A stretch of DNA of 64,000 bases from Methyloversatilis sp. (GTDB lineage Bacteria > Pseudomonadota > Gammaproteobacteria > Burkholderiales > Rhodocyclaceae), in contig NZ_JAUYNV010000056.1 of NCBI RefSeq assembly GCF_030698125.1, positions 25,781 through 89,780 of the forward strand. Direction: 5' to 3'. The position numbers and the translations under genes are program-made. Under the pieces are notes generated by a model, which was not told the origin of the DNA, made no database searches, and saw only the letters and a program-made list of their open reading frames with translations. Every line of letters begins with the position of its first letter. Position 1 is the first letter of the stretch. Shown here one piece after another: positions 1-64,000 of this stretch.

Positions 1-347
1 GCGTCGATCCACGGCACCGGATCGCCGGGGCGATGGTACGTCCGGTGCTGCATGTTTATATGCAGAGGAGCGAAGTGGGCTGAATCGGAGCGGCGATCAG
101 ACAAGAATTGGGGTGGGGGTCCTCGCCACGTGGGCTGTGCCCGCCCTGCCGGGCTGTTGCACGAAAACCACAACGGACCGGACGGGTGCATACGTAATTT
201 TACGCATGGCTTGCAGTGAGCTTTCATGCTTCGGTACAGTGCGATCCACCTTCTGAAGGTCCGAAGGTGAGTAGCCCGGCAGTACAGTCGCTCTGCGATC
301 GAACACGATCCGGGCACCCACTATCATCGCAAGAGGAGAATTGCGTA
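1..347. other. Non-coding region upstream of porin
   Basis: No convincing gene is seen here. A minus-strand open frame at 97-417 runs into the porin signal-peptide region and looks like a shadow. The stretch contains an inverted repeat CTGCAT-N6-ATGCAG at 48-65 and, nearer the porin, a plausible promoter and a strong ribosome binding site (AAGAGGAG, 331-338). The long leader suggests post-transcriptional or transcription-factor control of the porin, but no specific site could be identified. Confidence 0.5.
211..240 (+). promoter_or_regulatory. Possible sigma-70 promoter of the porin gene
   Basis: TTGCAG (211-216) is followed after 18 bases by TACAGT (235-240). Both are close to the -35 and -10 consensus, and the pair lies about 105 bases upstream of the porin start. 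Predicted by eye only. Confidence 0.35.
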
Positions 348-1511
348 ATGTCCAAGAAATTGCTTGCAGCTGCGATCGCAGCCGCACTCGTACCGACCGC
401 CGTTCTGGCTGAAGCATCGAACGTGACCATGTACGGTCGCATCGACTACGGCTTCATGTCGCGTGGTGGTGACAACGGCGGCAACGCCCAAGCCGGTCAG
501 ACAGGTCGTCAGAACGGCTTTGAAGATGGCATCCTCGGCACCAACCGCCTCGGCTTCCGCGGCAGCGAAGCCCTCGGCAACGGCCTGAAGGCAATTTTCG
601 AATTCGAATTCGGTTTCTCAGGTGATACCGGCACATCCTTCGGCGGCACGACCAACCGTCACAGCTGGATCGGTCTCGAAGGCGCGTTCGGTACCGTGCT
701 CGGCGGCCGCGTTGATGGCGCCCGCTATTCGTTCGTCGGTCAGTACGACCCGTTCAAGAACCAGACCGTTGCCAACGCCGGTTCGCTGTTCGGCGTGACA
801 TCGGGCCTCGGTCAGGCTGACCGTGCCGACAACGCCATCGTCTACATCTCGCCGGAAGTCGCTCCCGGCCTGAAGTTCCTGGCGGCCTACACGACCAACC
901 TGCTGGGCGAAGATGGCAGCAACCCGCTGGCTGGTGCAGGTATCGGTGGTAACGGCACGGATGTCGATGCCGGTGACACCCCCCTGTACGCGCTCGCCGC
1001 GATGTACAACAATGGTCCGATCAGCTTCACGCTCGATTACGAAAACCTTCAGGTCAAGCGCAGCGTCGCAAACGGTGGCAGCGATCTTGAATTCGACCTG
1101 TGGGTCGTTGGTGCCAGCTACGACTTCGGCGTTGCCAAGCTGTCGGCCTACTACGAAAACGTTGAAGGCGATAACACCGCATCCAAGGCGATTTCGGAGA
1201 GCGATGGCTGGCTGATCGGCTTGACCGTTCCGGTTACGTCCAACTTCCTGCTGAAGACCAGCTACGTGAAGGCCAACGACGACGCTCGCAACAACGCCGA
1301 TTGCAAGAAGTGGGGCTTCGGTGGTGAGTATTCGTTCTCGAAGCGCACGGTTGCCTACGCGACCGTTGCCAAGCTGAGTGCTGACAGTGCAGCGACTTGC
1401 GCGATCTCGAAGAATGCTTCGGGCGCGAGCGGTACGGCTACTGCGAACGGCAACAGCGGCGCAGGTTACGGCGACACCGGCTTCAACATCGGTCTCGCAC
1501 ACACGTTCTAA
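348..1511 (+). CDS. Gram-negative porin (OmpC/Omp32-type)
   Basis: This is an outer-membrane trimeric beta-barrel porin for passive diffusion of small, probably anionic, solutes. The 387-residue product starts with a clear signal peptide (cleavage after AVLA, about residue 21). The mature N-terminus, NVTMYGRIDYGF, is the hallmark first strand of betaproteobacterial porins, and the protein ends in a terminal Phe (AHTF) as needed for BAM insertion. The start at 348 is chosen because AAGAGGAG sits at ideal spacing and the signal peptide begins there; the open frame extends further upstream. It is monocistronic, with its own promoter and terminator. The substrate cannot be told from sequence. Confidence 0.93.
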   Translation: MSKKLLAAAIAAALVPTAVLAEASNVTMYGRIDYGFMSRGGDNGGNAQAGQTGRQNGFEDGILGTNRLGFRGSEALGNGLKAIFEFEFGFSGDTGTSFGGTTNRHSWIGLEGAFGTVLGGRVDGARYSFVGQYDPFKNQTVANAGSLFGVTSGLGQADRADNAIVYISPEVAPGLKFLAAYTTNLLGEDGSNPLAGAGIGGNGTDVDAGDTPLYALAAMYNNGPISFTLDYENLQVKRSVANGGSDLEFDLWVVGASYDFGVAKLSAYYENVEGDNTASKAISESDGWLIGLTVPVTSNFLLKTSYVKANDDARNNADCKKWGFGGEYSFSKRTVAYATVAKLSADSAATCAISKNASGASGTATANGNSGAGYGDTGFNIGLAHTF

Positions 1512-1538
1512 TCGGTTTCCGATCAGAAAGCTGTGCTG

Positions 1539-1566
1539 AAACGGGCGCCTTCGGGCGCCCGTTTTT
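1539..1566 (+). terminator. Intrinsic terminator of the porin gene
   Basis: A GC-rich hairpin (ACGGGCGCC, loop TTC, GGGCGCCCGT) is followed directly by a T run, 28 bases after the porin stop codon. Confidence 0.88.
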
Positions 1567-1624
1567 CGTTGACGCTTTGTGCCCCGTGATGCCGGGCCGA
1601 ACTACGCTTGACCAAGGATGTCGG

Positions 1625-1650
1625 CTTGGCTAATCTTGGCTAAGTACAGT
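1625..1650 (+). promoter_or_regulatory. Direct repeat and -10 element upstream of toxin-antitoxin pair
   Basis: CTTGGCTAA occurs twice (1625-1633 and 1635-1643), a 10-bp period that places both copies on one DNA face. TACAGT (1645-1650) follows and resembles a -10 box about 20 bases before the antitoxin start. Antitoxins of this class usually repress their own promoter, so the repeat is a candidate operator. Confidence 0.35.
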
Positions 1651-1670
1651 TCGAACATACGGAGCGAGCA

Positions 1671-1922
1671 ATGGAATCCCACGTGAACATGCTGCAGGCA
1701 AAATCAAACCTTTCGCGTCTGGTCGAGGCCATAGAGCAGGGGCGTGAACGGGAGATCGTCATTGCTCGCAACGGCAAGCCGGCGGCGCGTCTGGTGCCCA
1801 TCGAAACGGTGCTGCCGCAGCGCCGCCTGGGTTTCGCCAAGGGACTGTTCGTCGTGCCCGATGACTTCGATTCGACGAATGAAGAGATCGAACGAATGTT
1901 TTCTGGCGACGCGCAGCGGTGA
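1671..1922 (+). CDS. Phd/YefM-family antitoxin
   Basis: The 83-residue protein has the Phd/YefM fold signature: an N-terminal stretch with QAKSNLSRLVEAIEQG, then IVIARNGKPAARLVPI. The C-terminal tail is the part that normally wraps the toxin. It should neutralise the PIN toxin encoded next and autorepress the operon through its N-terminal domain. The stop codon overlaps the toxin start (GTGA), indicating translational coupling. ATG at 1671 is preceded by GGAGCGAGC; a second ATG at 1689 (MLQAKS) is also possible. Confidence 0.87.
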   Translation: MESHVNMLQAKSNLSRLVEAIEQGREREIVIARNGKPAARLVPIETVLPQRRLGFAKGLFVVPDDFDSTNEEIERMFSGDAQR

Positions 1923-2305
1923 ATGTACTGCTCGACACTCACATTGCATTGTGGGCCATCGTCGATGACGCCCGTCTGTCAGCCAAGGCGCGCGAGTGGC
2001 TGCTCGCGCCCGAGGCGACGCTCTGGGTCAGTGCAGCCAGCGTCTGGGAAATCGCGATCAAGCACAGTCTGGGGCGCGAACGCATGCCGATATCCGGGCA
2101 GATGGCGCTGCACTGCTTCGAGCAATCGGGTTACAGGATGCTGGCGATCCGTCCTGAGCACGCGGTGGCTGTCGAGCGACTGCCGTTGATCCATACGGAT
2201 CCCTTTGATCGGCTGCTCGTCGCACAGGCCGTCCACGAACCGATGCATCTGCTCACGCACGACTCGAAGCTTGTTGGCTACGGCCCCGCTGTAGTGCTGG
2301 TGTAG
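1919..2305 (+). CDS. PIN-domain toxin (VapC-like ribonuclease)
   Basis: This 128-residue PIN-domain protein is a probable Mg-dependent ribonuclease toxin. The acidic residues expected for the active site are visible: Asp in LLDTHIALW near the N-terminus, Glu in SVWEIAIK, Asp in DPFDRLLVAQA and Asp in LLTHDSKL. The arrangement matches the COG3744-type PIN proteins commonly paired with Phd/YefM antitoxins. It starts with GTG inside the antitoxin stop. All catalytic residues are present, so the module looks intact. The RNA target cannot be predicted. Confidence 0.88.
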   Translation: MNVLLDTHIALWAIVDDARLSAKAREWLLAPEATLWVSAASVWEIAIKHSLGRERMPISGQMALHCFEQSGYRMLAIRPEHAVAVERLPLIHTDPFDRLLVAQAVHEPMHLLTHDSKLVGYGPAVVLV

Positions 2306-2315
2306 TCAGGTCGAC

Positions 2316-3638
2316 CTACCCGGCGTCGAGCAGGATGTCCACACTGCCCGCCGACATCGAAAGTCCTTCTTCCCTGCGTCCGATCAGCCGATACACCACG
2401 GTATCGCCCTTGCCTTTCAGATAGAGCGTCTGCGGCGGGTGGAAGTCAAAGCGGTTGCGCAGGCGGAGGTAAGTCGTGGTGTCGACCTGCACCATGCCGG
2501 GCACGCCTTCGGTCGTGATGCGACTGGCCAGATTGACGGTGTCGCCCCACAGGTCGTAGATGAATTTCTTCTTGCCCACCACGCCGGCGACGACCGGGCC
2601 GGTGCCGATGCCGATGCGCAGATCGAGCAGCACGCCGGTGCCGGTGGTCTGGTTCCTGAGCCAGTCGCGCATTTCCAGCGCCAGATCGGCCAGCGCGGCG
2701 GTGTAGTCCGACGTGTTCTCGTTCAGGCCACCCGCCACCATGTAGGCGTCGCCAATGGTCTTGATCTTCTCCAGACCGCGCGCACCGGCCTGTTCGTCGA
2801 AGCGGGAGAACACGCGGTTGAGCATCGAGAACACCTGGGCCGGCGTCATGCCTGCGGCGACCTGGGTGAAATTCACGATGTCGGCAAACATGACGCTGAC
2901 GTCGGCGAATCCGTCCGCGATGTTCTTTTCGTTCTGCTTCAGGCGTTCGGCGACCGGACCGGGCAGAATGTTCAGCAGCAGGCGCTCCGAGCGCTCCTGT
3001 TCGCTTTCCAGCAGCGCGTGCGCTTCGGCCAGCTGACTGGCGGTGCGCTGCTTCTGTTCGATCGCAAAGCGCAGCAGCATGAACACGATGGTCGAAATGG
3101 CGAGGAAGTTGAGCGCGAAGAACACCACGCTGGTTTCCACCGACACGGTGGCGTCGCGGTAGGTGCTGGCGTCGGCCAGATAGAAGTCGAATACGCCGGT
3201 CAGCACGATCAGGAAGGCATAGGCGAAGAACCAGGCGAGTGCCTCGCGCGCGCCGATGCACAGGATGGCGCCAACCGGCGCCAGCAACCCCCATAGCAGG
3301 ATGCCGCTGGCGGTAATGAAGTTGCCGATGGCCCACTGCGCGACGAAGGGCACGAACAGGAACAGCCCGAGCTGCGTGCTGCGGAACAGTTTGAAGTTGC
3401 CGCTGCGGATGTACAGCAGCAGGTTGCCGGCCAGCAGCAGCTGGTACGCGAAAGGCAAGGTGGCAGACAGCTGCGGGCCGATCGACCAATACACCGCCAG
3501 CCACAGCATCGACGCCACGCAGACCAGACCGGTCGCCAGCACCAGCAGCGACTTGTTCAGCCGCTCTTCCGGGCTGTCGCCGGGCAGGATGCCGCCGCTG
3601 CGCAGGCGCGACAGGAAGCCGGGTGCCGCTGCGCTCAC
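2316..3638 (-). CDS. Membrane-bound class III adenylate cyclase
   Basis: The N-terminal half (about residues 25-210) is a set of hydrophobic helices, followed by a short coiled-coil linker and a class III cyclase domain (about 245-420). Metal-binding Asp residues are visible in MFADIVNFT and IGDAYM. The Lys in EKIKTIGD and the Asp in YDLWGDTVN are the pair that selects ATP over GTP, so cAMP is the expected product. I prefer the GTG start at 3638, which overlaps the upstream stop as GTGA; the open frame reaches 3692. It is the last gene of the MSHA-like operon, an unusual partner for a pilus cluster. Confidence 0.88.
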   Translation of the reverse strand: MSAAAPGFLSRLRSGGILPGDSPEERLNKSLLVLATGLVCVASMLWLAVYWSIGPQLSATLPFAYQLLLAGNLLLYIRSGNFKLFRSTQLGLFLFVPFVAQWAIGNFITASGILLWGLLAPVGAILCIGAREALAWFFAYAFLIVLTGVFDFYLADASTYRDATVSVETSVVFFALNFLAISTIVFMLLRFAIEQKQRTASQLAEAHALLESEQERSERLLLNILPGPVAERLKQNEKNIADGFADVSVMFADIVNFTQVAAGMTPAQVFSMLNRVFSRFDEQAGARGLEKIKTIGDAYMVAGGLNENTSDYTAALADLALEMRDWLRNQTTGTGVLLDLRIGIGTGPVVAGVVGKKKFIYDLWGDTVNLASRITTEGVPGMVQVDTTTYLRLRNRFDFHPPQTLYLKGKGDTVVYRLIGRREEGLSMSAGSVDILLDAG

Positions 3639-4360
3639 GGCAATTGCCCCGCGTTCATCATGCGACCGAACAGCACGAAGCGCGATTCCCACACCACCAG
3701 GTCATCGAATTCGCCGCCGCCCGCGGCGCTGTTCACGCTGCCGTCGCGCGCGTACAGCACGGTCGATGTACCCGGCTGGGAACTGTTGGCCTGCTCGTCG
3801 GCGTTGCTGGCCGAATCGTGGGCGATCAGACTGCCGATCGCCGTCGTGGCGCCGCGCCCGTTTTCACCATGCGACCACAGTGCGAAGGCCACTGAGGTGC
3901 CGCTGTTCAGCTGCACTTCGGCGCCGGCTGCGTCGCGGGTACGGATCGTGACGTCGCCTTCGCCAGTCAATGCGATGCGCTGGCCGGGTGCGACGACCAG
4001 ACTGCGCGCCGCGGTGGTGTTCTGCGACACGACATAGCCCAGCCGGTTGCCCCAGCCGTCGAGACCGCGCACGCCCAGCGTCTGCCAGGGCAACAGGCCG
4101 CGACGGTTGGCGCAGTTGCCACCGGCGCGGCTTTGTTCGGTGCCGTCGACCTCCGACACGGCCGGGCAGGGCAGCGAGCGGTTGACCACGGCGAACGCCA
4201 CGACCGCTTCACGTGCCTCGCGCAACGCCGCCTGCGTATCGGCGATGCGCGTGCGCAGCATGGCGAGCTGCAGCGCGGCGATCGCACCCACGCTGAGCAG
4301 CGCGACGATGGTCAGCACCACCGCGATCTCGATCAGGGTGAAGCCGCGCTGACGCGTCAT
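3635..4360 (-). CDS. Large pseudopilin with canonical prepilin leader
   Basis: The 241-residue protein begins with a short basic leader and the class III prepilin signal RQRG|FTLIEIAVV, with Glu at +5, so it should be processed by a prepilin peptidase. The ectodomain carries LPCP, then DG, then Cys, then LLPWQTLG. A related pattern occurs in the next gene upstream, suggesting a shared fold with a disulfide. The start at 4360 overlaps the upstream stop (ATGA). It is much larger than a major pilin, so a minor or tip component of the MSHA-like machine is the best guess. No prepilin peptidase is encoded in this window. Confidence 0.78.
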   Translation of the reverse strand: MTRQRGFTLIEIAVVLTIVALLSVGAIAALQLAMLRTRIADTQAALREAREAVVAFAVVNRSLPCPAVSEVDGTEQSRAGGNCANRRGLLPWQTLGVRGLDGWGNRLGYVVSQNTTAARSLVVAPGQRIALTGEGDVTIRTRDAAGAEVQLNSGTSVAFALWSHGENGRGATTAIGSLIAHDSASNADEQANSSQPGTSTVLYARDGSVNSAAGGGEFDDLVVWESRFVLFGRMMNAGQLP

Positions 4361-5274
4361 GATCCGGTGCACACGCTGGCGCAGACCGGCAGCAGCGACA
4401 GCGCCCGCGCCACGCGCGAACCATCTGCCAGCGCGACGACGCCCTGCGTCCCTGACGTGCAGACGTGGGCGCACCACTGATTGTTGATCCACCAGGCGTA
4501 CGGCGGTGTGCCGTCGCTGGCGATCGAAATGTCGCCCAGCACGCGCGCACCGGCGCTGGCGAACAACCGGCTGGTGGTGAGCGTGAGCACGCGGTCGTTG
4601 AAGTCGTCCTGCGCGCGCAGCGCGATGGCATGCTCACCGCCGATGTGCGTAAAGGCGTTGCCGGCCACCGTCGCCCCTTCGACGAATTGTTCGATGCCGC
4701 CTTCGCGGCAGCCGGACTCGCCGAAGCCGCCGCTGCGCGACTGACCCGGCAGCGCGGGGCCAGGCGCGATCAGTACTGCCGCCACCGGCTGGCCGGCGCC
4801 CGCGGCGCTGACTTCGACGATGCCGCCCGGCGTTGCCGGGTTCAGTGCCGGCTTGTCGGCGCTGCTGCCGCGCTCGCTGGTCTGTATGTTGTTGCTGAAG
4901 CGGGCGCTGCGCGCGTACCACAGGCATTCGCCTGCGCCATCAAGCACCGGGCCCATGCCCAGCGTGCGCCAGGGCAGACGACCGATGTGGCCGCTGCAGT
5001 TGAAATCGGACACGCCGTCGTTGTCGAGGTCCGGGCAGGGCAGGGCGCCCGGTGAGTTGTCGTGGTTGCCGGCGACATTGCCCAGCGCCCCATAAGCCGC
5101 CAACGCATCGCGCGCCCTGGCCAGTGCGCGCTCGGTGGCCAGTTCGCTGTCGGTGCCTGCAGGCGACGACAGCGCGCGGGCCAGCGTGGCAATCGCCAGC
5201 AGACCGAGCAGCGCGATGGCGATCAGCAGCGCGGCGCCGCCCTGCCGTTGCCGTGTCGACGGCCATGCGCTCAT
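4357..5274 (-). CDS. GspK/PilX-like minor pseudopilin lacking Glu+5
   Basis: This 305-residue protein has a prepilin-like N-terminus (RQRQGGAALLIAIALLGLL) but no Glu at position +5. That is typical of tip subunits such as GspK and PilX. The ectodomain contains LPCPDLDNDG and LPWRTLGMG, matching the pattern in the downstream pseudopilin, plus several more cysteines near the C-terminus. Its length is close to GspK. Overlaps with both neighbours (ATGA at each end) indicate coupled translation. Function as the tip of a pseudopilus is inferred. Confidence 0.7.
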   Translation of the reverse strand: MSAWPSTRQRQGGAALLIAIALLGLLAIATLARALSSPAGTDSELATERALARARDALAAYGALGNVAGNHDNSPGALPCPDLDNDGVSDFNCSGHIGRLPWRTLGMGPVLDGAGECLWYARSARFSNNIQTSERGSSADKPALNPATPGGIVEVSAAGAGQPVAAVLIAPGPALPGQSRSGGFGESGCREGGIEQFVEGATVAGNAFTHIGGEHAIALRAQDDFNDRVLTLTTSRLFASAGARVLGDISIASDGTPPYAWWINNQWCAHVCTSGTQGVVALADGSRVARALSLLPVCASVCTGS

Positions 5275-5675
5275 CGGCTGCGCCCCGGCTGCACGTCGAT
5301 CACGCCCGACGCCGGCGCTGCCTGACCGGCTTCGTCGACGGCGGTCTGCTCGCCCGGGCGCAGCCTGACCGCCCGACCGGCATTGCCCGGCAACTGAAGT
5401 GCGGTGCCCGCCGGCTGCGCCTGCAGCGACGGCAGGGCGCGCGCGTCGAAAGAGCCGCCATTGACGAACCAGGTCACCGGGCCGGAAGAGCGGACGACGA
5501 TGCCGTCGTGCCGCACCGTGCCGACGGCGCGCGGCGCAGAGGCTGCCTGTACCGGCTGGCCGCGCTGCTGTTCCAGCCGCACGCGCTCGGCCTCGCTGTA
5601 GAACAGCCGACCGAGCGGCTGCGCCGCCGCCGCATGCGCGACGCAGCAGAACAACAGAATCAGTGCGCGCCTCAC
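5271..5675 (-). CDS. Small periplasmic protein in the PilP/MshK position
   Basis: The 134-residue product has a cleavable signal peptide (cleavage after AAAA, about residue 18) and then GRLFYSEAERVRLE. That kind of segment is common in small periplasmic proteins of betaproteobacterial pilus/secretion loci. The rest is Pro/Ala/Gly-rich. It lies directly after the PilO-like gene with a 4-base overlap. In MSHA loci this position is held by MshK, the PilP counterpart that links the inner-membrane complex to the secretin. Homology to MshK itself is not evident by eye. Confidence 0.55.
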   Translation of the reverse strand: MRRALILLFCCVAHAAAAQPLGRLFYSEAERVRLEQQRGQPVQAASAPRAVGTVRHDGIVVRSSGPVTWFVNGGSFDARALPSLQAQPAGTALQLPGNAGRAVRLRPGEQTAVDEAGQAAPASGVIDVQPGRSR

Positions 5676-6274
5676 GACGCTCCCCCCTCTTTCGGACGGA
5701 AGGTGATCCAGTCCAGCAGGCAGTCGGCCTGCAGCGTTTCGGGTGTCGAGTCAGTCACCACACGCCGCACCATGCTGCACTCGCGTACCCGTACCAGGGC
5801 CGGCGCGTGCTGGCTCAGGTCGTCGAGCAGCGTCAGCAGGTCACCTTCGTGCAGCAGCGGCAGGCGCAGGCGCAACGTACTGCTGCTGACTTCGAGTTCG
5901 CCGGCGTCAGACGGTGCGATCGAACGATCGAGCGGCCGCTGCGGCGAAAATTCGTAATCGAGCGCGCCCAGGCGATGCCGCGCCCGGGTGTCGCGGATCA
6001 GTTCGACCCAGGCCAGACGCTGTTCGGCGCCGATCGCGCCGCGTGCGGCCAGCTGACGGTAGCGGTCGATCTTCTGCGCAATTTCCATCTCTTCGGCCTG
6101 CGCTGCGGCCAGGCCGCTCTGCGCGGCAGCACGCGCAGCGATCGCGCGGATGTGGTCCTGCTTCGCTTCGTCAGCCAGTCGGGCGCTCGCCCACAGCGCT
6201 CCAGCGCCGGCCAGTGCCATCAGCGCGGCCAGCACGGCAGCGCCGCGCAACTTTTTCAGGTCGGCCGCGTTCAT
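5672..6274 (-). CDS. PilO/MshJ-like inner-membrane assembly protein
   Basis: This 200-residue protein has one N-terminal membrane helix (about residues 10-30), a coiled-coil stretch (about 35-80) and a C-terminal alpha/beta region. That is the layout of PilO/GspM-type proteins. It would dimerise with the membrane-bound half of the PilM/N-like protein encoded just upstream and help align the motor with the secretin. The gene overlaps both neighbours by 4 bases. Assignment rests on architecture and position; sequence similarity in this family is low. Confidence 0.65.
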   Translation of the reverse strand: MNAADLKKLRGAAVLAALMALAGAGALWASARLADEAKQDHIRAIAARAAAQSGLAAAQAEEMEIAQKIDRYRQLAARGAIGAEQRLAWVELIRDTRARHRLGALDYEFSPQRPLDRSIAPSDAGELEVSSSTLRLRLPLLHEGDLLTLLDDLSQHAPALVRVRECSMVRRVVTDSTPETLQADCLLDWITFRPKEGGAS

Positions 6275-7794
6275 GGCGCGAGCCCCCGGCTGATCAGCAG
6301 CGCGAACTGCGGCGCGCTGTCGGCCTCGCTGCGGTCGCTGCGCACCCCGCCGCGCAGCACCTGGCCCGATTCCAGATCGAACGGGGGTCGCGTGACTTTC
6401 ACCTGCCGGCCGTCCGCTGCGCGGCCCAGATCGAGGGCGAGGGCGTCCACCAGTTCCAGCGCGCGTCGCTGCTGGGCGCCGTATTCGGCGGGCAGCCGCG
6501 CCTGCACCAGCAGTTGTGCCTCGACCGGCGCCAATCCGTCGGCCGCCGGCATGCCGGCACTGCCCAGCTTCCAGTCGAGACGGTCCAGTTCAACCTGCGG
6601 GTAGCGCTCCAGTACGGCGCCGAGCGGCTGCAGCAGTCCGGCCGGTGCCGCGCTGCGCTGCTCCAGTTGCAGGCTGCGTTCATGTACGACGCGCAGCGTG
6701 TCCAGTGGCACCGGCGTCGGCGGCAGGCGGGCGATGATGTCGCGCCGGGCGGATTCGGCGCGCCGCGCGTCGTCCTGCAGCCGCGCGCTCTTTTCGCGCA
6801 GTTCGAGACTGTCGAGCGCGCTGTGCGTAGCCATCAGCAGGCAGGCCGCCAGCGCCACGCTGCCGGCGGCGAGCAGCGCGAAGCGCGCCTGCCAGACGCG
6901 GAAGGCGCGACGTTCGGCCGGCGGCGCGAACTGTTCGGCCGGCGGCTGACGCATCAGCGCCTGCACGAACAGCGTTTCGCAGTGCAGGTCGTCCGGCGCC
7001 GGGCGCAGGCCGAGCCGCTGGGCGGCCAGATGACTGTCTATCAGCTCGAACTGCAGCATGTCATTGCTGCGGCAAGCCAGCGAGAACTCGTCCATGCGGG
7101 CCGGGGGTACGAGCACGCGCACGCTCAGCGGCGCGTTGCGGGTGACCAGGCGCTGGCTCAGCAGATAGGGGTGCAGCCGCCGTGCTTCTTCGGCGCAGGC
7201 GCGCGGCAGGTCGTTGCTCGATAGCGTGCCGAGCGGCGTCAGGCGCGAAAAGCGCAGGCGGCCGTCTTCGAAGAAGCTCTGCCGCACGCCGGTGCGCGTG
7301 ATGGCCAGCAACAGCGTGCTGCCCTGCGCGATGCGCAGCCGCTCGAGCACCGGCTCGCTGGCCAGCGCCACGCTGTGGATGCCGCTCAGTGCGACGTCGG
7401 CATCGCGCAGCGCCGCCAGCCAGGGTTCGAGCATGGCCGGCCGGGTCAGCGCGCAGAACAGCATCTGTTCGTCGCGCCGGCCGGCGCGCGAGCGCCCGAG
7501 AGAGCGGGCGCAGGTGAGCGTGGTGCCGAAGAAATGCTGGCCGAGCTTGCGCCGGATCAGTGCCGCGCGGTCACCGCCACGCACGAAAGGCACCATTTCG
7601 GCGATGAAGGCTTCGTCGGCCAGATCGCACAGCATCAGGTACAGGCCGTCACGCTGTGTGCGCAGGAAGTCGGCGAATGCCGTCACGCCGTCGCTCGTCG
7701 TCGCGAAGCGGGCGTGCTCGGTCACCTCGCCGGCGCGCCAACCATAGGCGACAAGCTGCGTCGCGTCGAGATAGAGGACGTGGCGGCGCGGCAT
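6271..7794 (-). CDS. MshI-like PilM-PilN fusion protein
   Basis: The 507-residue protein combines an actin-like, PilM-type cytoplasmic region (about residues 1-290; note YLDATQLVAYGW at the start) with a single membrane helix (about 308-328). A coiled-coil and a periplasmic PilN-like ferredoxin-fold region follow. MSHA MshI and T2SS GspL have the same fused organisation. It should connect the assembly ATPase to the periplasmic complex. Its ATG shares a base with the stop codon of the upstream platform gene (TGATG). Confidence 0.72.
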   Translation of the reverse strand: MPRRHVLYLDATQLVAYGWRAGEVTEHARFATTSDGVTAFADFLRTQRDGLYLMLCDLADEAFIAEMVPFVRGGDRAALIRRKLGQHFFGTTLTCARSLGRSRAGRRDEQMLFCALTRPAMLEPWLAALRDADVALSGIHSVALASEPVLERLRIAQGSTLLLAITRTGVRQSFFEDGRLRFSRLTPLGTLSSNDLPRACAEEARRLHPYLLSQRLVTRNAPLSVRVLVPPARMDEFSLACRSNDMLQFELIDSHLAAQRLGLRPAPDDLHCETLFVQALMRQPPAEQFAPPAERRAFRVWQARFALLAAGSVALAACLLMATHSALDSLELREKSARLQDDARRAESARRDIIARLPPTPVPLDTLRVVHERSLQLEQRSAAPAGLLQPLGAVLERYPQVELDRLDWKLGSAGMPAADGLAPVEAQLLVQARLPAEYGAQQRRALELVDALALDLGRAADGRQVKVTRPPFDLESGQVLRGGVRSDRSEADSAPQFALLISRGLAP

Positions 7795-8996
7795 CAGGTC
7801 TTCAACTTCGTCAGCATGTCGTACACCGGGCCGAGCACCGCGAAGGCCACCGCCATCAGCAGCAGGCCGAGCACCAGCGTCAGTGTCGGTTCCATCGCGG
7901 CCTGCGCGCGCGCGATGGATTCACGCACATCACGCGTGTAGAAGTAGGACACCTCGCGCAGCGCGCGGTCGAGCGCACCGGTGCTTTCGCCCACACGCAG
8001 CATACGCACGACCAGCGGCGGAAACAGTCCGACGCTCTGGAACGCGGCCGTCACGTTCTGGCCCTGGCTGATCAGCGCGCCGGCGCGCGCCAGCGCGTCG
8101 CGCACGGCCTCGTTGCCGACCACATCTTCCGACGTGCGCACGGCGTCGATGATCGGAATGCCGGCGCCGTACATCATCGCGAACATGCTGGCAAAGCGCG
8201 ACAGCACCACCTTGTGCAGGATCGGGCCGATCACCGGTACCGACAGCTTGAAACCGTCGAAGCGCTGCCGGGCGACCGGGTTGTAGCGCAGCAGCGCAAC
8301 GGCGCCGACGGTCGCCGCGACCATCAGAAACAGCACGGCCGGCCACCAGGCCTGCAGGAATTCCGACGTGCCCATCAGGATGCGTGTCTGCAGCGGCAGC
8401 TCCAGCCCGGTGTTGCGGAAGAAGCGCGCGAGGTCGGGGACGACCACCAGCATCAGTACGGCGATGACGAACAGCAGGAAGGTGCCGACGATGGCCGGAT
8501 AGGTCAGCAGGCGTCGCGTCTGCGACACCAGTTCGTCTTCCCATTTGAATGCGTCGATCTGTTCGCGCAGCACCTCGGCCAGATTGCCGGTCAGCTCGCC
8601 GGCGCGCACCAGTGCGCAGAACACCTTGCTGAACGCGGCCGGATGTTCGGCCATGGCCTGCGACAGCGATCGGCCACCCTCGATGCTTTCGACCAGCGAG
8701 GCGACGATTTCGCGCATGCGCGGGTGTTCGGTCGAATCGCGCAGGTCGGTCAGCGCCTCGATCAGCGGCACGCCGGAACGCACCAGCTGTTCGAGGTGGA
8801 AGCTGAAATTGATCAGTTCGAGCCGCGGCAGGCTGTGACCGAACAGCGGCTGCGCGTGCTTCATCGGCTGGCCGTTGACGAAGTCGAGCTGCATGCGCTT
8901 CAAGCGCATTTCGAGATCGACCAGATTGGCGGCGTCCATGCGGCCGAACACCATGCGGCCCTGCGTGTTCATCGCCTTGTACGAAAACATCGCCAT
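7794..8996 (-). CDS. mshG: GspF/PilC/MshG-type inner-membrane platform protein
   Basis: This 400-residue polytopic protein carries two GspF domains. The duplicated signature is visible as LVRSGVPLIEALTDLRD...VFCALVRAGELTGNL and MYGAGIPIIDAVRTSED...VVRMLRVGESTGALD. Hydrophobic segments lie near residues 165-190, 215-235 and 370-395. It forms the cytoplasmic-membrane base that the assembly ATPase turns to extrude pilin subunits. ATG at 8996 lies 2 bases after the ATPase stop; ATG at 8990 is an alternative. The frame continues upstream but antisense to nothing real: that part lies within the ATPase gene. Confidence 0.9.
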   Translation of the reverse strand: MAMFSYKAMNTQGRMVFGRMDAANLVDLEMRLKRMQLDFVNGQPMKHAQPLFGHSLPRLELINFSFHLEQLVRSGVPLIEALTDLRDSTEHPRMREIVASLVESIEGGRSLSQAMAEHPAAFSKVFCALVRAGELTGNLAEVLREQIDAFKWEDELVSQTRRLLTYPAIVGTFLLFVIAVLMLVVVPDLARFFRNTGLELPLQTRILMGTSEFLQAWWPAVLFLMVAATVGAVALLRYNPVARQRFDGFKLSVPVIGPILHKVVLSRFASMFAMMYGAGIPIIDAVRTSEDVVGNEAVRDALARAGALISQGQNVTAAFQSVGLFPPLVVRMLRVGESTGALDRALREVSYFYTRDVRESIARAQAAMEPTLTLVLGLLLMAVAFAVLGPVYDMLTKLKT

Positions 8997-8998
8997 CG

Positions 8999-10738
8999 TC
9001 AGCGTGCGTACCAGTCCGGACCGCTCTGGGCCATGCGTTCGGTGAGATCGACCACGCGCGCCAGCTCGTCGAGCGAAGTCGAGCCGTCGATGACGCGCCG
9101 CAGCCCATCTTCGGCCAGCGAGCGGAAACCCTTGGCACGGGCGGCGTTGCGCAGCTCGCGCGCGGTGGCGCGCCGGGCCACCAGTTCGTCGAGGTCGGAA
9201 TCCATGCGCAGCAGTTCCATCACTGCAAGGCGGCCGCGGTAGCCGGTGAATTCGCAGGCCGGGCAGCCGACCGCGTCGTGGATGTCCGGCGCTGCGCGGT
9301 CCTCGCGCAGACCGAGCAGATGCAGTTCGTGCGCCTCGGCCGGTCGCGCCTTCCGGCAATACAGGCACAACTTGCGCAACAGACGCTGCGCCATCACGCC
9401 GATGATGTTGCCGGCCATGATGTCGGGCAGGATGCCGATGTCGAGCAGGCGCGGAATCGCGCCGAGCGCCGAGTTGGTGTGCAGCGTGGAATACACCTGG
9501 TGACCGGTCATCGCGGCGCGAAAGGCCATCTCGGCGGTTTCGGCATCGCGGATTTCGCCCACCAGGATGATGTCCGGATCCTGCCGCATCATCGAGCGCA
9601 CGCCGTTCGCGAAATCGAGCTTCACCGCCTCGGCGACCGAAGTCTGGCGGATCAGCGCCATCGGGTATTCGACCGGATCTTCGAGGGTCATGATGTTCAC
9701 GCCCTCGGAATTGATGTGGTTGAGCACCGAATACAGCGTGGTGGTCTTGCCGCTGCCGGTCGGGCCGGTGGCGAGGATGATGCCTTCGGGTCGCGCGATC
9801 ATCAGCTTCAGCTGGTCGAGCTGCGAATCGGCCAGCCCCAGTTCGTCGAGCGCGACGATGCCGCGCGCCCGGTCGAGGATGCGCAGCACGATGTTTTCGC
9901 CGTGCAGTGTCGGTTGCGACGACACGCGGAAATCGACCGGCCGGCCGCTGATGGTGAGCGAAATGCGCCCGTCCTGCGGCGCGCGCATTTCGGCGATGTT
10001 CATGCCGGCCACCACCTTGATGCGCACCGCCATCGCCGGCCAGTACGAGCGATGCAGCGCGCGGATCTGCCGCAGCAGGCCGTCGATGCGGTAGCGGATG
10101 CGCAGGAAGCCGGCTTCCGGCTCGAAGTGGATGTCGGAGGCGCCGCGCTTGACCGCATCGGTCAGCAGCGCGTCGATCAGGCGCACCACCGGCTGGCTGT
10201 ATTCGTCGGCCGAGGAGGCCAGTGCGCGGTAATCGACCTCGCCGGTTTCCAGTTCGGTCAGGATGCCTTCGATCGACAGTTCGTGGCCGTAGGACTGATC
10301 GATCGCGTGCGCGATTTCGGTCTCGCCGGCCAGTACGGTTTCGAGCTCGACGCCTTCCGGCAGCAACGCACGCAGCTGGTCGAGCGCGACGATGTCGTTC
10401 ACGTCGGACACGGCGACCGTCAGTTTGCGCGCACTGGCCAGGTAGTTCAGCGGCAGCAGCCGGTGCCGCTTGGCCAGCGCCTGCGGCACCAGTCGCAGGG
10501 CGTCGGCGTCGATCAGCGCATGCGACAGATCGACCGTGCGCTTGCCCAGCGTGACGCCAAGTGCTTCGCGCAACGTGGCTTCGCTGACGAAGCCCAGCTG
10601 CACCAGCAGGCGGCCCATCGGAATGTTCAGCTTCTGCTGTTCCTGCAGCGCGATGCGCAACTGGTCTTCGGTCACCAGCCCCTGCGCCAGCAGCAACTGG
10701 CCGAGCGGACGGCGCGGTGCGTTGGCCGGCGCGTTCAT
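8999..10738 (-). CDS. mshE: MshE/PilB-type pilus assembly ATPase
   Basis: The 579-residue hexameric ATPase powers assembly of the MSHA-like fibre. The N-terminal region (GQLLLAQGLVTEDQLRIALQ, then LGVTLGKRTVDLS) is an MshEN-type module, a domain known to bind c-di-GMP in several relatives. The ATPase core shows Walker A GPTGSGKTTTL (about residue 325), Asp box and Walker B DPDIILVGEIRD, and a histidine box. A tetracysteine zinc site (LCLYC...CPAC) is near the C-terminus. ATG at 10738 is preferred because AGGATGGG lies upstream; ATG at 10753 would overlap the TPR gene. Confidence 0.9.
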   Translation of the reverse strand: MNAPANAPRRPLGQLLLAQGLVTEDQLRIALQEQQKLNIPMGRLLVQLGFVSEATLREALGVTLGKRTVDLSHALIDADALRLVPQALAKRHRLLPLNYLASARKLTVAVSDVNDIVALDQLRALLPEGVELETVLAGETEIAHAIDQSYGHELSIEGILTELETGEVDYRALASSADEYSQPVVRLIDALLTDAVKRGASDIHFEPEAGFLRIRYRIDGLLRQIRALHRSYWPAMAVRIKVVAGMNIAEMRAPQDGRISLTISGRPVDFRVSSQPTLHGENIVLRILDRARGIVALDELGLADSQLDQLKLMIARPEGIILATGPTGSGKTTTLYSVLNHINSEGVNIMTLEDPVEYPMALIRQTSVAEAVKLDFANGVRSMMRQDPDIILVGEIRDAETAEMAFRAAMTGHQVYSTLHTNSALGAIPRLLDIGILPDIMAGNIIGVMAQRLLRKLCLYCRKARPAEAHELHLLGLREDRAAPDIHDAVGCPACEFTGYRGRLAVMELLRMDSDLDELVARRATARELRNAARAKGFRSLAEDGLRRVIDGSTSLDELARVVDLTERMAQSGPDWYAR

Positions 10739-10742
10739 GTGC

Positions 10743-11987
10743 TCAGGGCCCATCCTGCGCGGCCTGCAGCGCGGCGACGCGGGTGGCCACCGCGTCTGCG
10801 TCGAAGGCGGCCGAGCGCTGGCTGCGCAAGGTGAGGGCTTCGCGGTAGTACTGCAGTGCGAGCTTCGACTGGCGTAGCTGGTCGAGGCTGACCGCAAGGT
10901 TGTAGGCGTGGTCGGGCTGGTCGGGCGCCAGTGTCCACGCATTGAAATAGGCCTGTTGCGCTTCGCGCCAGCGCGCCTGTCCGGCATACAGATTGCCGAG
11001 CGCGAACGCCGCGGGTGCCGATTGCGGCTGCGCCGCGGCGATGTTCAGCAGCCGTGCCTCCTGCGCGGCCGGATCGACGTTTTCACTCATCGCCACCTGC
11101 ACCGACGGGTCGGCCGGATCGATTTCGGCGATACGCCGCAACAGCATGCGTGCCTGCTGCGCATCGCCCCGGACGTCAGCCAGCGCCATCAGGCCGTGCA
11201 GCGCATCCGGATTGCGCGGATCGGCACGCAGCGCACGTTCGTAGGCGACTCGCGCGCGATCGTACTCGCCTGCATTGAACGCCGCATAGCCTTCGTTGAT
11301 GTCCTGCGGAATGACCGGCGCATTGCGGGTGATGCGGATCGGCGGCGCAGCGGGCGCTGCCGCGGGCGGCGGCGTCGGTGCCGGCTTATCGGCGGCGAGC
11401 TGACCGGACAGGAAGCGGCTCGATGGCGCGGCCGCCAATGCGTCATCGGGCAGTGCTGCGGGGGCGGTCACGGGTGCACCCGCAGCCAGGGACGACGGTG
11501 CGACCGCGGCGGCGGACGCAGTGGGTCGTTCAGGCGAAGGACCGGTGACGGGCGCTGGCGCCGCGATGCGCGCCGCCGGCGGCGGCAGGGAGGCGGCCGG
11601 TGCGACGGCCCGTCCGCCGTCCAGCAGGCCGATCTGCCACATGACCCAGCCGACGATGCCGAGCAGCAGCACACCGGCTGCGCCGAGCAGCCAGGTGAGC
11701 GGCGACTTGCCGCGTGGTGCCGGTCGCTTGGCGTCGAACAGCACGCGTGCTGCTTCGGCGCCCGGCTGAGGTGAGGGGGGCGTGGCCGGTCGCGGCTCCG
11801 GTACGTCGAGCCCGGCGAAGCGCGCGGCCTGGGCGAATTCGTCGTCGATCAGTTCCAGTTCATGGGCCGGCGTAATGCGCGCCGGTGGCGCGACCGCTGC
11901 CGGCGCAGCTTCGCTTTCGGCTGCCGGGTCTTCCTCGCGCCGCTTGGCGGCCTCGGCCTTCTTCAGCGCTTCGAGCAGCAGGCTCAC
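10743..11987 (-). CDS. MshN-like TPR protein with single membrane anchor
   Basis: The 414-residue protein begins SLLLEALKKAEAAKRR, an N-terminal motif shared by many GspB/MshN-like assembly factors. A Pro/Ala-rich segment follows, then one membrane helix (about residues 95-115), another Pro/Ala linker and a C-terminal TPR array (about 230-410, e.g. GYAAFNAGEYDRARVAYERA). It probably sits in the inner membrane with TPRs in the periplasm and cooperates with the ExeA/MshM-type ATPase. The start is GTG within the secretin stop (GTGA). Confidence 0.75.
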   Translation of the reverse strand: MSLLLEALKKAEAAKRREEDPAAESEAAPAAVAPPARITPAHELELIDDEFAQAARFAGLDVPEPRPATPPSPQPGAEAARVLFDAKRPAPRGKSPLTWLLGAAGVLLLGIVGWVMWQIGLLDGGRAVAPAASLPPPAARIAAPAPVTGPSPERPTASAAAVAPSSLAAGAPVTAPAALPDDALAAAPSSRFLSGQLAADKPAPTPPPAAAPAAPPIRITRNAPVIPQDINEGYAAFNAGEYDRARVAYERALRADPRNPDALHGLMALADVRGDAQQARMLLRRIAEIDPADPSVQVAMSENVDPAAQEARLLNIAAAQPQSAPAAFALGNLYAGQARWREAQQAYFNAWTLAPDQPDHAYNLAVSLDQLRQSKLALQYYREALTLRSQRSAAFDADAVATRVAALQAAQDGP

Positions 11988-13726
11988 TGCGCGGGCTCCA
12001 CTTTGCGGTTCGCGCCGGGCAGCGGGAAGGTCGATCTCATGAAGCGCTCGTCCGGCAGCGAATCGACCAGCGACCGGTAGTCGCCGTCGAGGCTGGCGTC
12101 TTCGATCACGACCGGACGGATCAGCACGACCAGTTCGGTCTTGCGCGAAGTTTCATTGCGCGCCGACAGCAATGCGCCGATGAAGGGCAGCGCCGACACG
12201 CCGGGAATGCTGTCGCGGCGGTAGTTCAGTTCGTCCTGCATCAGGCCGCCAAGCACCGCGGTTTCGCCGCTGGCCACGCGCATGACCGATTCGAGTTCGC
12301 GCGTCTGGATGACCGGCACCAGATTGGGCGAGCTCAGGTCGGGCGTCGGATCCTGCGCATCACCCACCTTGCGCGAAATGGTCGGCCGCACGTTCAGCAG
12401 CACGAAGCCGTCGGCGCTGATCTGCGGCGTGACCGCCATCACCAGACCGACCGATACCGAACGCGGCGTGGCGGTGAAACTGCGCACGGCCTGCGTGTTG
12501 GTATTGGCGACCACGTCGGACTTGATTTCGAAATAGACGATGTTGTTGACGACCTTCAGCAGCGCGGTCTGGTTGTTCAGCACCGACAGCTTGGGGCTCG
12601 ACAGCACCTTCACGTCGCCGTAGGTTTCAAGCAGCTTGATGCTGTCGACCAGCTCGCGGTTGCGGCCCAGACCGATGGCGAACGGCGCATTGGTGGTCAG
12701 ATCGGTCGAGGTGGTATTCAGCGACACCGTGGCACCGCCGCGCTTGCCGCCGCCGGCGAAGGCGGTCCAGTCGATGCCCTGCTGGTAGTTGTCGGTCAGC
12801 TGCACCTCGGCGATGGTCGCTTCGATCAACACCTGGCGACGCGCGATGCGCGTCACCTGGCTGATGAATTCCTGCACCTTCTCGTGTTGGCGCGAGGTGG
12901 CGCGCACGTTGATGACGCCGGTTTCGGCGTTCAGGATGACCGACGCCGCTTCGCGGAAAGTGGCGCGTCGCTCGACCGGCGGGGCGGCGACTGCAGGATC
13001 GGTGCCGGCGACCGGCGCGGCTGCCGGTTCGCTCATCGTGTCCGGCATCAGCTTGTCGGTTTCGTGCAGCAGGTCGCGGATGTTGCGTTCCAGCGATTCC
13101 CAGAAGCGGTTCTTCGCGACGTTCTCGATCCGGGTGCTGGAGCTGTTGCCGGCATTGCCGGTCTGCGTGGCGATGTTCGCAGTGCCGCCGGTGCCGGTGA
13201 CCGCGGCCGAACTGGTCGAGGCGATCTGTGTGTTGATCGACACCGCACCGGTCACGTCGCGCGACATGTTGACGTAGTCGACCCGGTAGCTGCGCAGGTA
13301 GGGCGCGTCGGGCATCACGACCAGATTCGGTCCGTCGAGCTCGAAACGCATGTCGACCTGGGTGGCGATGCGGGTGAGCAGCTGCGGCAGCGTCTGGTCG
13401 ATCGCGTTCAGCGTCACCGCACCCTCGATGCCGGGGTGGATGTCTACATTCACCTTGGCGTCACGCGCCAGCGCGAACAGCAATTCATTCACCGGCACCC
13501 GGTTGACGACCACGCTGTAGGTTTCCGACTTGTGCCGCGGCTGCGGTTGGGGCGGCGACAGCGGGCGGGCGACTGGCGGCGGGATGCCTTCGCGCGCTGC
13601 GGCGCCATCGGTATTTTTTGCCACGACGTGGGCATCCGACATCGGCTGGGGGGTATGCGCCGCACAACCGGCAAGCAGGGCCGCCATCACGGCGCAGGGC
13701 AGAACGGGGCGCAGCAATGCTGTCAT
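11984..13726 (-). CDS. mshL: MshL-type secretin lipoprotein
   Basis: This 580-residue secretin forms the outer-membrane channel of the MSHA-like system. It has a lipoprotein signal with lipobox LLAGC near residue 20. Then come an STN/N-type domain (about 70-140: YSVVVNRVPVNELLFALARD), a middle domain with Ala/Thr/Asn-rich spacers, and the C-terminal secretin domain. The latter shows VLIEATIAEVQLTD, SSPKLSVLNNQTA and ETAVLGGLMQDE. ATG at 13726 is preferred over GTG at 13732. It precedes the TPR gene with a 4-base overlap. Confidence 0.88.
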   Translation of the reverse strand: MTALLRPVLPCAVMAALLAGCAAHTPQPMSDAHVVAKNTDGAAAREGIPPPVARPLSPPQPQPRHKSETYSVVVNRVPVNELLFALARDAKVNVDIHPGIEGAVTLNAIDQTLPQLLTRIATQVDMRFELDGPNLVVMPDAPYLRSYRVDYVNMSRDVTGAVSINTQIASTSSAAVTGTGGTANIATQTGNAGNSSSTRIENVAKNRFWESLERNIRDLLHETDKLMPDTMSEPAAAPVAGTDPAVAAPPVERRATFREAASVILNAETGVINVRATSRQHEKVQEFISQVTRIARRQVLIEATIAEVQLTDNYQQGIDWTAFAGGGKRGGATVSLNTTSTDLTTNAPFAIGLGRNRELVDSIKLLETYGDVKVLSSPKLSVLNNQTALLKVVNNIVYFEIKSDVVANTNTQAVRSFTATPRSVSVGLVMAVTPQISADGFVLLNVRPTISRKVGDAQDPTPDLSSPNLVPVIQTRELESVMRVASGETAVLGGLMQDELNYRRDSIPGVSALPFIGALLSARNETSRKTELVVLIRPVVIEDASLDGDYRSLVDSLPDERFMRSTFPLPGANRKVEPAQ

Positions 13727-13839
13727 GGGCACGGAGACGGACGGTGACTCGGAATGAAACTGAATTCGGATGGTACGCGGAATCCGGGGTCGATCAACAT
13801 GATGCGCAGCCGGCCCTGTTCAGTCAATGCCTTTGGCAT
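13723..13839 (-). CDS. Possible 38-residue small ORF between ATPase and secretin
   Basis: An open frame fills the only gap of any size in the operon. Its ATG lies 2 bases after the MshM-like stop, and its TGA overlaps the secretin ATG (ATGA). The predicted peptide is Arg/Pro-rich with no membrane helix and no recognised motif. Any ATGA start creates such an overlapping stop, so the coupling is weak evidence. It may simply be an untranslated spacer. Confidence 0.2.
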   Translation of the reverse strand: MPKALTEQGRLRIMLIDPGFRVPSEFSFIPSHRPSPCP

Positions 13840-13841
13840 TT

Positions 13842-15299
13842 TCAGGGCTGGCGCAGGCTGCGTACCTGCCGCGCAATCGGCCGCGCGGTGGCGATCCAGT
13901 CGGGCAGCGTGGCGAGCGCCTGCTGCGCAGTGCGCTGATCCGGGAAGTCGCCGTAGATCACCGCCAGCTGGGTGCCGCCTGCAGTGTCTGCGCGATAGGC
14001 CCGCAACTGCTGTGCGTCGAGGGTACGCCGGGCGCGCCGGACATAGCGCTCGACCTGTTCGCCCTGGGCGACCGGGGCCGACATCAGCTGGATGAACCAG
14101 CGGTCGTCGGGCGCCGAGGTCGTCCATGACTTGCTCGATGCCAGCAGCGACGTCAGGTCATCGGCAGGCGCAGGGGGTTGCGCAGCCGGTTCCGGTACAG
14201 CGTCGGGCGGGGTTGAAGTGATGGCATCCGGCATCGCGGCAACCGGCGGGACGGCGGGTTCGCTAGCCGAGGCTGCCGGTGGGGTCTGTTCAGGCTCTGG
14301 CGCGGCAGTGGGCGGCGGCTCCGGTGCGGCGGCCGTCGTGCCGCCGGCGGTCGCTGCCGGGAGGGGTGTTTCGGGGGGCACTCGGTCGATGCTGCGCCCG
14401 AGCAGAAAACCGGCCGCCAGCAGCACGACAGATGCCGCGACCGCCAGCGCCAGCCGTGTCGGGGTGACGCCGCCCGCTGCCGGCACGCGCAGTTCGGTGT
14501 CGGCGAACGCACGCGTGGCGTCGGCTGCCGTGACGCCGTGTGCGCCGCGCGCGAACGCCGCCAGCAGCGCCTTGTCGGCCAGGATATTGATGCGTCGTGT
14601 CAGGCCGCCCGAATCACGCGCGATGCGTGTCACCGAGGCGGCGTCGAACACGTTCGGTCCGCGATAGCCGGCGGCACGCATGCGGAAATCGATGTAGGTG
14701 CCGACATCGTCCGGCTGCAGCGGGTCGAGCCGGAAATGCTGGGTGATGCGGTCCTTCAGTTGCCGCATGTCGGTGCGCGCCAGCAGGTCGTCCAGCTCCG
14801 GCTGGCCGAACAGCGCGATCTTGATCAGCTTGTGGCGTTCGGATTCGAGGTTGGACAGCAAGCGGATCTGTTCCAGCGTTTCCGCCGGCATCGCATGCGC
14901 CTCGTCGATCAGCAGCACGATCTGGCGGCCGGCGGCGAATTCGGCCACCAGCGCCTCCTGCACCGCGCGCAGCAGCCGGTGAGCGCTGCCATCGCTGCCG
15001 GTGGCGGGCGCGCAGCCCAGCTCGTCGGCCAGCACGGCGAGCAGTTCGCCGCGGTTCATCAGCGGGTCGGCGAGATAGATGGCGCGCAGATGGGCGGGAA
15101 GGTGATCGATCAACACCCGCGCCAGCATGGTCTTGCCGGTGCCGACTTCGCCACTGACCTTGACCAGCCCCTCTTCGCGTCCGAGCGCATAGACCAGTGC
15201 GTCGAGCAGTGCCCGGCGGTTCGCGCCGCCGAAGAAGAAATCGGCATGCGGGGTGATGCGGAACGGCGATTCGCGCAGGCCGAAGTGGTCGAGGTACAT
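13842..15299 (-). CDS. ExeA/MshM-type AAA ATPase with C-terminal SPOR domain
   Basis: The 485-residue protein begins MYLDHFGLRESPFRITP, the hallmark of ExeA/GspA-like ATPases. Walker A is GEVGTGKTML (about residue 50) and Walker B is IVLLIDEAHAM (about 125). A membrane helix (about 280-300) and a long Pro/Ala/Glu linker lead to a C-terminal SPOR-like domain (about 405-485: WFIQLMSAPVAQGEQVERYV). The SPOR domain implies binding to denuded peptidoglycan. That fits a role in making room in the wall for the secretin. It starts 1 base after the regulator stop. Confidence 0.83.
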   Translation of the reverse strand: MYLDHFGLRESPFRITPHADFFFGGANRRALLDALVYALGREEGLVKVSGEVGTGKTMLARVLIDHLPAHLRAIYLADPLMNRGELLAVLADELGCAPATGSDGSAHRLLRAVQEALVAEFAAGRQIVLLIDEAHAMPAETLEQIRLLSNLESERHKLIKIALFGQPELDDLLARTDMRQLKDRITQHFRLDPLQPDDVGTYIDFRMRAAGYRGPNVFDAASVTRIARDSGGLTRRINILADKALLAAFARGAHGVTAADATRAFADTELRVPAAGGVTPTRLALAVAASVVLLAAGFLLGRSIDRVPPETPLPAATAGGTTAAAPEPPPTAAPEPEQTPPAASASEPAVPPVAAMPDAITSTPPDAVPEPAAQPPAPADDLTSLLASSKSWTTSAPDDRWFIQLMSAPVAQGEQVERYVRRARRTLDAQQLRAYRADTAGGTQLAVIYGDFPDQRTAQQALATLPDWIATARPIARQVRSLRQP

Positions 15300-15300
15300 G

Positions 15301-16752
15301 TCAGTCGCCGCGGCCGGCGTCGGCGTCCGGGGCGTCCATGCGGTGGTACAGCGTCGTGCGCGCGATGCCCAGCAGACGTGCCGCCGCGCTGACATTGCCG
15401 CGCGCCAGACGCATCGCAGCATCTATATAGGCGCTTTCCCATTCGCGCAGCCGGGCGTCGAGCCGGAAGCCGCCGGCGCGCAGCTCGTCGAGTGCGATAT
15501 CCGCCAGTTCGCGCATCTCCGTGTCATGAACGCCCGGCGCTGCCGGCGCGCTCCCGGCCGGGTCGAATTCCGCCTGCAGTTCGGCCAGACCGACTTCGCG
15601 GCCTGGATACTTGGTCGACAGCCGGATGACGATGTTGCGCAGTTCGCGCACGTTGCCGGGAAAGCCGTAGGCCAGCCACCCCGCACGCGCGTCGGCCGCC
15701 AGCGAAAACGGCTGCCGTTCAAGCTGGGCGCTGAACTGCCAGCGGAAGTGCTCGAGCAGCTGCAGCCGGTCGCTGCCCATGTCGCGCAGGGCCGGCAAGG
15801 TGATCGTGAACACGCTGAGCCGGTGGTAGAGATCCGACCGGAAGCGCCCGGCGCGGACCTCCTCGCTCAGATCGCGATTGGTGGCCGCGATGATGCGTGC
15901 GTTTGAACGGCGCAACTGCGTTTCGCCGACCCGCTGGTACTCACCGTTCTCGAGCACGCGCAGCAGCTTGGCCTGGAGGTCGAGCGGCAGCTCGCCGATC
16001 TCGTCGAGGAACAGGCTGCCCGACGCGGCCTCCTCGAAATAGCCGGTACGTGCCGTCTGTGCGCCGGTGAACGCGCCGCGCGCGTGGCCGAACAGCGTCG
16101 GCTCGACCAGACTGGGCGAAATGGCGGCACAGTTGAGCGCCAGAAAGGGCTGGCCGCCACGCGTCGTGCCGGCGTGCAGGCAGTTGGCGACAATGTCCTT
16201 GCCGGTGCCCGATTCGCCTTCCACCAGCACCGGATACGGCAGATCTGCGTACTGCACGATCTGTGCGCGCAGCCGGATCACCGGTTCGCTGTCGCCGATC
16301 AGCGCCGGCAGGGCGGGAGGCGGCGGGCTGCAGGTTTCAGCCAGCTGGCGCAGCAGCGCATGCAGCGCTGCGGGCTGCGCCGGTTTGGACACGAATTCCG
16401 TGGCGCCAAGGGCGCGCGCATGGCGAGCGAGGCCTTCCTCCCCCTGGCCGGACAGCACCACGATGCGGGTGTCCGGCGCGTGGGCCAGCAGGTCGGCGAT
16501 CAGTGCGTAGCCTTCATCCGGCCGATGCGGGCAGGGCGGCAGGCCAAGATCGATCAACGCCAGTTTCGGTGCCGCCGGTTGTTCGCGCAGCCATGCGATG
16601 GCCGCACCGCGAGAGGCGCGGCTGGTGACGAGGAAATCCGCCTCGAGCAGGAAGCTGAGTGAATCGGCAATCAGCGGGTCGTCGTCGACGATCAGCAGTC
16701 CGGGCCGCGGCGCTTCGGTTTTCGTCGGGCGGGCAGCGTTCGCGAAAGTCAT
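15301..16752 (-). CDS. Sigma-54-dependent response regulator (NtrC family)
   Basis: The 483-residue protein has a receiver domain (about residues 15-140; acidic IVDDDP and phosphoacceptor Asp in ALIDLGLPP). Next is an AAA+ domain (about 160-390; Walker A GESGTGKD, sigma-54 contact loop GAFTGA, Walker [10 protein letters not shown]). A Fis-type helix-turn-helix ends it (about 440-475; [20 protein letters not shown]). It is the first gene of the MSHA-like operon, and no cognate histidine kinase is adjacent. It should activate sigma-54 promoters; the pilin promoter at 56433 is one candidate, but any link is speculative. ATG at 16752 is chosen; the open frame extends into the divergent promoter region. 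Confidence 0.9.
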
Positions 16753-16818
16753 GACCGATGATAGCGCACGCCGATGGCGCATCCGGAAGCGTCGCTGCGG
16801 CCTGTAGGGCGCCTCTGC

Positions 16819-16824
16819 TACAAT
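16819..16824 (+). promoter_or_regulatory. Probable -10 box of the mla operon
   Basis: TACAAT stands 33 bases upstream of the mlaF start in a context (CTACAATCGCGC) typical of betaproteobacterial promoters. No convincing -35 element is visible at the expected spacing. Confidence 0.4.
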
Positions 16825-16856
16825 CGCGCTCCCTGTTACCCGCATACACTGTTCTC

Positions 16857-17678
16857 GTGTCACTGTCCCCTCCGGCCGAAGACATCCTGGTCGACTTGAA
16901 GAACGTCGACTTTGCCTACGACACGCGGCCCATTCTTTCCGGCATCAATCTGCGCATTCCGCGCGGCAAGCTGGTCGCCATCATGGGCGGCAGCGGCTGC
17001 GGGAAGACGACATTGCTGCGCCTCATCGGCGGCCAGCTCAAGCCGACTGCGGGCCACCTGACGGTGGACGGCCAGGAGCTTGCGCGGCTGTCGCGTCGCG
17101 AAATGTATGCGGCCAGGCGGCGCATGGGCATGCTGTTCCAGTTCGGCGCGCTGTTTACCGATCTGAACGTGTTCGACAACGTGGCCTTCCCGTTGCGCGA
17201 ACACACCGACCTGCCGCCCGACATGATCCGTGATCTGGTCATGACCAAGCTGCATGCCGTCGGGCTGCGAGGCGCGTGGAAGCTGATGCCGGCCGAACTG
17301 TCGGGCGGCATGGCGCGTCGCGTTGCGCTGGCCCGCGCCGTGGCGCTCGACCCGATGCTCATCATGTACGACGAACCCTTTGCGGGCCTCGACCCGATTT
17401 CATTGGCTGTGGTCGGTCAGCTGATACGCCGGCTCAATGACGCACTTGGCGCCAGTTCGATCATGGTGACGCACGACGTGCACGAATCGCTGGAAATCGT
17501 CGACTACCTGTATTTCCTTTCAGCCGGCAAGGTGGTGGCCGAAGGGACGCCGGACGAGATCCGTGCCTCGACCGATCCGTTCGTGCATCAATTCGTCAAT
17601 GCGGAGATCGACGGGCCGCTGCCATTCCATTTTCCGGGTGACGATTACCGGACAACCCTGATGGAGACGCACGCATGA
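16857..17678 (+). CDS. mlaF: Phospholipid-transport ABC ATPase MlaF
   Basis: This is the ATP-binding subunit of the Mla system, which moves phospholipids between inner and outer membranes to maintain outer-leaflet asymmetry. The 273-residue protein shows Walker A GGSGCGKTTLL, signature LSGGMARRVALARA, Walker B LIMYDEPFAGLDP and the H-loop in MVTHDVHES. A GTG start at 16857 is chosen because it fits the family length; no upstream ATG in frame gives a better fit. It overlaps mlaE by 4 bases and heads mlaFEDACB. Confidence 0.92.
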   Translation: MSLSPPAEDILVDLKNVDFAYDTRPILSGINLRIPRGKLVAIMGGSGCGKTTLLRLIGGQLKPTAGHLTVDGQELARLSRREMYAARRRMGMLFQFGALFTDLNVFDNVAFPLREHTDLPPDMIRDLVMTKLHAVGLRGAWKLMPAELSGGMARRVALARAVALDPMLIMYDEPFAGLDPISLAVVGQLIRRLNDALGASSIMVTHDVHESLEIVDYLYFLSAGKVVAEGTPDEIRASTDPFVHQFVNAEIDGPLPFHFPGDDYRTTLMETHA

Positions 17679-18463
17679 TCGCCCGGGTGCTTCGCTCGAT
17701 GGGGGCGCGCACGCTCGACGGTCTGTGGCGGCTTGGCTTCGCCAGCCGCTTCTTCGTTGCCGTGCTGATGCGCTCGGGTACCGCCTTTTCGCGCTTCTCG
17801 CTGACCATTCGCGAGGTGTTTTCGACCGGCGTGCTGTCGCTGATCATCATCATGGTGTCCGGCTTCTTCGTCGGTCTGGTGCTCGGTCTGCAGGGCTACG
17901 AAACGCTGCAGCGCTACGGTTCGAGCGAGGCACTGGGCATTCTGGTGGCGCTGTCGCTGGTGCGCGAACTGGGGCCGGTGGTTGCCGGGCTGCTGTTCGC
18001 CAGCCGCGCAGGTTCTGCGCTGACGGCCGAAATCGGCCTGATGAAGACGACCGAGCAGCTCAAGGCGATGGACATGATGGCGGTCGATCCGATTGCACGC
18101 GTCGTGGCACCGCGTTTCTGGGGGGGCGTCATTTCGATGCCCTTGCTGGCGGCGCTGTTTTCGATGATGGGCGTGTTTGGCGCCTGGTTCATCGGTGTCG
18201 TGTTCATCGGCGTCGATGACGGAGCCTTCTGGTCGCAGATGCAGGCATCGGTCGATTTCCGCTACGACATCGTGAACGGCATCATCAAGAGCGTGGTGTT
18301 CGGCTTTGCGGTGTCGCTGATCGCGGTTTTCGAAGGTTACGATTCGGCGCCGACCGCCGAGGGCGTGTCGCGCGCGATCACGCGAACTGTTGTCAATTCG
18401 GCGCTCACCATACTGGCGCTGGATTTTGTGCTTACATCCTTCATGTTCAGGGGTAACGGATGA
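17675..18463 (+). CDS. mlaE: Phospholipid-transport permease MlaE
   Basis: The 262-residue polytopic inner-membrane protein is the permease of the MlaFEDB complex. The family signature is seen in the central block LVRELGPVVAGLLFASRAGSALTAE (read as two parts around VVAGLL) and in MKTTEQLKAMDMM. It overlaps mlaF (ATGA) and mlaD (ATGA), consistent with equal stoichiometry. Length and hydrophobic pattern are normal for the family. Confidence 0.94.
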   Translation: MIARVLRSMGARTLDGLWRLGFASRFFVAVLMRSGTAFSRFSLTIREVFSTGVLSLIIIMVSGFFVGLVLGLQGYETLQRYGSSEALGILVALSLVRELGPVVAGLLFASRAGSALTAEIGLMKTTEQLKAMDMMAVDPIARVVAPRFWGGVISMPLLAALFSMMGVFGAWFIGVVFIGVDDGAFWSQMQASVDFRYDIVNGIIKSVVFGFAVSLIAVFEGYDSAPTAEGVSRAITRTVVNSALTILALDFVLTSFMFRGNG

Positions 18464-18936
18464 ACCGTACTGTGCTCGACCTCTGGGTCGGTGTGTTCGT
18501 GGCGATCGGCGTGGCCGCAGTGTTGTTTCTGGCACTAAAGGTCGGCAACCTTGCGTCCGCTAACATAGGCGAGACATACAGGCTGCAAGCCAACTTTGAT
18601 AACATCGGTGGCCTGAAACCGCGTGCGCCCGTGAAAAGTTCGGGAGTTGTGGTCGGGCGGGTGACGGAAATCACCTTTGACCCCACTCTTTATGTCGCGG
18701 TGGTCAAGATGGATGTCGATAAGCGGTATGTTTTCCCGCGTGACACGTTTGCGACCATCCTGACGTCAGGGTTGCTTGGCGAGCAGTACATCGGTTTTGA
18801 AGTCGGTGGCGATACGGAAATGCTCGCCGCCGGCGCAACGATAACGAAGACGCAGTCTGCGGTAGTGCTTGAAAAGCTGATCAGTCAGTTCATGTTCAAC
18901 AAGGCTGCCGAGAGCCCGCAGGCTCCCGAGCAGTGA
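18460..18936 (+). CDS. mlaD: MCE-domain protein MlaD
   Basis: The 158-residue protein has one N-terminal membrane helix (about residues 7-28) and a periplasmic MCE/MlaD domain (FDNIGGLKPRAPVKSSGVVV, about 45-65). It would form the hexameric ring through which lipid passes. LLGEQYIGFEVGG is the usual central motif. It ends in a short polar tail. Its stop codon shares a base with an in-frame ATG of mlaA. Confidence 0.93.
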   Translation: MNRTVLDLWVGVFVAIGVAAVLFLALKVGNLASANIGETYRLQANFDNIGGLKPRAPVKSSGVVVGRVTEITFDPTLYVAVVKMDVDKRYVFPRDTFATILTSGLLGEQYIGFEVGGDTEMLAAGATITKTQSAVVLEKLISQFMFNKAAESPQAPEQ

Positions 18937-18968
18937 TGCGCACAATGCATAGCCGGGAAGCTCGCCAG

Positions 18969-19832
18969 ATGATCGATACAAAAAAGCAGACAACCAATTT
19001 TCGACCGGTGCTCGCTGCAGCCATTGCTGCAACGCTGATGACCGGTTGCGCGACCTCCGGCAATCCGAAGGATCCGATCGAAGGGTTCAACCGCGCGGTC
19101 TTTTCGTTCAACGAAACGGTCGACAAGGCGCTCATCAAGCCCGTCGCGCAGGGCTATGACTACATCACGCCGACGCCTGTCCAGACCGGGGTTTCGAATT
19201 TCTTCGGCAACATTGCGGATCTGTGGATCGGTTTCAACAACCTGATCCAGGGCAAGCCGGGCGAGGCACTGTCCGACGTCGGGCGTGTGGTGATCAATAC
19301 GACCATCGGCATCGTCGGGCTGTTCGACGTGGCTACGGGCATGGGGCTCGAAAAGCACGAGGAAGATTTCGGCCAGACGCTCGGTCGCTGGGGCGTTGGC
19401 GATGGCGCGTATGTCGTGCTGCCGATCATCGGACCGCGTACCCTGCGTGATACCGGCGGTTTCCTGGTGGATGTCTGGATCGACCCGGTCGCCAATCATG
19501 ATCCGGTCTCGGTCCGGAATTCCGCCCTTGCTCTGCGTGCCATCGATATGCGTGCCGATTTCCTGAAGGCCGAAAGCGCAATCGAAGCTGCCGCACTCGA
19601 CAAGTACGCCTACGTGCGCGATGCGTATCTGCAACGTCGCCGCAGCCTCATCCATGACGGAAATGCACCGCGCGAAAGCCCGTTCGCACAGCTTTCGCCG
19701 AGCGAAAACCTGATGACCATGTTACCGATTGAATCAACTTGGTGCTTCATGCTTGTCGGCACACCTGCCACCATGGCCGTTGATGCCATCAGTGCGCAGA
19801 CTTCGACGGAGCTTGCCGTAGTGTCGAACTGA
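18969..19832 (+). CDS. mlaA: Outer-membrane lipoprotein MlaA (VacJ)
   Basis: MlaA sits in the inner leaflet of the outer membrane and extracts mislocalised phospholipids. The lipobox is LMTGC, followed by DPIEGFNRAVFSFNE, the family hallmark, and DFGQTLGRWGVGDG...VLPIIGPRTLRD. ATG at 18969 is preferred because GGGAAG lies upstream and it gives a normal lipoprotein signal; ATG at 18936, overlapping the mlaD stop, is an alternative. After the usual end near RRRSLIHDGN the protein continues for about 45 residues with low-similarity sequence, which is longer than typical family members. Confidence 0.9.
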   Translation: MIDTKKQTTNFRPVLAAAIAATLMTGCATSGNPKDPIEGFNRAVFSFNETVDKALIKPVAQGYDYITPTPVQTGVSNFFGNIADLWIGFNNLIQGKPGEALSDVGRVVINTTIGIVGLFDVATGMGLEKHEEDFGQTLGRWGVGDGAYVVLPIIGPRTLRDTGGFLVDVWIDPVANHDPVSVRNSALALRAIDMRADFLKAESAIEAAALDKYAYVRDAYLQRRRSLIHDGNAPRESPFAQLSPSENLMTMLPIESTWCFMLVGTPATMAVDAISAQTSTELAVVSN

Positions 19833-19842
19833 CCGATTCATT

Positions 19843-19906
19843 GCCTCGCCCGGTCGGGCGAGGCGGCATGGTCATGACGGCCTGTCGCGTGGCGACAGGC
19901 CTTTTT
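19843..19906 (+). terminator. Tandem hairpins between mlaA and mlaC, second is terminator-like
   Basis: A 9-bp stem (GCCTCGCCC / GGGCGAGGC, 19843-19864) is followed by a 10-bp stem (GGCCTGTCGC, loop GTG, GCGACAGGCC, 19879-19901) and TTTTT (19902-19906). The second has the form of an intrinsic terminator, and it lies within the mla operon just before mlaC. Confidence 0.75.
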
Positions 19907-19921
19907 CATCTGGGAGAACCC

Positions 19922-20542
19922 ATGTTCAAACGCATACTTCAACTGTTTTTGCTGACTTTCGCCCTGAGCGCCGGCGCTCAGGCGAACGTCGCGAAGACGC
20001 CCGACACGCTCGTGAAGGAAGTGACCGAAGAGGTGTTGAACACCCTGCGGACCGATGCAGCCATCAAGGCGGGCGACAAGAAGCGCGCGGCGGAACTGGT
20101 GGAAACCCAGGTGATCCCGCACTTCAATTTTTCGCGCATGACGCAGCTGGCAATGGGTCGCGAGTGGGTGAATGCGTCCGACGAGCAGAAGGGTCAGCTG
20201 ATCATCGAGTTTCGTACGCTGCTGGTACGAACCTACTCGAACGCCTTGACGAGCTACAAGAACGAAACGGTCGAATTCGACCCGTTCCGCATGGCGCCGG
20301 AGCAGACTGACGTGACTGTAAAGACGAAGGTCGTTCGCGCAGGCGGGCGTCCGATCCCGATCGACTACGCCCTCGAAAAGAACGGCGAAGGCTGGAAGGT
20401 GTATGACGTGAGCGTCGCTGGCGTCAGTCTGGTGACCAATTATCGCGAAACCTTTGCCGCCGAAATTCGTGCCGGCGGCGTCGATGGGCTCGTCAAGTCG
20501 TTGCGCGCCAAGAATTCTCCGCCGGCAGCCGCTGCAAAATGA
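19922..20542 (+). CDS. mlaC: Periplasmic phospholipid carrier MlaC
   Basis: The 206-residue protein has a signal peptide (cleavage after GAQA, about residue 22) and the MlaC/Ttg2D fold. VIPHFNFSRMTQLAMGREW is the conserved core. It would ferry phospholipids between MlaA and MlaFEDB. GGGAGAA precedes the ATG at good spacing. The gene follows a terminator-like hairpin, so its expression may differ from mlaFEDA. Confidence 0.92.
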   Translation: MFKRILQLFLLTFALSAGAQANVAKTPDTLVKEVTEEVLNTLRTDAAIKAGDKKRAAELVETQVIPHFNFSRMTQLAMGREWVNASDEQKGQLIIEFRTLLVRTYSNALTSYKNETVEFDPFRMAPEQTDVTVKTKVVRAGGRPIPIDYALEKNGEGWKVYDVSVAGVSLVTNYRETFAAEIRAGGVDGLVKSLRAKNSPPAAAAK

Positions 20543-20835
20543 TCGCCCTGGATGGAGACGTTCTGCGGGTGACCGGTGCGATGCGTCTGGCCGAGGCGGT
20601 CAGTTTGCGCGACGCCGGTCTCGCATTGATCGGCTCGGCCAGGTCGATCGATCTGTCCGGCGTGAGCGAAGTGGATTCGGCTGCGATCGCCGTTCTGCTT
20701 GCCTGGGAACGCGCGTCGTCGGGCTCGGCAGGCCCGCTGCCGGTCGTCGGTGCCCCTGAAGGACTGCTCAGCCTGTCCAATCTGTACGAAGTGTCGTCGT
20801 TCTGCGGACTTGACGCCGCATCGGCCGCACGCTGA
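20539..20835 (+). CDS. mlaB: STAS-domain protein MlaB
   Basis: The 98-residue cytoplasmic protein has the STAS pattern: a beta strand, then ARSIDLSGVSEVDSAAIAVL with the conserved Asp-Ser. MlaB binds MlaF and is needed for activity and stability of the transporter. It overlaps mlaC by 4 bases (ATGA), as usual in betaproteobacteria. Confidence 0.85.
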   Translation: MIALDGDVLRVTGAMRLAEAVSLRDAGLALIGSARSIDLSGVSEVDSAAIAVLLAWERASSGSAGPLPVVGAPEGLLSLSNLYEVSSFCGLDAASAAR

Positions 20836-20877
20836 TCTCTGTTTTCCCCGGCACCGCTGCGGTGCTCCTCCCGATGC

Positions 20878-21798
20878 ATGTCCATGTCTGATCCGTCCGC
20901 CGCCTTGCTGATCGATGGCGTCTGCAAGCGATACGGTTCGCTTCAGGCGCTCGATCACGTATCGCTGACCGTGCGGCAGGGCGAATTCTTCGGGCTGCTT
21001 GGGCCGAACGGTGCCGGCAAGACCACGCTGATCTCGCTGCTCGCCGGACTCGGACGCGCCGACTCCGGCGTGATAAGGGTGATGGGGCACGACGTGGTTG
21101 CCGACTATCGCGACGCACGGCGCAATCTGGGGGTGGTGCCGCAGGAACTCGTGTTCGATCCCTTCTTCACGGTGCGCGAAACGCTGCGCCTCCAGTCCGG
21201 CTACTTCGGCTTGCGCCGCAACGATGACTGGATAGACGAAATCCTGCATCACCTCGACCTCCACACGAAGGCTGACGTGAACATGCGAGCGCTGTCCGGC
21301 GGCATGAAGCGGCGGGTGCTGGTCGCACAGGCGCTGGTGCACCGACCGCCGGTCATCGTGCTCGACGAGCCGACCGCCGGTGTCGATGTCGAGCTGCGCC
21401 AGGGCCTGTGGGCCTTTGTGCGCGATCTGAACCGGCAAGGCCACACCATCGTGCTGACCACCCACTATCTGGAAGAAGCGGAAAGCCTGTGCGGGCGCAT
21501 CGCCATGCTGAAGCAGGGGCGCGTGATTGCACTCGACAACACGACCAATCTGCTGGCGCGGCCGATCCAGCAGACGCTGCGTCTTCGCCTGCGCGGCGAC
21601 GTCGCGCTGCCAGCCGATCTGCGCGCCGTGGCGCGTGCCACGGCAGACGGACGCGTCGCGCTCGTGCTCGAAAACGCCGATGCGGTGAGCGCCTGCCTCG
21701 CCCGCCTGCATGCGGCCGGTGTCGGGCTGGAAGAGATCGAACTGGTCCGCCCGGATCTGGAAGACGTATTCATTTCCATCATGCGGGAGGCCGCGTGA
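20878..21798 (+). CDS. ABC exporter ATPase (YadG-like)
   Basis: The 306-residue ATPase shows Walker A GPNGAGKTTLISLL, signature LSGGMKRRVLVAQAL, Walker B VIVLDEPTAGVD and the H-loop in VLTTHYLEEAE. It pairs with the ABC-2 permease encoded next, which starts within its stop codon (GTGA). The pair resembles E. coli YadGH, whose substrate is not established. The position between mlaB and bolA is common in betaproteobacteria and hints at an envelope role. ATG at 20878 or 20884 could be the start. Confidence 0.88.
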   Translation: MSMSDPSAALLIDGVCKRYGSLQALDHVSLTVRQGEFFGLLGPNGAGKTTLISLLAGLGRADSGVIRVMGHDVVADYRDARRNLGVVPQELVFDPFFTVRETLRLQSGYFGLRRNDDWIDEILHHLDLHTKADVNMRALSGGMKRRVLVAQALVHRPPVIVLDEPTAGVDVELRQGLWAFVRDLNRQGHTIVLTTHYLEEAESLCGRIAMLKQGRVIALDNTTNLLARPIQQTLRLRLRGDVALPADLRAVARATADGRVALVLENADAVSACLARLHAAGVGLEEIELVRPDLEDVFISIMREAA

Positions 21799-22553
21799 GC
21801 ATCGCGTTGCGTACCCTTCTATATAAAGAGGTGCTGCGCTTCTGGAAGGTCGGCTTCCAGACCGTCGGCGCACCGGTGCTGACCGCGTTGCTCTACCTGC
21901 TGGTGTTTTCGCACGTGCTCGACCGTCAGGTCGAAGTGTATGGTGGCGTGAGCTACTCGGCCTTCCTGGTACCCGGTCTGGTCATGATGAGCCTGCTGCA
22001 GAACGCGTTCTCCAACAGTTCCTCGTCGCTGATCCAGTCCAAGGTGACCGGCAACATCGTATTCGTGCTGCTGCCGCCGATTTCCTACCGCGAGTTCTAC
22101 GCCGCGTATGTGCTGGCGGCCGTCATCCGCGGGCTGGTGGTGGGCGCGGGCGTCTGGCTGGTGACGCTGTGGTTCGTCGAATTGCCGTATGCGCACCCGC
22201 TGTGGATACTGTTCTTCGCCACGCTGGGCGGTGCCATTCTGGCCAGCCTGGGTGTGATCGCAGGCATCTGGGCCGACAAGTTCGACCAGCTCGCGGCGTT
22301 CCAGAATTTCGTCGTGATGCCGCTCACCTTCCTGTCCGGTGTGTTCTACTCCATCCACTCGCTGCCGGCTTTCTGGCAGACGGTGTCGCACGTCAATCCG
22401 TTTTTCTACATGATCGATGGCTTCCGCTACGGCTTCTTCGGCCAGTCGGATGTTTCGCCGTGGATCAGTGCCCTCGTCGCGGGCGGCAGTTTCGTTGCAC
22501 TGACCCATGCCACCCTTAACATGCTGGCCCGTGGCTACAAATTGAGAAGTTGA
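21795..22553 (+). CDS. ABC-2 type permease (YadH-like)
   Basis: The 252-residue membrane protein has six predicted hydrophobic segments and the ABC-2 block GVFYSIHSLPAFWQTVSHVN followed by PFFYMIDGFRYGFFG, typical of YadH/NodJ-type permeases. The GTG start at 21795 overlaps the ATPase stop. The open frame upstream of this point lies inside the ATPase gene and is not used. Confidence 0.88.
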   Translation: MSIALRTLLYKEVLRFWKVGFQTVGAPVLTALLYLLVFSHVLDRQVEVYGGVSYSAFLVPGLVMMSLLQNAFSNSSSSLIQSKVTGNIVFVLLPPISYREFYAAYVLAAVIRGLVVGAGVWLVTLWFVELPYAHPLWILFFATLGGAILASLGVIAGIWADKFDQLAAFQNFVVMPLTFLSGVFYSIHSLPAFWQTVSHVNPFFYMIDGFRYGFFGQSDVSPWISALVAGGSFVALTHATLNMLARGYKLRS

Positions 22554-22554
22554 T

Positions 22555-24058
<1,504 letters not shown>

Positions 24059-24122
24059 CCTGCCATCGACGTTCCCGCGGCCGACTCATCCGCCGCCGAT
24101 CCAACCGCTAACGAGGCACACC

Positions 24123-24764
24123 GTGCAAGGCATCACCCTCGCCCTGTCCAAGGGTCGCATTTTCGAAGAAACGCTGCCGCTGCTTGCGGCGGCCGGCATC
24201 GAACCGACCGACGATCCCGAGACGTCGCGCAAGCTCATCATCGGCACCAACCGGCCGGATGTGCGCCTGGTCATCGTGCGCGCGTCGGATACGCCGACCT
24301 ATGTGCAGTACGGCGCGGCGGATATCGGCATCGCCGGCAAGGATGTGCTGCTGGAACACGGCGGCGCCGGTCTTTACCAGCCGATCGACCTGAAGATTGC
24401 GTGCTGCCGCCTGAGTGTGGCGACGCAGGCCGGTTTCGACTACGAGCAGGCGGTGCGCCGCGGCGCGCGCCTCAAGGTGGCGACCAAGTATGTGCACACG
24501 GCGCGCGAACATTTCGCGGCCAAGGGCGTCCACGTCGACCTGATCAAGCTGTACGGATCGATGGAACTGGCGCCGCTGGTCGGCTTGGCCGACGCCATCG
24601 TCGATCTGGTCAGCAGTGGCGGCACGCTGCGTGCGAACAATCTGGTCGAGGTCGAACACATCATGGACATCAGTTCCCGGCTCATCATCAATCAGGCTGC
24701 ACTGAAGGTGAAGCACGATGCGCTGTCGCCGATACTCGAGGCGATCGCCGGGGCTGTGCAATGA
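24123..24764 (+). CDS. hisG: ATP phosphoribosyltransferase, short form
   Basis: HisG catalyses the first step of histidine synthesis, joining ATP and PRPP. At 213 residues it is the short form, which lacks the C-terminal histidine-binding domain. It normally needs the HisRS-like partner HisZ, which is not in this window. [18 protein letters not shown] and [12 protein letters not shown] are typical. The stop overlaps the hisD start (ATGA). Confidence 0.95.
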
Positions 24765-26065
24765 GTACCGCCATCCGACGCATGGATTCCGGCGCGCCGG
24801 ACTTCATCGAACAGCTCGATGCGCTGCTCGCCTTCGATGCGTCGACCGACGACGCCATCGAAGCGGCGGTGGCCGGCATCCTGCGCGATGTGCGTGCGCG
24901 CGGCGACGAAGCCGTGCTCGACTGCACCCGCCGCTTCGACCGCCTCAACGCGGCGTCGATGGTCGAACTCGAACTGCCGCGCAGCGTGCTTGACGAGGCC
25001 TACGCCAGTCTGGGCGACGAGCAACGTGCGGCGTTGGTGGAGGCGGCCGACCGCGTGCGCCTGTATCACGAGCGCCAGAAGCAGGCGTCGTGGGAGTACA
25101 CCGAAGCCGACGGTACGACGCTGGGCCAGAAGGTGACGCCGCTTGATCGCGTCGGCCTGTATGTGCCCGGCGGCCGTGCGTCCTACCCCAGTTCGGTGCT
25201 GATGAACGCCGTGCCGGCCAAGGTCGCGGGCGTGTCGGAACTGATCATGGTCGTGCCGACGCCGGGTGGCGAGCGCAATGCACTGGTGCTTGCGGCCGCC
25301 GCCATCACCGGCGTCGACCGCGTGTTCACGATAGGTGGCGCCCAGGCGGTCGGCGCGCTTGCCTACGGCACGCAAAGCATTCCACAGGTGGACAAGATCG
25401 TCGGCCCGGGCAATGCCTACGTCGCCAGCGCCAAGCGCCGGGTGTTCGGCACGGTCGGTATCGACATGGTGGCCGGCCCGTCCGAGGTGCTGATCATTTC
25501 CGATGGCCACGGCAATCCGGACTGGCTGGCGATGGACCTGTTCGCCCAGGCCGAGCACGACGAGCTTGCCCAGTCCATCCTGCTGTGCACCGACGCCGCC
25601 TTCATCGACCGCGTGCATGCATCGATAGACCGTCTGCTGCCTGACATGCCGCGACGCGACACCATCGCCACGTCCCTCGCCAACCGGGGAGCGCTGATCA
25701 AGGTGCGCGACCTCGGGGAGGCGTGTGACATCGCCAACCGGATCGCCCCGGAGCACCTCGAAATCTGTACCGAAACCCCGCGCGACTGGGTGGATCGCAT
25801 CCGTCACGCGGGTGCGATGTTCCTCGGTCACTACTCGGTCGAGGCACTGGGCGACTACTGCGCGGGCCCGAACCACGTGCTCCCGACCATGCGCAGCGCG
25901 CGCTTCTCCAGCCCGCTCGGCGTGTACGACTTCCAGAAGCGCACGTCCATCCTCGAAATATCCGCTGAAGGCGCGCAGAAGCTCGGCCGCATTGCGTCGG
26001 TGCTGGCGCACGGAGAAGGTCTGCAGGCACACGCTCGTTCGGCTGAAATGCGTCTGAAGGACTGA
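24761..26065 (+). CDS. hisD: Histidinol dehydrogenase
   Basis: This 434-residue zinc enzyme oxidises histidinol to histidine in two NAD-dependent steps, the end of the pathway. [35 protein letters not shown] and the metal-ligand region [11 protein letters not shown] are all present, and the C-terminal histidine in [16 protein letters not shown] is kept. It is coupled to hisG. In many relatives hisC follows directly, but here it does not. Confidence 0.96.
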
Positions 26066-26166
26066 TTCCCCCGGCGGCGGCGACTCGGCGTACAGTGGCG
26101 CCGGGTCACGCGCCGGCAGGGTGGTCGGCGCGCATCAATGCAGTGATGCGGATGAGGGGTGTACGC

Positions 26167-26976
26167 ATGCAGCCATCGGAACTGCCGACCGGAGAAAGTC
26201 CGGCCCGGGGTGATGCACAGGGGCTTCCGTTTCCGGTCGTCCGTGAAGTGGCACTGTTCGCGCCATTCGACTGGCTTGCCAAGGGTGCTGCGGATCTTGC
26301 CGGCAATCCGGCCGCCAGCATTTTCTACGGCGGCTGTTTCGCCTTCATGGGGGTGCTGCTGTCGGTCGTGTTCAGCCACGCGTACCACCTCACCTCGGCG
26401 CTGGTCTGCGGCTTCCTGCTGCTGGGCCCTTTTCTTTCGCTCGGCCTGTACGACCTGTCGCGCCGGCGCGAAGCCGGTGAAACACCCATGCTGGCGCACT
26501 CGCTCACCGCCGGTCAGCACAATGCCGGGGCAATCGGCGTATTCGCCGTCGTGCTGATCATCATCTTTCTCGTATGGGCGCGCGCGTCGCTGGTTGTGTT
26601 CGCGCTGTTCTACACCTCTGAAATGCCGTCCGTCGGCCGCTTCGTCGAACAGGTGGTCAGCCTGGAGAACGTCGAATTCCTGATGGCCTATGCGCTGGTC
26701 GGCTTCATCTTTGCGTCACTCGTGTTCGGTGCCAGCGTGGTCGCGATTCCGTTGATGCTGGACCGGCGGCAGGACGCGGTGACTTCGATGCTGGCAAGCC
26801 TGATCGCGCTCGGTCGCAACCCCGGCCCGATGCTGGTGTGGGCCATGCTGATCGTGTTGCTGACCGCAGCCGGATTCGCCACCCTGTTCCTCGGCCTGAT
26901 CGTGCTGATGCCGCTGATCGGGCACGCAACCTGGCATGCCTACAGGGCGCTGGTCGAACCGCTGCCAGCGCCCTGA
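26167..26976 (+). CDS. DUF2189-type integral membrane protein
   Basis: The 269-residue protein has about six hydrophobic segments (near residues 55-75, 80-100, 120-145, 180-205, 225-250). It resembles the DUF2189 family, with LFAPFDWLAKGAADL...SIFYGGCFA near the start and FLLLGPFLSLGLYDLSRR. Function is unknown. ATG at 26167 is chosen because GAGGGG lies 7 bases upstream; ATGs at 26146 and 26152 are possible. It lies after hisD on the same strand, at the left edge of the block that interrupts the his genes. Confidence 0.75.
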   Translation: MQPSELPTGESPARGDAQGLPFPVVREVALFAPFDWLAKGAADLAGNPAASIFYGGCFAFMGVLLSVVFSHAYHLTSALVCGFLLLGPFLSLGLYDLSRRREAGETPMLAHSLTAGQHNAGAIGVFAVVLIIIFLVWARASLVVFALFYTSEMPSVGRFVEQVVSLENVEFLMAYALVGFIFASLVFGASVVAIPLMLDRRQDAVTSMLASLIALGRNPGPMLVWAMLIVLLTAAGFATLFLGLIVLMPLIGHATWHAYRALVEPLPAP

Positions 26977-27000
26977 GCTTTCTCGCCCGGTGCCGGCAGG

Positions 27001-27729
27001 TTATCGGCGCAGGCGCGCGGCTACCAGCGCAAGGCCTGCCAACATCATCCATCCCCCGGATACCTCCGGCACTGGCGACACCGCTACCGAAAACGCCGCG
27101 AGGTTTGGTTGCGCGCTGGCGTGATCGCCATCCGTGAAGCCGGTCCAGTTCGATGCGGCATTGACCAGCAGCCGATAGGCCGCGAAATCCGCTTCGCCGC
27201 TGCGCGGCCCGGTGTATTCGGCGAAGTCGGTGCTGGCCGGCAGAATGACGGCGTTGACGCCGGCCTGCAGCCCGGCCGCAGACAGCGCGTTCGTGGCAGC
27301 GGCGTTTGCTTCGGACGACACCGCGGCGAGGAAGGTGGTCGGACTGTTGGCGGCCGTGCCCAGGTAGGCGTACACGGTTTCGGCGGTGCTGCTCAGCGCG
27401 CGGTTGCCCGACGAGGTCAGCGCGCCGATCGACACCGCGCGGCTGGCCTGATCGATCTGGCTGAAGCGGATCACGCTGCCCGCGGCGATCGATGCCGCAC
27501 CGGTGTTCCAGGTGTGAAAGCCTTCGGCGCTCGAAAATGCGGCGCCGCCCCAGTTGCTGTCGGTGAAGTAGATCGTGCTGTCAGCCGCCAGGTCGGCCAG
27601 GGCCACGATGGCCCAGCCGTCTTCATCGGTGTTCAGTGCGGTGAACGCAATGTCACCGGTACTCAGTGCGAACGTGTGCTGCGCCGACAGGCACAGCGAG
27701 ACAGCCAGAAGCTTGCGTGCTGACAACAT
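27001..27729 (-). CDS. PEP-CTERM sorting-domain protein
   Basis: This 242-residue secreted protein has a signal peptide (about residues 1-22, cleavage after TFA). The tripartite C-terminus is VPEV, then a hydrophobic helix (GGWMMLAGLALVAARL), then Arg-Arg. It is a PEP-CTERM signal, recognised by an exosortase, with Val in place of the second Pro. The body is Ala/Ser/Thr-rich and lacks cysteines after the signal peptide, as usual for these surface proteins. AAGGAGAG stands at ideal spacing before the start at 27729. No exosortase gene is in the window, so it must lie elsewhere. Confidence 0.85.
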   Translation of the reverse strand: MLSARKLLAVSLCLSAQHTFALSTGDIAFTALNTDEDGWAIVALADLAADSTIYFTDSNWGGAAFSSAEGFHTWNTGAASIAAGSVIRFSQIDQASRAVSIGALTSSGNRALSSTAETVYAYLGTAANSPTTFLAAVSSEANAAATNALSAAGLQAGVNAVILPASTDFAEYTGPRSGEADFAAYRLLVNAASNWTGFTDGDHASAQPNLAAFSVAVSPVPEVSGGWMMLAGLALVAARLRR

Positions 27730-27906
27730 GGGACTCTCCTTGGGAAATGTGACGAGCCACCCCGGTGAGGGCGGATTTCTTCGGGTGTGTCCCTGGCGGC
27801 TGTTCAAATGCCGCTGCTCGAGTTATTCATTGTGCATACACCCGGCCCAAGAGTATTCCATGCGAATGAAATGATCAAACGCGGTACTGGGTAATGCAGG
27901 GCGGAG

Positions 27907-28524
27907 TCAGCGCAGGGTCATGCCGGTCCAGCCGTCCTTGCGCAGGCAGTCGTACAGGCCGCGGGTGACGGTCTTGGCGACCGGATCGGGCTCGTGGCCG
28001 GCACCGAGTGTCGACAGGCAGGCTGCCTGTGAAGCCATCAGTGCCGAGCCGTCGGCGCCGGCTTTGGCCCACATGGCGATGGTGATGCGCGACAGCGGAT
28101 CTTTCGGCACGGCCGGTTTGGCGGCCGCTGCGGCGGCCGGTCGGGCGGCGCTGGCCTTCTTCTCTGCCGGAGCAGGGCCGGAAGTGGGTGCCGCAGCCGA
28201 CTTGGAATCTGCAGCGGCGCCCGCAGCCCCGGCAGAAGCCGCTGCAGCGGCCACCGGCGCGGCAGCCTCTTCCTCGGCATCGGCTGCATCCTCATCCACC
28301 GGCGCGAATCCGAGTTGCGACAGTTCTTCCATCGACCGCGTCCACCATCCTTTTTCGTCCATGCACCGGGAGAAGGCGCTGCGCTCCGAAGTGGTGCTCT
28401 TGCATTCGGCTTCGGCGCGGCGGAAGTCCTCACCGCCAGCGCCTTGCTTGAAAGAAATGCCGGTGCAGCCGGCGAGCGCAGCGATCAGGGCGGACTGGAG
28501 CAGGGTGCGGGCAAAGCGATGCAT
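27907..28524 (-). CDS. Ala-rich lipoprotein with duplicated Cys...Gly-Trp motif
   Basis: The 205-residue protein has a lipobox (ALAGC, Cys at about residue 20). A short N-terminal domain contains ECK...RCMDEKGWW, a long low-complexity Ala/Pro/Glu/Lys linker follows (about 75-145), and the C-terminal domain contains AACL...YDCLRKDGW. The two ends thus share a Cys-x(n)-Cys-x4-Gly-Trp pattern, perhaps duplicated small disulfide modules. I do not recognise the family. It lies downstream of hisC on the same strand, 68 bases apart. Confidence 0.72.
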   Translation of the reverse strand: MHRFARTLLQSALIAALAGCTGISFKQGAGGEDFRRAEAECKSTTSERSAFSRCMDEKGWWTRSMEELSQLGFAPVDEDAADAEEEAAAPVAAAAASAGAAGAAADSKSAAAPTSGPAPAEKKASAARPAAAAAAKPAVPKDPLSRITIAMWAKAGADGSALMASQAACLSTLGAGHEPDPVAKTVTRGLYDCLRKDGWTGMTLR

Positions 28525-28592
28525 GACTGAACGACCCGGGGATGTGGACCCGACTGCTCTAGCAAGAAGCGCTCCGCAACGGCGACATCAGG

Positions 28593-29669
28593 TCAGGAAA
28601 TCTCGATGATTTCCCGCAGCGCGGCGATCAGCGATGCACAGTGCGCATCAGTTCCGATCGTGACGCGCAGAAACTGGTCGATGCGTGCTGCCTTGAAGTG
28701 ACGCACCAGGATGCGCCGCTCGCGCAGTGCCAGCGCCAGCGCGGCGGCGTCGTGCGCCGGATGGCGGGCGAACAGGAAGTTGGCGGCAGATGGCAGTACT
28801 TCGAAGCCCAGCGCGGCCAGGTCCGCGCGCAGTGTTTCCCGGCTTGCCATGACGCGCCGGCGCGTCTGGTCGAACCACTCGACGTCCTCGATCGAGGCGG
28901 TGGCGCCAACGAGGGCCAGTCGGTCGAGCGGGTAGGAGTTGAAACTGTCCTTTACCCGCGTCAGCGCTTCGATCAATGCCGGGTGACCCACGGCGAAACC
29001 CACGCGCAGCCCGGCCAGGGAACGCGACTTCGACAGCGTCTGCGTGACCAGCAGATTGGGGTGACGATCGATCAGCGCCACGGCCGACTCGCCGCCGAAG
29101 TCGATGTAGGCCTCATCGATCACCACCGGGCACTCGGGCAATGCAGCGGCCAGCCGGTCGATGTCGTCCAGCGGCAGCAGGCAGCCGGTCGGTGCGTTCG
29201 GATTCGGAAAGATGACCGCGCCGGGCCGACGGGCGATCAGGTCGTCGACGCGGATCGCGAACTGGGCGTCCAGCGGCACGCGCTCGAAGGCGATGCCGTA
29301 AAGCTGGCAGTAGACCGGGTAGAAGCTGTAGGTGATGTCCGGGAAAACCAGCGGCCGGTCGTGCTTCAGCAGGCCGATGAAGGTGTGCGCCAATACCTCG
29401 TCGGAACTGTTGCCGACGAAGACCTGCGCCGGCCCGATACCGAAACGTGCGGCGATCGCCTCGCGCAGAATCTGACCTGTCGGTTCCGGATACAGCTTCA
29501 GCCGGTCGCCGTCACGGCCCAGTTCGGCCTGTATGGCCGCCACGGCGCGCGGGCTGGGCGGGTAGGGGCACTCGTTCGTGTTGAGCTTGATCAGGCCTTC
29601 GATCTTCGGTTGTTCGCCCGGCGTGTAGGGCGACAGGGTGCTGACGACGGGGCTCCAGAACTGGCTCAT
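28593..29669 (-). CDS. hisC: Histidinol-phosphate aminotransferase
   Basis: HisC is a PLP-dependent class I/II aminotransferase converting imidazole-acetol phosphate to histidinol phosphate. The 358-residue protein has [15 protein letters not shown] at the N-terminus, [11 protein letters not shown] (PLP contacts) and the PLP-lysine in [18 protein letters not shown] at 29669 matches family length; the open frame extends upstream but lacks similarity. Unlike the other his genes in the window it is on the minus strand, divergent from hisB. Confidence 0.94.
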
Positions 29670-29819
29670 GATGATCAAGGCGGTGACGTGTTGAAACGGA
29701 GAACGGGCAGCCAGCGCGACGAGCGCCGCAAATGACCGGGTCCGAGTCGATGTTATCATCGGGCACTTGCGATTCCGGCGCTGCGCCGGGGCGATTTTCC
29801 GACGGCGATCCGACCATCC

Positions 29820-30407
29820 ATGCGGCAAGCAGACATCACGCGCAACACGCTCGAAACCCAGATCAGCGTGCGCATCAATCTCGATGGCAGCGGTCAGGGC
29901 AAGCTCGATACCGGCATCCCCTTCCTTGACCACATGCTCGACCAGATCGTTCGCCACGGCCTGATCGATCTGGAAGTCAGCGCGAAGGGTGATCTGGAAA
30001 TCGATGCCCACCACACGGTGGAAGATGTCGGCATATCACTGGGTCAGGCCTACGCCAGGGCGGTCGGCGACAAGAAGGGACTGCGCCGCTACGGCCACGC
30101 CTATGTGCCGCTCGACGAAGCGATGTCGCGCGTCGTGGTTGACCTGTCCGGCCGTCCGGGCCTTGTTTACAACGTCGATTACACGCGGGCGCGCATCGGA
30201 GATTTCGATGTTGACCTGGTGCGCGAGTTCTTCCAGGGCTTCGTGAATCACGCGCTCGTCACACTGCACATCGACAATCTGCGCGGAATCAATGCCCACC
30301 ATCAGTGCGAAACCGTGTTCAAGGCCTTCGCCAGAGCCTTGCGTGCGGCCAGCGAGCGCGATGACCGCGCGTCCGGCCAGATGCCGTCGACAAAGGGCTC
30401 GCTCTGA
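29820..30407 (+). CDS. hisB: Imidazoleglycerol-phosphate dehydratase
   Basis: This 195-residue Mn-dependent dehydratase is the monofunctional form (no histidinol phosphatase domain). Metal-binding signatures are [11 protein letters not shown] and the later [15 protein letters not shown]. It starts a run hisBHAFIE. The 150-base region shared with the divergent hisC start holds TTATCAT near 29753 and must carry promoters in both directions. Confidence 0.95.
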
Positions 30408-30464
30408 GCGTTCGCCTGATTTCAAGCCCCACTCTTACGCGTTCCACTCCTTCCTGCGCCACTC

Positions 30465-31100
30465 ATGACCCGCGTTGTCATCATCGATTACGGTATGGGC
30501 AACCTGCGTTCTGTCGCCAAGGCGATCGGACACATTGCGCCTGCGGCTGACGTCGTCGTCAGCAGCGACCCGCGCGATGTCGCAGCCGCGGACCGGGTCG
30601 TGTTTCCGGGGCAGGGTGCGATGCCCGACTGCATGCGCGAACTCGATCTGCGCCAGTTGCGCAGTGCGGTGATCGACGCCGCCGCGAACAAGCCCTTTCT
30701 GGGCATCTGCATCGGCCTGCAGATGTTGTTCGAGCACAGCGAAGAGGGCGATCATCCCGGTCTTGGTGTTCTGGACGGCGAAGTCCGGCGCTTCGACAAT
30801 CCGGTCGATCCGGAGAGCGGCGCGCGGTTGAAGGTGCCGCACATGGGCTGGAACGGCGTACGCCAGACCGCAAAACACCCGCTTTGGGCTGGCATTCCAG
30901 ATGAAGAACGCTTCTACTTCGTGCATAGTTACTATGTGGTGCCGCGGAACGCTGACTTGACCGCAGGTGAAACCTGTTACGGCGCGCCCTTTACCAGCGC
31001 CATAGCGCGCGATAATATTTTTGCCGTTCAGTTCCATCCCGAAAAGAGCGCACACGCCGGACTGCGCCTGCTGGCCAACTTCATCGACTGGACGCCCTGA
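30465..31100 (+). CDS. hisH: Imidazole glycerol phosphate synthase, glutaminase subunit
   Basis: HisH hydrolyses glutamine and channels ammonia to HisF. The 211-residue class I glutamine amidotransferase shows the nucleophile elbow GICIGLQML and the His-Glu pair in [18 protein letters not shown] is typical of the N-terminus. The catalytic triad is intact. Confidence 0.95.
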
Positions 31101-31175
31101 TGGACGAAGCCGGGCAGCGCTGCCCGACCTTGATTGCCTCTACATCCCTTATCTGACTCGACCCGACCTCGTGCC

Positions 31176-31922
31176 ATGCTGCTGATTCCTGCCATCGACC
31201 TCAAGGACGGCCACTGCGTACGCCTGAAACAAGGCGACATGGATGTGGTGACCGTATTTTCGGAAGACCCGGCTGCCATGGCCCGGCACTGGCTGGATGC
31301 CGGCGCGCGCCGCCTGCATCTGGTCGATCTGAACGGCGCCGTGGCCGGCAAGCCGAAGAACGAATCGGCCATCAAGGCCATCGTGCGCGAACTGGGTGAC
31401 GAAATCCCGATCCAGCTCGGCGGGGGAATTCGTGATCTCGATACCATAGAACGCTATCTGGATGACGGCATCAGTTACGTCATCATCGGCACGGCGGCGG
31501 TGAAGAGCCCGGGTTTTGTGCATGACGCCTGCGGCGCCTTTCCCGGCCACATCATCGTCGGGCTGGACGCGCGCGACGGCAAGGTCGCGGTGGATGGCTG
31601 GTCGAAGATGACCGGTCACGACGTCGTCGACCTGGCGAAGAAGTTCGAGGACCAGGGCGTCGAAGCGGTCGTCTACACCGACATCGGCCGCGACGGCATG
31701 CTGGGTGGCGTCAACATCGAAGCGACCGTCAAGCTCGCGCAGGCGCTGCGCATCCCGGTCATCGCCTCGGGCGGCGTGACCAATATGGACGATATCCGTG
31801 CGCTGTGTGCGGTCGAGGACGAAGGCGTCATGGGTGCCATCACCGGACGCGCCATCTACGAGGGCACGCTGGATTTCGCGGCGGCCCAGGCCGAAGTCGA
31901 CCGTCTGAACGGCGACACCTGA
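31176..31922 (+). CDS. hisA: ProFAR isomerase
   Basis: HisA is a (beta/alpha)8 barrel that opens the ribose of ProFAR by an Amadori rearrangement. The 248-residue protein starts [17 protein letters not shown] with the catalytic Asp, and the second Asp is in [10 protein letters not shown]. The phosphate-binding loops GGGIRD and [10 protein letters not shown] are present. ATG at 31176 is chosen over the longer open frame because the barrel starts there. Confidence 0.95.
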
Positions 31923-31955
31923 TCCACTTCTTGTCGCGCGCGGCGCGGGAGTTCC

Positions 31956-32722
<767 letters not shown>

Positions 32723-32726
<4 letters not shown>

Positions 32727-33112
32727 GCGGGCCGGCCTGGGCAGACGAAGTTGAGTGGGATGCCAACGGCCTGCTGCCGGTCATCGTGCAGGAGGCGTCC
32801 AGCGGCGATGTGCTGATGTTCGCCTGGATGAATCGTGAAGCGCTGGCCCGCACGGCTGACCTGCGCGAAGCCGTTTTCTGGTCGCGTTCGCGCGGCCGGC
32901 TGTGGCACAAGGGCGAGGAATCGGGTCACACGCAGAAGGTGCTGGACATCCGCCTCGACTGCGACCGCGACGTACTGCTGCTGAAAGTTGAACAAACCGG
33001 CGGTATCGCCTGCCATACCGGACGTCACAGCTGTTTTTTCCATGCCTTGACGAACGACGGCTGGGAAACGACCGAGCCTGTACTCAAGAATCCGGACGAC
33101 ATCTACAAATGA
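32723..33112 (+). CDS. hisI: Phosphoribosyl-AMP cyclohydrolase
   Basis: This 129-residue metalloenzyme opens the adenine ring of PR-AMP. Zinc and magnesium ligands are seen in [24 protein letters not shown] and [10 protein letters not shown]. It is a stand-alone HisI, not fused to HisE. It starts with GTG inside the hisF stop and overlaps hisE by 4 bases. Confidence 0.94.
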
Positions 33113-33432
33113 TCGATATTGAAGTGTTGCATCGAGTGGCGCAGACCATTGCCGAACGCAAGGCGGCCGAACCCGGCTCGTCGTATGTGTCGTCGCTGCT
33201 GCACAAGGGCACCGACGCGATCTGCAAGAAGGTGGTCGAAGAAGCCGCGGAAACCATCATGGCTTCGAAGGATGGCGACGCCGGTCATCTGGTGAAGGAG
33301 GTGTGCGACCTCTGGTTCCACAGCATGGTGCTGCTGGCGCACCATGGCCTGACGGTCGATGACGTGCTGCACGAATTCCGTCGCCGCGAAGGCATTTCCG
33401 GTCTGGACGAAAAACGTTCGCGCACGACCTGA
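33109..33432 (+). CDS. hisE: Phosphoribosyl-ATP pyrophosphatase
   Basis: The 107-residue all-alpha MazG-like enzyme removes pyrophosphate from [24 protein letters not shown] and [14 protein letters not shown] carry the acidic metal-binding residues, and [14 protein letters not shown] follows. It closes the his run; its ATG overlaps the hisI stop. Confidence 0.94.
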
Positions 33433-33504
33433 AGCACTGTTGCCGGCGCACAATACGGTAATACGCGTATCCCAGAATGCGCCCCTCACGGACACACTGA
33501 CGCC

Positions 33505-33864
33505 ATGCAAGACAACGACTGCATTTTCTGCAAGATCATCAGCGGCAAGATTCCGTCGCGCAAGCTGTACGAGGATGATCTGATCTACGCGTTCCACGAC
33601 ATCAACCCTGTCGCGCCGGTGCATTTCCTGATCATTCCGAAAGCCCACATTCCGACGCTGTCGGATGCCAGTCCGGCGCACGAGGCTGCGCTGGGTCGCA
33701 TGCTCGCGAAAGTCGGCGAGCTGGCGCGTGAAGCCGGTTGCACCGACGGCTTTCGCACGCTGATCAACTGCGGAAGGGTGGGTCGGCAGGAGGTGTATCA
33801 TCTTCACATGCATGTCGTGGGCGGGCCGGATCCCCTGCCGCCCATGCTCGTTTTCGAGAGGTAA
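33505..33864 (+). CDS. hinT: HIT-family purine nucleoside phosphoramidase (HinT)
   Basis: The 119-residue HIT protein has [14 protein letters not shown] at the start and the nucleotide-binding triad in HLHMHVVGG. It probably hydrolyses AMP-lysine or aminoacyl-AMP adducts. The gene commonly sits between hisE and tatA in betaproteobacteria, as here. Confidence 0.92.
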
Positions 33865-33866
33865 TC

Positions 33867-34094
33867 ATGGGTTCATTCAGCATTACGCACTGGCTTATCG
33901 TTCTGGTCATCGTGCTCCTCATCTTCGGCACGAAGAAACTGCGCAACATCGGCTCTGACCTCGGCGGTGCAGTCAAGGGCTTCAAGGACGGCGTGAAAGG
34001 TGGCGAGAACGATGCCGCCGGTACACCCGAGCAGCCGACCCAGCACGTGGGGCGCACCATCGACGTCAAGGCCGAAGAGAAGGTCAAATCCTGA
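33867..34094 (+). CDS. tatA: Twin-arginine translocase subunit TatA
   Basis: TatA polymerises to form the passage for folded proteins. The 75-residue protein has the N-terminal membrane helix (residues about 3-21), the hinge [20 protein letters not shown] and a polar tail. ATG at 33867 lies 2 bases after the hinT stop; GAGAGG lies upstream. Confidence 0.95.
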
Positions 34095-34175
34095 TCCTGG
34101 CGGCCCGCCGCCTGTCGGGCCGCGTCGTCACACGGCCACCGGGACGCAGTGCCCGGTGCCACATCCGTCCAGTCC

Positions 34176-34631
34176 ATGTTTGACATCGGTTTTTCCGAAT
34201 TCCTGATCATCGGCGTCGTTGCGCTGCTGGTGCTCGGCCCCGAGAGGCTGCCGCGCGCCGCGCGCACGGCCGGGCATCTGCTCGGTCGCCTCAAGCGTTA
34301 CGTGAGCGATGTGAAATCGGATATTTCGCGCGAAATGCAGCTGGACGAACTGCGCAAGCTGCAAGCCCAGGTTGAACAGCAGGTCCGCGATGTCGAACGT
34401 CAGGTCGATGAAACCGCGGCCGGCGTCAATAACGAAGCGACCGGGCTGAGTGACCAGATGCGCGCTGCGATGGCCGAGCAGGACAAATACGCCGCTGTCG
34501 AAAACACCCTGATGGACCCGCCCCCGCCGGCCAACCCTGCCGTGCCGGCCGAAGATCCAGCATCCGGCCAGTTGTCGCTCGACATCCCGCCGCCGGGCGC
34601 GACCGAGCCGGCGAATCGCGAAAAGGCATGA
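34176..34631 (+). CDS. tatB: Twin-arginine translocase subunit TatB
   Basis: TatB with TatC forms the signal-peptide receptor. The 151-residue protein begins [20 protein letters not shown] and continues [13 protein letters not shown], the TatB signature with Glu in the helix, then an amphipathic helix and a coiled-coil rich in Gln/Glu. The tail is Pro/Ala-rich. ATG at 34176 is chosen because TatB proteins begin there. Confidence 0.95.
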
Positions 34632-34641
34632 GACGCCGGGC

Positions 34642-35388
34642 ATGAACGAACAGACCGAAAGCTTCGTATCCCATCTGGTCGAATTGCGAGACCGGCTGCT
34701 GCGCGCCGTCATTGCGGTGGTCGTGGTGTTCGTGTGCCTGATGCCCTGGGCCGCGGACATCTACGACATCCTTGCTCATCCGCTGATGGTGGCGCTGCCC
34801 GAAGGCACCAAGATGATCGCCACCGGTGTGGTGACGCCGTTCTTCGTCCCGGTGAAGGTGACGCTGATGCTGGCTTTCCTGATCTCGCTGCCGGTGGTGC
34901 TCTACCAGGTCTGGGCCTTCATTGCGCCCGGCCTGTATGCACACGAAAAGCGACTCGGACTGCCGCTGATCATCGCCAGTACGCTGTTGTTCATCGTCGG
35001 GATGGCGTTTTGCTACTTCCTCGTTTTCGGTGTCGTATTCAGCTTCATCGCGGAATTCGCACCGAAAAGCATCACGCCGGCGCCGGATATCGAGCAATAC
35101 CTGTCCTTCGTGCTGACCATGTTCACCGCCTTCGGCGTCACCTTCGAGGTACCGATCGTGGTCATCGTGCTGGTGCGATTCGGGCTGGTGACCATTGCGC
35201 AACTCAAGGAAGCCCGGCCCTACGTGATCGTCGGCGCCTTCGTCGTGGCGGCGATCGTCACGCCGCCGGATGTGGTGTCGCAGTTGCTGCTGGCGATCCC
35301 GCTGTGCCTGCTGTACGAGCTCGGCATCCTGTTCTCGCGCTTCATCAAGGCGTCACCCGAGCGCAGCAAGGCTGCGCAGGACGCCTGA
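34642..35388 (+). CDS. tatC: Twin-arginine translocase subunit TatC
   Basis: The 248-residue six-helix protein carries the conserved N-terminal SHLVELRDRLLRAV and FVPVKVTLMLAFLISLPVVL, with the conserved Glu-type recognition site region FIAPGLYAHEKR. It recognises the twin-arginine motif. Its stop codon abuts the stop of the convergent protease gene with no gap. Confidence 0.96.
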   Translation: MNEQTESFVSHLVELRDRLLRAVIAVVVVFVCLMPWAADIYDILAHPLMVALPEGTKMIATGVVTPFFVPVKVTLMLAFLISLPVVLYQVWAFIAPGLYAHEKRLGLPLIIASTLLFIVGMAFCYFLVFGVVFSFIAEFAPKSITPAPDIEQYLSFVLTMFTAFGVTFEVPIVVIVLVRFGLVTIAQLKEARPYVIVGAFVVAAIVTPPDVVSQLLLAIPLCLLYELGILFSRFIKASPERSKAAQDA

Positions 35389-36591
35389 TCACTCGTCGCG
35401 GCGCGGTGCCTGCGCGGTGGCCGGGCGCTTGCCCACCGTGACCCCCAGGTCCTTCTCGCCGCCGCTGCGGTAGATCTTCAGCGTAGCCTGCTGACCGGGC
35501 ACCAGAGCCGCGATCAGCTGCAACATGCCGGACGCGTCCTTCACCTTCCTGCCATCGACTTCCAGCAGCACATCGCCCGGGCGCACGCCGCCGCGATCGG
35601 CCGGGCTGCCACGCATCACGCCTGCGATCAGCGCGCCGCCAGCCGCCGGAACCTTGAAGCTTTCAGCCAGTTCGGGCGTCAGTTCCTGCACCTCCACACC
35701 GACCCAGCCACGCGTGACCGAGCCGTTGGCGACGATCTGTTCCATCACGCTGCGCGCTGTGCTGACCGGAATCGCGAAGCCGATGCCCAGCGAGCCGCCG
35801 CTGCGCGAGTAGATCGCAGTGTTGATGCCGACCAGATTGCCGTCGGCATCGACCAGTGCGCCGCCCGAATTGCCCGGGTTGATCGCGGCGTCGGTCTGGA
35901 TGAAGTTCTCGAAGGTGTTGATGCCCAACTGCGAGCGGCCGAGCGCCGACACGATGCCCATCGTGACGGTCTGCCCGACGTCGAACGGGTTGCCGATGGC
36001 CAGCACCACGTCACCGATGCGCAGGCCGTCGGTTGCACCGAAACTGGCCGCCGGCAATTTCGTCGGCGCCTTGACCTGCAGCACAGCCAGATCGGATTCC
36101 GGGTCGCTGCCGATCAGCGTTGCCGGATACTTGCCGCCGTCGTTCAGCGATACCTCGATTTCGTCGGCTGCCTCGACCACATGGTTGTTGGTCAGCACCA
36201 CGCCATCTTCGCTGACGATGACGCCGGAACCGAGTCCCATCTGGCGCTGCGGCTGATTGCCAAGCCGGTCGCCGAAGAAATGCCGGAACACCGGATCATT
36301 CATCAGCGGGTGCTGCGGGGTCTTCACCGCCTTGGTCGTAAACACGTGGACCACCGAAGGCAGCGCCTTCTGCGCCGCGTCGGCGTAGGTTACGACCCTG
36401 GCGGCTTCGACACGCGCGGGTGGCATCGCCACATCCGGCAACAAGGCCGCCTGAGCCGCAGATACCGCTGCGTTGCCGCCAGTCTGGCCATTGCGTGCCG
36501 GCAACCAGTCGGGGCGCAGCGTCGCAATGACGAAAAGCACGGCCAGCGCGGCCGTGACCGATTGAGCAAAGACAAGCCACAGACGCTGCAT
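35389..36591 (-). CDS. DegS/AlgW-like membrane-anchored serine protease
   Basis: The 400-residue HtrA-family protease has one N-terminal membrane anchor (about residues 5-25), a trypsin-like domain and one PDZ domain (about 295-385). The triad is His in LTNNHVVEAADEI, Asp in DPESDLAVLQV and Ser in INPGNSGGALV. A single PDZ and a membrane anchor match DegS/AlgW, which cleave an anti-sigma factor during envelope stress, rather than DegP with two PDZ domains. It is divergent from the Nif3-like gene. Confidence 0.92.
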   Translation of the reverse strand: MQRLWLVFAQSVTAALAVLFVIATLRPDWLPARNGQTGGNAAVSAAQAALLPDVAMPPARVEAARVVTYADAAQKALPSVVHVFTTKAVKTPQHPLMNDPVFRHFFGDRLGNQPQRQMGLGSGVIVSEDGVVLTNNHVVEAADEIEVSLNDGGKYPATLIGSDPESDLAVLQVKAPTKLPAASFGATDGLRIGDVVLAIGNPFDVGQTVTMGIVSALGRSQLGINTFENFIQTDAAINPGNSGGALVDADGNLVGINTAIYSRSGGSLGIGFAIPVSTARSVMEQIVANGSVTRGWVGVEVQELTPELAESFKVPAAGGALIAGVMRGSPADRGGVRPGDVLLEVDGRKVKDASGMLQLIAALVPGQQATLKIYRSGGEKDLGVTVGKRPATAQAPRRDE

Positions 36592-36618
36592 AATCAGGAA
36601 ATGAAAACCGGGGGGGAA

Positions 36619-37365
36619 ATGGACACGACGCAGCTGCAAAGATATCTCGACGAACTGCTGGATGCCGCGCGCTTCAAGGATTATTGCCCAAACGGACTGC
36701 AAGTGGAAGGCGCGTCAGAGGTGTCGAAAATCGTCTGCGGTGTCAGTGCCAGCCTGGCCCTGATCGAAGCTGCGATCGAGCGCGGCGCGCAGGCCCTGCT
36801 GGTGCACCACGGCTGGTTCTGGCGCGGTGAGGATGGCCGGGTGACCGGCACCCGACGCGCCCGGATGGCGCGCGTGCTGGCACATGACATCAACCTGTTT
36901 GCCTATCACCTGCCGCTGGATGCACATCCCGAACTGGGCAACAACGCTCGCCTCGGCAGTCTGCTCGATTTCCGGCCGACCGGCACGACCGGAGAGCAGG
37001 GTCTGATATGGCTGGGCGAACCTGAACAGCCGGCCACGGCTGCCGCGTTGTGCATGCGTACCGGGAGCGTGCTGGGCCGAACGCCCCTGCTGGTCGGCGA
37101 CGCGCAGCGCGTGGTGCGACGCGTCGCCTGGTGCACCGGTGCCGCGCAGGGATATTTCGAGCAGGCCATCGATGCCGGCGTCGATCTGTTCATATCCGGA
37201 GAAATTTCCGAGCCGACCGCCCATCTTGCGCGTGAGTCAGGGGTGCCCTACATCGCCGCCGGTCATCATGCGACCGAGCGCTATGGCGTCAAGGCGCTGG
37301 GCGCACACCTGGCCGAACGGTTCGGGCTGACGGTCGAATTCGTCGATATCGACAACCCGGCTTGA
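36619..37365 (+). CDS. Nif3-like dinuclear metal-centre protein (YbgI family)
   Basis: The 248-residue protein belongs to the Nif3/YbgI (GTP cyclohydrolase type 2-like) family. FKDYCPNGLQVEG, the metal-binding LLVHHGWFW and AGHHATERYGVKALG carry the histidines of the di-metal site. The biochemical role is unsettled. I prefer ATG at 36619 (MDTTQLQRYLDELL), matching homologue starts, over ATG at 36601. Confidence 0.9.
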   Translation: MDTTQLQRYLDELLDAARFKDYCPNGLQVEGASEVSKIVCGVSASLALIEAAIERGAQALLVHHGWFWRGEDGRVTGTRRARMARVLAHDINLFAYHLPLDAHPELGNNARLGSLLDFRPTGTTGEQGLIWLGEPEQPATAAALCMRTGSVLGRTPLLVGDAQRVVRRVAWCTGAAQGYFEQAIDAGVDLFISGEISEPTAHLARESGVPYIAAGHHATERYGVKALGAHLAERFGLTVEFVDIDNPA

Positions 37366-37380
37366 TCCGGGTGCGCTGCC

Positions 37381-39576
37381 TTACAGCAGTGCCAGCCGGG
37401 AGGTATGGGTTTCGGTGATCGACGGGTTGGCGATCAGCCATTCGAGCATGGCCTTCAACAGCAGGATGTCGTCGATCACACCGAGCGGGAAGCCGATGCG
37501 AGCACCGGCACGGTTGTCCCGCAGCAACTCCGTCAGGTAGTCCAGACAATCCTGGTTCGGCCAGCTGGCATTGATGCGCGCCATGATGTGGCCGAACTGC
37601 TCGACCGATTCCGACGTCGTGGGGCCGCTGAAATGCTCCCAGTCCGGCACCTTGGCATTGAATGCGCGATTCAGCTTGGGCGCCAGATCGTCGTATTCGC
37701 CGCGCCGGCCGCTTGAGTAATAAAGATCGAGCAACTTGAGCCACGGAATGATCGATTCCTTCGGGTAGTCGCGCAGGAATTCGGACAGCGTCTGCGCCGC
37801 GCCCTCGGCACGACCGAAGGACATCATGATTTCGGCCAGTTCGAGCACATGCTCGGAGGACGGCGGTGCTTCCTCATTGGCGGGTCGGGCGGTCTGGTCG
37901 AAACTCAGGGCAGCAGGTGTGGTGCCTGTACTGCTGATCAGCCGCGGCCCGGGCGGCGCAGGGCTGGTTCCGGTTGCGCCAAGGCTGCTCGCCGAACCGG
38001 TGAAGCTGTCGAACTCGAGGTCGAGCCGGATCGGCGTATCCGCTTCGTTTCCGTCGATCTGGCCCAGTTCGAAATCAACGGCCGGCGCATCGTCGGCAGT
38101 CCTGGCGTCGCCGACCGGGTGCTGCTGCGCAATATGCAGGTCCTGGATGTTCTCGGCGGGCGCTTCGCCGGGAAAGTGCCCGAATGACGCAGTGTCGCGC
38201 GCGCCGACCGCCGGCCCGACCGGATATTCGGGGGCCGGTTGCCGGGGCAGCGTCCGCGCCGTCGTATCCACATCGTCGTGTGCGGCCTGCGTGTCCACGA
38301 CAAGCGGCGGCAGCGTCTGGCTCATCATCATGCGGGTGACGGCCTCTTCGGCATGGCGGCTGCGCAAGGCTGCTGTAGCCGCCAGCTTGCGGGCACGTCG
38401 GCGCCATATCCAGGCGCCGCCCAGTACCGAACCGGCAGCCAGCGCACCGAGTGCTGCGACCAACCAGTTCACGCTGCTCGCCTCGGGGGCATCCGGCACG
38501 GCATCGGGTGGCAGCTTGTTGATGACGCGCACCGGTTCGTTGGTCAGCCCGGCGGGCGGTGCGACAACCCTGTCCGGGATTGACGGTGCCTCCACCGTGG
38601 TCGATTCGATCGCCGGGCTGTCGTCGGCAGGCGCCTGCTGTGTCACGGCATCCGGTTCGACCGCGGATGCCGCCGGCGCTGCGGGTGTGACGTCCGGCCG
38701 GGCGGTGACGGGAGTGGCGGCTTGCTCCCGCGGCAAGGCGGCGTCCATCGACGCTTCGGTGCGACCGAGCTGCTTCTGCAGTTCGGCCATGCGCGCCTCG
38801 AGCTGCTTGACCTTGTCGGCGATGGCGAGATGGGTCGCGATCTGTTCATCGAGCGCGGCGAGCAGCCGCTGCTCCGTGCGCAGCACCTCGCGCTGGGCTT
38901 CACTGGCTTCAGCGCGACGCGACAGCCCGCCCGACATTTTCAGTCCGTTCCCGGCATCGGCATTCGGCGCCACCCACAGGCGGTCGACAGTCGCGGCTTC
39001 CTTCTGGCGCCGCGGCTTGCGTTCCGGCCTTGGCTTTGGCTGCGCAGGCCGGTCGTCGGCCACGGATGCAGCCCGCGCGTCGATCGGGGCGGTTGCCGCA
39101 GTGCGGCGCGCCGGGACCACTGCGGGTGCAGTCGGCGCGGGCGCCACGGTGTCCTCGACCTGCAGGGCGCCGGACGGCTGCATCAGGACGGCGTACTCGC
39201 GTGCCAGTTCAAAACCGCAACTGACGCGCACCCCGACCATCAGGATGGGGTCGTTGATGGCCTGCGTGCTGCTGATGAAAACGGTACGTCCCTGCGTGCG
39301 GATGCGCGCACTCGACAGCCACGGCAGATCGTCCGCCGCTGCCGTGGCCGGAGCGTCGATCGAAAAGCAGGCGCTGGCCGGAACGGCTTCACCTTGACCG
39401 AGCACGGTAATTTCTGCCCGGAACGGTTCACCGATGACCGATTTGGTCCTGATCGCGCCCAGCCCGAGTGCAAGCGCATCCTGTGCGTGCAGACCTGCGG
39501 CGAGCAACGCGGCTGCCAGAAGGGTCGGACGCAAGTAATGAAGCGTGCGTGGATGGAGCGGACGTCGAGGGGTCAC
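37381..39576 (-). CDS. fimV: FimV/HubP-like inner-membrane protein
   Basis: The 731-residue protein has a signal peptide, the FimV N-terminal domain (about residues 37-135: LGLGAIRTKSVIGEPFRAEI), and a Pro/Ala/Arg-rich region. A coiled-coil (about 215-275) and one membrane helix (about 370-392) come next. An acidic cytoplasmic part follows, and the conserved FimV C-terminal helical domain lies near 600-660 (HVLELAEIMMSFGRAEGAAQ). FimV/HubP proteins organise the cell pole and influence type IV pili and cAMP levels. No LysM domain is evident. The start is GTG with GGAG 6 bases upstream. Confidence 0.85.
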   Translation of the reverse strand: MTPRRPLHPRTLHYLRPTLLAAALLAAGLHAQDALALGLGAIRTKSVIGEPFRAEITVLGQGEAVPASACFSIDAPATAAADDLPWLSSARIRTQGRTVFISSTQAINDPILMVGVRVSCGFELAREYAVLMQPSGALQVEDTVAPAPTAPAVVPARRTAATAPIDARAASVADDRPAQPKPRPERKPRRQKEAATVDRLWVAPNADAGNGLKMSGGLSRRAEASEAQREVLRTEQRLLAALDEQIATHLAIADKVKQLEARMAELQKQLGRTEASMDAALPREQAATPVTARPDVTPAAPAASAVEPDAVTQQAPADDSPAIESTTVEAPSIPDRVVAPPAGLTNEPVRVINKLPPDAVPDAPEASSVNWLVAALGALAAGSVLGGAWIWRRRARKLAATAALRSRHAEEAVTRMMMSQTLPPLVVDTQAAHDDVDTTARTLPRQPAPEYPVGPAVGARDTASFGHFPGEAPAENIQDLHIAQQHPVGDARTADDAPAVDFELGQIDGNEADTPIRLDLEFDSFTGSASSLGATGTSPAPPGPRLISSTGTTPAALSFDQTARPANEEAPPSSEHVLELAEIMMSFGRAEGAAQTLSEFLRDYPKESIIPWLKLLDLYYSSGRRGEYDDLAPKLNRAFNAKVPDWEHFSGPTTSESVEQFGHIMARINASWPNQDCLDYLTELLRDNRAGARIGFPLGVIDDILLLKAMLEWLIANPSITETHTSRLALL

Positions 39577-39745
39577 AAGGATCTCCGAAGCTGCATTCGC
39601 CTGAAAGTATTGGTCGTTGTCAGTTCTTTCGGCCGCGCGAGGGGAAACTTTACTTTAATGGCGCAACCCGGCGGGAGCCGCGCCGTGCCAAGCGATGCCG
39701 CTACAGGCAAACTTGTGTGTCACGACAACCCTGCAGGTGCCTGCC

Positions 39746-40444
39746 ATGCCGATGCTGCTGTTTACGTTGCCTCAACCGACGCTTCCCGTACAAGGCGAAG
39801 AGGTCCTTTTTCCGGTGCGTCGCATTTACTGCGTCGGCCGGAATTACGCCGAGCACGCGAGAGAAATGGGGCATGACCCGGCCCTCGAAGCGCCGTTTTT
39901 CTTTTCCAAGCCGGCCGATGCACTGGTGAACGCACCCGCTGCGGTGGCCTATCCGCCCGCGACAACTGACCTGCAGCATGAAGTGGAGCTCGTGGTGGCG
40001 CTGCACGGGGGCGGCCGTTCGCTGGATCCTGCTCGGGCGCGCGCATGCATTTTCGGCTACGGCGTCGGGCTGGACCTGACCCGGCGTGATCTGCAGCGTG
40101 CGGCACGCGACAAGGGGCAGCCATGGGATATGGGCAAGGGCTTCGATCAGAGTGCACCGGTGTCGCAACTGGTGCCGGCCACTGTGTGCGGGCATCCGCG
40201 CGCCGGGCAGATCGAACTGTCGGTGAATGGGCAGATGCGTCAGCGGGGCGATCTGGCCGACATGATCCTCGATGTGGACACGCTGCTGGTCAGGCTGTCG
40301 CAGCTGGTCGAACTGCGCGCTGGCGATCTGCTGTTCACCGGCACGCCGGCGGGTGTTGCCGCACTGCAACCCGGTGACCGCGTCAGTGCGCGCGTGGAAG
40401 GTGTTGCCGAATTGAAGGTCGATATTGCGCCGCCGCAAAATTGA
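39746..40444 (+). CDS. Fumarylacetoacetate hydrolase-family protein
   Basis: The 232-residue protein is a short FAH-family hydrolase. IYCVGRNYAEHAREMG, the metal-binding Glu in QHEVELVVAL and FGYGVGLDLTRRDLQ, and the C-terminal FTGTPAGVAAL are typical of fumarylpyruvate hydrolase-like enzymes. They cleave C-C bonds of 2,4-dioxo acids or decarboxylate oxaloacetate; the substrate here is unknown. ATG at 39746 fits the family. Confidence 0.88.
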   Translation: MPMLLFTLPQPTLPVQGEEVLFPVRRIYCVGRNYAEHAREMGHDPALEAPFFFSKPADALVNAPAAVAYPPATTDLQHEVELVVALHGGGRSLDPARARACIFGYGVGLDLTRRDLQRAARDKGQPWDMGKGFDQSAPVSQLVPATVCGHPRAGQIELSVNGQMRQRGDLADMILDVDTLLVRLSQLVELRAGDLLFTGTPAGVAALQPGDRVSARVEGVAELKVDIAPPQN

Positions 40445-40488
40445 TCGGCGATTTGCCGTCCGGAGCTTTCAGTGCAGCTTATGAGCTG

Positions 40489-40494
40489 TATAAT
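40489..40494 (+). promoter_or_regulatory. Consensus -10 box upstream of sucC
   Basis: A perfect TATAAT lies 140 bases upstream of sucC. CTTTCA at 40466-40471 is a weak -35 candidate with 17-base spacing. The leader of over 100 bases could hold further control. Confidence 0.55.
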
Positions 40495-40634
40495 TATGGA
40501 TTATACGAGGTGGTGCGCACGCCGCCCCGTTGGATGGTGCGCCAACCGGCGTCCCGTGCCTGAAGGAGCTGCCCGGTGGAACGCGCCGGGCAGGCATTCC
40601 AGCAACAGTGCGGACAACAAGGCGAGGAATACGC

Positions 40635-41801
40635 ATGAAGATCCATGAGTATCAGGCGAAAGAGGTATTGCGCCGTTTCGGTGTAGTGACCCCGCGGGGC
40701 GTGCCCTGCTTCGAAGCGGATCAGGCAGTGGCAGCAGCCGAGTCGCTGGGTGGCAAGGTGTGGGTGGTGAAGGCGCAGATCCACGCTGGCGGCCGCGGCA
40801 AGGGCGGCGGCGTCAAGGTGGCCAAGTCACTCGACGAAGTGCGTGAATTCGCCAACCAGATCATGGGTATGCAGCTGGTGACCCATCAGACCGGCCCGGC
40901 CGGACAGAAGGTCCGCCGCCTGCTGATCGAGGAAGGCGCCGACATCCGGAAGGAATACTACGTTGCCGCGCTGACCGACCGCGCCACGCAGAAGGTGGCG
41001 CTGATGGCGTCCAGCGAAGGCGGCATGGACATCGAGGAAGTCGCCCACAACACGCCGGAAAAGATCATCAAGGTGTTCGTCGATCCGCTGATCGGTCTGA
41101 CCGATGCGCAGGCCAAGGTACTGGCCGACGGCATCGGCGTCCCGGCAGCATCGCAGGCGCAGGCGATCGACACCTTCAGGAAGCTCTACACCTGCTACAT
41201 GGAAACCGATGCCTCGCTGGCGGAAATCAATCCGCTGATTCTCGAAGGCAACGGCAATATCAAGGCGCTGGACGCCAAGTTCAATTTCGATTCGAACGCA
41301 CTCTACCGTCACGAAGACATCGTGGCCTTCCGCGATCTGGACGAAGAAGATCCGGCGGAAATCGAGGCGTCGAAGTTCGATCTGTCCTATGTGTCGCTGG
41401 ACGGCAACATCGGCTGCCTGGTCAATGGCGCCGGTCTGGCCATGGCCACGATGGACGTGATCAAGCTGTACGGCGCCGAACCGGCCAACTTCCTCGACGT
41501 CGGCGGTGGTGCCACGACCGAGAAGGTGACCGAGGCGTTCAAGATCATGCTGCGCAACCCCAATGTGCGCGGCATCCTGGTCAATATCTTCGGCGGCATC
41601 ATGCGTTGCGACACCATTGCGACCGGCGTGGTCGCCGCTGCACGCGAAGTGCACCTGACGGTGCCGCTGGTGGTGCGCATGAAGGGCACCAATGAAGACC
41701 TGGGCAAGCAGATCCTGAAGGATTCGGGTCTGCCCATCATTTCGGCCGACAGCATGGCGGATGCGGCACAGAAGATCGTGGCCGCCGTGGCCGGACACTG
41801 A
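40635..41801 (+). CDS. sucC: Succinyl-CoA synthetase, beta subunit
   Basis: SucC with SucD converts succinyl-CoA to succinate with NTP formation in the TCA cycle. The 388-residue ATP-grasp protein begins [16 protein letters not shown] and contains [16 protein letters not shown] (nucleotide-binding loop) and [12 protein letters not shown] (phosphohistidine contact). GGCGAGGAA is the ribosome binding site. sucD follows after 14 bases. Confidence 0.97.
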
Positions 41802-41815
41802 GGGGAACACAACAC

Positions 41816-42709
41816 ATGTCGATTCTGATCAACAAGGACACGAAGGTCATCACCCAGGGCATCACCGGGAAGACTGGCCAGTTCCACACCCGCATGTGCC
41901 GCGACTACGCGAACGGCAAGAACTGCTTCGTCGCCGGCGTCAATCCGAAAAAGGCCGGCGAGGACTTCGAAGGCATCCCCATCCACGCCACGGTCGCTGA
42001 CGCGAAAGCTGCCACCGGCGCGACGGTGTCGGTCATCTACGTGCCGCCCCCGGGCGCAGCGGCGGCGATCTGGGAAGCGGTCGAAGCGGACCTCGATCTG
42101 GTCATCTGCATCACCGAAGGCATTCCGGTGCGCGACATGCTGATGGTGCGCAACCGGATGAAGGCCAAGGAAGCCGCCGGCGGCAAGCGCACGCGACTGC
42201 TCGGCCCGAACTGCCCCGGCCTGATCACGCCGGACGAAATCAAGATCGGCATCATGCCGGGCCACATCCACAAGAAGGGCCGCATCGGCGTGGTCAGCCG
42301 CTCCGGCACGCTGACCTACGAAGCGGTCGGTCAGCTGAGCGAGATCGGCCTCGGCCAGTCGAGCGCAGTCGGCATCGGTGGTGACCCGATCAACGGTCTG
42401 AAGCACATCGAAGTGATGCAGCTGTTCAACGACGATCCGGATACCGACGCGGTCATCATGATCGGTGAAATCGGCGGTCCGGACGAGGCGGAAGCGGCCG
42501 AGTGGTGCAAGGCCAACATGAAGAAGCCCATCGTCGGTTTCATCGCCGGCGTCACCGCACCGGCCGGCAAACGCATGGGTCACGCCGGCGCGCTGATTTC
42601 CGGTGGTGCCGACACGGCTGATGCCAAGCTGGAAATCATGGAGGCGTGCGGTTTCACCGTGACGCGCAATCCGTCGGAAATGGCCAGGCTGCTCAAAGAC
42701 CTGCTCTGA
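41816..42709 (+). CDS. sucD: Succinyl-CoA synthetase, alpha subunit
   Basis: The 297-residue subunit binds CoA and carries the phosphorylated His, visible in [11 protein letters not shown]. The N-terminus has [18 protein letters not shown] for CoA binding, and [10 protein letters not shown] is conserved. It is co-transcribed with sucC and followed by an intrinsic terminator. Confidence 0.97.
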
Positions 42710-42744
42710 TTCCGGCGCACTGACCGCCAGACGTGACGAAGAAG

Positions 42745-42769
42745 GCCACCGCTTCGGCGGTGGCTTTTT
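42745..42769 (+). terminator. Intrinsic terminator of sucCD
   Basis: A perfect 8-bp stem (GCCACCGC, TTCG tetraloop, GCGGTGGC) is followed by TTTTT, 35 bases after the sucD stop. Confidence 0.92.
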
Positions 42770-42798
42770 CATTTGTGCTCGTCATGCGGCCGCACCGG

Positions 42799-42804
42799 TA
42801 GAAT
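42799..42804 (+). promoter_or_regulatory. Possible -10 box of the terC-like gene
   Basis: TAGAAT lies 32 bases upstream of the ATG in the context GGTAGAATCCGCGC, a frequent form in betaproteobacteria. No good -35 is seen at normal spacing. Confidence 0.35.
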
Positions 42805-42836
42805 CCGCGCTTCCGCAATTCGAATGCACCACCATC

Positions 42837-43580
42837 ATGGATTTCAGTTCTCCCGAGTTCTGGCTCGCTGTCGGTCAGATCATCATGATCGACATCCTGC
42901 TCGGTGGCGACAACGCGGTCGTGATCGCGCTGGCCTGCCGCAAGCTGCCGCCCGCGCAGCGTCGTCTGGGCATCATGTGGGGTACCGCCGGCGCCGTGGT
43001 GTTGCGCGTCGTGCTCATCATGTTTGCGCTGACGCTGCTCAAGCTCCCTTTCCTGAAGCTGATCGGCGCGCTCTTGCTGCTGTGGATCGGCATCAAGCTG
43101 CTGATGGCCGATGACGAGGACGACCACGCCAACATCAACTCCAGCGACAAGCTGTGGGCAGCAGTGAAAACCGTCATCGTGGCCGACTTCGTGATGAGCC
43201 TCGACAACGTGATTGCGATTGCCGGCGCGGCTGAAGGCGCCGGTGCCGACCACCAGTTCGCACTGGTCGTGTTCGGGCTGGTCGTGTCGATTCCCATCAT
43301 CGTCTGGGGCAGCCAGATCGTGCTCGGCCTCATGAGCCGATACCCCATCATCATCACGTTCGGTGCAATGCTGCTTGGCTGGATCGCCGGCACCATGGCG
43401 GTCGGCGATCCGGTGATCACGCCTTATCTGCCGCTGATCGAGCCCTCGTCATCGACGGCGGCGCCGGAAGCGATTGCCGTGGTGCGCTACGGTGCAGGCA
43501 TCGCCGGCGCGATTTTCGTGCTGGCGCTCGGCAAATTCCTCGGCGCGCGCAACAAGCCGGTCGACTACCCGATCCAGTAA
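42837..43580 (+). CDS. TerC-family integral membrane protein
   Basis: The 247-residue protein has about seven hydrophobic helices and the TerC signature: IMIDILLGGDNAVVIALACRK (read from IDILLGGDN) and ADFVMSLDNVIAIAGAAEG, with the paired acidic residues proposed to bind metal. The family is associated with manganese export and tellurite resistance; the YjbE-type branch fits best here. A six-base gap separates it from the cyclodeaminase-like gene. Confidence 0.9.
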   Translation: MDFSSPEFWLAVGQIIMIDILLGGDNAVVIALACRKLPPAQRRLGIMWGTAGAVVLRVVLIMFALTLLKLPFLKLIGALLLLWIGIKLLMADDEDDHANINSSDKLWAAVKTVIVADFVMSLDNVIAIAGAAEGAGADHQFALVVFGLVVSIPIIVWGSQIVLGLMSRYPIIITFGAMLLGWIAGTMAVGDPVITPYLPLIEPSSSTAAPEAIAVVRYGAGIAGAIFVLALGKFLGARNKPVDYPIQ

Positions 43581-43586
43581 CCGACC

Positions 43587-44540
43587 ATGGCGCTCTACCT
43601 CACCGAAAGCGACGTCCGTCAGGTGCTGACCCTGCAGGACGCGCTGTCGGCGGTGGAAGACGCGCACCGCTGGCACGCCACCGGCGACGCCATCGATACG
43701 CCGCGCGCACGCAGCCGCACGCCGGCATCGGCGCTGCACATCCTGCACGGTGCCGTGCTGCCGCTCGGCGTGATCGGCTACAAGAGCTACACGACCAGCC
43801 GCGAGGCGGCGCGCTTCTGGGTCCATCTGTTCGACGCCGCAACCGGCCGCGCGCTTGCGGTGCTGGAAGCCGACTACCTCGGCATGATGCGCACCGGCGC
43901 AACCGGCGGTGTGGCGGCCCGACTGCTGTCGAATCCGGCGTCGAAGCTGGCGGGCGTTTTCGGCGCTGGCTGGCAGGCGCAGAGCCAGATCGCAGCGCTG
44001 TGTGCGGTACGCGACGTGGACGAGATTCAGGTGGTCGCCCGCAAGCGCGACAAACTCGAAGCCTTCTGCGCCGAGCAGTCGGCACGGCTCGGCCGTACGG
44101 TTCGTCCCGCTGCCAGTGCCGAGGAAATGGTGAAATCGGCGGACATCGTGGTAACCATCACCACCGCCAGCGAACCGCTGTTCGACGGGCGCTGGCTCAA
44201 GCCCGGCGCGCATGTGACCGCCGCCGGCTCCAACGCGCTGATCCGTCGGGAAATCGACGAAACCGTCATCCGCCGCGCTGCCGTGATCGCGGTCGATGCG
44301 CGCGCGACGGCGTTGCGCGAATCCGGTGACCTGCTGCCGGCGCTCGAAAAAGGGCGGCTGGCCGAGTACGGGATGGTCGAACTGGGCGAATTGCTCAACG
44401 GCATGCGGCCAGGGCGCCAGTCGGATGACCAGATCACATTGTTCGAGTCGCAGGGCATGGCGATCCAGGACCTCGCGCTGGCAACGCGCGTGCTCGAGAA
44501 GGCCCGGAATGCCGGCCTGGGGCGCGAACTGCCGTACTGA
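43587..44540 (+). CDS. Ornithine cyclodeaminase/mu-crystallin family protein
   Basis: The 317-residue NAD(P)-binding protein has GVFGAGWQAQSQIAAL (Rossmann motif) and substrate-side ALHILHGAVLPLGVIGYKSY. The family includes ornithine cyclodeaminases, ketimine reductases and alanine dehydrogenases; which reaction applies cannot be told. It sits 6 bases after the terC-like gene and is probably co-transcribed. Confidence 0.87.
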   Translation: MALYLTESDVRQVLTLQDALSAVEDAHRWHATGDAIDTPRARSRTPASALHILHGAVLPLGVIGYKSYTTSREAARFWVHLFDAATGRALAVLEADYLGMMRTGATGGVAARLLSNPASKLAGVFGAGWQAQSQIAALCAVRDVDEIQVVARKRDKLEAFCAEQSARLGRTVRPAASAEEMVKSADIVVTITTASEPLFDGRWLKPGAHVTAAGSNALIRREIDETVIRRAAVIAVDARATALRESGDLLPALEKGRLAEYGMVELGELLNGMRPGRQSDDQITLFESQGMAIQDLALATRVLEKARNAGLGRELPY

Positions 44541-44760
44541 TGCCCCGCGCAACATGACGATTTGAATGCGCTCAGCGTGATATTCCACCGCGCAGGCTGA
44601 AGCCCCGTTTGACGGAGTTGAGGCTGAACTGCAAGAATATGTGACAGATGACTGTTTTCTCGCGAGACTTGGTTTGGCGGGGAAATCAGGCAGGTCACAC
44701 AACAACGAGCAGGTCACCGGCCTCCAGCAATCAGGGAGCCATAATTTTTCGGGGGTGAGC

Positions 44761-47367
44761 GTGGCCAAAGCCGCTGTATGGAAGACGGATTGGTTCCTGG
44801 GCGTCATCATCAGCCTGCTGTTCCTTTTCTCCACCCAGACCGACCTGATCCAGAGCCTCGAGCGCAAGGCGTACGACGTCGGTGTTGCGGCGACCGACCG
44901 TAGCCCCAGCCCGCGCATTGCGATCATCGCGATCGACCAGCAGAGCATCGACAACATCGGCCGCTGGCCATGGCCGCGTGATGTGCATGCCCGCATGATC
45001 GACAAGCTGGCAGAGGCGCAGGCCAAGGTGGTCGGAACGACGATCTTCTTCGCCGAGCCGCAGCTCGATCCGGGCCTTGTCTATATCAACCGGTTGCTTG
45101 CACTGGAGCAGCAGGCCCGTGACCAGATCGAAATAGCGGCGGCTGTCGAACCGCCTGCGGAAGGCGACGTGTTCGTTGAACCACCCGCGCCGGCCGTCAA
45201 TCCGCTGGAGGCGTTCGGCGCTACCCTGCGCGAGGCCGAAGCGGCACTGAACACTGATCGGCAGTTGGCCGACAGCATGAAGAAGGCGGGCAATGTCGCG
45301 CTGCCGATGCTGTTCCTCGACGGCGAACCGCAAGGTCGCCCCGACAAGCCGCTGCCGGAGTTCGTACGCGCCACTGCGTTGACGAATGTGAATGGTACCG
45401 AGCCGCTGCCGCCGCTGACGCTGGATGTGTCGGCCGGCGTCATCGAACAGCTGGGTACGGTCGCCGCAGCGGTCGGCCACCTGAATCCGTCGATCGATCG
45501 CGACGGCGGCCTGCGGCTGCACCCTCTGGTGATGACCCATTTCGACCAGCTCTATCCGTCGCTGCCGCTGCTGATTGCGGCAAGAAGCCTGAATCTCGGC
45601 GTCGCTGACATCAAGGTCACGCTGGGCGAGTCGGTGTCGCTGGCCCGTCTCAACGTGGCCACCGACCCGAGTCTGGGCATGTACAGCTTTTACTACCGCG
45701 GCGAAGGCGGCAAGCCGGCGTTTCCGGTCGATTCCTTCTTCGACGTCATGAGCGGCAAGATTCCGCTCGACAAGTACCGCGACCGCATCGTGCTGATCGG
45801 CCAGACCGCGCCGGGCATCGGCAATTTCTACGCCACCCCGGTGTCGCCGGCCATGTCGTCTGTCGAGGTGATGGCGCACGGCCTGTCCAGCATCCTGCAG
45901 GAACACTTCTTCGTGTCGCCACCGTGGTCGGTGGCGGCCGAGTTCGGCGTGTTCCTGCTGGTGGCGCTCTACCTGATCGTGCTGCTGCCGCGCTTGAAGG
46001 CGGGTCTGGGCGCCGGTGTCACCGCCGCGATCTTCGTTGCACTGCTGGTGACCCATTTCGTGCTGATGACGAACCAGTTGATCTGGCTGCAGTTGATGCT
46101 GCCCGCCGCACTGCTGCTGGTTGGTCACCTGTTGCTCACCACGAAGCGCTTCCTGGTGACCGAGCGCGGAAAGGTGAAGTCCGACGAACAGTCGGCCGAG
46201 TCGAACCGCATGCTGGCGCTGGCCTTCCAGGGACAGGGGCAGCTCGACATGGCGTGGGACAAGTTCCGCCAGGTTCCGCTGTCCGACGCGGTGATGGAAA
46301 ACCTCTACAACCTGGCGCTCGACTTCGAACGCAAGCGCCAGTTCAACAAGGCGGAAAGCGTGTTCCGCCACATGGCGGAATTCAATCCGAAGTTCCGCGA
46401 TCTGGAAACACGGGTGAAGCGCGCCAAGGCGATGTCGGAAACCGTCATGCTCGGCGGCGGCAGCGGTGGCCGGACGAATACCAGCATCCTCGAGGACGGC
46501 ACGGTCGAAAAGCCCATGCTCGGGCGCTACCAGGTCGAGAAGGAACTGGGCAAGGGCGCCATGGGCGTCGTCTATCTCGGGCGCGATCCGAAGATCAACC
46601 GTGTCGTGGCGATCAAGACGATGGCCCTGTCGCAGGAATTCGACGAGGAAGAGCTGGCCGACGTGAAGGAACGCTTCTTCCGCGAAGCCGAAACCGCCGG
46701 GCGCCTGAATCATCCGAACATCGTCACCATCTTCGATGCCGGTGAAGAGCACGACCTCGCCTACATCGCGATGGAGTTCCTGAAGGGGCGCGATCTGGTG
46801 CCGCAGACCAAGCCGGGCCAGCTGCTGCCGCTGCCGAAAGTGATGGACGTCGTGGCTCGCGTCGCCGAAGCGCTTGCCTACGCACACGGCAACAATGTCG
46901 TGCATCGTGACGTGAAGCCGGCAAACATCATGTTCGAGCCGGAATCGGACCAGGTGAAGGTGACTGACTTCGGTATCGCGCGCATCACTGATTCGTCACG
47001 CACCAAGACCGGCATGGTGCTCGGAACGCCGTCCTACATGTCTCCGGAACAGCTGGCGGGCAAGAAGATCGATGGCCGCTCTGACCTGTTTTCGCTCGGT
47101 GTCATGTTGTTCCAGATGGTGTGCGGCAAGTTGCCCTTCGCCGGGGATTCCATGGCGCAGTTGATGTTCCGCATTGCGAACGAAGCACATCCGGACATCC
47201 GTGACATCCGTCCTGACGTTCCGGATTGCCTGTCGGCCATCATCGACCGCGCGCTCGCCAAGGACGTCGAGGCGCGTTATCAGTCGGGCGGAGACATGGC
47301 GGCCGACCTGCGTACCTGCGCCGGCAACCTGACACAATCCATCACCCAAGTTGATTTCGATATCTGA
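44761..47367 (+). CDS. CHASE2-domain Ser/Thr protein kinase
   Basis: The 868-residue membrane kinase has one N-terminal helix, a large extracytoplasmic CHASE2 sensor (about residues 30-380), and three more helices (about 385-475). A TPR-like cytoplasmic linker (about 490-570) follows, and a Hanks-type kinase domain ends it (about 587-855). The glycine loop GKGAMGVVYLG, VAIKTM lysine, catalytic HRDVKPANIMFE, DFGIAR and GTPSYMSPEQ are intact, so it should be active. The GTG at 44761 is preferred (CGGGGG at about 6 bases upstream); GTG at 44755 or an ATG at 44641 are possible. It begins a signalling gene run with phosphatase, FHA protein and cyclase. Confidence 0.92.
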   Translation: MAKAAVWKTDWFLGVIISLLFLFSTQTDLIQSLERKAYDVGVAATDRSPSPRIAIIAIDQQSIDNIGRWPWPRDVHARMIDKLAEAQAKVVGTTIFFAEPQLDPGLVYINRLLALEQQARDQIEIAAAVEPPAEGDVFVEPPAPAVNPLEAFGATLREAEAALNTDRQLADSMKKAGNVALPMLFLDGEPQGRPDKPLPEFVRATALTNVNGTEPLPPLTLDVSAGVIEQLGTVAAAVGHLNPSIDRDGGLRLHPLVMTHFDQLYPSLPLLIAARSLNLGVADIKVTLGESVSLARLNVATDPSLGMYSFYYRGEGGKPAFPVDSFFDVMSGKIPLDKYRDRIVLIGQTAPGIGNFYATPVSPAMSSVEVMAHGLSSILQEHFFVSPPWSVAAEFGVFLLVALYLIVLLPRLKAGLGAGVTAAIFVALLVTHFVLMTNQLIWLQLMLPAALLLVGHLLLTTKRFLVTERGKVKSDEQSAESNRMLALAFQGQGQLDMAWDKFRQVPLSDAVMENLYNLALDFERKRQFNKAESVFRHMAEFNPKFRDLETRVKRAKAMSETVMLGGGSGGRTNTSILEDGTVEKPMLGRYQVEKELGKGAMGVVYLGRDPKINRVVAIKTMALSQEFDEEELADVKERFFREAETAGRLNHPNIVTIFDAGEEHDLAYIAMEFLKGRDLVPQTKPGQLLPLPKVMDVVARVAEALAYAHGNNVVHRDVKPANIMFEPESDQVKVTDFGIARITDSSRTKTGMVLGTPSYMSPEQLAGKKIDGRSDLFSLGVMLFQMVCGKLPFAGDSMAQLMFRIANEAHPDIRDIRPDVPDCLSAIIDRALAKDVEARYQSGGDMAADLRTCAGNLTQSITQVDFDI

Positions 47368-47368
47368 C

Positions 47369-47449
47369 ATGACACAGTCCGCATGCCCACACCACCTGCT
47401 GTCCCCGGAGGGGATGTGTCCGTGTATCCGCTCGCCCGGGCAGTACTGA
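47369..47449 (+). CDS. Possible 26-residue Cys/His-rich peptide
   Basis: An ATG one base after the kinase stop opens a 26-codon frame that ends one base before the phosphatase start. Both junctions read TGACATG. The peptide contains Cys6, His8, His9, Cys17 and Cys19 (ACPHHL and MCPC), a spacing that could hold a metal ion or redox pair, and ends RSPGQY. No strong ribosome binding site is seen; translation would rely on termination-reinitiation. I recognise no family. It could also be an untranslated spacer. Confidence 0.4.
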   Translation: MTQSACPHHLLSPEGMCPCIRSPGQY

Positions 47450-47450
47450 C

Positions 47451-48254
47451 ATGATCCGGGATCTCGGTCAGGCGCTGCAGATGGTCAGTCGCACCCATTC
47501 CGGCATGGTGCGCACCCACAACGAAGACGCGGTGTTTACGCAGCCCGGTGTCGGCCTCGCGATACTGGCCGACGGCATGGGCGGCTACAACGCCGGCGAA
47601 GTGGCGAGCGGCATGGCCACAGCGGTCATCGGTTCGGAGCTTGCGCAAGGTCTGCAGGAAGCGAAACACGGCGTGTCGCAACTGCTGGAAGCGGTCATCG
47701 GCCACGCCAACAGCTCGATCTATCAGGCCGCCGAGAGCCAGCCGCAGTATTCGGGCATGGGTACGACGCTGGTCATGGCTGTATTCCGCGACAATCACAT
47801 ATCCGTTGCGCATATCGGCGATTCGCGCATGTACCGGCTGCGCGACGGCGCTTTCGAGTGCGTCACGCGTGATCACTCGCTGTTGCAGGAGCAAATCGAC
47901 AGCGGCATGATTACGGAAGAAGACGCTCGCCGTTCCCAGAACAAGAACCTCGTGACGCGCGCGCTGGGTGTCGATCCGGAGGTCGAGCCCGAAATACACA
48001 CCTACGAAGTGGTTCCCGGAGACGTATATCTGTTCTGTTCCGACGGACTGAACGACATGGTCGAGAACGACGACATCGCGCTCACGCTTCAGGCGTTGTC
48101 CGCCAACCTCGATCTGGCAGCCGAACAACTGGTACAGATGGCGAACGACAACGGCGGACGCGACAATGTGTCGGTGATACTGGTCAGGGTGCTGCAGGCC
48201 TTTCCTGCCACCGAACGCGGCTTGCTTGCGCGCCTGCTCGCATGGTTGAAGTAA
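47451..48254 (+). CDS. PP2C-type Ser/Thr protein phosphatase
   Basis: The 267-residue PPM/PP2C phosphatase should reverse the action of the kinase upstream. Metal-binding motifs are intact: HNEDA near the start, LADGMGGYNAGE, HIGDSRMYRLRDG, FCSDGLNDMV and GGRDNVSVILV. A short C-terminal tail (RGLLARLLAWLK) is amphipathic and may touch the membrane. It is separated from the FHA gene by 12 bases. Confidence 0.94.
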   Translation: MIRDLGQALQMVSRTHSGMVRTHNEDAVFTQPGVGLAILADGMGGYNAGEVASGMATAVIGSELAQGLQEAKHGVSQLLEAVIGHANSSIYQAAESQPQYSGMGTTLVMAVFRDNHISVAHIGDSRMYRLRDGAFECVTRDHSLLQEQIDSGMITEEDARRSQNKNLVTRALGVDPEVEPEIHTYEVVPGDVYLFCSDGLNDMVENDDIALTLQALSANLDLAAEQLVQMANDNGGRDNVSVILVRVLQAFPATERGLLARLLAWLK

Positions 48255-48266
48255 AGGGACTGGAAA

Positions 48267-49058
48267 ATGGCAAAACTGATACTGAGCATGGATGGACTGG
48301 TCCTCAAGGAGTTGCCGCTCGCCAAGGAGCGCACCACGATTGGGCGCAAACCGCACAACGACATCCAGATCGACAATCTTGCGATCAGCGGCGAGCACGC
48401 GGTCATCGTCACCATCCTCAACGATTCCTTCCTTGAGGACATGAACAGCACGAACGGCACCTATGTGAACGGGCAGCCGATCAAGAAGCACTTCCTGCAG
48501 AACAACGACGTGGTCGAGCTCGGCAAGTACCGGCTCAAGTACATCAACGAAACGCCGACTGTCGCGCAGTCGCCTGACTTCGAAAAAACCATGGTGTTGC
48601 GCCCGGACATGATGCGCAAGGCGCCGGCCGATGCACCGCCCGCACCGGCACCAGTGCGCACCCAGACCGATACGCAGACCGGTTTCCGTCCTGGTCAGTC
48701 GATGCCGGCCGGTTCGTCGCTCGGCGGCTCGGGTCTGCCCCCGCCTCCGCCCCCGCTGGCACCCCCGCCGCCGCCTCCGGCCGCAAGCGCCAACCAGGTC
48801 GGCGCGATCCAGATCCTGAACGGTGCCAATGCAGGACGCGAACTTGAATTGACGAAGACCTTGACCACGCTCGGCAAACCGGGGCTGCAGGTCGCCGTCA
48901 TCACACGCCGCCCTCAGGGTTACTTCATCACCCATGTCGAAGGCGCCAACATGCCGGTCGTCAACGGTCGCCAGCTCGATGCCCAGGCGCATCCGCTGGA
49001 GGATCACGACGTGATCGAGATCGCCGGTGTGAAGATGGAGTTCTTCATCAAGCGCTGA
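48267..49058 (+). CDS. Double-FHA-domain protein
   Basis: The 263-residue protein has an N-terminal FHA domain (about residues 20-95: TTIGRKPHNDIQID, SGEHAV and NSTNGTYVNG). A linker with FEKTMVLRPD (Thr108) and a Pro-rich tract (about 150-175) come next. A second, degenerate FHA-like domain is C-terminal (about 180-260: TLGKPGLQVAVITRRPQG and VNGRQLD). FHA domains bind phosphothreonine. The EKT-hydrophobic site preceding the Pro-rich linker resembles kinase target sites in other FHA proteins, so it may be a kinase substrate as well as a reader. Confidence 0.9.
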   Translation: MAKLILSMDGLVLKELPLAKERTTIGRKPHNDIQIDNLAISGEHAVIVTILNDSFLEDMNSTNGTYVNGQPIKKHFLQNNDVVELGKYRLKYINETPTVAQSPDFEKTMVLRPDMMRKAPADAPPAPAPVRTQTDTQTGFRPGQSMPAGSSLGGSGLPPPPPPLAPPPPPPAASANQVGAIQILNGANAGRELELTKTLTTLGKPGLQVAVITRRPQGYFITHVEGANMPVVNGRQLDAQAHPLEDHDVIEIAGVKMEFFIKR

Positions 49059-49080
49059 CGACCCCCGGCCCGAGCCTGTC

Positions 49081-49179
49081 ATGCTGCCGCGTCCGGTGCC
49101 TGCCGTCCGCCGCCTTTCAGGGCATGTGCCGGATGAGGCGCTGCCTGCATCGGGGTGTGCTGCCGGGCGTATGCAATGA
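49081..49179 (+). CDS. Possible 32-residue small ORF before the cyclase
   Basis: An open frame in the 117-base gap ends with TGA overlapping the cyclase ATG (ATGA). The peptide is Arg/Pro/Ala-rich without a recognisable motif. The overlap follows automatically from an ATGA start, and no ribosome binding site is obvious, so support is weak. Confidence 0.15.
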   Translation: MLPRPVPAVRRLSGHVPDEALPASGCAAGRMQ

Positions 49180-51413
49180 ACCAGAACGCGCTGCGCTACG
49201 GCATCGGTCTGCTGTTCCTGCTGATCCTGCTCGGCCATGCCGCCCGCCTGTACCAGATACCGGTGCTGGGCAACCTTGATCACATCGCCTACGACACCAA
49301 GCTGTCGCTGACGATGCCGGGGAGTATCGATGACCGGGTGGTCATTCTCGACATCGATGAAAAGTCGCTGACCGAAGTCGGGCGCTGGCCATGGGGGCGG
49401 GAACGGCTCGCAGTGCTGATGGACTTGCTGTTCGACCGCTACGGCGTCAGCCTGCTTGGCGTCGACGTTGTGTTCGCCGAACCGGACACCAGTTCGGGCC
49501 TGCCGGCGCTGGAAGGCCTCGCGCAAGGCGTGCTGGCCGACAACGCCGATTTCCGCGCATCGCTCGACACGCTGAGGCCGCAGCTCGACTACGACCAGCG
49601 GTTTGCGGCCTCTCTCAAGAACCGGCCCGTCCTGCTGGGCTACTACTTCGGCAACCGCGAAGACGGTCTGAACAGCGGCGCGCTGCCGGAGCCGGTGTTG
49701 CCGGCCGGCACCTTTCGCGGCCGCAACATCGCGTTTGCGACCTTCAACAGCTTTGGTGCCAATCTTCCGCGCTTCCAGCAGGAGGCGCTCGGCGCCGGCC
49801 ATTTCAATCCGCTGCCCGATTTCGACGGTCTGAACCGGCGCGTGCCCATGCTGGTGGAACACAAGGGCGCTTATTACGAATCGCTGTCGCTTGCCATTGT
49901 CCGCACGTTGCTCGGCAGTCCGAAGCTGGCACCGGGATACGCCGAAAGCGGCTTTTTCTCTTCGGCCAGCCGGGACTACGCCGGACTCGAATGGCTGGAA
50001 CTGCCGACCAGCAAGGGCACATTGCGCGTGCCGGTCGATGAAAACGTTGCTGCGCTCATTCCCTATCGCGGCCTGCAAGGCAGTTTTGCGTACCACTCGC
50101 TGGCGGATGTACTCGCCGGTCGCACGCCGGTCGATGCGTTGAAAGGCCGGATTGCGCTGCTCGGTACCACCGCGCCCGGGCTGCTCGACCTGCGTGCCAC
50201 GCCGGTCGGCAGCACCTATCCCGGGGTGGAAATCCACGCCAACCTGATCGCCGGCATGCTGGACGGCGACATCAAGCATCGCCCGCAATACGTCACCGGT
50301 TTCGATGTGGTCGTGCTGCTTGTGATCGGCGGCCTGCTGATCTGGTCGCTGCCTCGGCTGTCGCCACAGTACGCAACGCTGCTGGCCGGCGGCGCGCTGC
50401 TCGCGCTGGTCGGCATGAACTTCGCCTTCTGGCAGTTTGCCGACTTCGTTCTGCCGCTGGCGGCATCGGTGTTGCTCGTCGTCGGGCTATATGCGCTTAA
50501 CATGTCGTACGGCTACTTCTTCGAGTCACGGTCGAAGCGGCAATTCACCCGCATGTTCGGGCAGTACGTGCCGCCCGAACTGGTGGAGGAAATGAGCCGC
50601 AACCCGGAGCACTACAGCATGGAAGGCCGGAATGCCGAGCTGACCGTACTGTTTTCGGACATCCGGGGCTTCACCAGCATTTCGGAAGGCCTCGAACCGA
50701 AACAATTGACACAGCTCATGAACGATTACCTGGGCGCAATGACTGCGGTGATTCAGGATCAGCGTGGGACGCTCGACAAGTACATCGGCGACGCCATCAT
50801 GGCGTTCTGGGGCGCGCCGGTAGATGACCCCGAACATGCCCGGCACGCCGTGGCGGCAGCCTTGCGCATGCACGCCGCGCTGGCTGAGCTGAACCGTTCG
50901 CTGACGGCGCGTGGCTGGCCGGAACTGAAGATAGGCGTGGGTTTGAACACCGGCCCGATGACGGTCGGAGACATGGGGTCGCCAGTACGCAAAGCCTATA
51001 CTGTCATGGGCGATGCGGTGAATCTGGCGTCCCGCCTGGAGGGGCTCACGAAGCAGTACGGCGTGGGCATACTGGTTGGCGAAGCGACGCGACGTGCGGT
51101 CAAGGATGTCGTATTTCGCGAGATCGACCGGGTGCGGGTGAAGGGCAAGGACGAGCCGGTGTCGATTTTCGAACCGCTCGCCTTCGAAAGCGAATTCGAC
51201 CGCAGTCGGGTCGAGGAACTGAAACTGTGGAATCTCGCGTTGCGACAGTTCCGCGGTCAGGAGTGGGATCAGGCCGAACTGACCTTGTTCAACCTGCAGC
51301 GCATTGCGCCGGACTGCGGGCTGTACCGGCTGTACGCCGAACAGATTGCCGATTACCGCCGTCACCCGCCCGGCAAGGACTGGGACGGCGTGCGGACATT
51401 TGAAACGAAGTAG
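49176..51413 (+). CDS. CHASE2-domain adenylate cyclase
   Basis: The 745-residue protein has an N-terminal helix (about residues 6-24), an extracytoplasmic CHASE2 sensor (about 30-375), three helices (about 378-455) and a class III cyclase domain (about 490-675). Metal ligands are in LFSDIRGFTS and YIGDAIMAFWG; the Lys in LDKYIGD and Thr in YTVMGDAVNLAS are the ATP-selecting pair seen in many bacterial cyclases. cAMP is the expected product. ATG at 49176 is chosen over ATG at 49155. The C-terminal tail after 680 is helical. It shares its sensor type with the kinase four genes upstream. Confidence 0.92.
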   Translation: MNQNALRYGIGLLFLLILLGHAARLYQIPVLGNLDHIAYDTKLSLTMPGSIDDRVVILDIDEKSLTEVGRWPWGRERLAVLMDLLFDRYGVSLLGVDVVFAEPDTSSGLPALEGLAQGVLADNADFRASLDTLRPQLDYDQRFAASLKNRPVLLGYYFGNREDGLNSGALPEPVLPAGTFRGRNIAFATFNSFGANLPRFQQEALGAGHFNPLPDFDGLNRRVPMLVEHKGAYYESLSLAIVRTLLGSPKLAPGYAESGFFSSASRDYAGLEWLELPTSKGTLRVPVDENVAALIPYRGLQGSFAYHSLADVLAGRTPVDALKGRIALLGTTAPGLLDLRATPVGSTYPGVEIHANLIAGMLDGDIKHRPQYVTGFDVVVLLVIGGLLIWSLPRLSPQYATLLAGGALLALVGMNFAFWQFADFVLPLAASVLLVVGLYALNMSYGYFFESRSKRQFTRMFGQYVPPELVEEMSRNPEHYSMEGRNAELTVLFSDIRGFTSISEGLEPKQLTQLMNDYLGAMTAVIQDQRGTLDKYIGDAIMAFWGAPVDDPEHARHAVAAALRMHAALAELNRSLTARGWPELKIGVGLNTGPMTVGDMGSPVRKAYTVMGDAVNLASRLEGLTKQYGVGILVGEATRRAVKDVVFREIDRVRVKGKDEPVSIFEPLAFESEFDRSRVEELKLWNLALRQFRGQEWDQAELTLFNLQRIAPDCGLYRLYAEQIADYRRHPPGKDWDGVRTFETK

Positions 51414-51435
51414 TGTCTTGCTGGATAAGGAACTG

Positions 51436-52203
51436 ATGAGGATACGGGTGCTCGGTTGCAGTGGCGGTATTGGTGGTGCAAATCTGCGCACCACCTCGCT
51501 GCTCGTGGACAGCGACATCCTGATTGACGCCGGTACCGGCGTCGGCGACCTGTCGATCGCCGAGCTGTCGCGCATAGACCATGTGTTCGTCACGCACAGC
51601 CATCTCGATCACATCGCCTGTCTGCCGCTGATGGTCGACACGGTAGGCGAGCTGCGCGACACGCCGCTGACCGTGTGGACGACCGGTCCGACGCTGGAAG
51701 TGTTGCGACGCCACATCTTCAACTGGTCGATCTGGCCCGATTTCACCGAAATTCCGTCTGCCGAGAAGCCCTTCATGCGCTTTCGCGAACTGCGCGTCGG
51801 CGACGAGATCGAGCTGGGTGGACGCGCCATCCGGGTGCTGCCTGCGCAACACACCGTTCCGGCCGTCGGTTATGCCGTGCGTTCGGCGGGCGGCACGCTG
51901 GCGTTCTCCGGCGACACCACGGTGTGCGACGAATTCTGGTCGGCCGTCAATGCGCTGCCCGACCTGCGCTACCTCATCATCGAAACCGCGTTCCCTGACC
52001 GTGACCGCCAGCTGGCGGTGATGTCGCGCCATCTGTGCCCGGACATGCTGGCGGGCGAGCTCCAGAAACTCGAACATCCTGCCGAAATCTACATCACGCA
52101 TCTGAAACCGAGCCAGATGATCATGACCATGCGCGAGATCGCCGAAACATTGGGCGCACTGCAACCGCGCATGTTGCGCAACAATCATGTTTTCGACTTC
52201 TGA
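51436..52203 (+). CDS. Metallo-beta-lactamase-fold phosphodiesterase, cAMP class II-like
   Basis: The 255-residue protein has the metal-binding HSHLDHIACLP motif, a later Asp in FSGDTTVCDEFW, and His residues in PAQHTVPAVGY and YITHLKPSQM. This matches class II cyclic-nucleotide phosphodiesterases (PdeA/CpdP-like) within the MBL superfamily. Position directly after an adenylate cyclase supports cAMP as substrate. ATG at 51436 with ATAAGGAAC upstream is chosen; the open frame extends back into the cyclase gene. Confidence 0.8.
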   Translation: MRIRVLGCSGGIGGANLRTTSLLVDSDILIDAGTGVGDLSIAELSRIDHVFVTHSHLDHIACLPLMVDTVGELRDTPLTVWTTGPTLEVLRRHIFNWSIWPDFTEIPSAEKPFMRFRELRVGDEIELGGRAIRVLPAQHTVPAVGYAVRSAGGTLAFSGDTTVCDEFWSAVNALPDLRYLIIETAFPDRDRQLAVMSRHLCPDMLAGELQKLEHPAEIYITHLKPSQMIMTMREIAETLGALQPRMLRNNHVFDF

Positions 52204-52272
52204 CCGGCTGTCAGCACATCTGCGCGGCGCCGTCGCGCGGGGTGCGCCGGCCAGCGGAAACGAGGTGATCGA

Positions 52273-54648
52273 ATGAGTGCAGTGATGCCGCCGGCGAGTG
52301 ATCTGGGCGCCATGAGCGATGTATCGAGCCGGCTGGCCTTCTTCAAGAATCTTCAGGGCGTCACGACGAAGATTCACGCCACCACGAACATCGACGAAAT
52401 CATGCTGGAGCTGTCGCAGGAGATTTCTGCGCTGTTCAACGCCGATCGTCTGACCATCTACGTGCTGGGCGACGACAAGTCCACCATCGTGTCCAAGGTC
52501 AAGACCGGTCTCAATTCGTTCAAGGACCTGCGGTTGCCGCTGACCGAACAGTCGGTGGCCGGTTTCGTCGGCATGAGCCGTAACCTGCTGAATCTGCGGG
52601 ACGTGTACGACGAAGAAGAGCTGAAGTCGCACTCGCCCAGCCTGCGGTTTCTCGATGGCGTCGACAAGAAGACCGGCTACCGCACCAAGCAGATGCTGGT
52701 CGCACCCATCCTCGATCCGGAAAAGAAGGATCTGCTGGGTGTCGTCCAGCTGATCAACAACAAGTCCGGCCAGCCCTTCTCGGCACTTGCCGAAGAGGGC
52801 TTGCTCAGTATGGCGCACACGCTGGCGGTTGCTTTCCAGCAGCGCAACCGGGTCACCCACGTCGTGAAGTCGAAATACGACTATCTCGTGGTCGATGGCG
52901 TCATGTCGCCGCAGGAGTTCGATCTGGCGTCGCGTGCCGCGCGGCGCAAGGGCGTCGATGTCGAGGACGTGCTGGCGCGCGACTTCCAGGTCAAGCAGCA
53001 GGCGATCGGTGCGTCGCTGTCCAAATTCTTCGGCGTCGCCTATGAACACTTCCGGCCCGAGCGCATCAAGCCGTTCGACCTGATCAAGAATCTCAAGCGC
53101 GAGTATCTCGAAGAACAGCAGTGGGTGCCGGTGGAAGAGGGCAAGGACGGCATCGTCGTGATGGCGCTCGACCCGGAAAAGGTCAAGGGCGCGCGCGTCG
53201 TCAACAACATCTTCCCGAAGTCCAAACTGCTGTTCCGCGTCACCACGACGAAGGAATTCGTGCAGACGCTCGACCAGTTCTACGGTTCGACGATGGACGA
53301 AACCAGCGTCGGCGACCTGCTGTCGGACATGCTGGGCGAGGACGAATCCGCGCAGGACGCCGGCAATGACGACGTCAGCGCCGCCGCCGACAACGAACTG
53401 GTGCGGCTGGTGAACAAGATCATCATCGACGCCTACCAGCAGGGCGCCTCCGACATCCACATCGAACCGCGGCCCGGCAAGGACAAAACCCTGGTGCGCT
53501 TTCGCAAGGACGGCACGCTGCACCCCTACATCGAGGTGCCTGCCAGCTACCGGAGTGCGCTGGTCACCCGTCTGAAGATCATGTGCGACCTCGATATTTC
53601 CGAGCGCCGCAAGCCGCAGGACGGCAAGATCAAGTTCCGCAAGTTCGGCCCGCTCGACATCGAATTGCGGGTGGCGACCATCCCTTCAGCTGGCGGCGTC
53701 GAAGATGTCGTGATGCGTATCCTCGCTGCCGGCGAGCCGATCCCGATGGACAAGCTGGGCGTGCTGCCGGCCAACCTCAGCCGGCTGAAGGACGCGGTCA
53801 GCAAGCCCTACGGCCTCTTTTTCGTCTGCGGCCCGACCGGCTCCGGCAAGACCACCACGCTGCATTCCATACTCGGCTACATCAACACACCGGAAACCAA
53901 GATCTGGACCGCCGAGGACCCGGTCGAAATCACGCAGAAAGGTTTGCGCCAGGTACAGATCAACAAAAAGGCCGGGCTGGACTTTCCGGCCATCATGCGC
54001 GCCTTCCTGCGGGCCGACCCGGACGTGATCATGGTCGGTGAAATGCGCGACAAGGAAACGGTGGCGATCGGCATCGAAGCTTCGCTCACCGGCCACCTGG
54101 TTTTCTCGACGCTGCACACCAACAGCGCGCCGGAATCCATCGTGCGTCTGCTCGACATGGGCATGGACCCTTTCAACTTTGCCGACGCATTGCTCGGCGT
54201 GCTGGCTCAACGCCTCGCCAAGCGGCTGTGTCCGGTGTGCAAGGAAGCCTGGCATCCGAGCGACGACGAAATGAAGCACTTCCTGCAGGAGTACTGCGAG
54301 GAAATGCGCAATACGCCGGATTTCGTGGTCGATGCCGAAGGTGCGATGGCGCGCATCTTCAATGAATGGAAAAAGGCGTATGCCGACGACAAGGGCCGCT
54401 TCACGCTCTACCGTGCCAAAGGGTGTCCGGAGTGCGGTGAAACCGGCTACCGCGGGCGGCTCGGCCTGCACGAGTTGATGATCGGTACCGACGCAATCAA
54501 GAAGAACATCCAGGAGCGTGAGCGCGTGGCCACCATGCTGGCGACTGCGCTGCAGGAAGGCATGCGCACGCTGAAGATGGACGGCATGGAAAAGGTGCTG
54601 TCGGGCGCGACGGACATGAAGCAGGTTCGCGCGGTCTGCATCAAGTAG
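52273..54648 (+). CDS. GAF-domain-fused PilB/GspE-like ATPase
   Basis: The 791-residue protein joins an N-terminal GAF domain (about residues 25-195) to an MshEN/GspE N-terminal module (about 200-345) and a secretion/pilus ATPase core. Walker A is GPTGSGKTTTLH (about 519), Walker B region is DPDVIMVGEMRD, and TLHTNSAPES is the histidine box. A zinc tetracysteine (CPVC...CPEC) with an enlarged loop of about 65 residues lies near 655-725. Known relatives extrude pilins or pseudopilins; here the GAF domain could tune this to a small ligand. It follows the phosphodiesterase and precedes the HD-GYP gene. Confidence 0.88.
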   Translation: MSAVMPPASDLGAMSDVSSRLAFFKNLQGVTTKIHATTNIDEIMLELSQEISALFNADRLTIYVLGDDKSTIVSKVKTGLNSFKDLRLPLTEQSVAGFVGMSRNLLNLRDVYDEEELKSHSPSLRFLDGVDKKTGYRTKQMLVAPILDPEKKDLLGVVQLINNKSGQPFSALAEEGLLSMAHTLAVAFQQRNRVTHVVKSKYDYLVVDGVMSPQEFDLASRAARRKGVDVEDVLARDFQVKQQAIGASLSKFFGVAYEHFRPERIKPFDLIKNLKREYLEEQQWVPVEEGKDGIVVMALDPEKVKGARVVNNIFPKSKLLFRVTTTKEFVQTLDQFYGSTMDETSVGDLLSDMLGEDESAQDAGNDDVSAAADNELVRLVNKIIIDAYQQGASDIHIEPRPGKDKTLVRFRKDGTLHPYIEVPASYRSALVTRLKIMCDLDISERRKPQDGKIKFRKFGPLDIELRVATIPSAGGVEDVVMRILAAGEPIPMDKLGVLPANLSRLKDAVSKPYGLFFVCGPTGSGKTTTLHSILGYINTPETKIWTAEDPVEITQKGLRQVQINKKAGLDFPAIMRAFLRADPDVIMVGEMRDKETVAIGIEASLTGHLVFSTLHTNSAPESIVRLLDMGMDPFNFADALLGVLAQRLAKRLCPVCKEAWHPSDDEMKHFLQEYCEEMRNTPDFVVDAEGAMARIFNEWKKAYADDKGRFTLYRAKGCPECGETGYRGRLGLHELMIGTDAIKKNIQERERVATMLATALQEGMRTLKMDGMEKVLSGATDMKQVRAVCIK

Positions 54649-54676
54649 GCCGCGGGCGCTGACCGGAACGCACGCC

Positions 54677-56308
54677 ATGGATACCCTCGACGATCTGCTG
54701 CGGCGCCTGGAACAGCTCAACGAGATCGGCAGCGCGCTGTCGAACGAGCGCAACATCGATGCGCTGCTCGAAAAGATCCTGCTGGCGGCCAAAACCATCA
54801 CCCATGCCGACGGCGGTACGCTGTACCGCATCGACGACGCGGGCGAGCACCTGCGCTTCGAAATCCTGCGTACCGACTCGCTGGGTATTGCGATGGGCGG
54901 CAGCACCGGCAAGCCGATAGCCTTTCCGCCGCTGCCGCTGCATCTCGACGACGGCTCGCCCAATCTGTCCATGGTGGCGGCCTACAGCGCGCTGAAGGGA
55001 CAGACGGTCAACATCGCCGATGCCTACCGCGCCGAAGGTTTCGACTTTTCCGGCACGCGCGCCTTCGACGCACGCACCGGCTACCGTTCGACCAGCTTCC
55101 TGACCGTGCCGATGATGAACCACGAGGGTGCGGTGATCGGCGTGCTGCAGCTGATCAACGCCGTGCATCCGGTCACCGGCGCCGTCGGGATCTTTTCCGG
55201 CTCGGATCGCCAGCTGGCCGAATCACTGGCCTCGCAGGCCGCCATCGCGCTGACCAACCGCCAGCTGGTGAGCCAGCTCGAAGCGCTGTTCGAATCCTTC
55301 ATCACGCTGATCAACAACGCGATCGACGAAAAGTCGCCGTACACCGGCGGCCACTGCCAGCGCGTGCCGACGCTCACGATGATGCTGGCCGAGGCGGTGA
55401 ATGACACGCAGGATGGCCCGCTCGCCGGCTTCACGATGACCGAGGCCGATCGTTACGAACTGAAGATCGCCGGTCTGCTGCACGATTGCGGCAAGGTCAC
55501 GACGCCGGTGCACGTGGTCGACAAGGCCACCAAGCTGCAGACCATTTTCGACCGCATCGAACTGATCGACACCCGCTTCGAACTGATCCGGCGCGACATC
55601 GAACTGGCCACCCTCAACAGCCGTTTCGCTGCCGGCCTCAATGCCTCACCCGCCGTTCTGGCCCAGATCGAGCGTCATGGTGCCGACCGGCTGCGCGACA
55701 TCGACGAAGACCGCGCCTTCCTTCACCACGCCAACATCGGTTCCGAACGCATGAGCGATGCCGACGTCGAGCGCGTGCATGCCATCGCCCGCCGCTGGCA
55801 CTGGACCGATTCACAGGGCACGGAACGGTCCTGCCTGAGCGAGGAAGAAGTCGAAAACCTGACCATACGCGCCGGCACGCTCACCGGCGCCGAGCGGGAA
55901 ATCATCAACTACCACATCGTATCGACGATACGCATGCTCGAAGCACTGCCCTGGCCGCGCCACCTGACCAATGTGCCGGAATACGCCGGCGGTCACCACG
56001 AGCGCATGGACGGCAAGGGCTATCCGCGCGGGCTCGCGCGCGACCAGATGAGCGTGCAGGCGCGCGTGATGGGCATCGCCGACATCTTCGAGGCGCTGAC
56101 CGCGAAAGACCGGCCGTACAAGCGCCCGATGCGGCTGTCGGAAGCCCTGCACATCCTCGGCAAGTTCCGTCTGAACGGCCACATCGACTCCGATCTGTTC
56201 GACGTGTTCGTGCGCCGCGAGGTGTATCTCAAGTACGCCGAAACCTTCCTCGACCCGGAACAGATCGACGACGTCGACCTGTCGGCCATCCCCGGCTTCC
56301 AGCCCTGA
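54677..56308 (+). CDS. GAF-HD-GYP domain protein (putative c-di-GMP phosphodiesterase)
   Basis: The 543-residue cytoplasmic protein has a GAF domain (about residues 10-200) and an HD-GYP domain (about 210-520). GGHCQRVP, LLHDCGK (HD at about 270) and HHERMDGKGYPRGL (GYP at about 448) are present, so metal ligands appear intact. The span from HD to HHE is about 167 residues against roughly 56 in typical family members, pointing to an insertion of about 110 residues (about 285-390). It should cleave c-di-GMP or a related dinucleotide. It starts 28 bases after the ATPase gene. Confidence 0.88.
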   Translation: MDTLDDLLRRLEQLNEIGSALSNERNIDALLEKILLAAKTITHADGGTLYRIDDAGEHLRFEILRTDSLGIAMGGSTGKPIAFPPLPLHLDDGSPNLSMVAAYSALKGQTVNIADAYRAEGFDFSGTRAFDARTGYRSTSFLTVPMMNHEGAVIGVLQLINAVHPVTGAVGIFSGSDRQLAESLASQAAIALTNRQLVSQLEALFESFITLINNAIDEKSPYTGGHCQRVPTLTMMLAEAVNDTQDGPLAGFTMTEADRYELKIAGLLHDCGKVTTPVHVVDKATKLQTIFDRIELIDTRFELIRRDIELATLNSRFAAGLNASPAVLAQIERHGADRLRDIDEDRAFLHHANIGSERMSDADVERVHAIARRWHWTDSQGTERSCLSEEEVENLTIRAGTLTGAEREIINYHIVSTIRMLEALPWPRHLTNVPEYAGGHHERMDGKGYPRGLARDQMSVQARVMGIADIFEALTAKDRPYKRPMRLSEALHILGKFRLNGHIDSDLFDVFVRREVYLKYAETFLDPEQIDDVDLSAIPGFQP

Positions 56309-56432
56309 ACGGACAATTTGCGTCACATGCTGCCTGTGCGCGTCAGCACGCAGGCATCTGTTTCGGACTGTATCAGCACAAGCGGAAATAAAAAATACTG
56401 TAAATCAAGCGTTTGTAAAAAATCGCTAAAGC

Positions 56433-56448
56433 TGGCACCCGCCTTGCT
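56433..56448 (+). promoter_or_regulatory. Sigma-54 promoter of the pilin gene
   Basis: TGGCAC (56433-56438), five bases, then TTGCT (56444-56448) match the -24/-12 consensus of RpoN promoters exactly. Transcription should begin near 56460, about 40 bases before the pilin ATG. An AT-rich tract lies just upstream (56386-56430), where an NtrC-family activator such as PilR may bind. Confidence 0.9.
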
Positions 56449-56502
56449 CGATATCACCCTGAGCGCACAGGCGCCCGTTCCGTTCAATTCCAGGAGAGTG
56501 AT

Positions 56503-56964
56503 ATGAAAAAGGTTCAACAAGGCTTTACGCTGATCGAACTGATGATCGTGGTGGCCATCATCGGCATTCTGGCCGCGATCGCGATTCCGCAGTATCAGGA
56601 CTACACGGTACGGGCGAAGATCAGCAGCGTCCTGGCTTCGGTCGGTGCAGTCAAGACGGCAGTGGGTATATGCATTCAGGAACAGGGCGGCGACGCCACA
56701 AACTGTAACGGCGGAAGTAACAACATCCCGAGTACTCTTTCGACTAATGAAATCAAGAGCATAGCAGTAGCGGCAGGTGTAATCACGATTACCCTGAAGT
56801 CCGGGATCGGCAAGGACATTCCGGACGATTCGACAATTATTCTGACGCCTACAGCTGCCGCGAATTCGGCCAGTGTGACGTGGGCTTACACGAAAACGGG
56901 CTTGACGAATGCGGTTGCTATTACAGCAATCGAGAAGACCTATTCGTCAGGCGGCGGCAGCTAA
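56503..56964 (+). CDS. pilA: Type IV major pilin (PilA-like)
   Basis: The 153-residue type IVa prepilin has a six-residue basic leader, cleavage before Phe8 ([16 protein letters not shown]), Glu+5 and the long N-terminal helix. Cysteines 57 and 68 are close together behind the helix; there is no C-terminal disulfide loop. The protein ends TYSSGGGS with a C-terminal Ser, the residue glycosylated by TfpO in other bacteria. CAGGAGAG precedes the start. Sigma-54 control is indicated by the promoter. It lies upstream of a putative oligosaccharyltransferase. Confidence 0.95.
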
Positions 56965-56989
56965 CCGCTACAGCTTCAACCAAGCATGG

Positions 56990-57016
56990 GAGGGGGCTTG
57001 TTGGAGCCCCCTCTTT
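56990..57016 (+). terminator. Terminator-like hairpin between pilA and the glycosyltransferase
   Basis: A 9-bp stem (GAGGGGGCT, loop TGTTGG, AGCCCCCTC) is followed by TTT. The T run is short (TTTCGTT), so read-through into the next gene is likely, giving high pilin and low transferase expression. Confidence 0.75.
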
Positions 57017-57044
57017 CGTTAACCCAGTTGAATCGAATTCTGCA

Positions 57045-58505
57045 ATGTCGGACGCAATGCGCTTGCAAGCCCGAACCGATCATAGTGAAAGCGTCCGCAT
57101 CGCAAGCGTGCTCAGCACCTTTCTGTTCCTTCTTGTCGGCTTTTTCCTGCTGCTAGAAAAGGTGGATTACCCGCGATCCTGGTACGACCATCAGCGCCTG
57201 ATGGAACTGATCGTAATCACGCTGTCAGTTGTGTTCCTGCCTTTTCTGCCTTTGTTCAGCGCTTCGCGTCTTGTGTGGGCGCTTTCGGTTATCGCGCTGG
57301 TGCTGCTTACCGTGGTGACTGTCCACGGCGCCTCGCTGCGTCCGGTGCTCATTGAATCGTTCACCCTTGCATTGCTGGTTATCGCAGCGATCTGGTGGGC
57401 CGGGGTGATTCGCAACTGCCGGCTGACTGATGCGCTTCTGTTGAGTACACAGTTATCGATCGCCGTCTATGTCGCCATCTCCCTACTCTGGTTTGCGGCG
57501 TCATTGGCTAGCGGTCTGCTGCCGGATCCGTTCAATTTCTTCGAAGGTTTCATCAACCCTCGCTTCTTCGGCGCTTGGGTGACATTGTCGTGGCCGCTGC
57601 TGTTGCTGCGCCCCCGGCTGCCGGGGACTGTTTCGCCATCCTTCGCGCGACTTCTGACCAGCCTGCTGTTTGTCCTTGCGGCATTGTGGTGGTCGCTCGC
57701 CTTCTTTTCCGGGACGCGCGCCACCTGGCTTGCCGCAGTGGTGACGCTTGCACTCACCGCGCTTTGCAGTCCGGCGTCACGACGTGTTGCACTTCATGGG
57801 GTTCTGGTTATTGCAGCCGGGTATCTGCTTCAGCAACTGCTGTTTGTGAAGATGCCGCTCTGGGTGACCGGGATGGAAGTGTCGGATGCGCTGGACCGCC
57901 TGCGCGAAGGGGCCAGTCTTTCGAATCGCGATGTGCTGTGGCGGGCGGCCTGGCAGGGCATCGTCGAACGCCCCTGGCTGGGCGCCGGACCGATGATGTT
58001 CTCGGCGACCAACAATGGCGTTGCGAGCACGACGCACAACATCGTGTTGCAACTGGCCTATGAGTGGGGTGTGCCATTCGCATTGCTGGTGATTGCTGCA
58101 ACCGTCCGCGCACTTTGGCGGCAGTTTCAGCGATGCCGGCTCGATGCATCGCCTGCCAGTGCGCAAACCCGGCTTGTCTTGTGGATGTGCATCGTCGGCG
58201 GGCTGATCGAAGCGCAGCTGGACGGGCTGCTGAGTGCACCGCACAGCCAGTTGCTGTTCGTCGTGCTGGTCGCCTGGCTGCTATCGCTGGACGAGCCACC
58301 AGCGGTCCGACTCAGTGCGCTTCAGTTGAATCAGTGGAAAGTACTTCGCTTTGCGCCGCTGGCCATGATGCTGACCCTGTGGTGGGCCATCTGGCCTGAG
58401 TTATCCAATCTGGAACCGTGGGAAACCCAAACCCTAGCCCTCACCGGCGTCGGGCATTTTCAGCCCCGGTTCTGGTTGCAGGGTGTGATATTCCCGCCGC
58501 CTTAG
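57045..58505 (+). CDS. O-antigen ligase-like pilin oligosaccharyltransferase (TfpO/PglL-like)
   Basis: The 486-residue polytopic membrane protein has about 11-12 hydrophobic segments and the Wzy_C/O-antigen ligase pattern, including the periplasmic loop with STTHNIVLQLAYEWGVP. The His there (about residue 331) corresponds to the key residue of PglL/PilO enzymes. Directly downstream of a pilin ending in Ser, it most likely attaches a glycan to the pilin. A role as ordinary O-antigen ligase cannot be excluded. ATG at 57045 is chosen; the open frame upstream overlaps pilA. Confidence 0.82.
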   Translation: MSDAMRLQARTDHSESVRIASVLSTFLFLLVGFFLLLEKVDYPRSWYDHQRLMELIVITLSVVFLPFLPLFSASRLVWALSVIALVLLTVVTVHGASLRPVLIESFTLALLVIAAIWWAGVIRNCRLTDALLLSTQLSIAVYVAISLLWFAASLASGLLPDPFNFFEGFINPRFFGAWVTLSWPLLLLRPRLPGTVSPSFARLLTSLLFVLAALWWSLAFFSGTRATWLAAVVTLALTALCSPASRRVALHGVLVIAAGYLLQQLLFVKMPLWVTGMEVSDALDRLREGASLSNRDVLWRAAWQGIVERPWLGAGPMMFSATNNGVASTTHNIVLQLAYEWGVPFALLVIAATVRALWRQFQRCRLDASPASAQTRLVLWMCIVGGLIEAQLDGLLSAPHSQLLFVVLVAWLLSLDEPPAVRLSALQLNQWKVLRFAPLAMMLTLWWAIWPELSNLEPWETQTLALTGVGHFQPRFWLQGVIFPPP

Positions 58506-58509
58506 CGGG

Positions 58510-58968
58510 TCAGGGCTCGATCAGATCGCTGCCCAGGCAAGCCCGCAACACCGTCTGCGTCTCGCCATCCCGCACCCGGTTGCTGAACCACCATACCGCG
58601 CCCTTCTTCACCGTCCAGTCCGCTTCCTGACCGGACAGCAGCAGTGCGGCGAGCTGGCCGAGCGTGGGTTGATGGCCGACGATGAGTGCCGCGCCGCCGC
58701 CGGTCGGCCACTCGGAGGCGGCGATCAGGTCGGCGACCGAGTTGTCGGTCGACAACAGGCGGGATGTTTCGAAATCGAGGCCGAGTGCCTGTGCGGTCTG
58801 CTGGCAGCGGGTGGCAGGGCTGACCAGGATGCGCGTCTGTTTCGGCAGTCGGGGCTTGAGCCAGTTGGCCATCTGCGCGGCCTGGCGTTCGCCCCGGCTG
58901 GACAGGCGGCGCGTGGCGTCGGGCAGCGTATCCACCGCTTCGGCGTGACGCCACAGTATCAGTTCCAT
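58510..58968 (-). CDS. sixA: SixA-like histidine phosphatase
   Basis: The 152-residue phosphatase begins MELILWRHAEA with the catalytic Arg-His, and has SPATRCQQTAQAL and LIVGHQPTLGQL with the second His. SixA removes phosphate from histidine phosphotransfer domains, for example in PTS proteins. ATG at 58968 is preceded by GGAGGAG. It is convergent with the transferase gene (4-base gap). Confidence 0.87.
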   Translation of the reverse strand: MELILWRHAEAVDTLPDATRRLSSRGERQAAQMANWLKPRLPKQTRILVSPATRCQQTAQALGLDFETSRLLSTDNSVADLIAASEWPTGGGAALIVGHQPTLGQLAALLLSGQEADWTVKKGAVWWFSNRVRDGETQTVLRACLGSDLIEP

Positions 58969-59046
58969 GTCTGTCTCCTCCGTCATTTTCAGGGCGCGCC
59001 GCAGTGTGCGTGTCGGGCGTGACAGTGGAATGAATGCACGGCGATG

Positions 59047-60534
59047 TCAGCGCGGCAACGCCATGCGCGACAGGCGTTTCAGCAGCTTCGGCGCGTCGCT
59101 GACGATCTTGCGATAGCGCGACCGGTGATGACGTGCGATCAGCGCCACGGCAGCCACGAGGTCGGGGTCGTCGCCGGCGGCGGCGAGCAGGCGCGGGCCG
59201 GCCTGGCTCAGGTCGTTCAGGAAGCCGAGATCTTCCTGCGCCTGCATCAGCGCGCCGATCGCCCGTTTGGTCTTGCGTGGCCCAAGCAGCGGTGCGAAGA
59301 ACTCGATCGCATAGCGCAAGCGTTTGATGTCGATGCGCAGCGCATGCAATGCAGCGATATCGCCATCGGCTGCGTGCCGGCAGCCGTCGACCATGCGTGC
59401 GTGGGCGCGGGCAAGGCGCTTGTGGGCCAGCGTGCGCAGATCGCCGTCGTCATCCGGCGGCAGTTCGTGCAGCGCGCGCAGCAGCGCCATCATCAGTCTG
59501 GCTTGCCGGCCGTCCTGCAGCGCCTTCTGAACGCGGTCGCGCACCTGCTGCCGGGTGGCATGCAGCGCCGTATCGAGTGCGTGCAGATTATCGTCAGCGT
59601 TGTGCGCAAGCACGGGCGCAAGCAGTTCGGACTGCAGTACGTCGCGGTCGCGCAACTCGCCGAGATCACCGGCCAGCGCGCGCAGCGGCAATGCGAGATC
59701 GGCCACCATGCCGTCGGGCAGCGCCGGCGCGAACAGACGCAGCGCGCTTCTCAGGCGGCGCAGCGCCACCCGCATCTGGTGGATGAATTCCGGCGCATCG
59801 GACTGCAGGGCACCGATTTCGTTGGACTGATAGTGCTGGATGCAATCCAGCGCGACCGCGCGGAACGCATGCCGTGCGCCGCCGTGCGGATCGACCGGCG
59901 AACGGGTGGCACGCACCGGCTGACACGGCTTGTCTTCGATCAGTGCGTATCCGCGCTGCGCCTTGCTGCGCGATTCGGCACGCAGAGGCAGCGTGCGCAC
60001 CAGGGTGTCGGCGTGGTCGAGCAGCGCTTCGATCGGCGCGCCGGCCAGTTCCAGTTCCAGTTCGGAAATGCTGTCGCGACGCCCGGCTGCTTCGATCATG
60101 CCGCGGTCGGCCATCAACAGCAGTTCGCCGTCGCCTGCTGCGAAGCGCCACTCGCGCCGTTCGAAATTCGTCTCGAACACCTGCGCCAGCAAGCCGCGGT
60201 CGCGCATGCCTTCGAGCAGGCGACGCAGTGCGGCGTCATCGACCTGCGAAAAATCGAACAGGCCGGTAAACGGTTGTTCCCACTCCGGCCGGGAAGACAG
60301 GCCAGCACTGGCGGCACTGGCGCATTTGACCGTCTGCAGCCATCGCCTGCCGACGCGGCGCAGCCGCAGCGCGGCTCGCTGCTCGCGCAGGCGGAAGTCC
60401 GGCGTGTCGAAATAGAGGTTGCGCAAGGTGTGCGTCTGCGGCGCAGCGATCGCCTGGCGCAGCAAGGGGTGCCGCGAGAAGGCACGCCATCCGTGTTCGG
60501 CGAGCGCCAGCTTGAGTTCCGTTTCCCGGCCCAT
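59047..60534 (-). CDS. CYTH-CHAD domain protein (inorganic triphosphatase-like)
   Basis: The 495-residue protein joins an N-terminal CYTH domain (about residues 1-205; ETELKLAL with the ExExK signature, and LYFDTPDFRLRE) to a C-terminal CHAD domain (about 220-490; IHQMRVALRRLRSALRLF). CYTH proteins such as YgiF hydrolyse tripolyphosphate; CHAD domains bind polyphosphate. Both parts have the expected basic/acidic residues. It is upstream of sixA on the same strand. Confidence 0.92.
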   Translation of the reverse strand: MGRETELKLALAEHGWRAFSRHPLLRQAIAAPQTHTLRNLYFDTPDFRLREQRAALRLRRVGRRWLQTVKCASAASAGLSSRPEWEQPFTGLFDFSQVDDAALRRLLEGMRDRGLLAQVFETNFERREWRFAAGDGELLLMADRGMIEAAGRRDSISELELELAGAPIEALLDHADTLVRTLPLRAESRSKAQRGYALIEDKPCQPVRATRSPVDPHGGARHAFRAVALDCIQHYQSNEIGALQSDAPEFIHQMRVALRRLRSALRLFAPALPDGMVADLALPLRALAGDLGELRDRDVLQSELLAPVLAHNADDNLHALDTALHATRQQVRDRVQKALQDGRQARLMMALLRALHELPPDDDGDLRTLAHKRLARAHARMVDGCRHAADGDIAALHALRIDIKRLRYAIEFFAPLLGPRKTKRAIGALMQAQEDLGFLNDLSQAGPRLLAAAGDDPDLVAAVALIARHHRSRYRKIVSDAPKLLKRLSRMALPR

Positions 60535-60627
60535 GACTGTCCTTGCGCATCGGGCGTCACTGCCCGGAAGGCATCGATGGTAGAACGAAAAGGCCCCGCT
60601 TCGTCACCTTGCGGCGGCGCGGTCGAT

Positions 60628-61137
60628 TCAGTCCGCCTGCCAGTGCCCCGATTTGCCGCCAGCCTTTTCCAGCAGGCGGATGTTACCGATCTGCATGCCG
60701 CGGTCCACCGCCTTGCACATGTCGTAGATGGTCAGCAGGGCCACGCTGACCGCGGTCAGCGCCTCCATCTCGACGCCGGTCTGCCCCGTGGTGCGTGCAG
60801 TAACTTCGCAATGCACGGCGCTGCCGGATGCATCGAGCGTGAAGTCCACGCTGACCTTGGTCAGTGCGATCGGGTGGCACAGCGGAATCAGGTCGGACGT
60901 GCGCTTCGAAGCCTGGATGCCCGCGATGCGCGCCACGCCCAATACGTCGCCCTTCTTCGCGGTGCCGTCGCGCACCAGTTCGAAGGTGGCCGGCAGCATG
61001 GTGATCGACCCGGCGGCGCGCGCCACGCGCGTGGTGTGCGCCTTGTCGCCGACATCGACCATGTGGGCCTGGCCTTCGGCATCGAAATGTGTCAACTGAG
61101 GAGTCAGCTGAGGGGGCAGCGGCTTGTCGGCACTCAA
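60628..61137 (-). CDS. moaC: Cyclic pyranopterin monophosphate synthase MoaC
   Basis: MoaC completes the first stage of molybdenum-cofactor synthesis from GTP. The 169-residue protein has [28 protein letters not shown] and [20 protein letters not shown], including the catalytic Asp and Lys region. The other moa genes are not in this window. It lies 11 bases after the receiver-domain gene. Confidence 0.95.
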
Positions 61138-61148
61138 GGTTCGAAGCC

Positions 61149-61619
61149 TCAGCGCGCCATCGCCGACGGATGCGGCGGCTGGATGTTCAGTTCGAGCCAG
61201 TAGCGGGCCAGCAGCGTCAGCGTTTCGGAAAAGCTTACAAAGTCGAGCGATTTGCGGACGAAGCTGTTGGCGCCAAGCTGGGCTGCGGTGCGGATGTCTC
61301 GCTGCTGCGAGGAGGCGGACACGACGACCACCGGCAACACGTGCGTCTGCGGGTCGGCGCGTACCAGGCGCAGCACCTCCATGCCATTGATGCGCGGCAG
61401 CGTCAGGTCGAGCATGATCAGCGCGGGTTGGTAACGGGTATCGCGTCCGGCGTAGTTGCCGCGCCCGAACAGATAGTCGAGCGCTTCCTCGCCCGATGGC
61501 ACGACCTTGATCTGATTGGCCGGCACGATGGTACGCAGCGCCGTAGTGACGAGCTTCACATCTTCGGGCACGTCTTCAATCAGCAGCAGTGAGTGCGAAC
61601 CAACCGGAATCGATGACAT
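61149..61619 (-). CDS. Single-domain response regulator
   Basis: The 156-residue protein is a lone receiver domain: [13 protein letters not shown] (acidic pair), phosphoacceptor Asp in [16 protein letters not shown], Ser/Thr in VVSAS and Lys in VRKSLDF. It resembles Rcp1-type phytochrome/chemoreceptor-associated regulators, which carry a longer loop between strand 2 and 3 (YLFGRGNY). There is no output domain. ATG at 61619 lacks a strong ribosome binding site; no kinase is adjacent. Confidence 0.85.
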
Positions 61620-61790
61620 CGGGAGCGTAGGCGTGAATGGGTGAGGATGACTGTCTGGCAATGCCTGTGGAACATGGCAGGTGGCGCCCTGCCTATTGTG
61701 AAGCGGGCCGTGTCGGCTGTGGAGCGACGTGCAGGCCGAGGTACCGGAACCGAACGATCGTTCACTTTGCTTCGTTATCATAGCATCGCC

Positions 61791-63242
61791 ATGAGTCACT
61801 TCTTCACCCGCCGCAAGCTGCGCACCGCAGTCGTCGCGCTGCTGCTGCTGCCCCTGTCGGTACCCGCGCAACCGCTGCCCGATCTGGGCGATTCGGCCCA
61901 GGCTGACCTGTCACCCGCGCTGGAGAACCGCATCGGACTTGCGTTGTGGCGCGACATGCGGGTGCGCGAGCGCGCGTACATCGATGACCCGGAAATCAAT
62001 GGTTACCTCAATCACCTTGCCGACCGGCTCACCGAGAAGCTGCCCGGATCGACGCAGGACTTCGAACTGTTCGCGCTGCGCGATCCGAGCCTGAACGCCT
62101 TTGCCTGGCCGGGCGGCTTCATCGGCGTGCATAGCGGACTGATCGTCACCGCGCAGAGCGAATCCGAACTGGCGTCGGTCATCGCGCACGAAATTTCGCA
62201 CGTGACGCAGCGTCACATCGCGCGCCAGTTTTCCAATCGCGGTCAATCGACCATTCTTGCGCTGGCATCGCTGGTCATTGCGGTGCTGGCCGCGCGCGGC
62301 AACTCGCAGGTCGCGCAGGGCGCCTTGATTGCCGGCCAGGCGGCGACCGTCGCCTCGCAGCTTGCCTACACGCGCGATTTCGAGCGTGAAGCCGACCGCA
62401 TCGGCCTGCAGATGCTCGACAGCGCGGGCTTCGACACGCGCGCCATGGCTGCCTTCTTTGAGCGCATGCAGCGTTCGGCGCGCTTCTACGAAAGCAATTC
62501 GCCCGCTTATCTGCGCACCCACCCGCTGACGGTCGAACGCATCACCGACGCCAGCGCGCGCATCGAGGAAACGGCCTACAGGCAGGTGCCGGACAGCCTC
62601 GATTTTCTGCTGGTGCGCGCCAAGCTGCGGGCCTACGAAGGCGATGCAAGGGAGGCGTTTGCCGAGTTCGACAACCGCTTGCGCGACGTGCAGGGCAGCA
62701 TCCGGCTCGCCACGCGGTTCGGGCTGGCACACGCCGCATTGCGCAAGCGCGATTTCGCCCGCGCGCAGCAAGAGGTGGATGGCCTGCGCGCCGAGCGCTT
62801 CGAATCGCCGATGCTCGACAACCTTGCCGGCCTGATCAGTCTCGAATCGGGTGATGCCAAGGGCGCCGTCGAGCGCTTTCGCGACGGCCTGAAGCGTTCG
62901 CGTTCGCGTGCGCTCACCTACGGCCTGATCGAGGCGCTGCTCGCCGACCGGCGCGCGGCCGAAGCACTCGCCCTCGTCAATGACGAGGTACTGGCCTACA
63001 CCCAGGACCCGCGCCTGTATCGCTACCAGGCCCGCAGCCATGCATTGCTCGACCAGCGGCTGGCGCAGCACCGGTCGCAGGCCGAAGCTTATGCGCTCAA
63101 CGGCCAGTATCAGGCGGCAATCGAGCAGCTGGAAATCGCTCAGCGCGCGGCCGATGGCGACTTCTATCAGCAGTCTGTCGTCGACGCGCGGCTGCGCCAA
63201 CTGCGCGAAAAGCTGGCCGAACTGAAGCGCGACGGGCTGTGA
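61791..63242 (+). CDS. M48 metalloprotease with TPRs (BepA-like)
   Basis: The 483-residue periplasmic protein has a signal peptide (cleavage after VPA, about residue 26), an M48 peptidase domain with zinc motif VIAHEISHVTQRHI (about residue 140) and the third ligand in READRIG. TPR-like repeats fill the C-terminal half (about 290-480). BepA assists or degrades LptD and BAM substrates. Length and layout match BepA (YfgC). It is divergent from the receiver-domain gene. Confidence 0.92.
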   Translation: MSHFFTRRKLRTAVVALLLLPLSVPAQPLPDLGDSAQADLSPALENRIGLALWRDMRVRERAYIDDPEINGYLNHLADRLTEKLPGSTQDFELFALRDPSLNAFAWPGGFIGVHSGLIVTAQSESELASVIAHEISHVTQRHIARQFSNRGQSTILALASLVIAVLAARGNSQVAQGALIAGQAATVASQLAYTRDFEREADRIGLQMLDSAGFDTRAMAAFFERMQRSARFYESNSPAYLRTHPLTVERITDASARIEETAYRQVPDSLDFLLVRAKLRAYEGDAREAFAEFDNRLRDVQGSIRLATRFGLAHAALRKRDFARAQQEVDGLRAERFESPMLDNLAGLISLESGDAKGAVERFRDGLKRSRSRALTYGLIEALLADRRAAEALALVNDEVLAYTQDPRLYRYQARSHALLDQRLAQHRSQAEAYALNGQYQAAIEQLEIAQRAADGDFYQQSVVDARLRQLREKLAELKRDGL

Positions 63243-63310
63243 ACACCGGCCCGCGCCGACAGGTGTAAACTCGCGCTCCTTTCATCGCGACCCGAGCAAC
63301 CGGAGCAGAC

Positions 63311-63538
63311 ATGGAATTCGACAAGGAACTCGATGCGCGCGGCCTGAACTGTCCGCTGCCCATCCTGCGCACGAAGAAGGCGCTGTCAGAGATGAGCAGC
63401 GGTCAGGTATTGCGCGTGGTCGCGACCGACCCCGGGGCGGTGCGCGACTTCGAAGCCTTTGCACGCCAGACCGGCAACACGCTGCTTGAAAGCAGCGACG
63501 CGAACAAGGAATTTGCCTTCCTGCTGCGCCGCAAGTAA
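63311..63538 (+). CDS. TusA-family sulfur carrier
   Basis: The 75-residue protein has the CPxP motif (LNCPLPILRTKKAL) whose Cys carries persulfide sulfur for thiolation or sulfur metabolism. GSGxxL-type strands follow, as in TusA/YeeD/YedF. GAGCAACCGGAG lies upstream of the ATG, and TAAACT at 63266 may be a -10 box. The exact pathway is not clear. Confidence 0.9.
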   Translation: MEFDKELDARGLNCPLPILRTKKALSEMSSGQVLRVVATDPGAVRDFEAFARQTGNTLLESSDANKEFAFLLRRK

Positions 63539-63546
63539 GACACGCG

Positions 63547-64000
63547 ATATTGCACGTTCACGACCGGAATCGCCTGCGGGGGCGGAGCGGGGGTTTCGGC
63601 GAGCACGGCTCGCCGCCCGTGGAGCCGGTCGGCCATGCAGGGCCGACCGTGGGACGGCGCCTACGAAAGTCGTGACGCTGCCTGCCCTTCGTAGGAGCGG
63701 ACCCTGTCCGCGATATGCACGTTGATCACGTGACGTCGCATCTCGAAGACCGGAATCGCCTGCAGGGCAGGCTCCTACGAAAAACAGCGACAATCTTGCC
63801 CTTCGGAGCGGACCCTGTCCGCGATAGGCGCGTTGATCACGTGACGTCGCATCTCGAAGACCGGATCGCCTGCGGGGCAGGCTCCTACGAAAAACAGCGA
63901 CAATCTTGCCCTTCGGAGCGGACCCTGTCCGCGATAGGCGCGTTGATCACGTGACGTCGCATCTCGAAGACCGGAATCGCCTGCAGGGCAGGCTCCTACG
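63547..64000. repeat. Tandem array of REP-like palindrome pairs (BIME-type)
   Basis: No gene is seen in the last 460 bases. The block GTTGATCACGTGACGTCGCA starts at 63721, 63832 and 63942 (period 111 and 110). Each unit holds a plus-strand palindrome (GTAGGAG, hairpin CGGACCCTGTCCG, CGAT; 63691-63714, 63805-63825, 63915-63935, the last two lacking GTA) and a minus-strand partner with the same ends but hairpin CCTGCCCTGCAGG (63755-63778, 63865-63888, 63976-63999). A degenerate unit precedes it (63547-63690). The array continues past the window end. Confidence 0.88.
63627..63648. repeat. Perfect hairpin inside the degenerate repeat unit
   Basis: GGTCGGCC (63627-63634), loop ATGCAG, GGCCGACC (63641-63648) form an 8-bp perfect stem. 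It replaces the usual spacer in the first, imperfect unit of the array. Confidence 0.7.

What the first reader, a model, noticed from the sequence alone, without database searches (positions are those of the whole stretch)
44761..58505. Three second-messenger/phosphorylation modules lined up with a pilus motor and pilin
In one direction run a CHASE2 Ser/Thr kinase, PP2C phosphatase, double-FHA reader, CHASE2 adenylate cyclase, putative cAMP phosphodiesterase, GAF-PilB-like ATPase, GAF-HD-GYP protein, then sigma-54 pilA and its putative glycosyltransferase. Each enzyme/antagonist pair is present: kinase/phosphatase, cyclase/phosphodiesterase. Two genes share the CHASE2 sensor and two share GAF domains. 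My inference is a surface- or envelope-sensing circuit that sets activity of a dedicated ATPase. I know of no described system with this exact content.
Basis: partly seen in the sequence, partly recalled or inferred. Interest (0 to 1): 0.78.

Follow-up and report, generated by a model that had tools for sequence, protein, structure and literature searches.

The report
Likely cAMP-gated pilus motor cluster
A gene cluster found across many beta-proteobacteria puts a pilus-type motor ATPase, which carries a sensor domain predicted to bind cyclic AMP, beside enzymes that would make and destroy that messenger, so a surface filament would likely be switched directly by cyclic AMP rather than by c-di-GMP as in known motors such as MshE.

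Summary
At 44761-56308 seven same-strand genes encode CHASE2-Ser/Thr kinase, PP2C, FHA protein, CHASE2-class III cyclase, MBL hydrolase, GAF-T2SSE ATPase and GAF-HD-GYP; a sigma-54-type pilA and a Wzy_C protein follow. The set is not local: all seven lie on one strand in 35 of 51 relatives with enough flanking DNA.

New here: the ATPase's GAF belongs to the cyclic-nucleotide GAF group (best solved relative CyaB2). Residues that read cAMP in CyaB2 are near-invariant in 103 homologues (R59 103, T61 101, D131 103). None of the 103 has the c-di-GMP motif core of MshE-type motors, while 14 of 14 nearest relatives without this GAF do. Many loci add a CNB-rhodanese gene (31 of 76). The ATPase scores as neither PilB nor TfpB; this genome has both separately. 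PilQ-type secretin is in 161 of 162 carriers, T2SS GspL in 60.

Best reading: a cAMP-gated accessory pilus motor. Against: NKFDE is incomplete, and nothing was tested biochemically.

The parts
44761..47367 (+). CHASE2 - Ser/Thr protein kinase (ORF opens at 44641; conservation supports the start near 44761)
   Evidence: Pfam CHASE2 182 bits, Pkinase 185 bits; HRD, DFG, VAIK motifs conserved, T601 in SETVML 47 of 48
47451..48254 (+). PP2C phosphatase, Stp1/IreP family
   Evidence: NF033484 255.1 bits, cut-off 230; the Asp residues of its motifs 59-60 of 60
48267..49058 (+). FHA protein: canonical FHA 1, conserved DFEKT(108)M linker motif, divergent FHA-like second domain
   Evidence: PF00498 85 bits; T108 in 58 of 59; second domain FHA 17.9 bits, below cut-off; model and fold matches of FHA 1
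49176..51413 (+). CHASE2 - class III nucleotide cyclase (predicted adenylate cyclase)
   Evidence: CHASE2 170 bits, Guanylate_cyc 84 bits; D502, K542, D546, T616, N623, R627 63 of 63
51436..52203 (+). MBL-fold hydrolase, putative cyclic-nucleotide phosphodiesterase
   Evidence: Lactamase_B_2, PDEase_II 48 bits; NF041851 46.6 bits, far below its cut-off of 400; HxHxDH residues 75 of 75; nearest solved by sequence: 3',5'-cyclic-nucleotide phosphodiesterase 1, 4ojv, E 1.3e-9 over 60 residues
52273..54648 (+). GAF - degenerate MshEN - T2SSE motor ATPase (GAF about residues 30-200, ATPase 372-785)
   Evidence: Pfam; below PilB, TfpB and GspE cut-offs; cNMP-type GAF; no c-di-GMP motif core; Walker A, GE-x-R and the two His tested invariant in 103 of 103
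54677..56308 (+). GAF - HD-GYP predicted c-di-GMP phosphodiesterase
   Evidence: HD_5 138 bits, GAF 50 bits; HDCGK 99 of 99, HHE 99 and GYP 98 of 99; GAF nearest solved: PDE5, E 1e-14
56433..56448 (+). sigma-54-type -24/-12 promoter of pilA
   Evidence: exact match TGGCAC-N5-TTGCT; at most one mismatch upstream of 40 of 52 related pilin ORFs
56503..56964 (+). type IV pilin (PilA-like)
   Evidence: N_methyl and Pilin
57045..58505 (+). Wzy_C O-antigen-ligase-type protein, perhaps for pilin glycosylation
   Evidence: PF04932 42.1 bits, cut-off 31.7; start inferred, role inferred

Best explanation
This is a conserved seven-gene cluster that likely works as one control circuit for an accessory type IV pilus motor, whose GAF domain is predicted to bind the cAMP that the neighbouring cyclase would make. 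Steps: (1, inferred) an envelope or surface cue is sensed by the CHASE2 domains of the cyclase and the kinase. (2, predicted) the class III cyclase makes cAMP; the MBL hydrolase removes it. (3, predicted) cAMP enters the GAF pocket of the ATPase and changes the motor's ATPase or docking state; this would replace the c-di-GMP switch of MshE/PilF-type motors, whose motif is absent here. (4, inferred) the same pool acts on the cyclic-nucleotide-type GAF of the HD-GYP protein and so lowers c-di-GMP, and, where present, on the CNB-rhodanese protein. (5, inferred) the kinase phosphorylates the FHA protein (candidate site T108), whose FHA 1 then binds in cis or trans; PP2C resets it; this sets whether the motor is engaged. 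(6, inferred) the motor has no platform gene beside it in the window, so it would dock on the shared pilus machine, next to PilB and TfpB, and extend the sigma-54-driven pilin. Shown by sequence: gene content, synteny, conserved residues, motif absence, PilQ co-occurrence.
For: Synteny: all seven on one strand in 35 of 51 eligible loci (loci). Rearranged but kept together: AC, HD-GYP and MBL on the opposite strand beside the ATPase in 5 loci; AC and/or HD-GYP near the ATPase in 6 of 18 GAF-type loci outside the order. GAF type: CyaB2 (1ykd) best solved relative, E 7e-25 for one sequence, 5e-40 for the profile, then PDE GAFs and PmGH. CyaB2's cAMP contacts (R291, T293, D356; PMC4411481, passages) correspond to R59 103/103, T61 101/103, D131 103/103 (columns matched). 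In-genome comparison: against a profile of four cNMP-binding GAFs, the ATPase GAF scores 78 bits, the HD-GYP GAF 48, the third 19, the other 8 that were hit under 8, and 10 of 21 GAF loci gave no hit (the four GAFs come from this ATPase's own hit list, which favours it). Messenger swap: c-di-GMP motif core in 0 of 103 GAF-type and 14 of 14 relatives without this GAF. Possible second cAMP receptor in the same cluster: CNB-rhodanese in 31 of 76 loci, cyclic-nucleotide motif in 25 of 25 full-length copies. Pilus link: PilQ-type secretin in 161 of 162 genomes with the ATPase against 184 of 237 without; GspL only 60 of 162. Same-strand pilin in 31 of 54 loci.
Confidence: 0.5

Rival explanations
1. 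The cluster is a functional unit, but the GAF binds another ligand (or none) and the cyclase's cAMP acts elsewhere, for example on the CNB-rhodanese protein or on Crp-type regulators of transcription; the ATPase is then controlled mainly by the kinase-FHA arm.
For: NKFDE incomplete; a GAF with almost the same contact residues sits in PmGH; CNB gene present in 31 of 76 loci; cAMP acts on P. aeruginosa pili through Vfr (PMC11656802, passages).
Against: Contact residues near-invariant over 103 ATPases; cyclase stays linked in loci where kinase, phosphatase and FHA were not found.
Confidence: 0.25
2. The ATPase is not an extension motor but a signalling or secretion ATPase (T2SS-like, or a regulator of exopolysaccharide as reported for PilB of Myxococcus), and pilin linkage is incidental.
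For: Below PilB, TfpB and GspE cut-offs; no platform gene among the window genes scanned around it; the pilin family was not found beside it outside the order; GspL is enriched in carriers; PilB of M. xanthus can act in exopolysaccharide control (PMC5544727, start of abstract in a listing).
Against: Walker A and the other ATPase residues tested are invariant; PilQ-type secretin 161 of 162 against GspL 60 of 162, and GspL not detected in this genome at E 1e-10; same-strand pilin in 31 of 54 loci.
Confidence: 0.2
3. Neighbourhood without joint function: separate signalling genes that travel together.
For: Subsets of the cluster exist (36 different arrangements, many of them cut by contig ends); pilA has its own promoter.
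Against: Full set on one strand in 35 of 51 loci; rearranged loci keep AC, HD-GYP and MBL beside the ATPase.
Confidence: 0.05

Closest known systems
TfpB, second extension motor of Acinetobacter baylyi (PMC8213720, passages)
   Same: A PilB-like ATPase beside canonical PilB
   Different: Ours has a GAF and a signalling cluster, scores 396.8 against the TfpB cut-off of 850, and this genome has a protein over the TfpB cut-off as well (897.5 bits)
MshE / PilF c-di-GMP-gated pilus ATPases (PMC4624772 and PMC11731258, passages)
   Same: Motor ATPase with N-terminal second-messenger and MshEN-type domains
   Different: The c-di-GMP motif core is in 0 of 103; the added domain is a cAMP-type GAF
Anabaena CyaB2 / mammalian PDE cyclic-nucleotide GAFs
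   Same: Contact residues R, T, D and overall GAF type
   Different: Single GAF on a motor ATPase; NKFDE incomplete
Threonine phosphorylation pathway of type VI secretion (PpkA-PppA-Fha; PMC5995506, start of abstract in a listing, and recall)
   Same: Ser/Thr kinase, PP2C and FHA protein encoded together
   Different: CHASE2 sensor; no T6SS family among the 18 ORFs scanned here; partner is a pilus-type ATPase
Pil-Chp / CyaB / Vfr of Pseudomonas aeruginosa (PMC11656802, passages)
   Same: cAMP controls type IV pili
   Different: There through transcription by Vfr; here predicted to be direct on the motor
PmGH GAF-HD-GYP (4mcw)
   Same: Domain order of the cluster's HD-GYP protein
   Different: Our HD-GYP GAF is nearest to a PDE5 GAF by sequence, PmGH coming lower

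Membership tests
PilB, TfpB or GspE (NCBIfam equivalogs) | Whole-protein score above the curated cut-off | tested here: not met
   PilB 462.5 of 675.65, GspE 441.5 of 630.25, TfpB 396.8 of 850
Secretion/pilus ATPase superfamily (T2SSE) | Walker A, Walker B region, His residues | tested here: met
   T2SSE 389 bits; GPTGSGKTT, D584, G589, E590, R592, H608, H615 in 103 of 103
Type IV pilus extension motor | Drives pilin polymerisation | not testable with these tools
   Only indirect: PilQ co-occurrence, pilin neighbours
MshE-type c-di-GMP-binding motor | (R/K/L)LGxx(L/V/I)(L/V/I)xxG motif pair | tested here: not met
   Relaxed core 0 of 103; comparison set 14 of 14, pattern relaxed on that set
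cyclic-nucleotide-binding GAF | Nucleotide-contact residues of CyaB2 (R291, T293, D356; N359) | tested here: met
   R59, T61, D131 near-invariant; the N359 position is T or S, T as in PDE2/PDE5
cyclic-nucleotide-binding GAF | NKFDE motif | tested here: not met
   Mostly N, K/R, F, E without D in Burkholderiales; N, K/R, F, D without E outside
cyclic-nucleotide-binding GAF | Measured nucleotide binding | not testable with these tools
   none
Class III adenylate cyclase | Two metal Asp, adenine Lys and Thr, Asn and Arg | tested here: met
   All 63 of 63; residue roles recalled
HD-GYP c-di-GMP phosphodiesterase | HD and GYP motifs | tested here: met
   HD 99 of 99, GYP 98 of 99
Cyclic-nucleotide-degrading MBL phosphodiesterase (NF041851) | Curated score cut-off | tested here: not met
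   46.6 of 400 bits; metal ligands kept
T6SS threonine phosphorylation pathway | Kinase, PP2C and FHA genes together | tested here: met
T6SS threonine phosphorylation pathway | Linked T6SS core genes | tested here: not met
   None among the 18 ORFs of 39695-63242 scanned; only that region was tested

The most novel reading that the evidence does not exclude
A whole clade of type IV pilus motors has swapped its messenger: the c-di-GMP sensor of the ancestor decayed and a cyclic-AMP-binding GAF took over, giving a pilus motor gated directly by cAMP and encoded with its own cyclase, hydrolase, cAMP-type HD-GYP and, in many species, a CNB-rhodanese receptor, with a Thr-phosphorylation switch added in beta-proteobacteria.
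Probability: 0.4. Interest if true: 0.88.

Novelty: new variant of a known kind. Interest (0 to 1): 0.74.

Why it matters
In P. aeruginosa cAMP acts on pili through gene expression; a motor that reads cAMP itself would be a further level of control, fast and local. It would also join cAMP, c-di-GMP and Ser/Thr phosphorylation at one machine. The ATPase is in 162 of 399 sampled genomes of the order, yet the named hits among the 120 listed carry only general secretion- or pilus-ATPase names. The question why bacteria carry several PilB-like ATPases becomes directly testable: each may answer a different messenger.

Tried and rejected
PilB or TfpB identity: rejected by cut-offs. c-di-GMP as the direct ligand through MshEN: rejected for lack of the motif (a first, stricter pattern found it in only 5 of the 14 comparison ATPases and 0 of 103, so it was relaxed on the 14; one of the 14, L169, is cut by a contig end and one, L165, is of the same order). 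Classical T2SS as partner: GspL not detected in this genome and in only 60 of 162 carriers, though commoner there than in non-carriers. NKFDE as a clean proof of cAMP binding: fails in part. Fold search as proof of ligand: not discriminating. The second FHA-like domain was not searched alone; the list is filled by the first. N-terminal domain of the relatives without this GAF: no Pfam family above cut-off for the one tested (L139). One recurrent neighbour family (10 loci) read like a frame-shifted shadow of the CNB gene. ATPase tree: GAF types form one clade (100/99), but this genome's four other ATPases have very long branches, so their mutual placement is not used. Biases: the 80 loci are the closest of at least 593; rows for the residue counts were taken at 45% identity or more over 70% of the window protein, and may hold the same species twice; one search uses the ATPases with at least 90% profile coverage (85 + 18), leaving out shorter ones and the 29 unnamed loci L013-L041; loci L171-L177 were picked by me. 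In one search the profile holds four of the five typed GAF pieces; PmGH was left out. Papers: ten searches of the held open-access library listed no paper that I recognised, from titles and starts of abstracts, as describing a GAF-bearing pilus ATPase or this cluster; most subscription papers are not held; the review PMC11656802 has no occurrence of 'GAF' in its main text.
Full report
What is there. The window lies in a 4.2-Mb genome close to Methyloversatilis. Nine + strand genes run from 44761 to 58505: CHASE2-kinase, PP2C, FHA protein, CHASE2-cyclase, MBL hydrolase, GAF-MshEN-T2SSE ATPase, GAF-HD-GYP, pilin and a Wzy_C protein. Gaps between the first seven are 12-117 bp with the starts I prefer. 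Before pilA there is a 194-bp gap with an exact sigma-54-type site at 56433-56448.

It is conserved. A scan of named genome contigs returned 80 relatives of the ATPase, the best of at least 593. I searched each locus for the seven families, first by BLAST, then with profiles built from the homologues. Same-strand presence among loci with enough flank: kinase 43 of 59, PP2C 55 of 63, FHA 57 of 64, cyclase 50 of 67 (5 more on the other strand), MBL 63 of 74 (6 more), HD-GYP 62 of 70 (3 more), pilin 31 of 54 (2 more); the full seven in 35 of 51. Record titles include Rhodocyclaceae, Gallionellales, Nitrosomonadales, Oxalobacteraceae and Burkholderiales. In the order, 162 of 399 sampled genomes have the ATPase at E 1e-100 or better; some of these hits cover only part of the query.

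Core and additions. In 5 loci (Herbaspirillum, Noviherbaspirillum, Undibacterium and two MAGs) cyclase, HD-GYP and MBL lie on the opposite strand beside the ATPase, and the kinase arm was not found. Outside the order, 6 of 18 GAF-type loci keep cyclase and/or HD-GYP nearby (one also MBL) and none showed kinase, PP2C or FHA; one of these cyclase homologues (L159) lacks recognisable catalytic motifs. So ATPase, cyclase, HD-GYP and perhaps MBL look like the older core, and the phosphorylation arm like an addition. This is inference from presence and absence in stretches of up to 20 kb.

An extra gene. Between MBL and ATPase, 31 of 76 loci carry a gene with a cyclic-nucleotide-binding (CNB) domain and a rhodanese domain. 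A phosphate-binding-cassette-like motif is in 25 of 25 full-length copies, and the closest solved CNB domains are those of cGMP- and cAMP-dependent kinases. The window lacks it: MBL and ATPase are 69 bp apart, and the genome shows no close copy (best E 3.7e-9).

Messenger swap. The MshE-type c-di-GMP motif has the extended consensus (R/K/L)LGxx(L/V/I)(L/V/I)xxG... (PMC11731258, passages). A relaxed core of it is in 0 of 103 GAF-type ATPases and in 14 of 14 of their relatives without this GAF. Of this genome's other large ATPases one of four has it, so its absence alone is not special; the contrast is with the nearest relatives. The one of these tested has an N-terminal part of no Pfam family above cut-off. 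In the tree the GAF types form one clade (100/99).

Which machine. By NCBIfam cut-offs the ATPase is not PilB, TfpB or GspE. The genome encodes PilB with a PilC/GspF-type protein beside it (that one under all its cut-offs), a TfpB, two other GspE/PilB-like ATPases and three PilT-family ATPases. PilQ-type secretin at E 1e-40: 161 of 162 genomes with the ATPase against 184 of 237 without (Fisher p 2e-12, not corrected for relatedness; the exception is a 64%-complete genome). GspL at E 1e-10: 60 of 162 against 46 of 237 (p 1e-4), so T2SS too is commoner in carriers but absent from most of them. A shared type IV pilus machine is the likelier partner.

Verdict. A real, widespread cluster, undescribed as far as ten searches of the held papers show (listed in Tried and rejected). 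The most useful new point is the cAMP-type GAF together with absence of the c-di-GMP motif. Direct cAMP gating is a prediction.

Noticed in passing
window 2316-16863, - strand: A second pilus/secretion-like locus: secretin, T2SSF, T2SSE with MshEN that keeps a c-di-GMP-type motif core, TPR protein, AAA_22 (ExeA-like) ATPase, an NtrC-type sigma-54 activator and, at its end, another class III cyclase.
   Followed up: partly
named loci L046-L121, between MBL and ATPase: CNB-rhodanese gene in 31 of 76 loci, absent from the window; why a cyclic-nucleotide receptor is joined to a rhodanese is unexplained.
   Followed up: partly
L139-L148, L165, L167-L169: Relatives of the ATPase without this GAF and with the c-di-GMP motif core in MshEN; the N-terminal part of the one tested has no Pfam family above cut-off.
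   Followed up: partly
about +6 kb from the ATPase in 24 loci, e.g. L100:16017-18227: A TPR-rich family recurs downstream; its representative is a TPR-Glyco_transf_41 (OGT-like) protein, unlike the Wzy_C protein of the window.
   Followed up: no
G000 contig C22: A protein over the TfpB cut-off (897.5 of 850 bits) in a beta-proteobacterium.
   Followed up: no
L159:10992-13262: CHASE2 protein beside a GAF-ATPase whose cyclase domain is not recognised by Pfam and lacks the catalytic motifs searched for.
   Followed up: no
window 59044-61203, +: Long ORF of 719 codons with no Pfam match and odd, Gln/Arg/Ala-rich composition; perhaps the shadow of a gene on the other strand.
   Followed up: no
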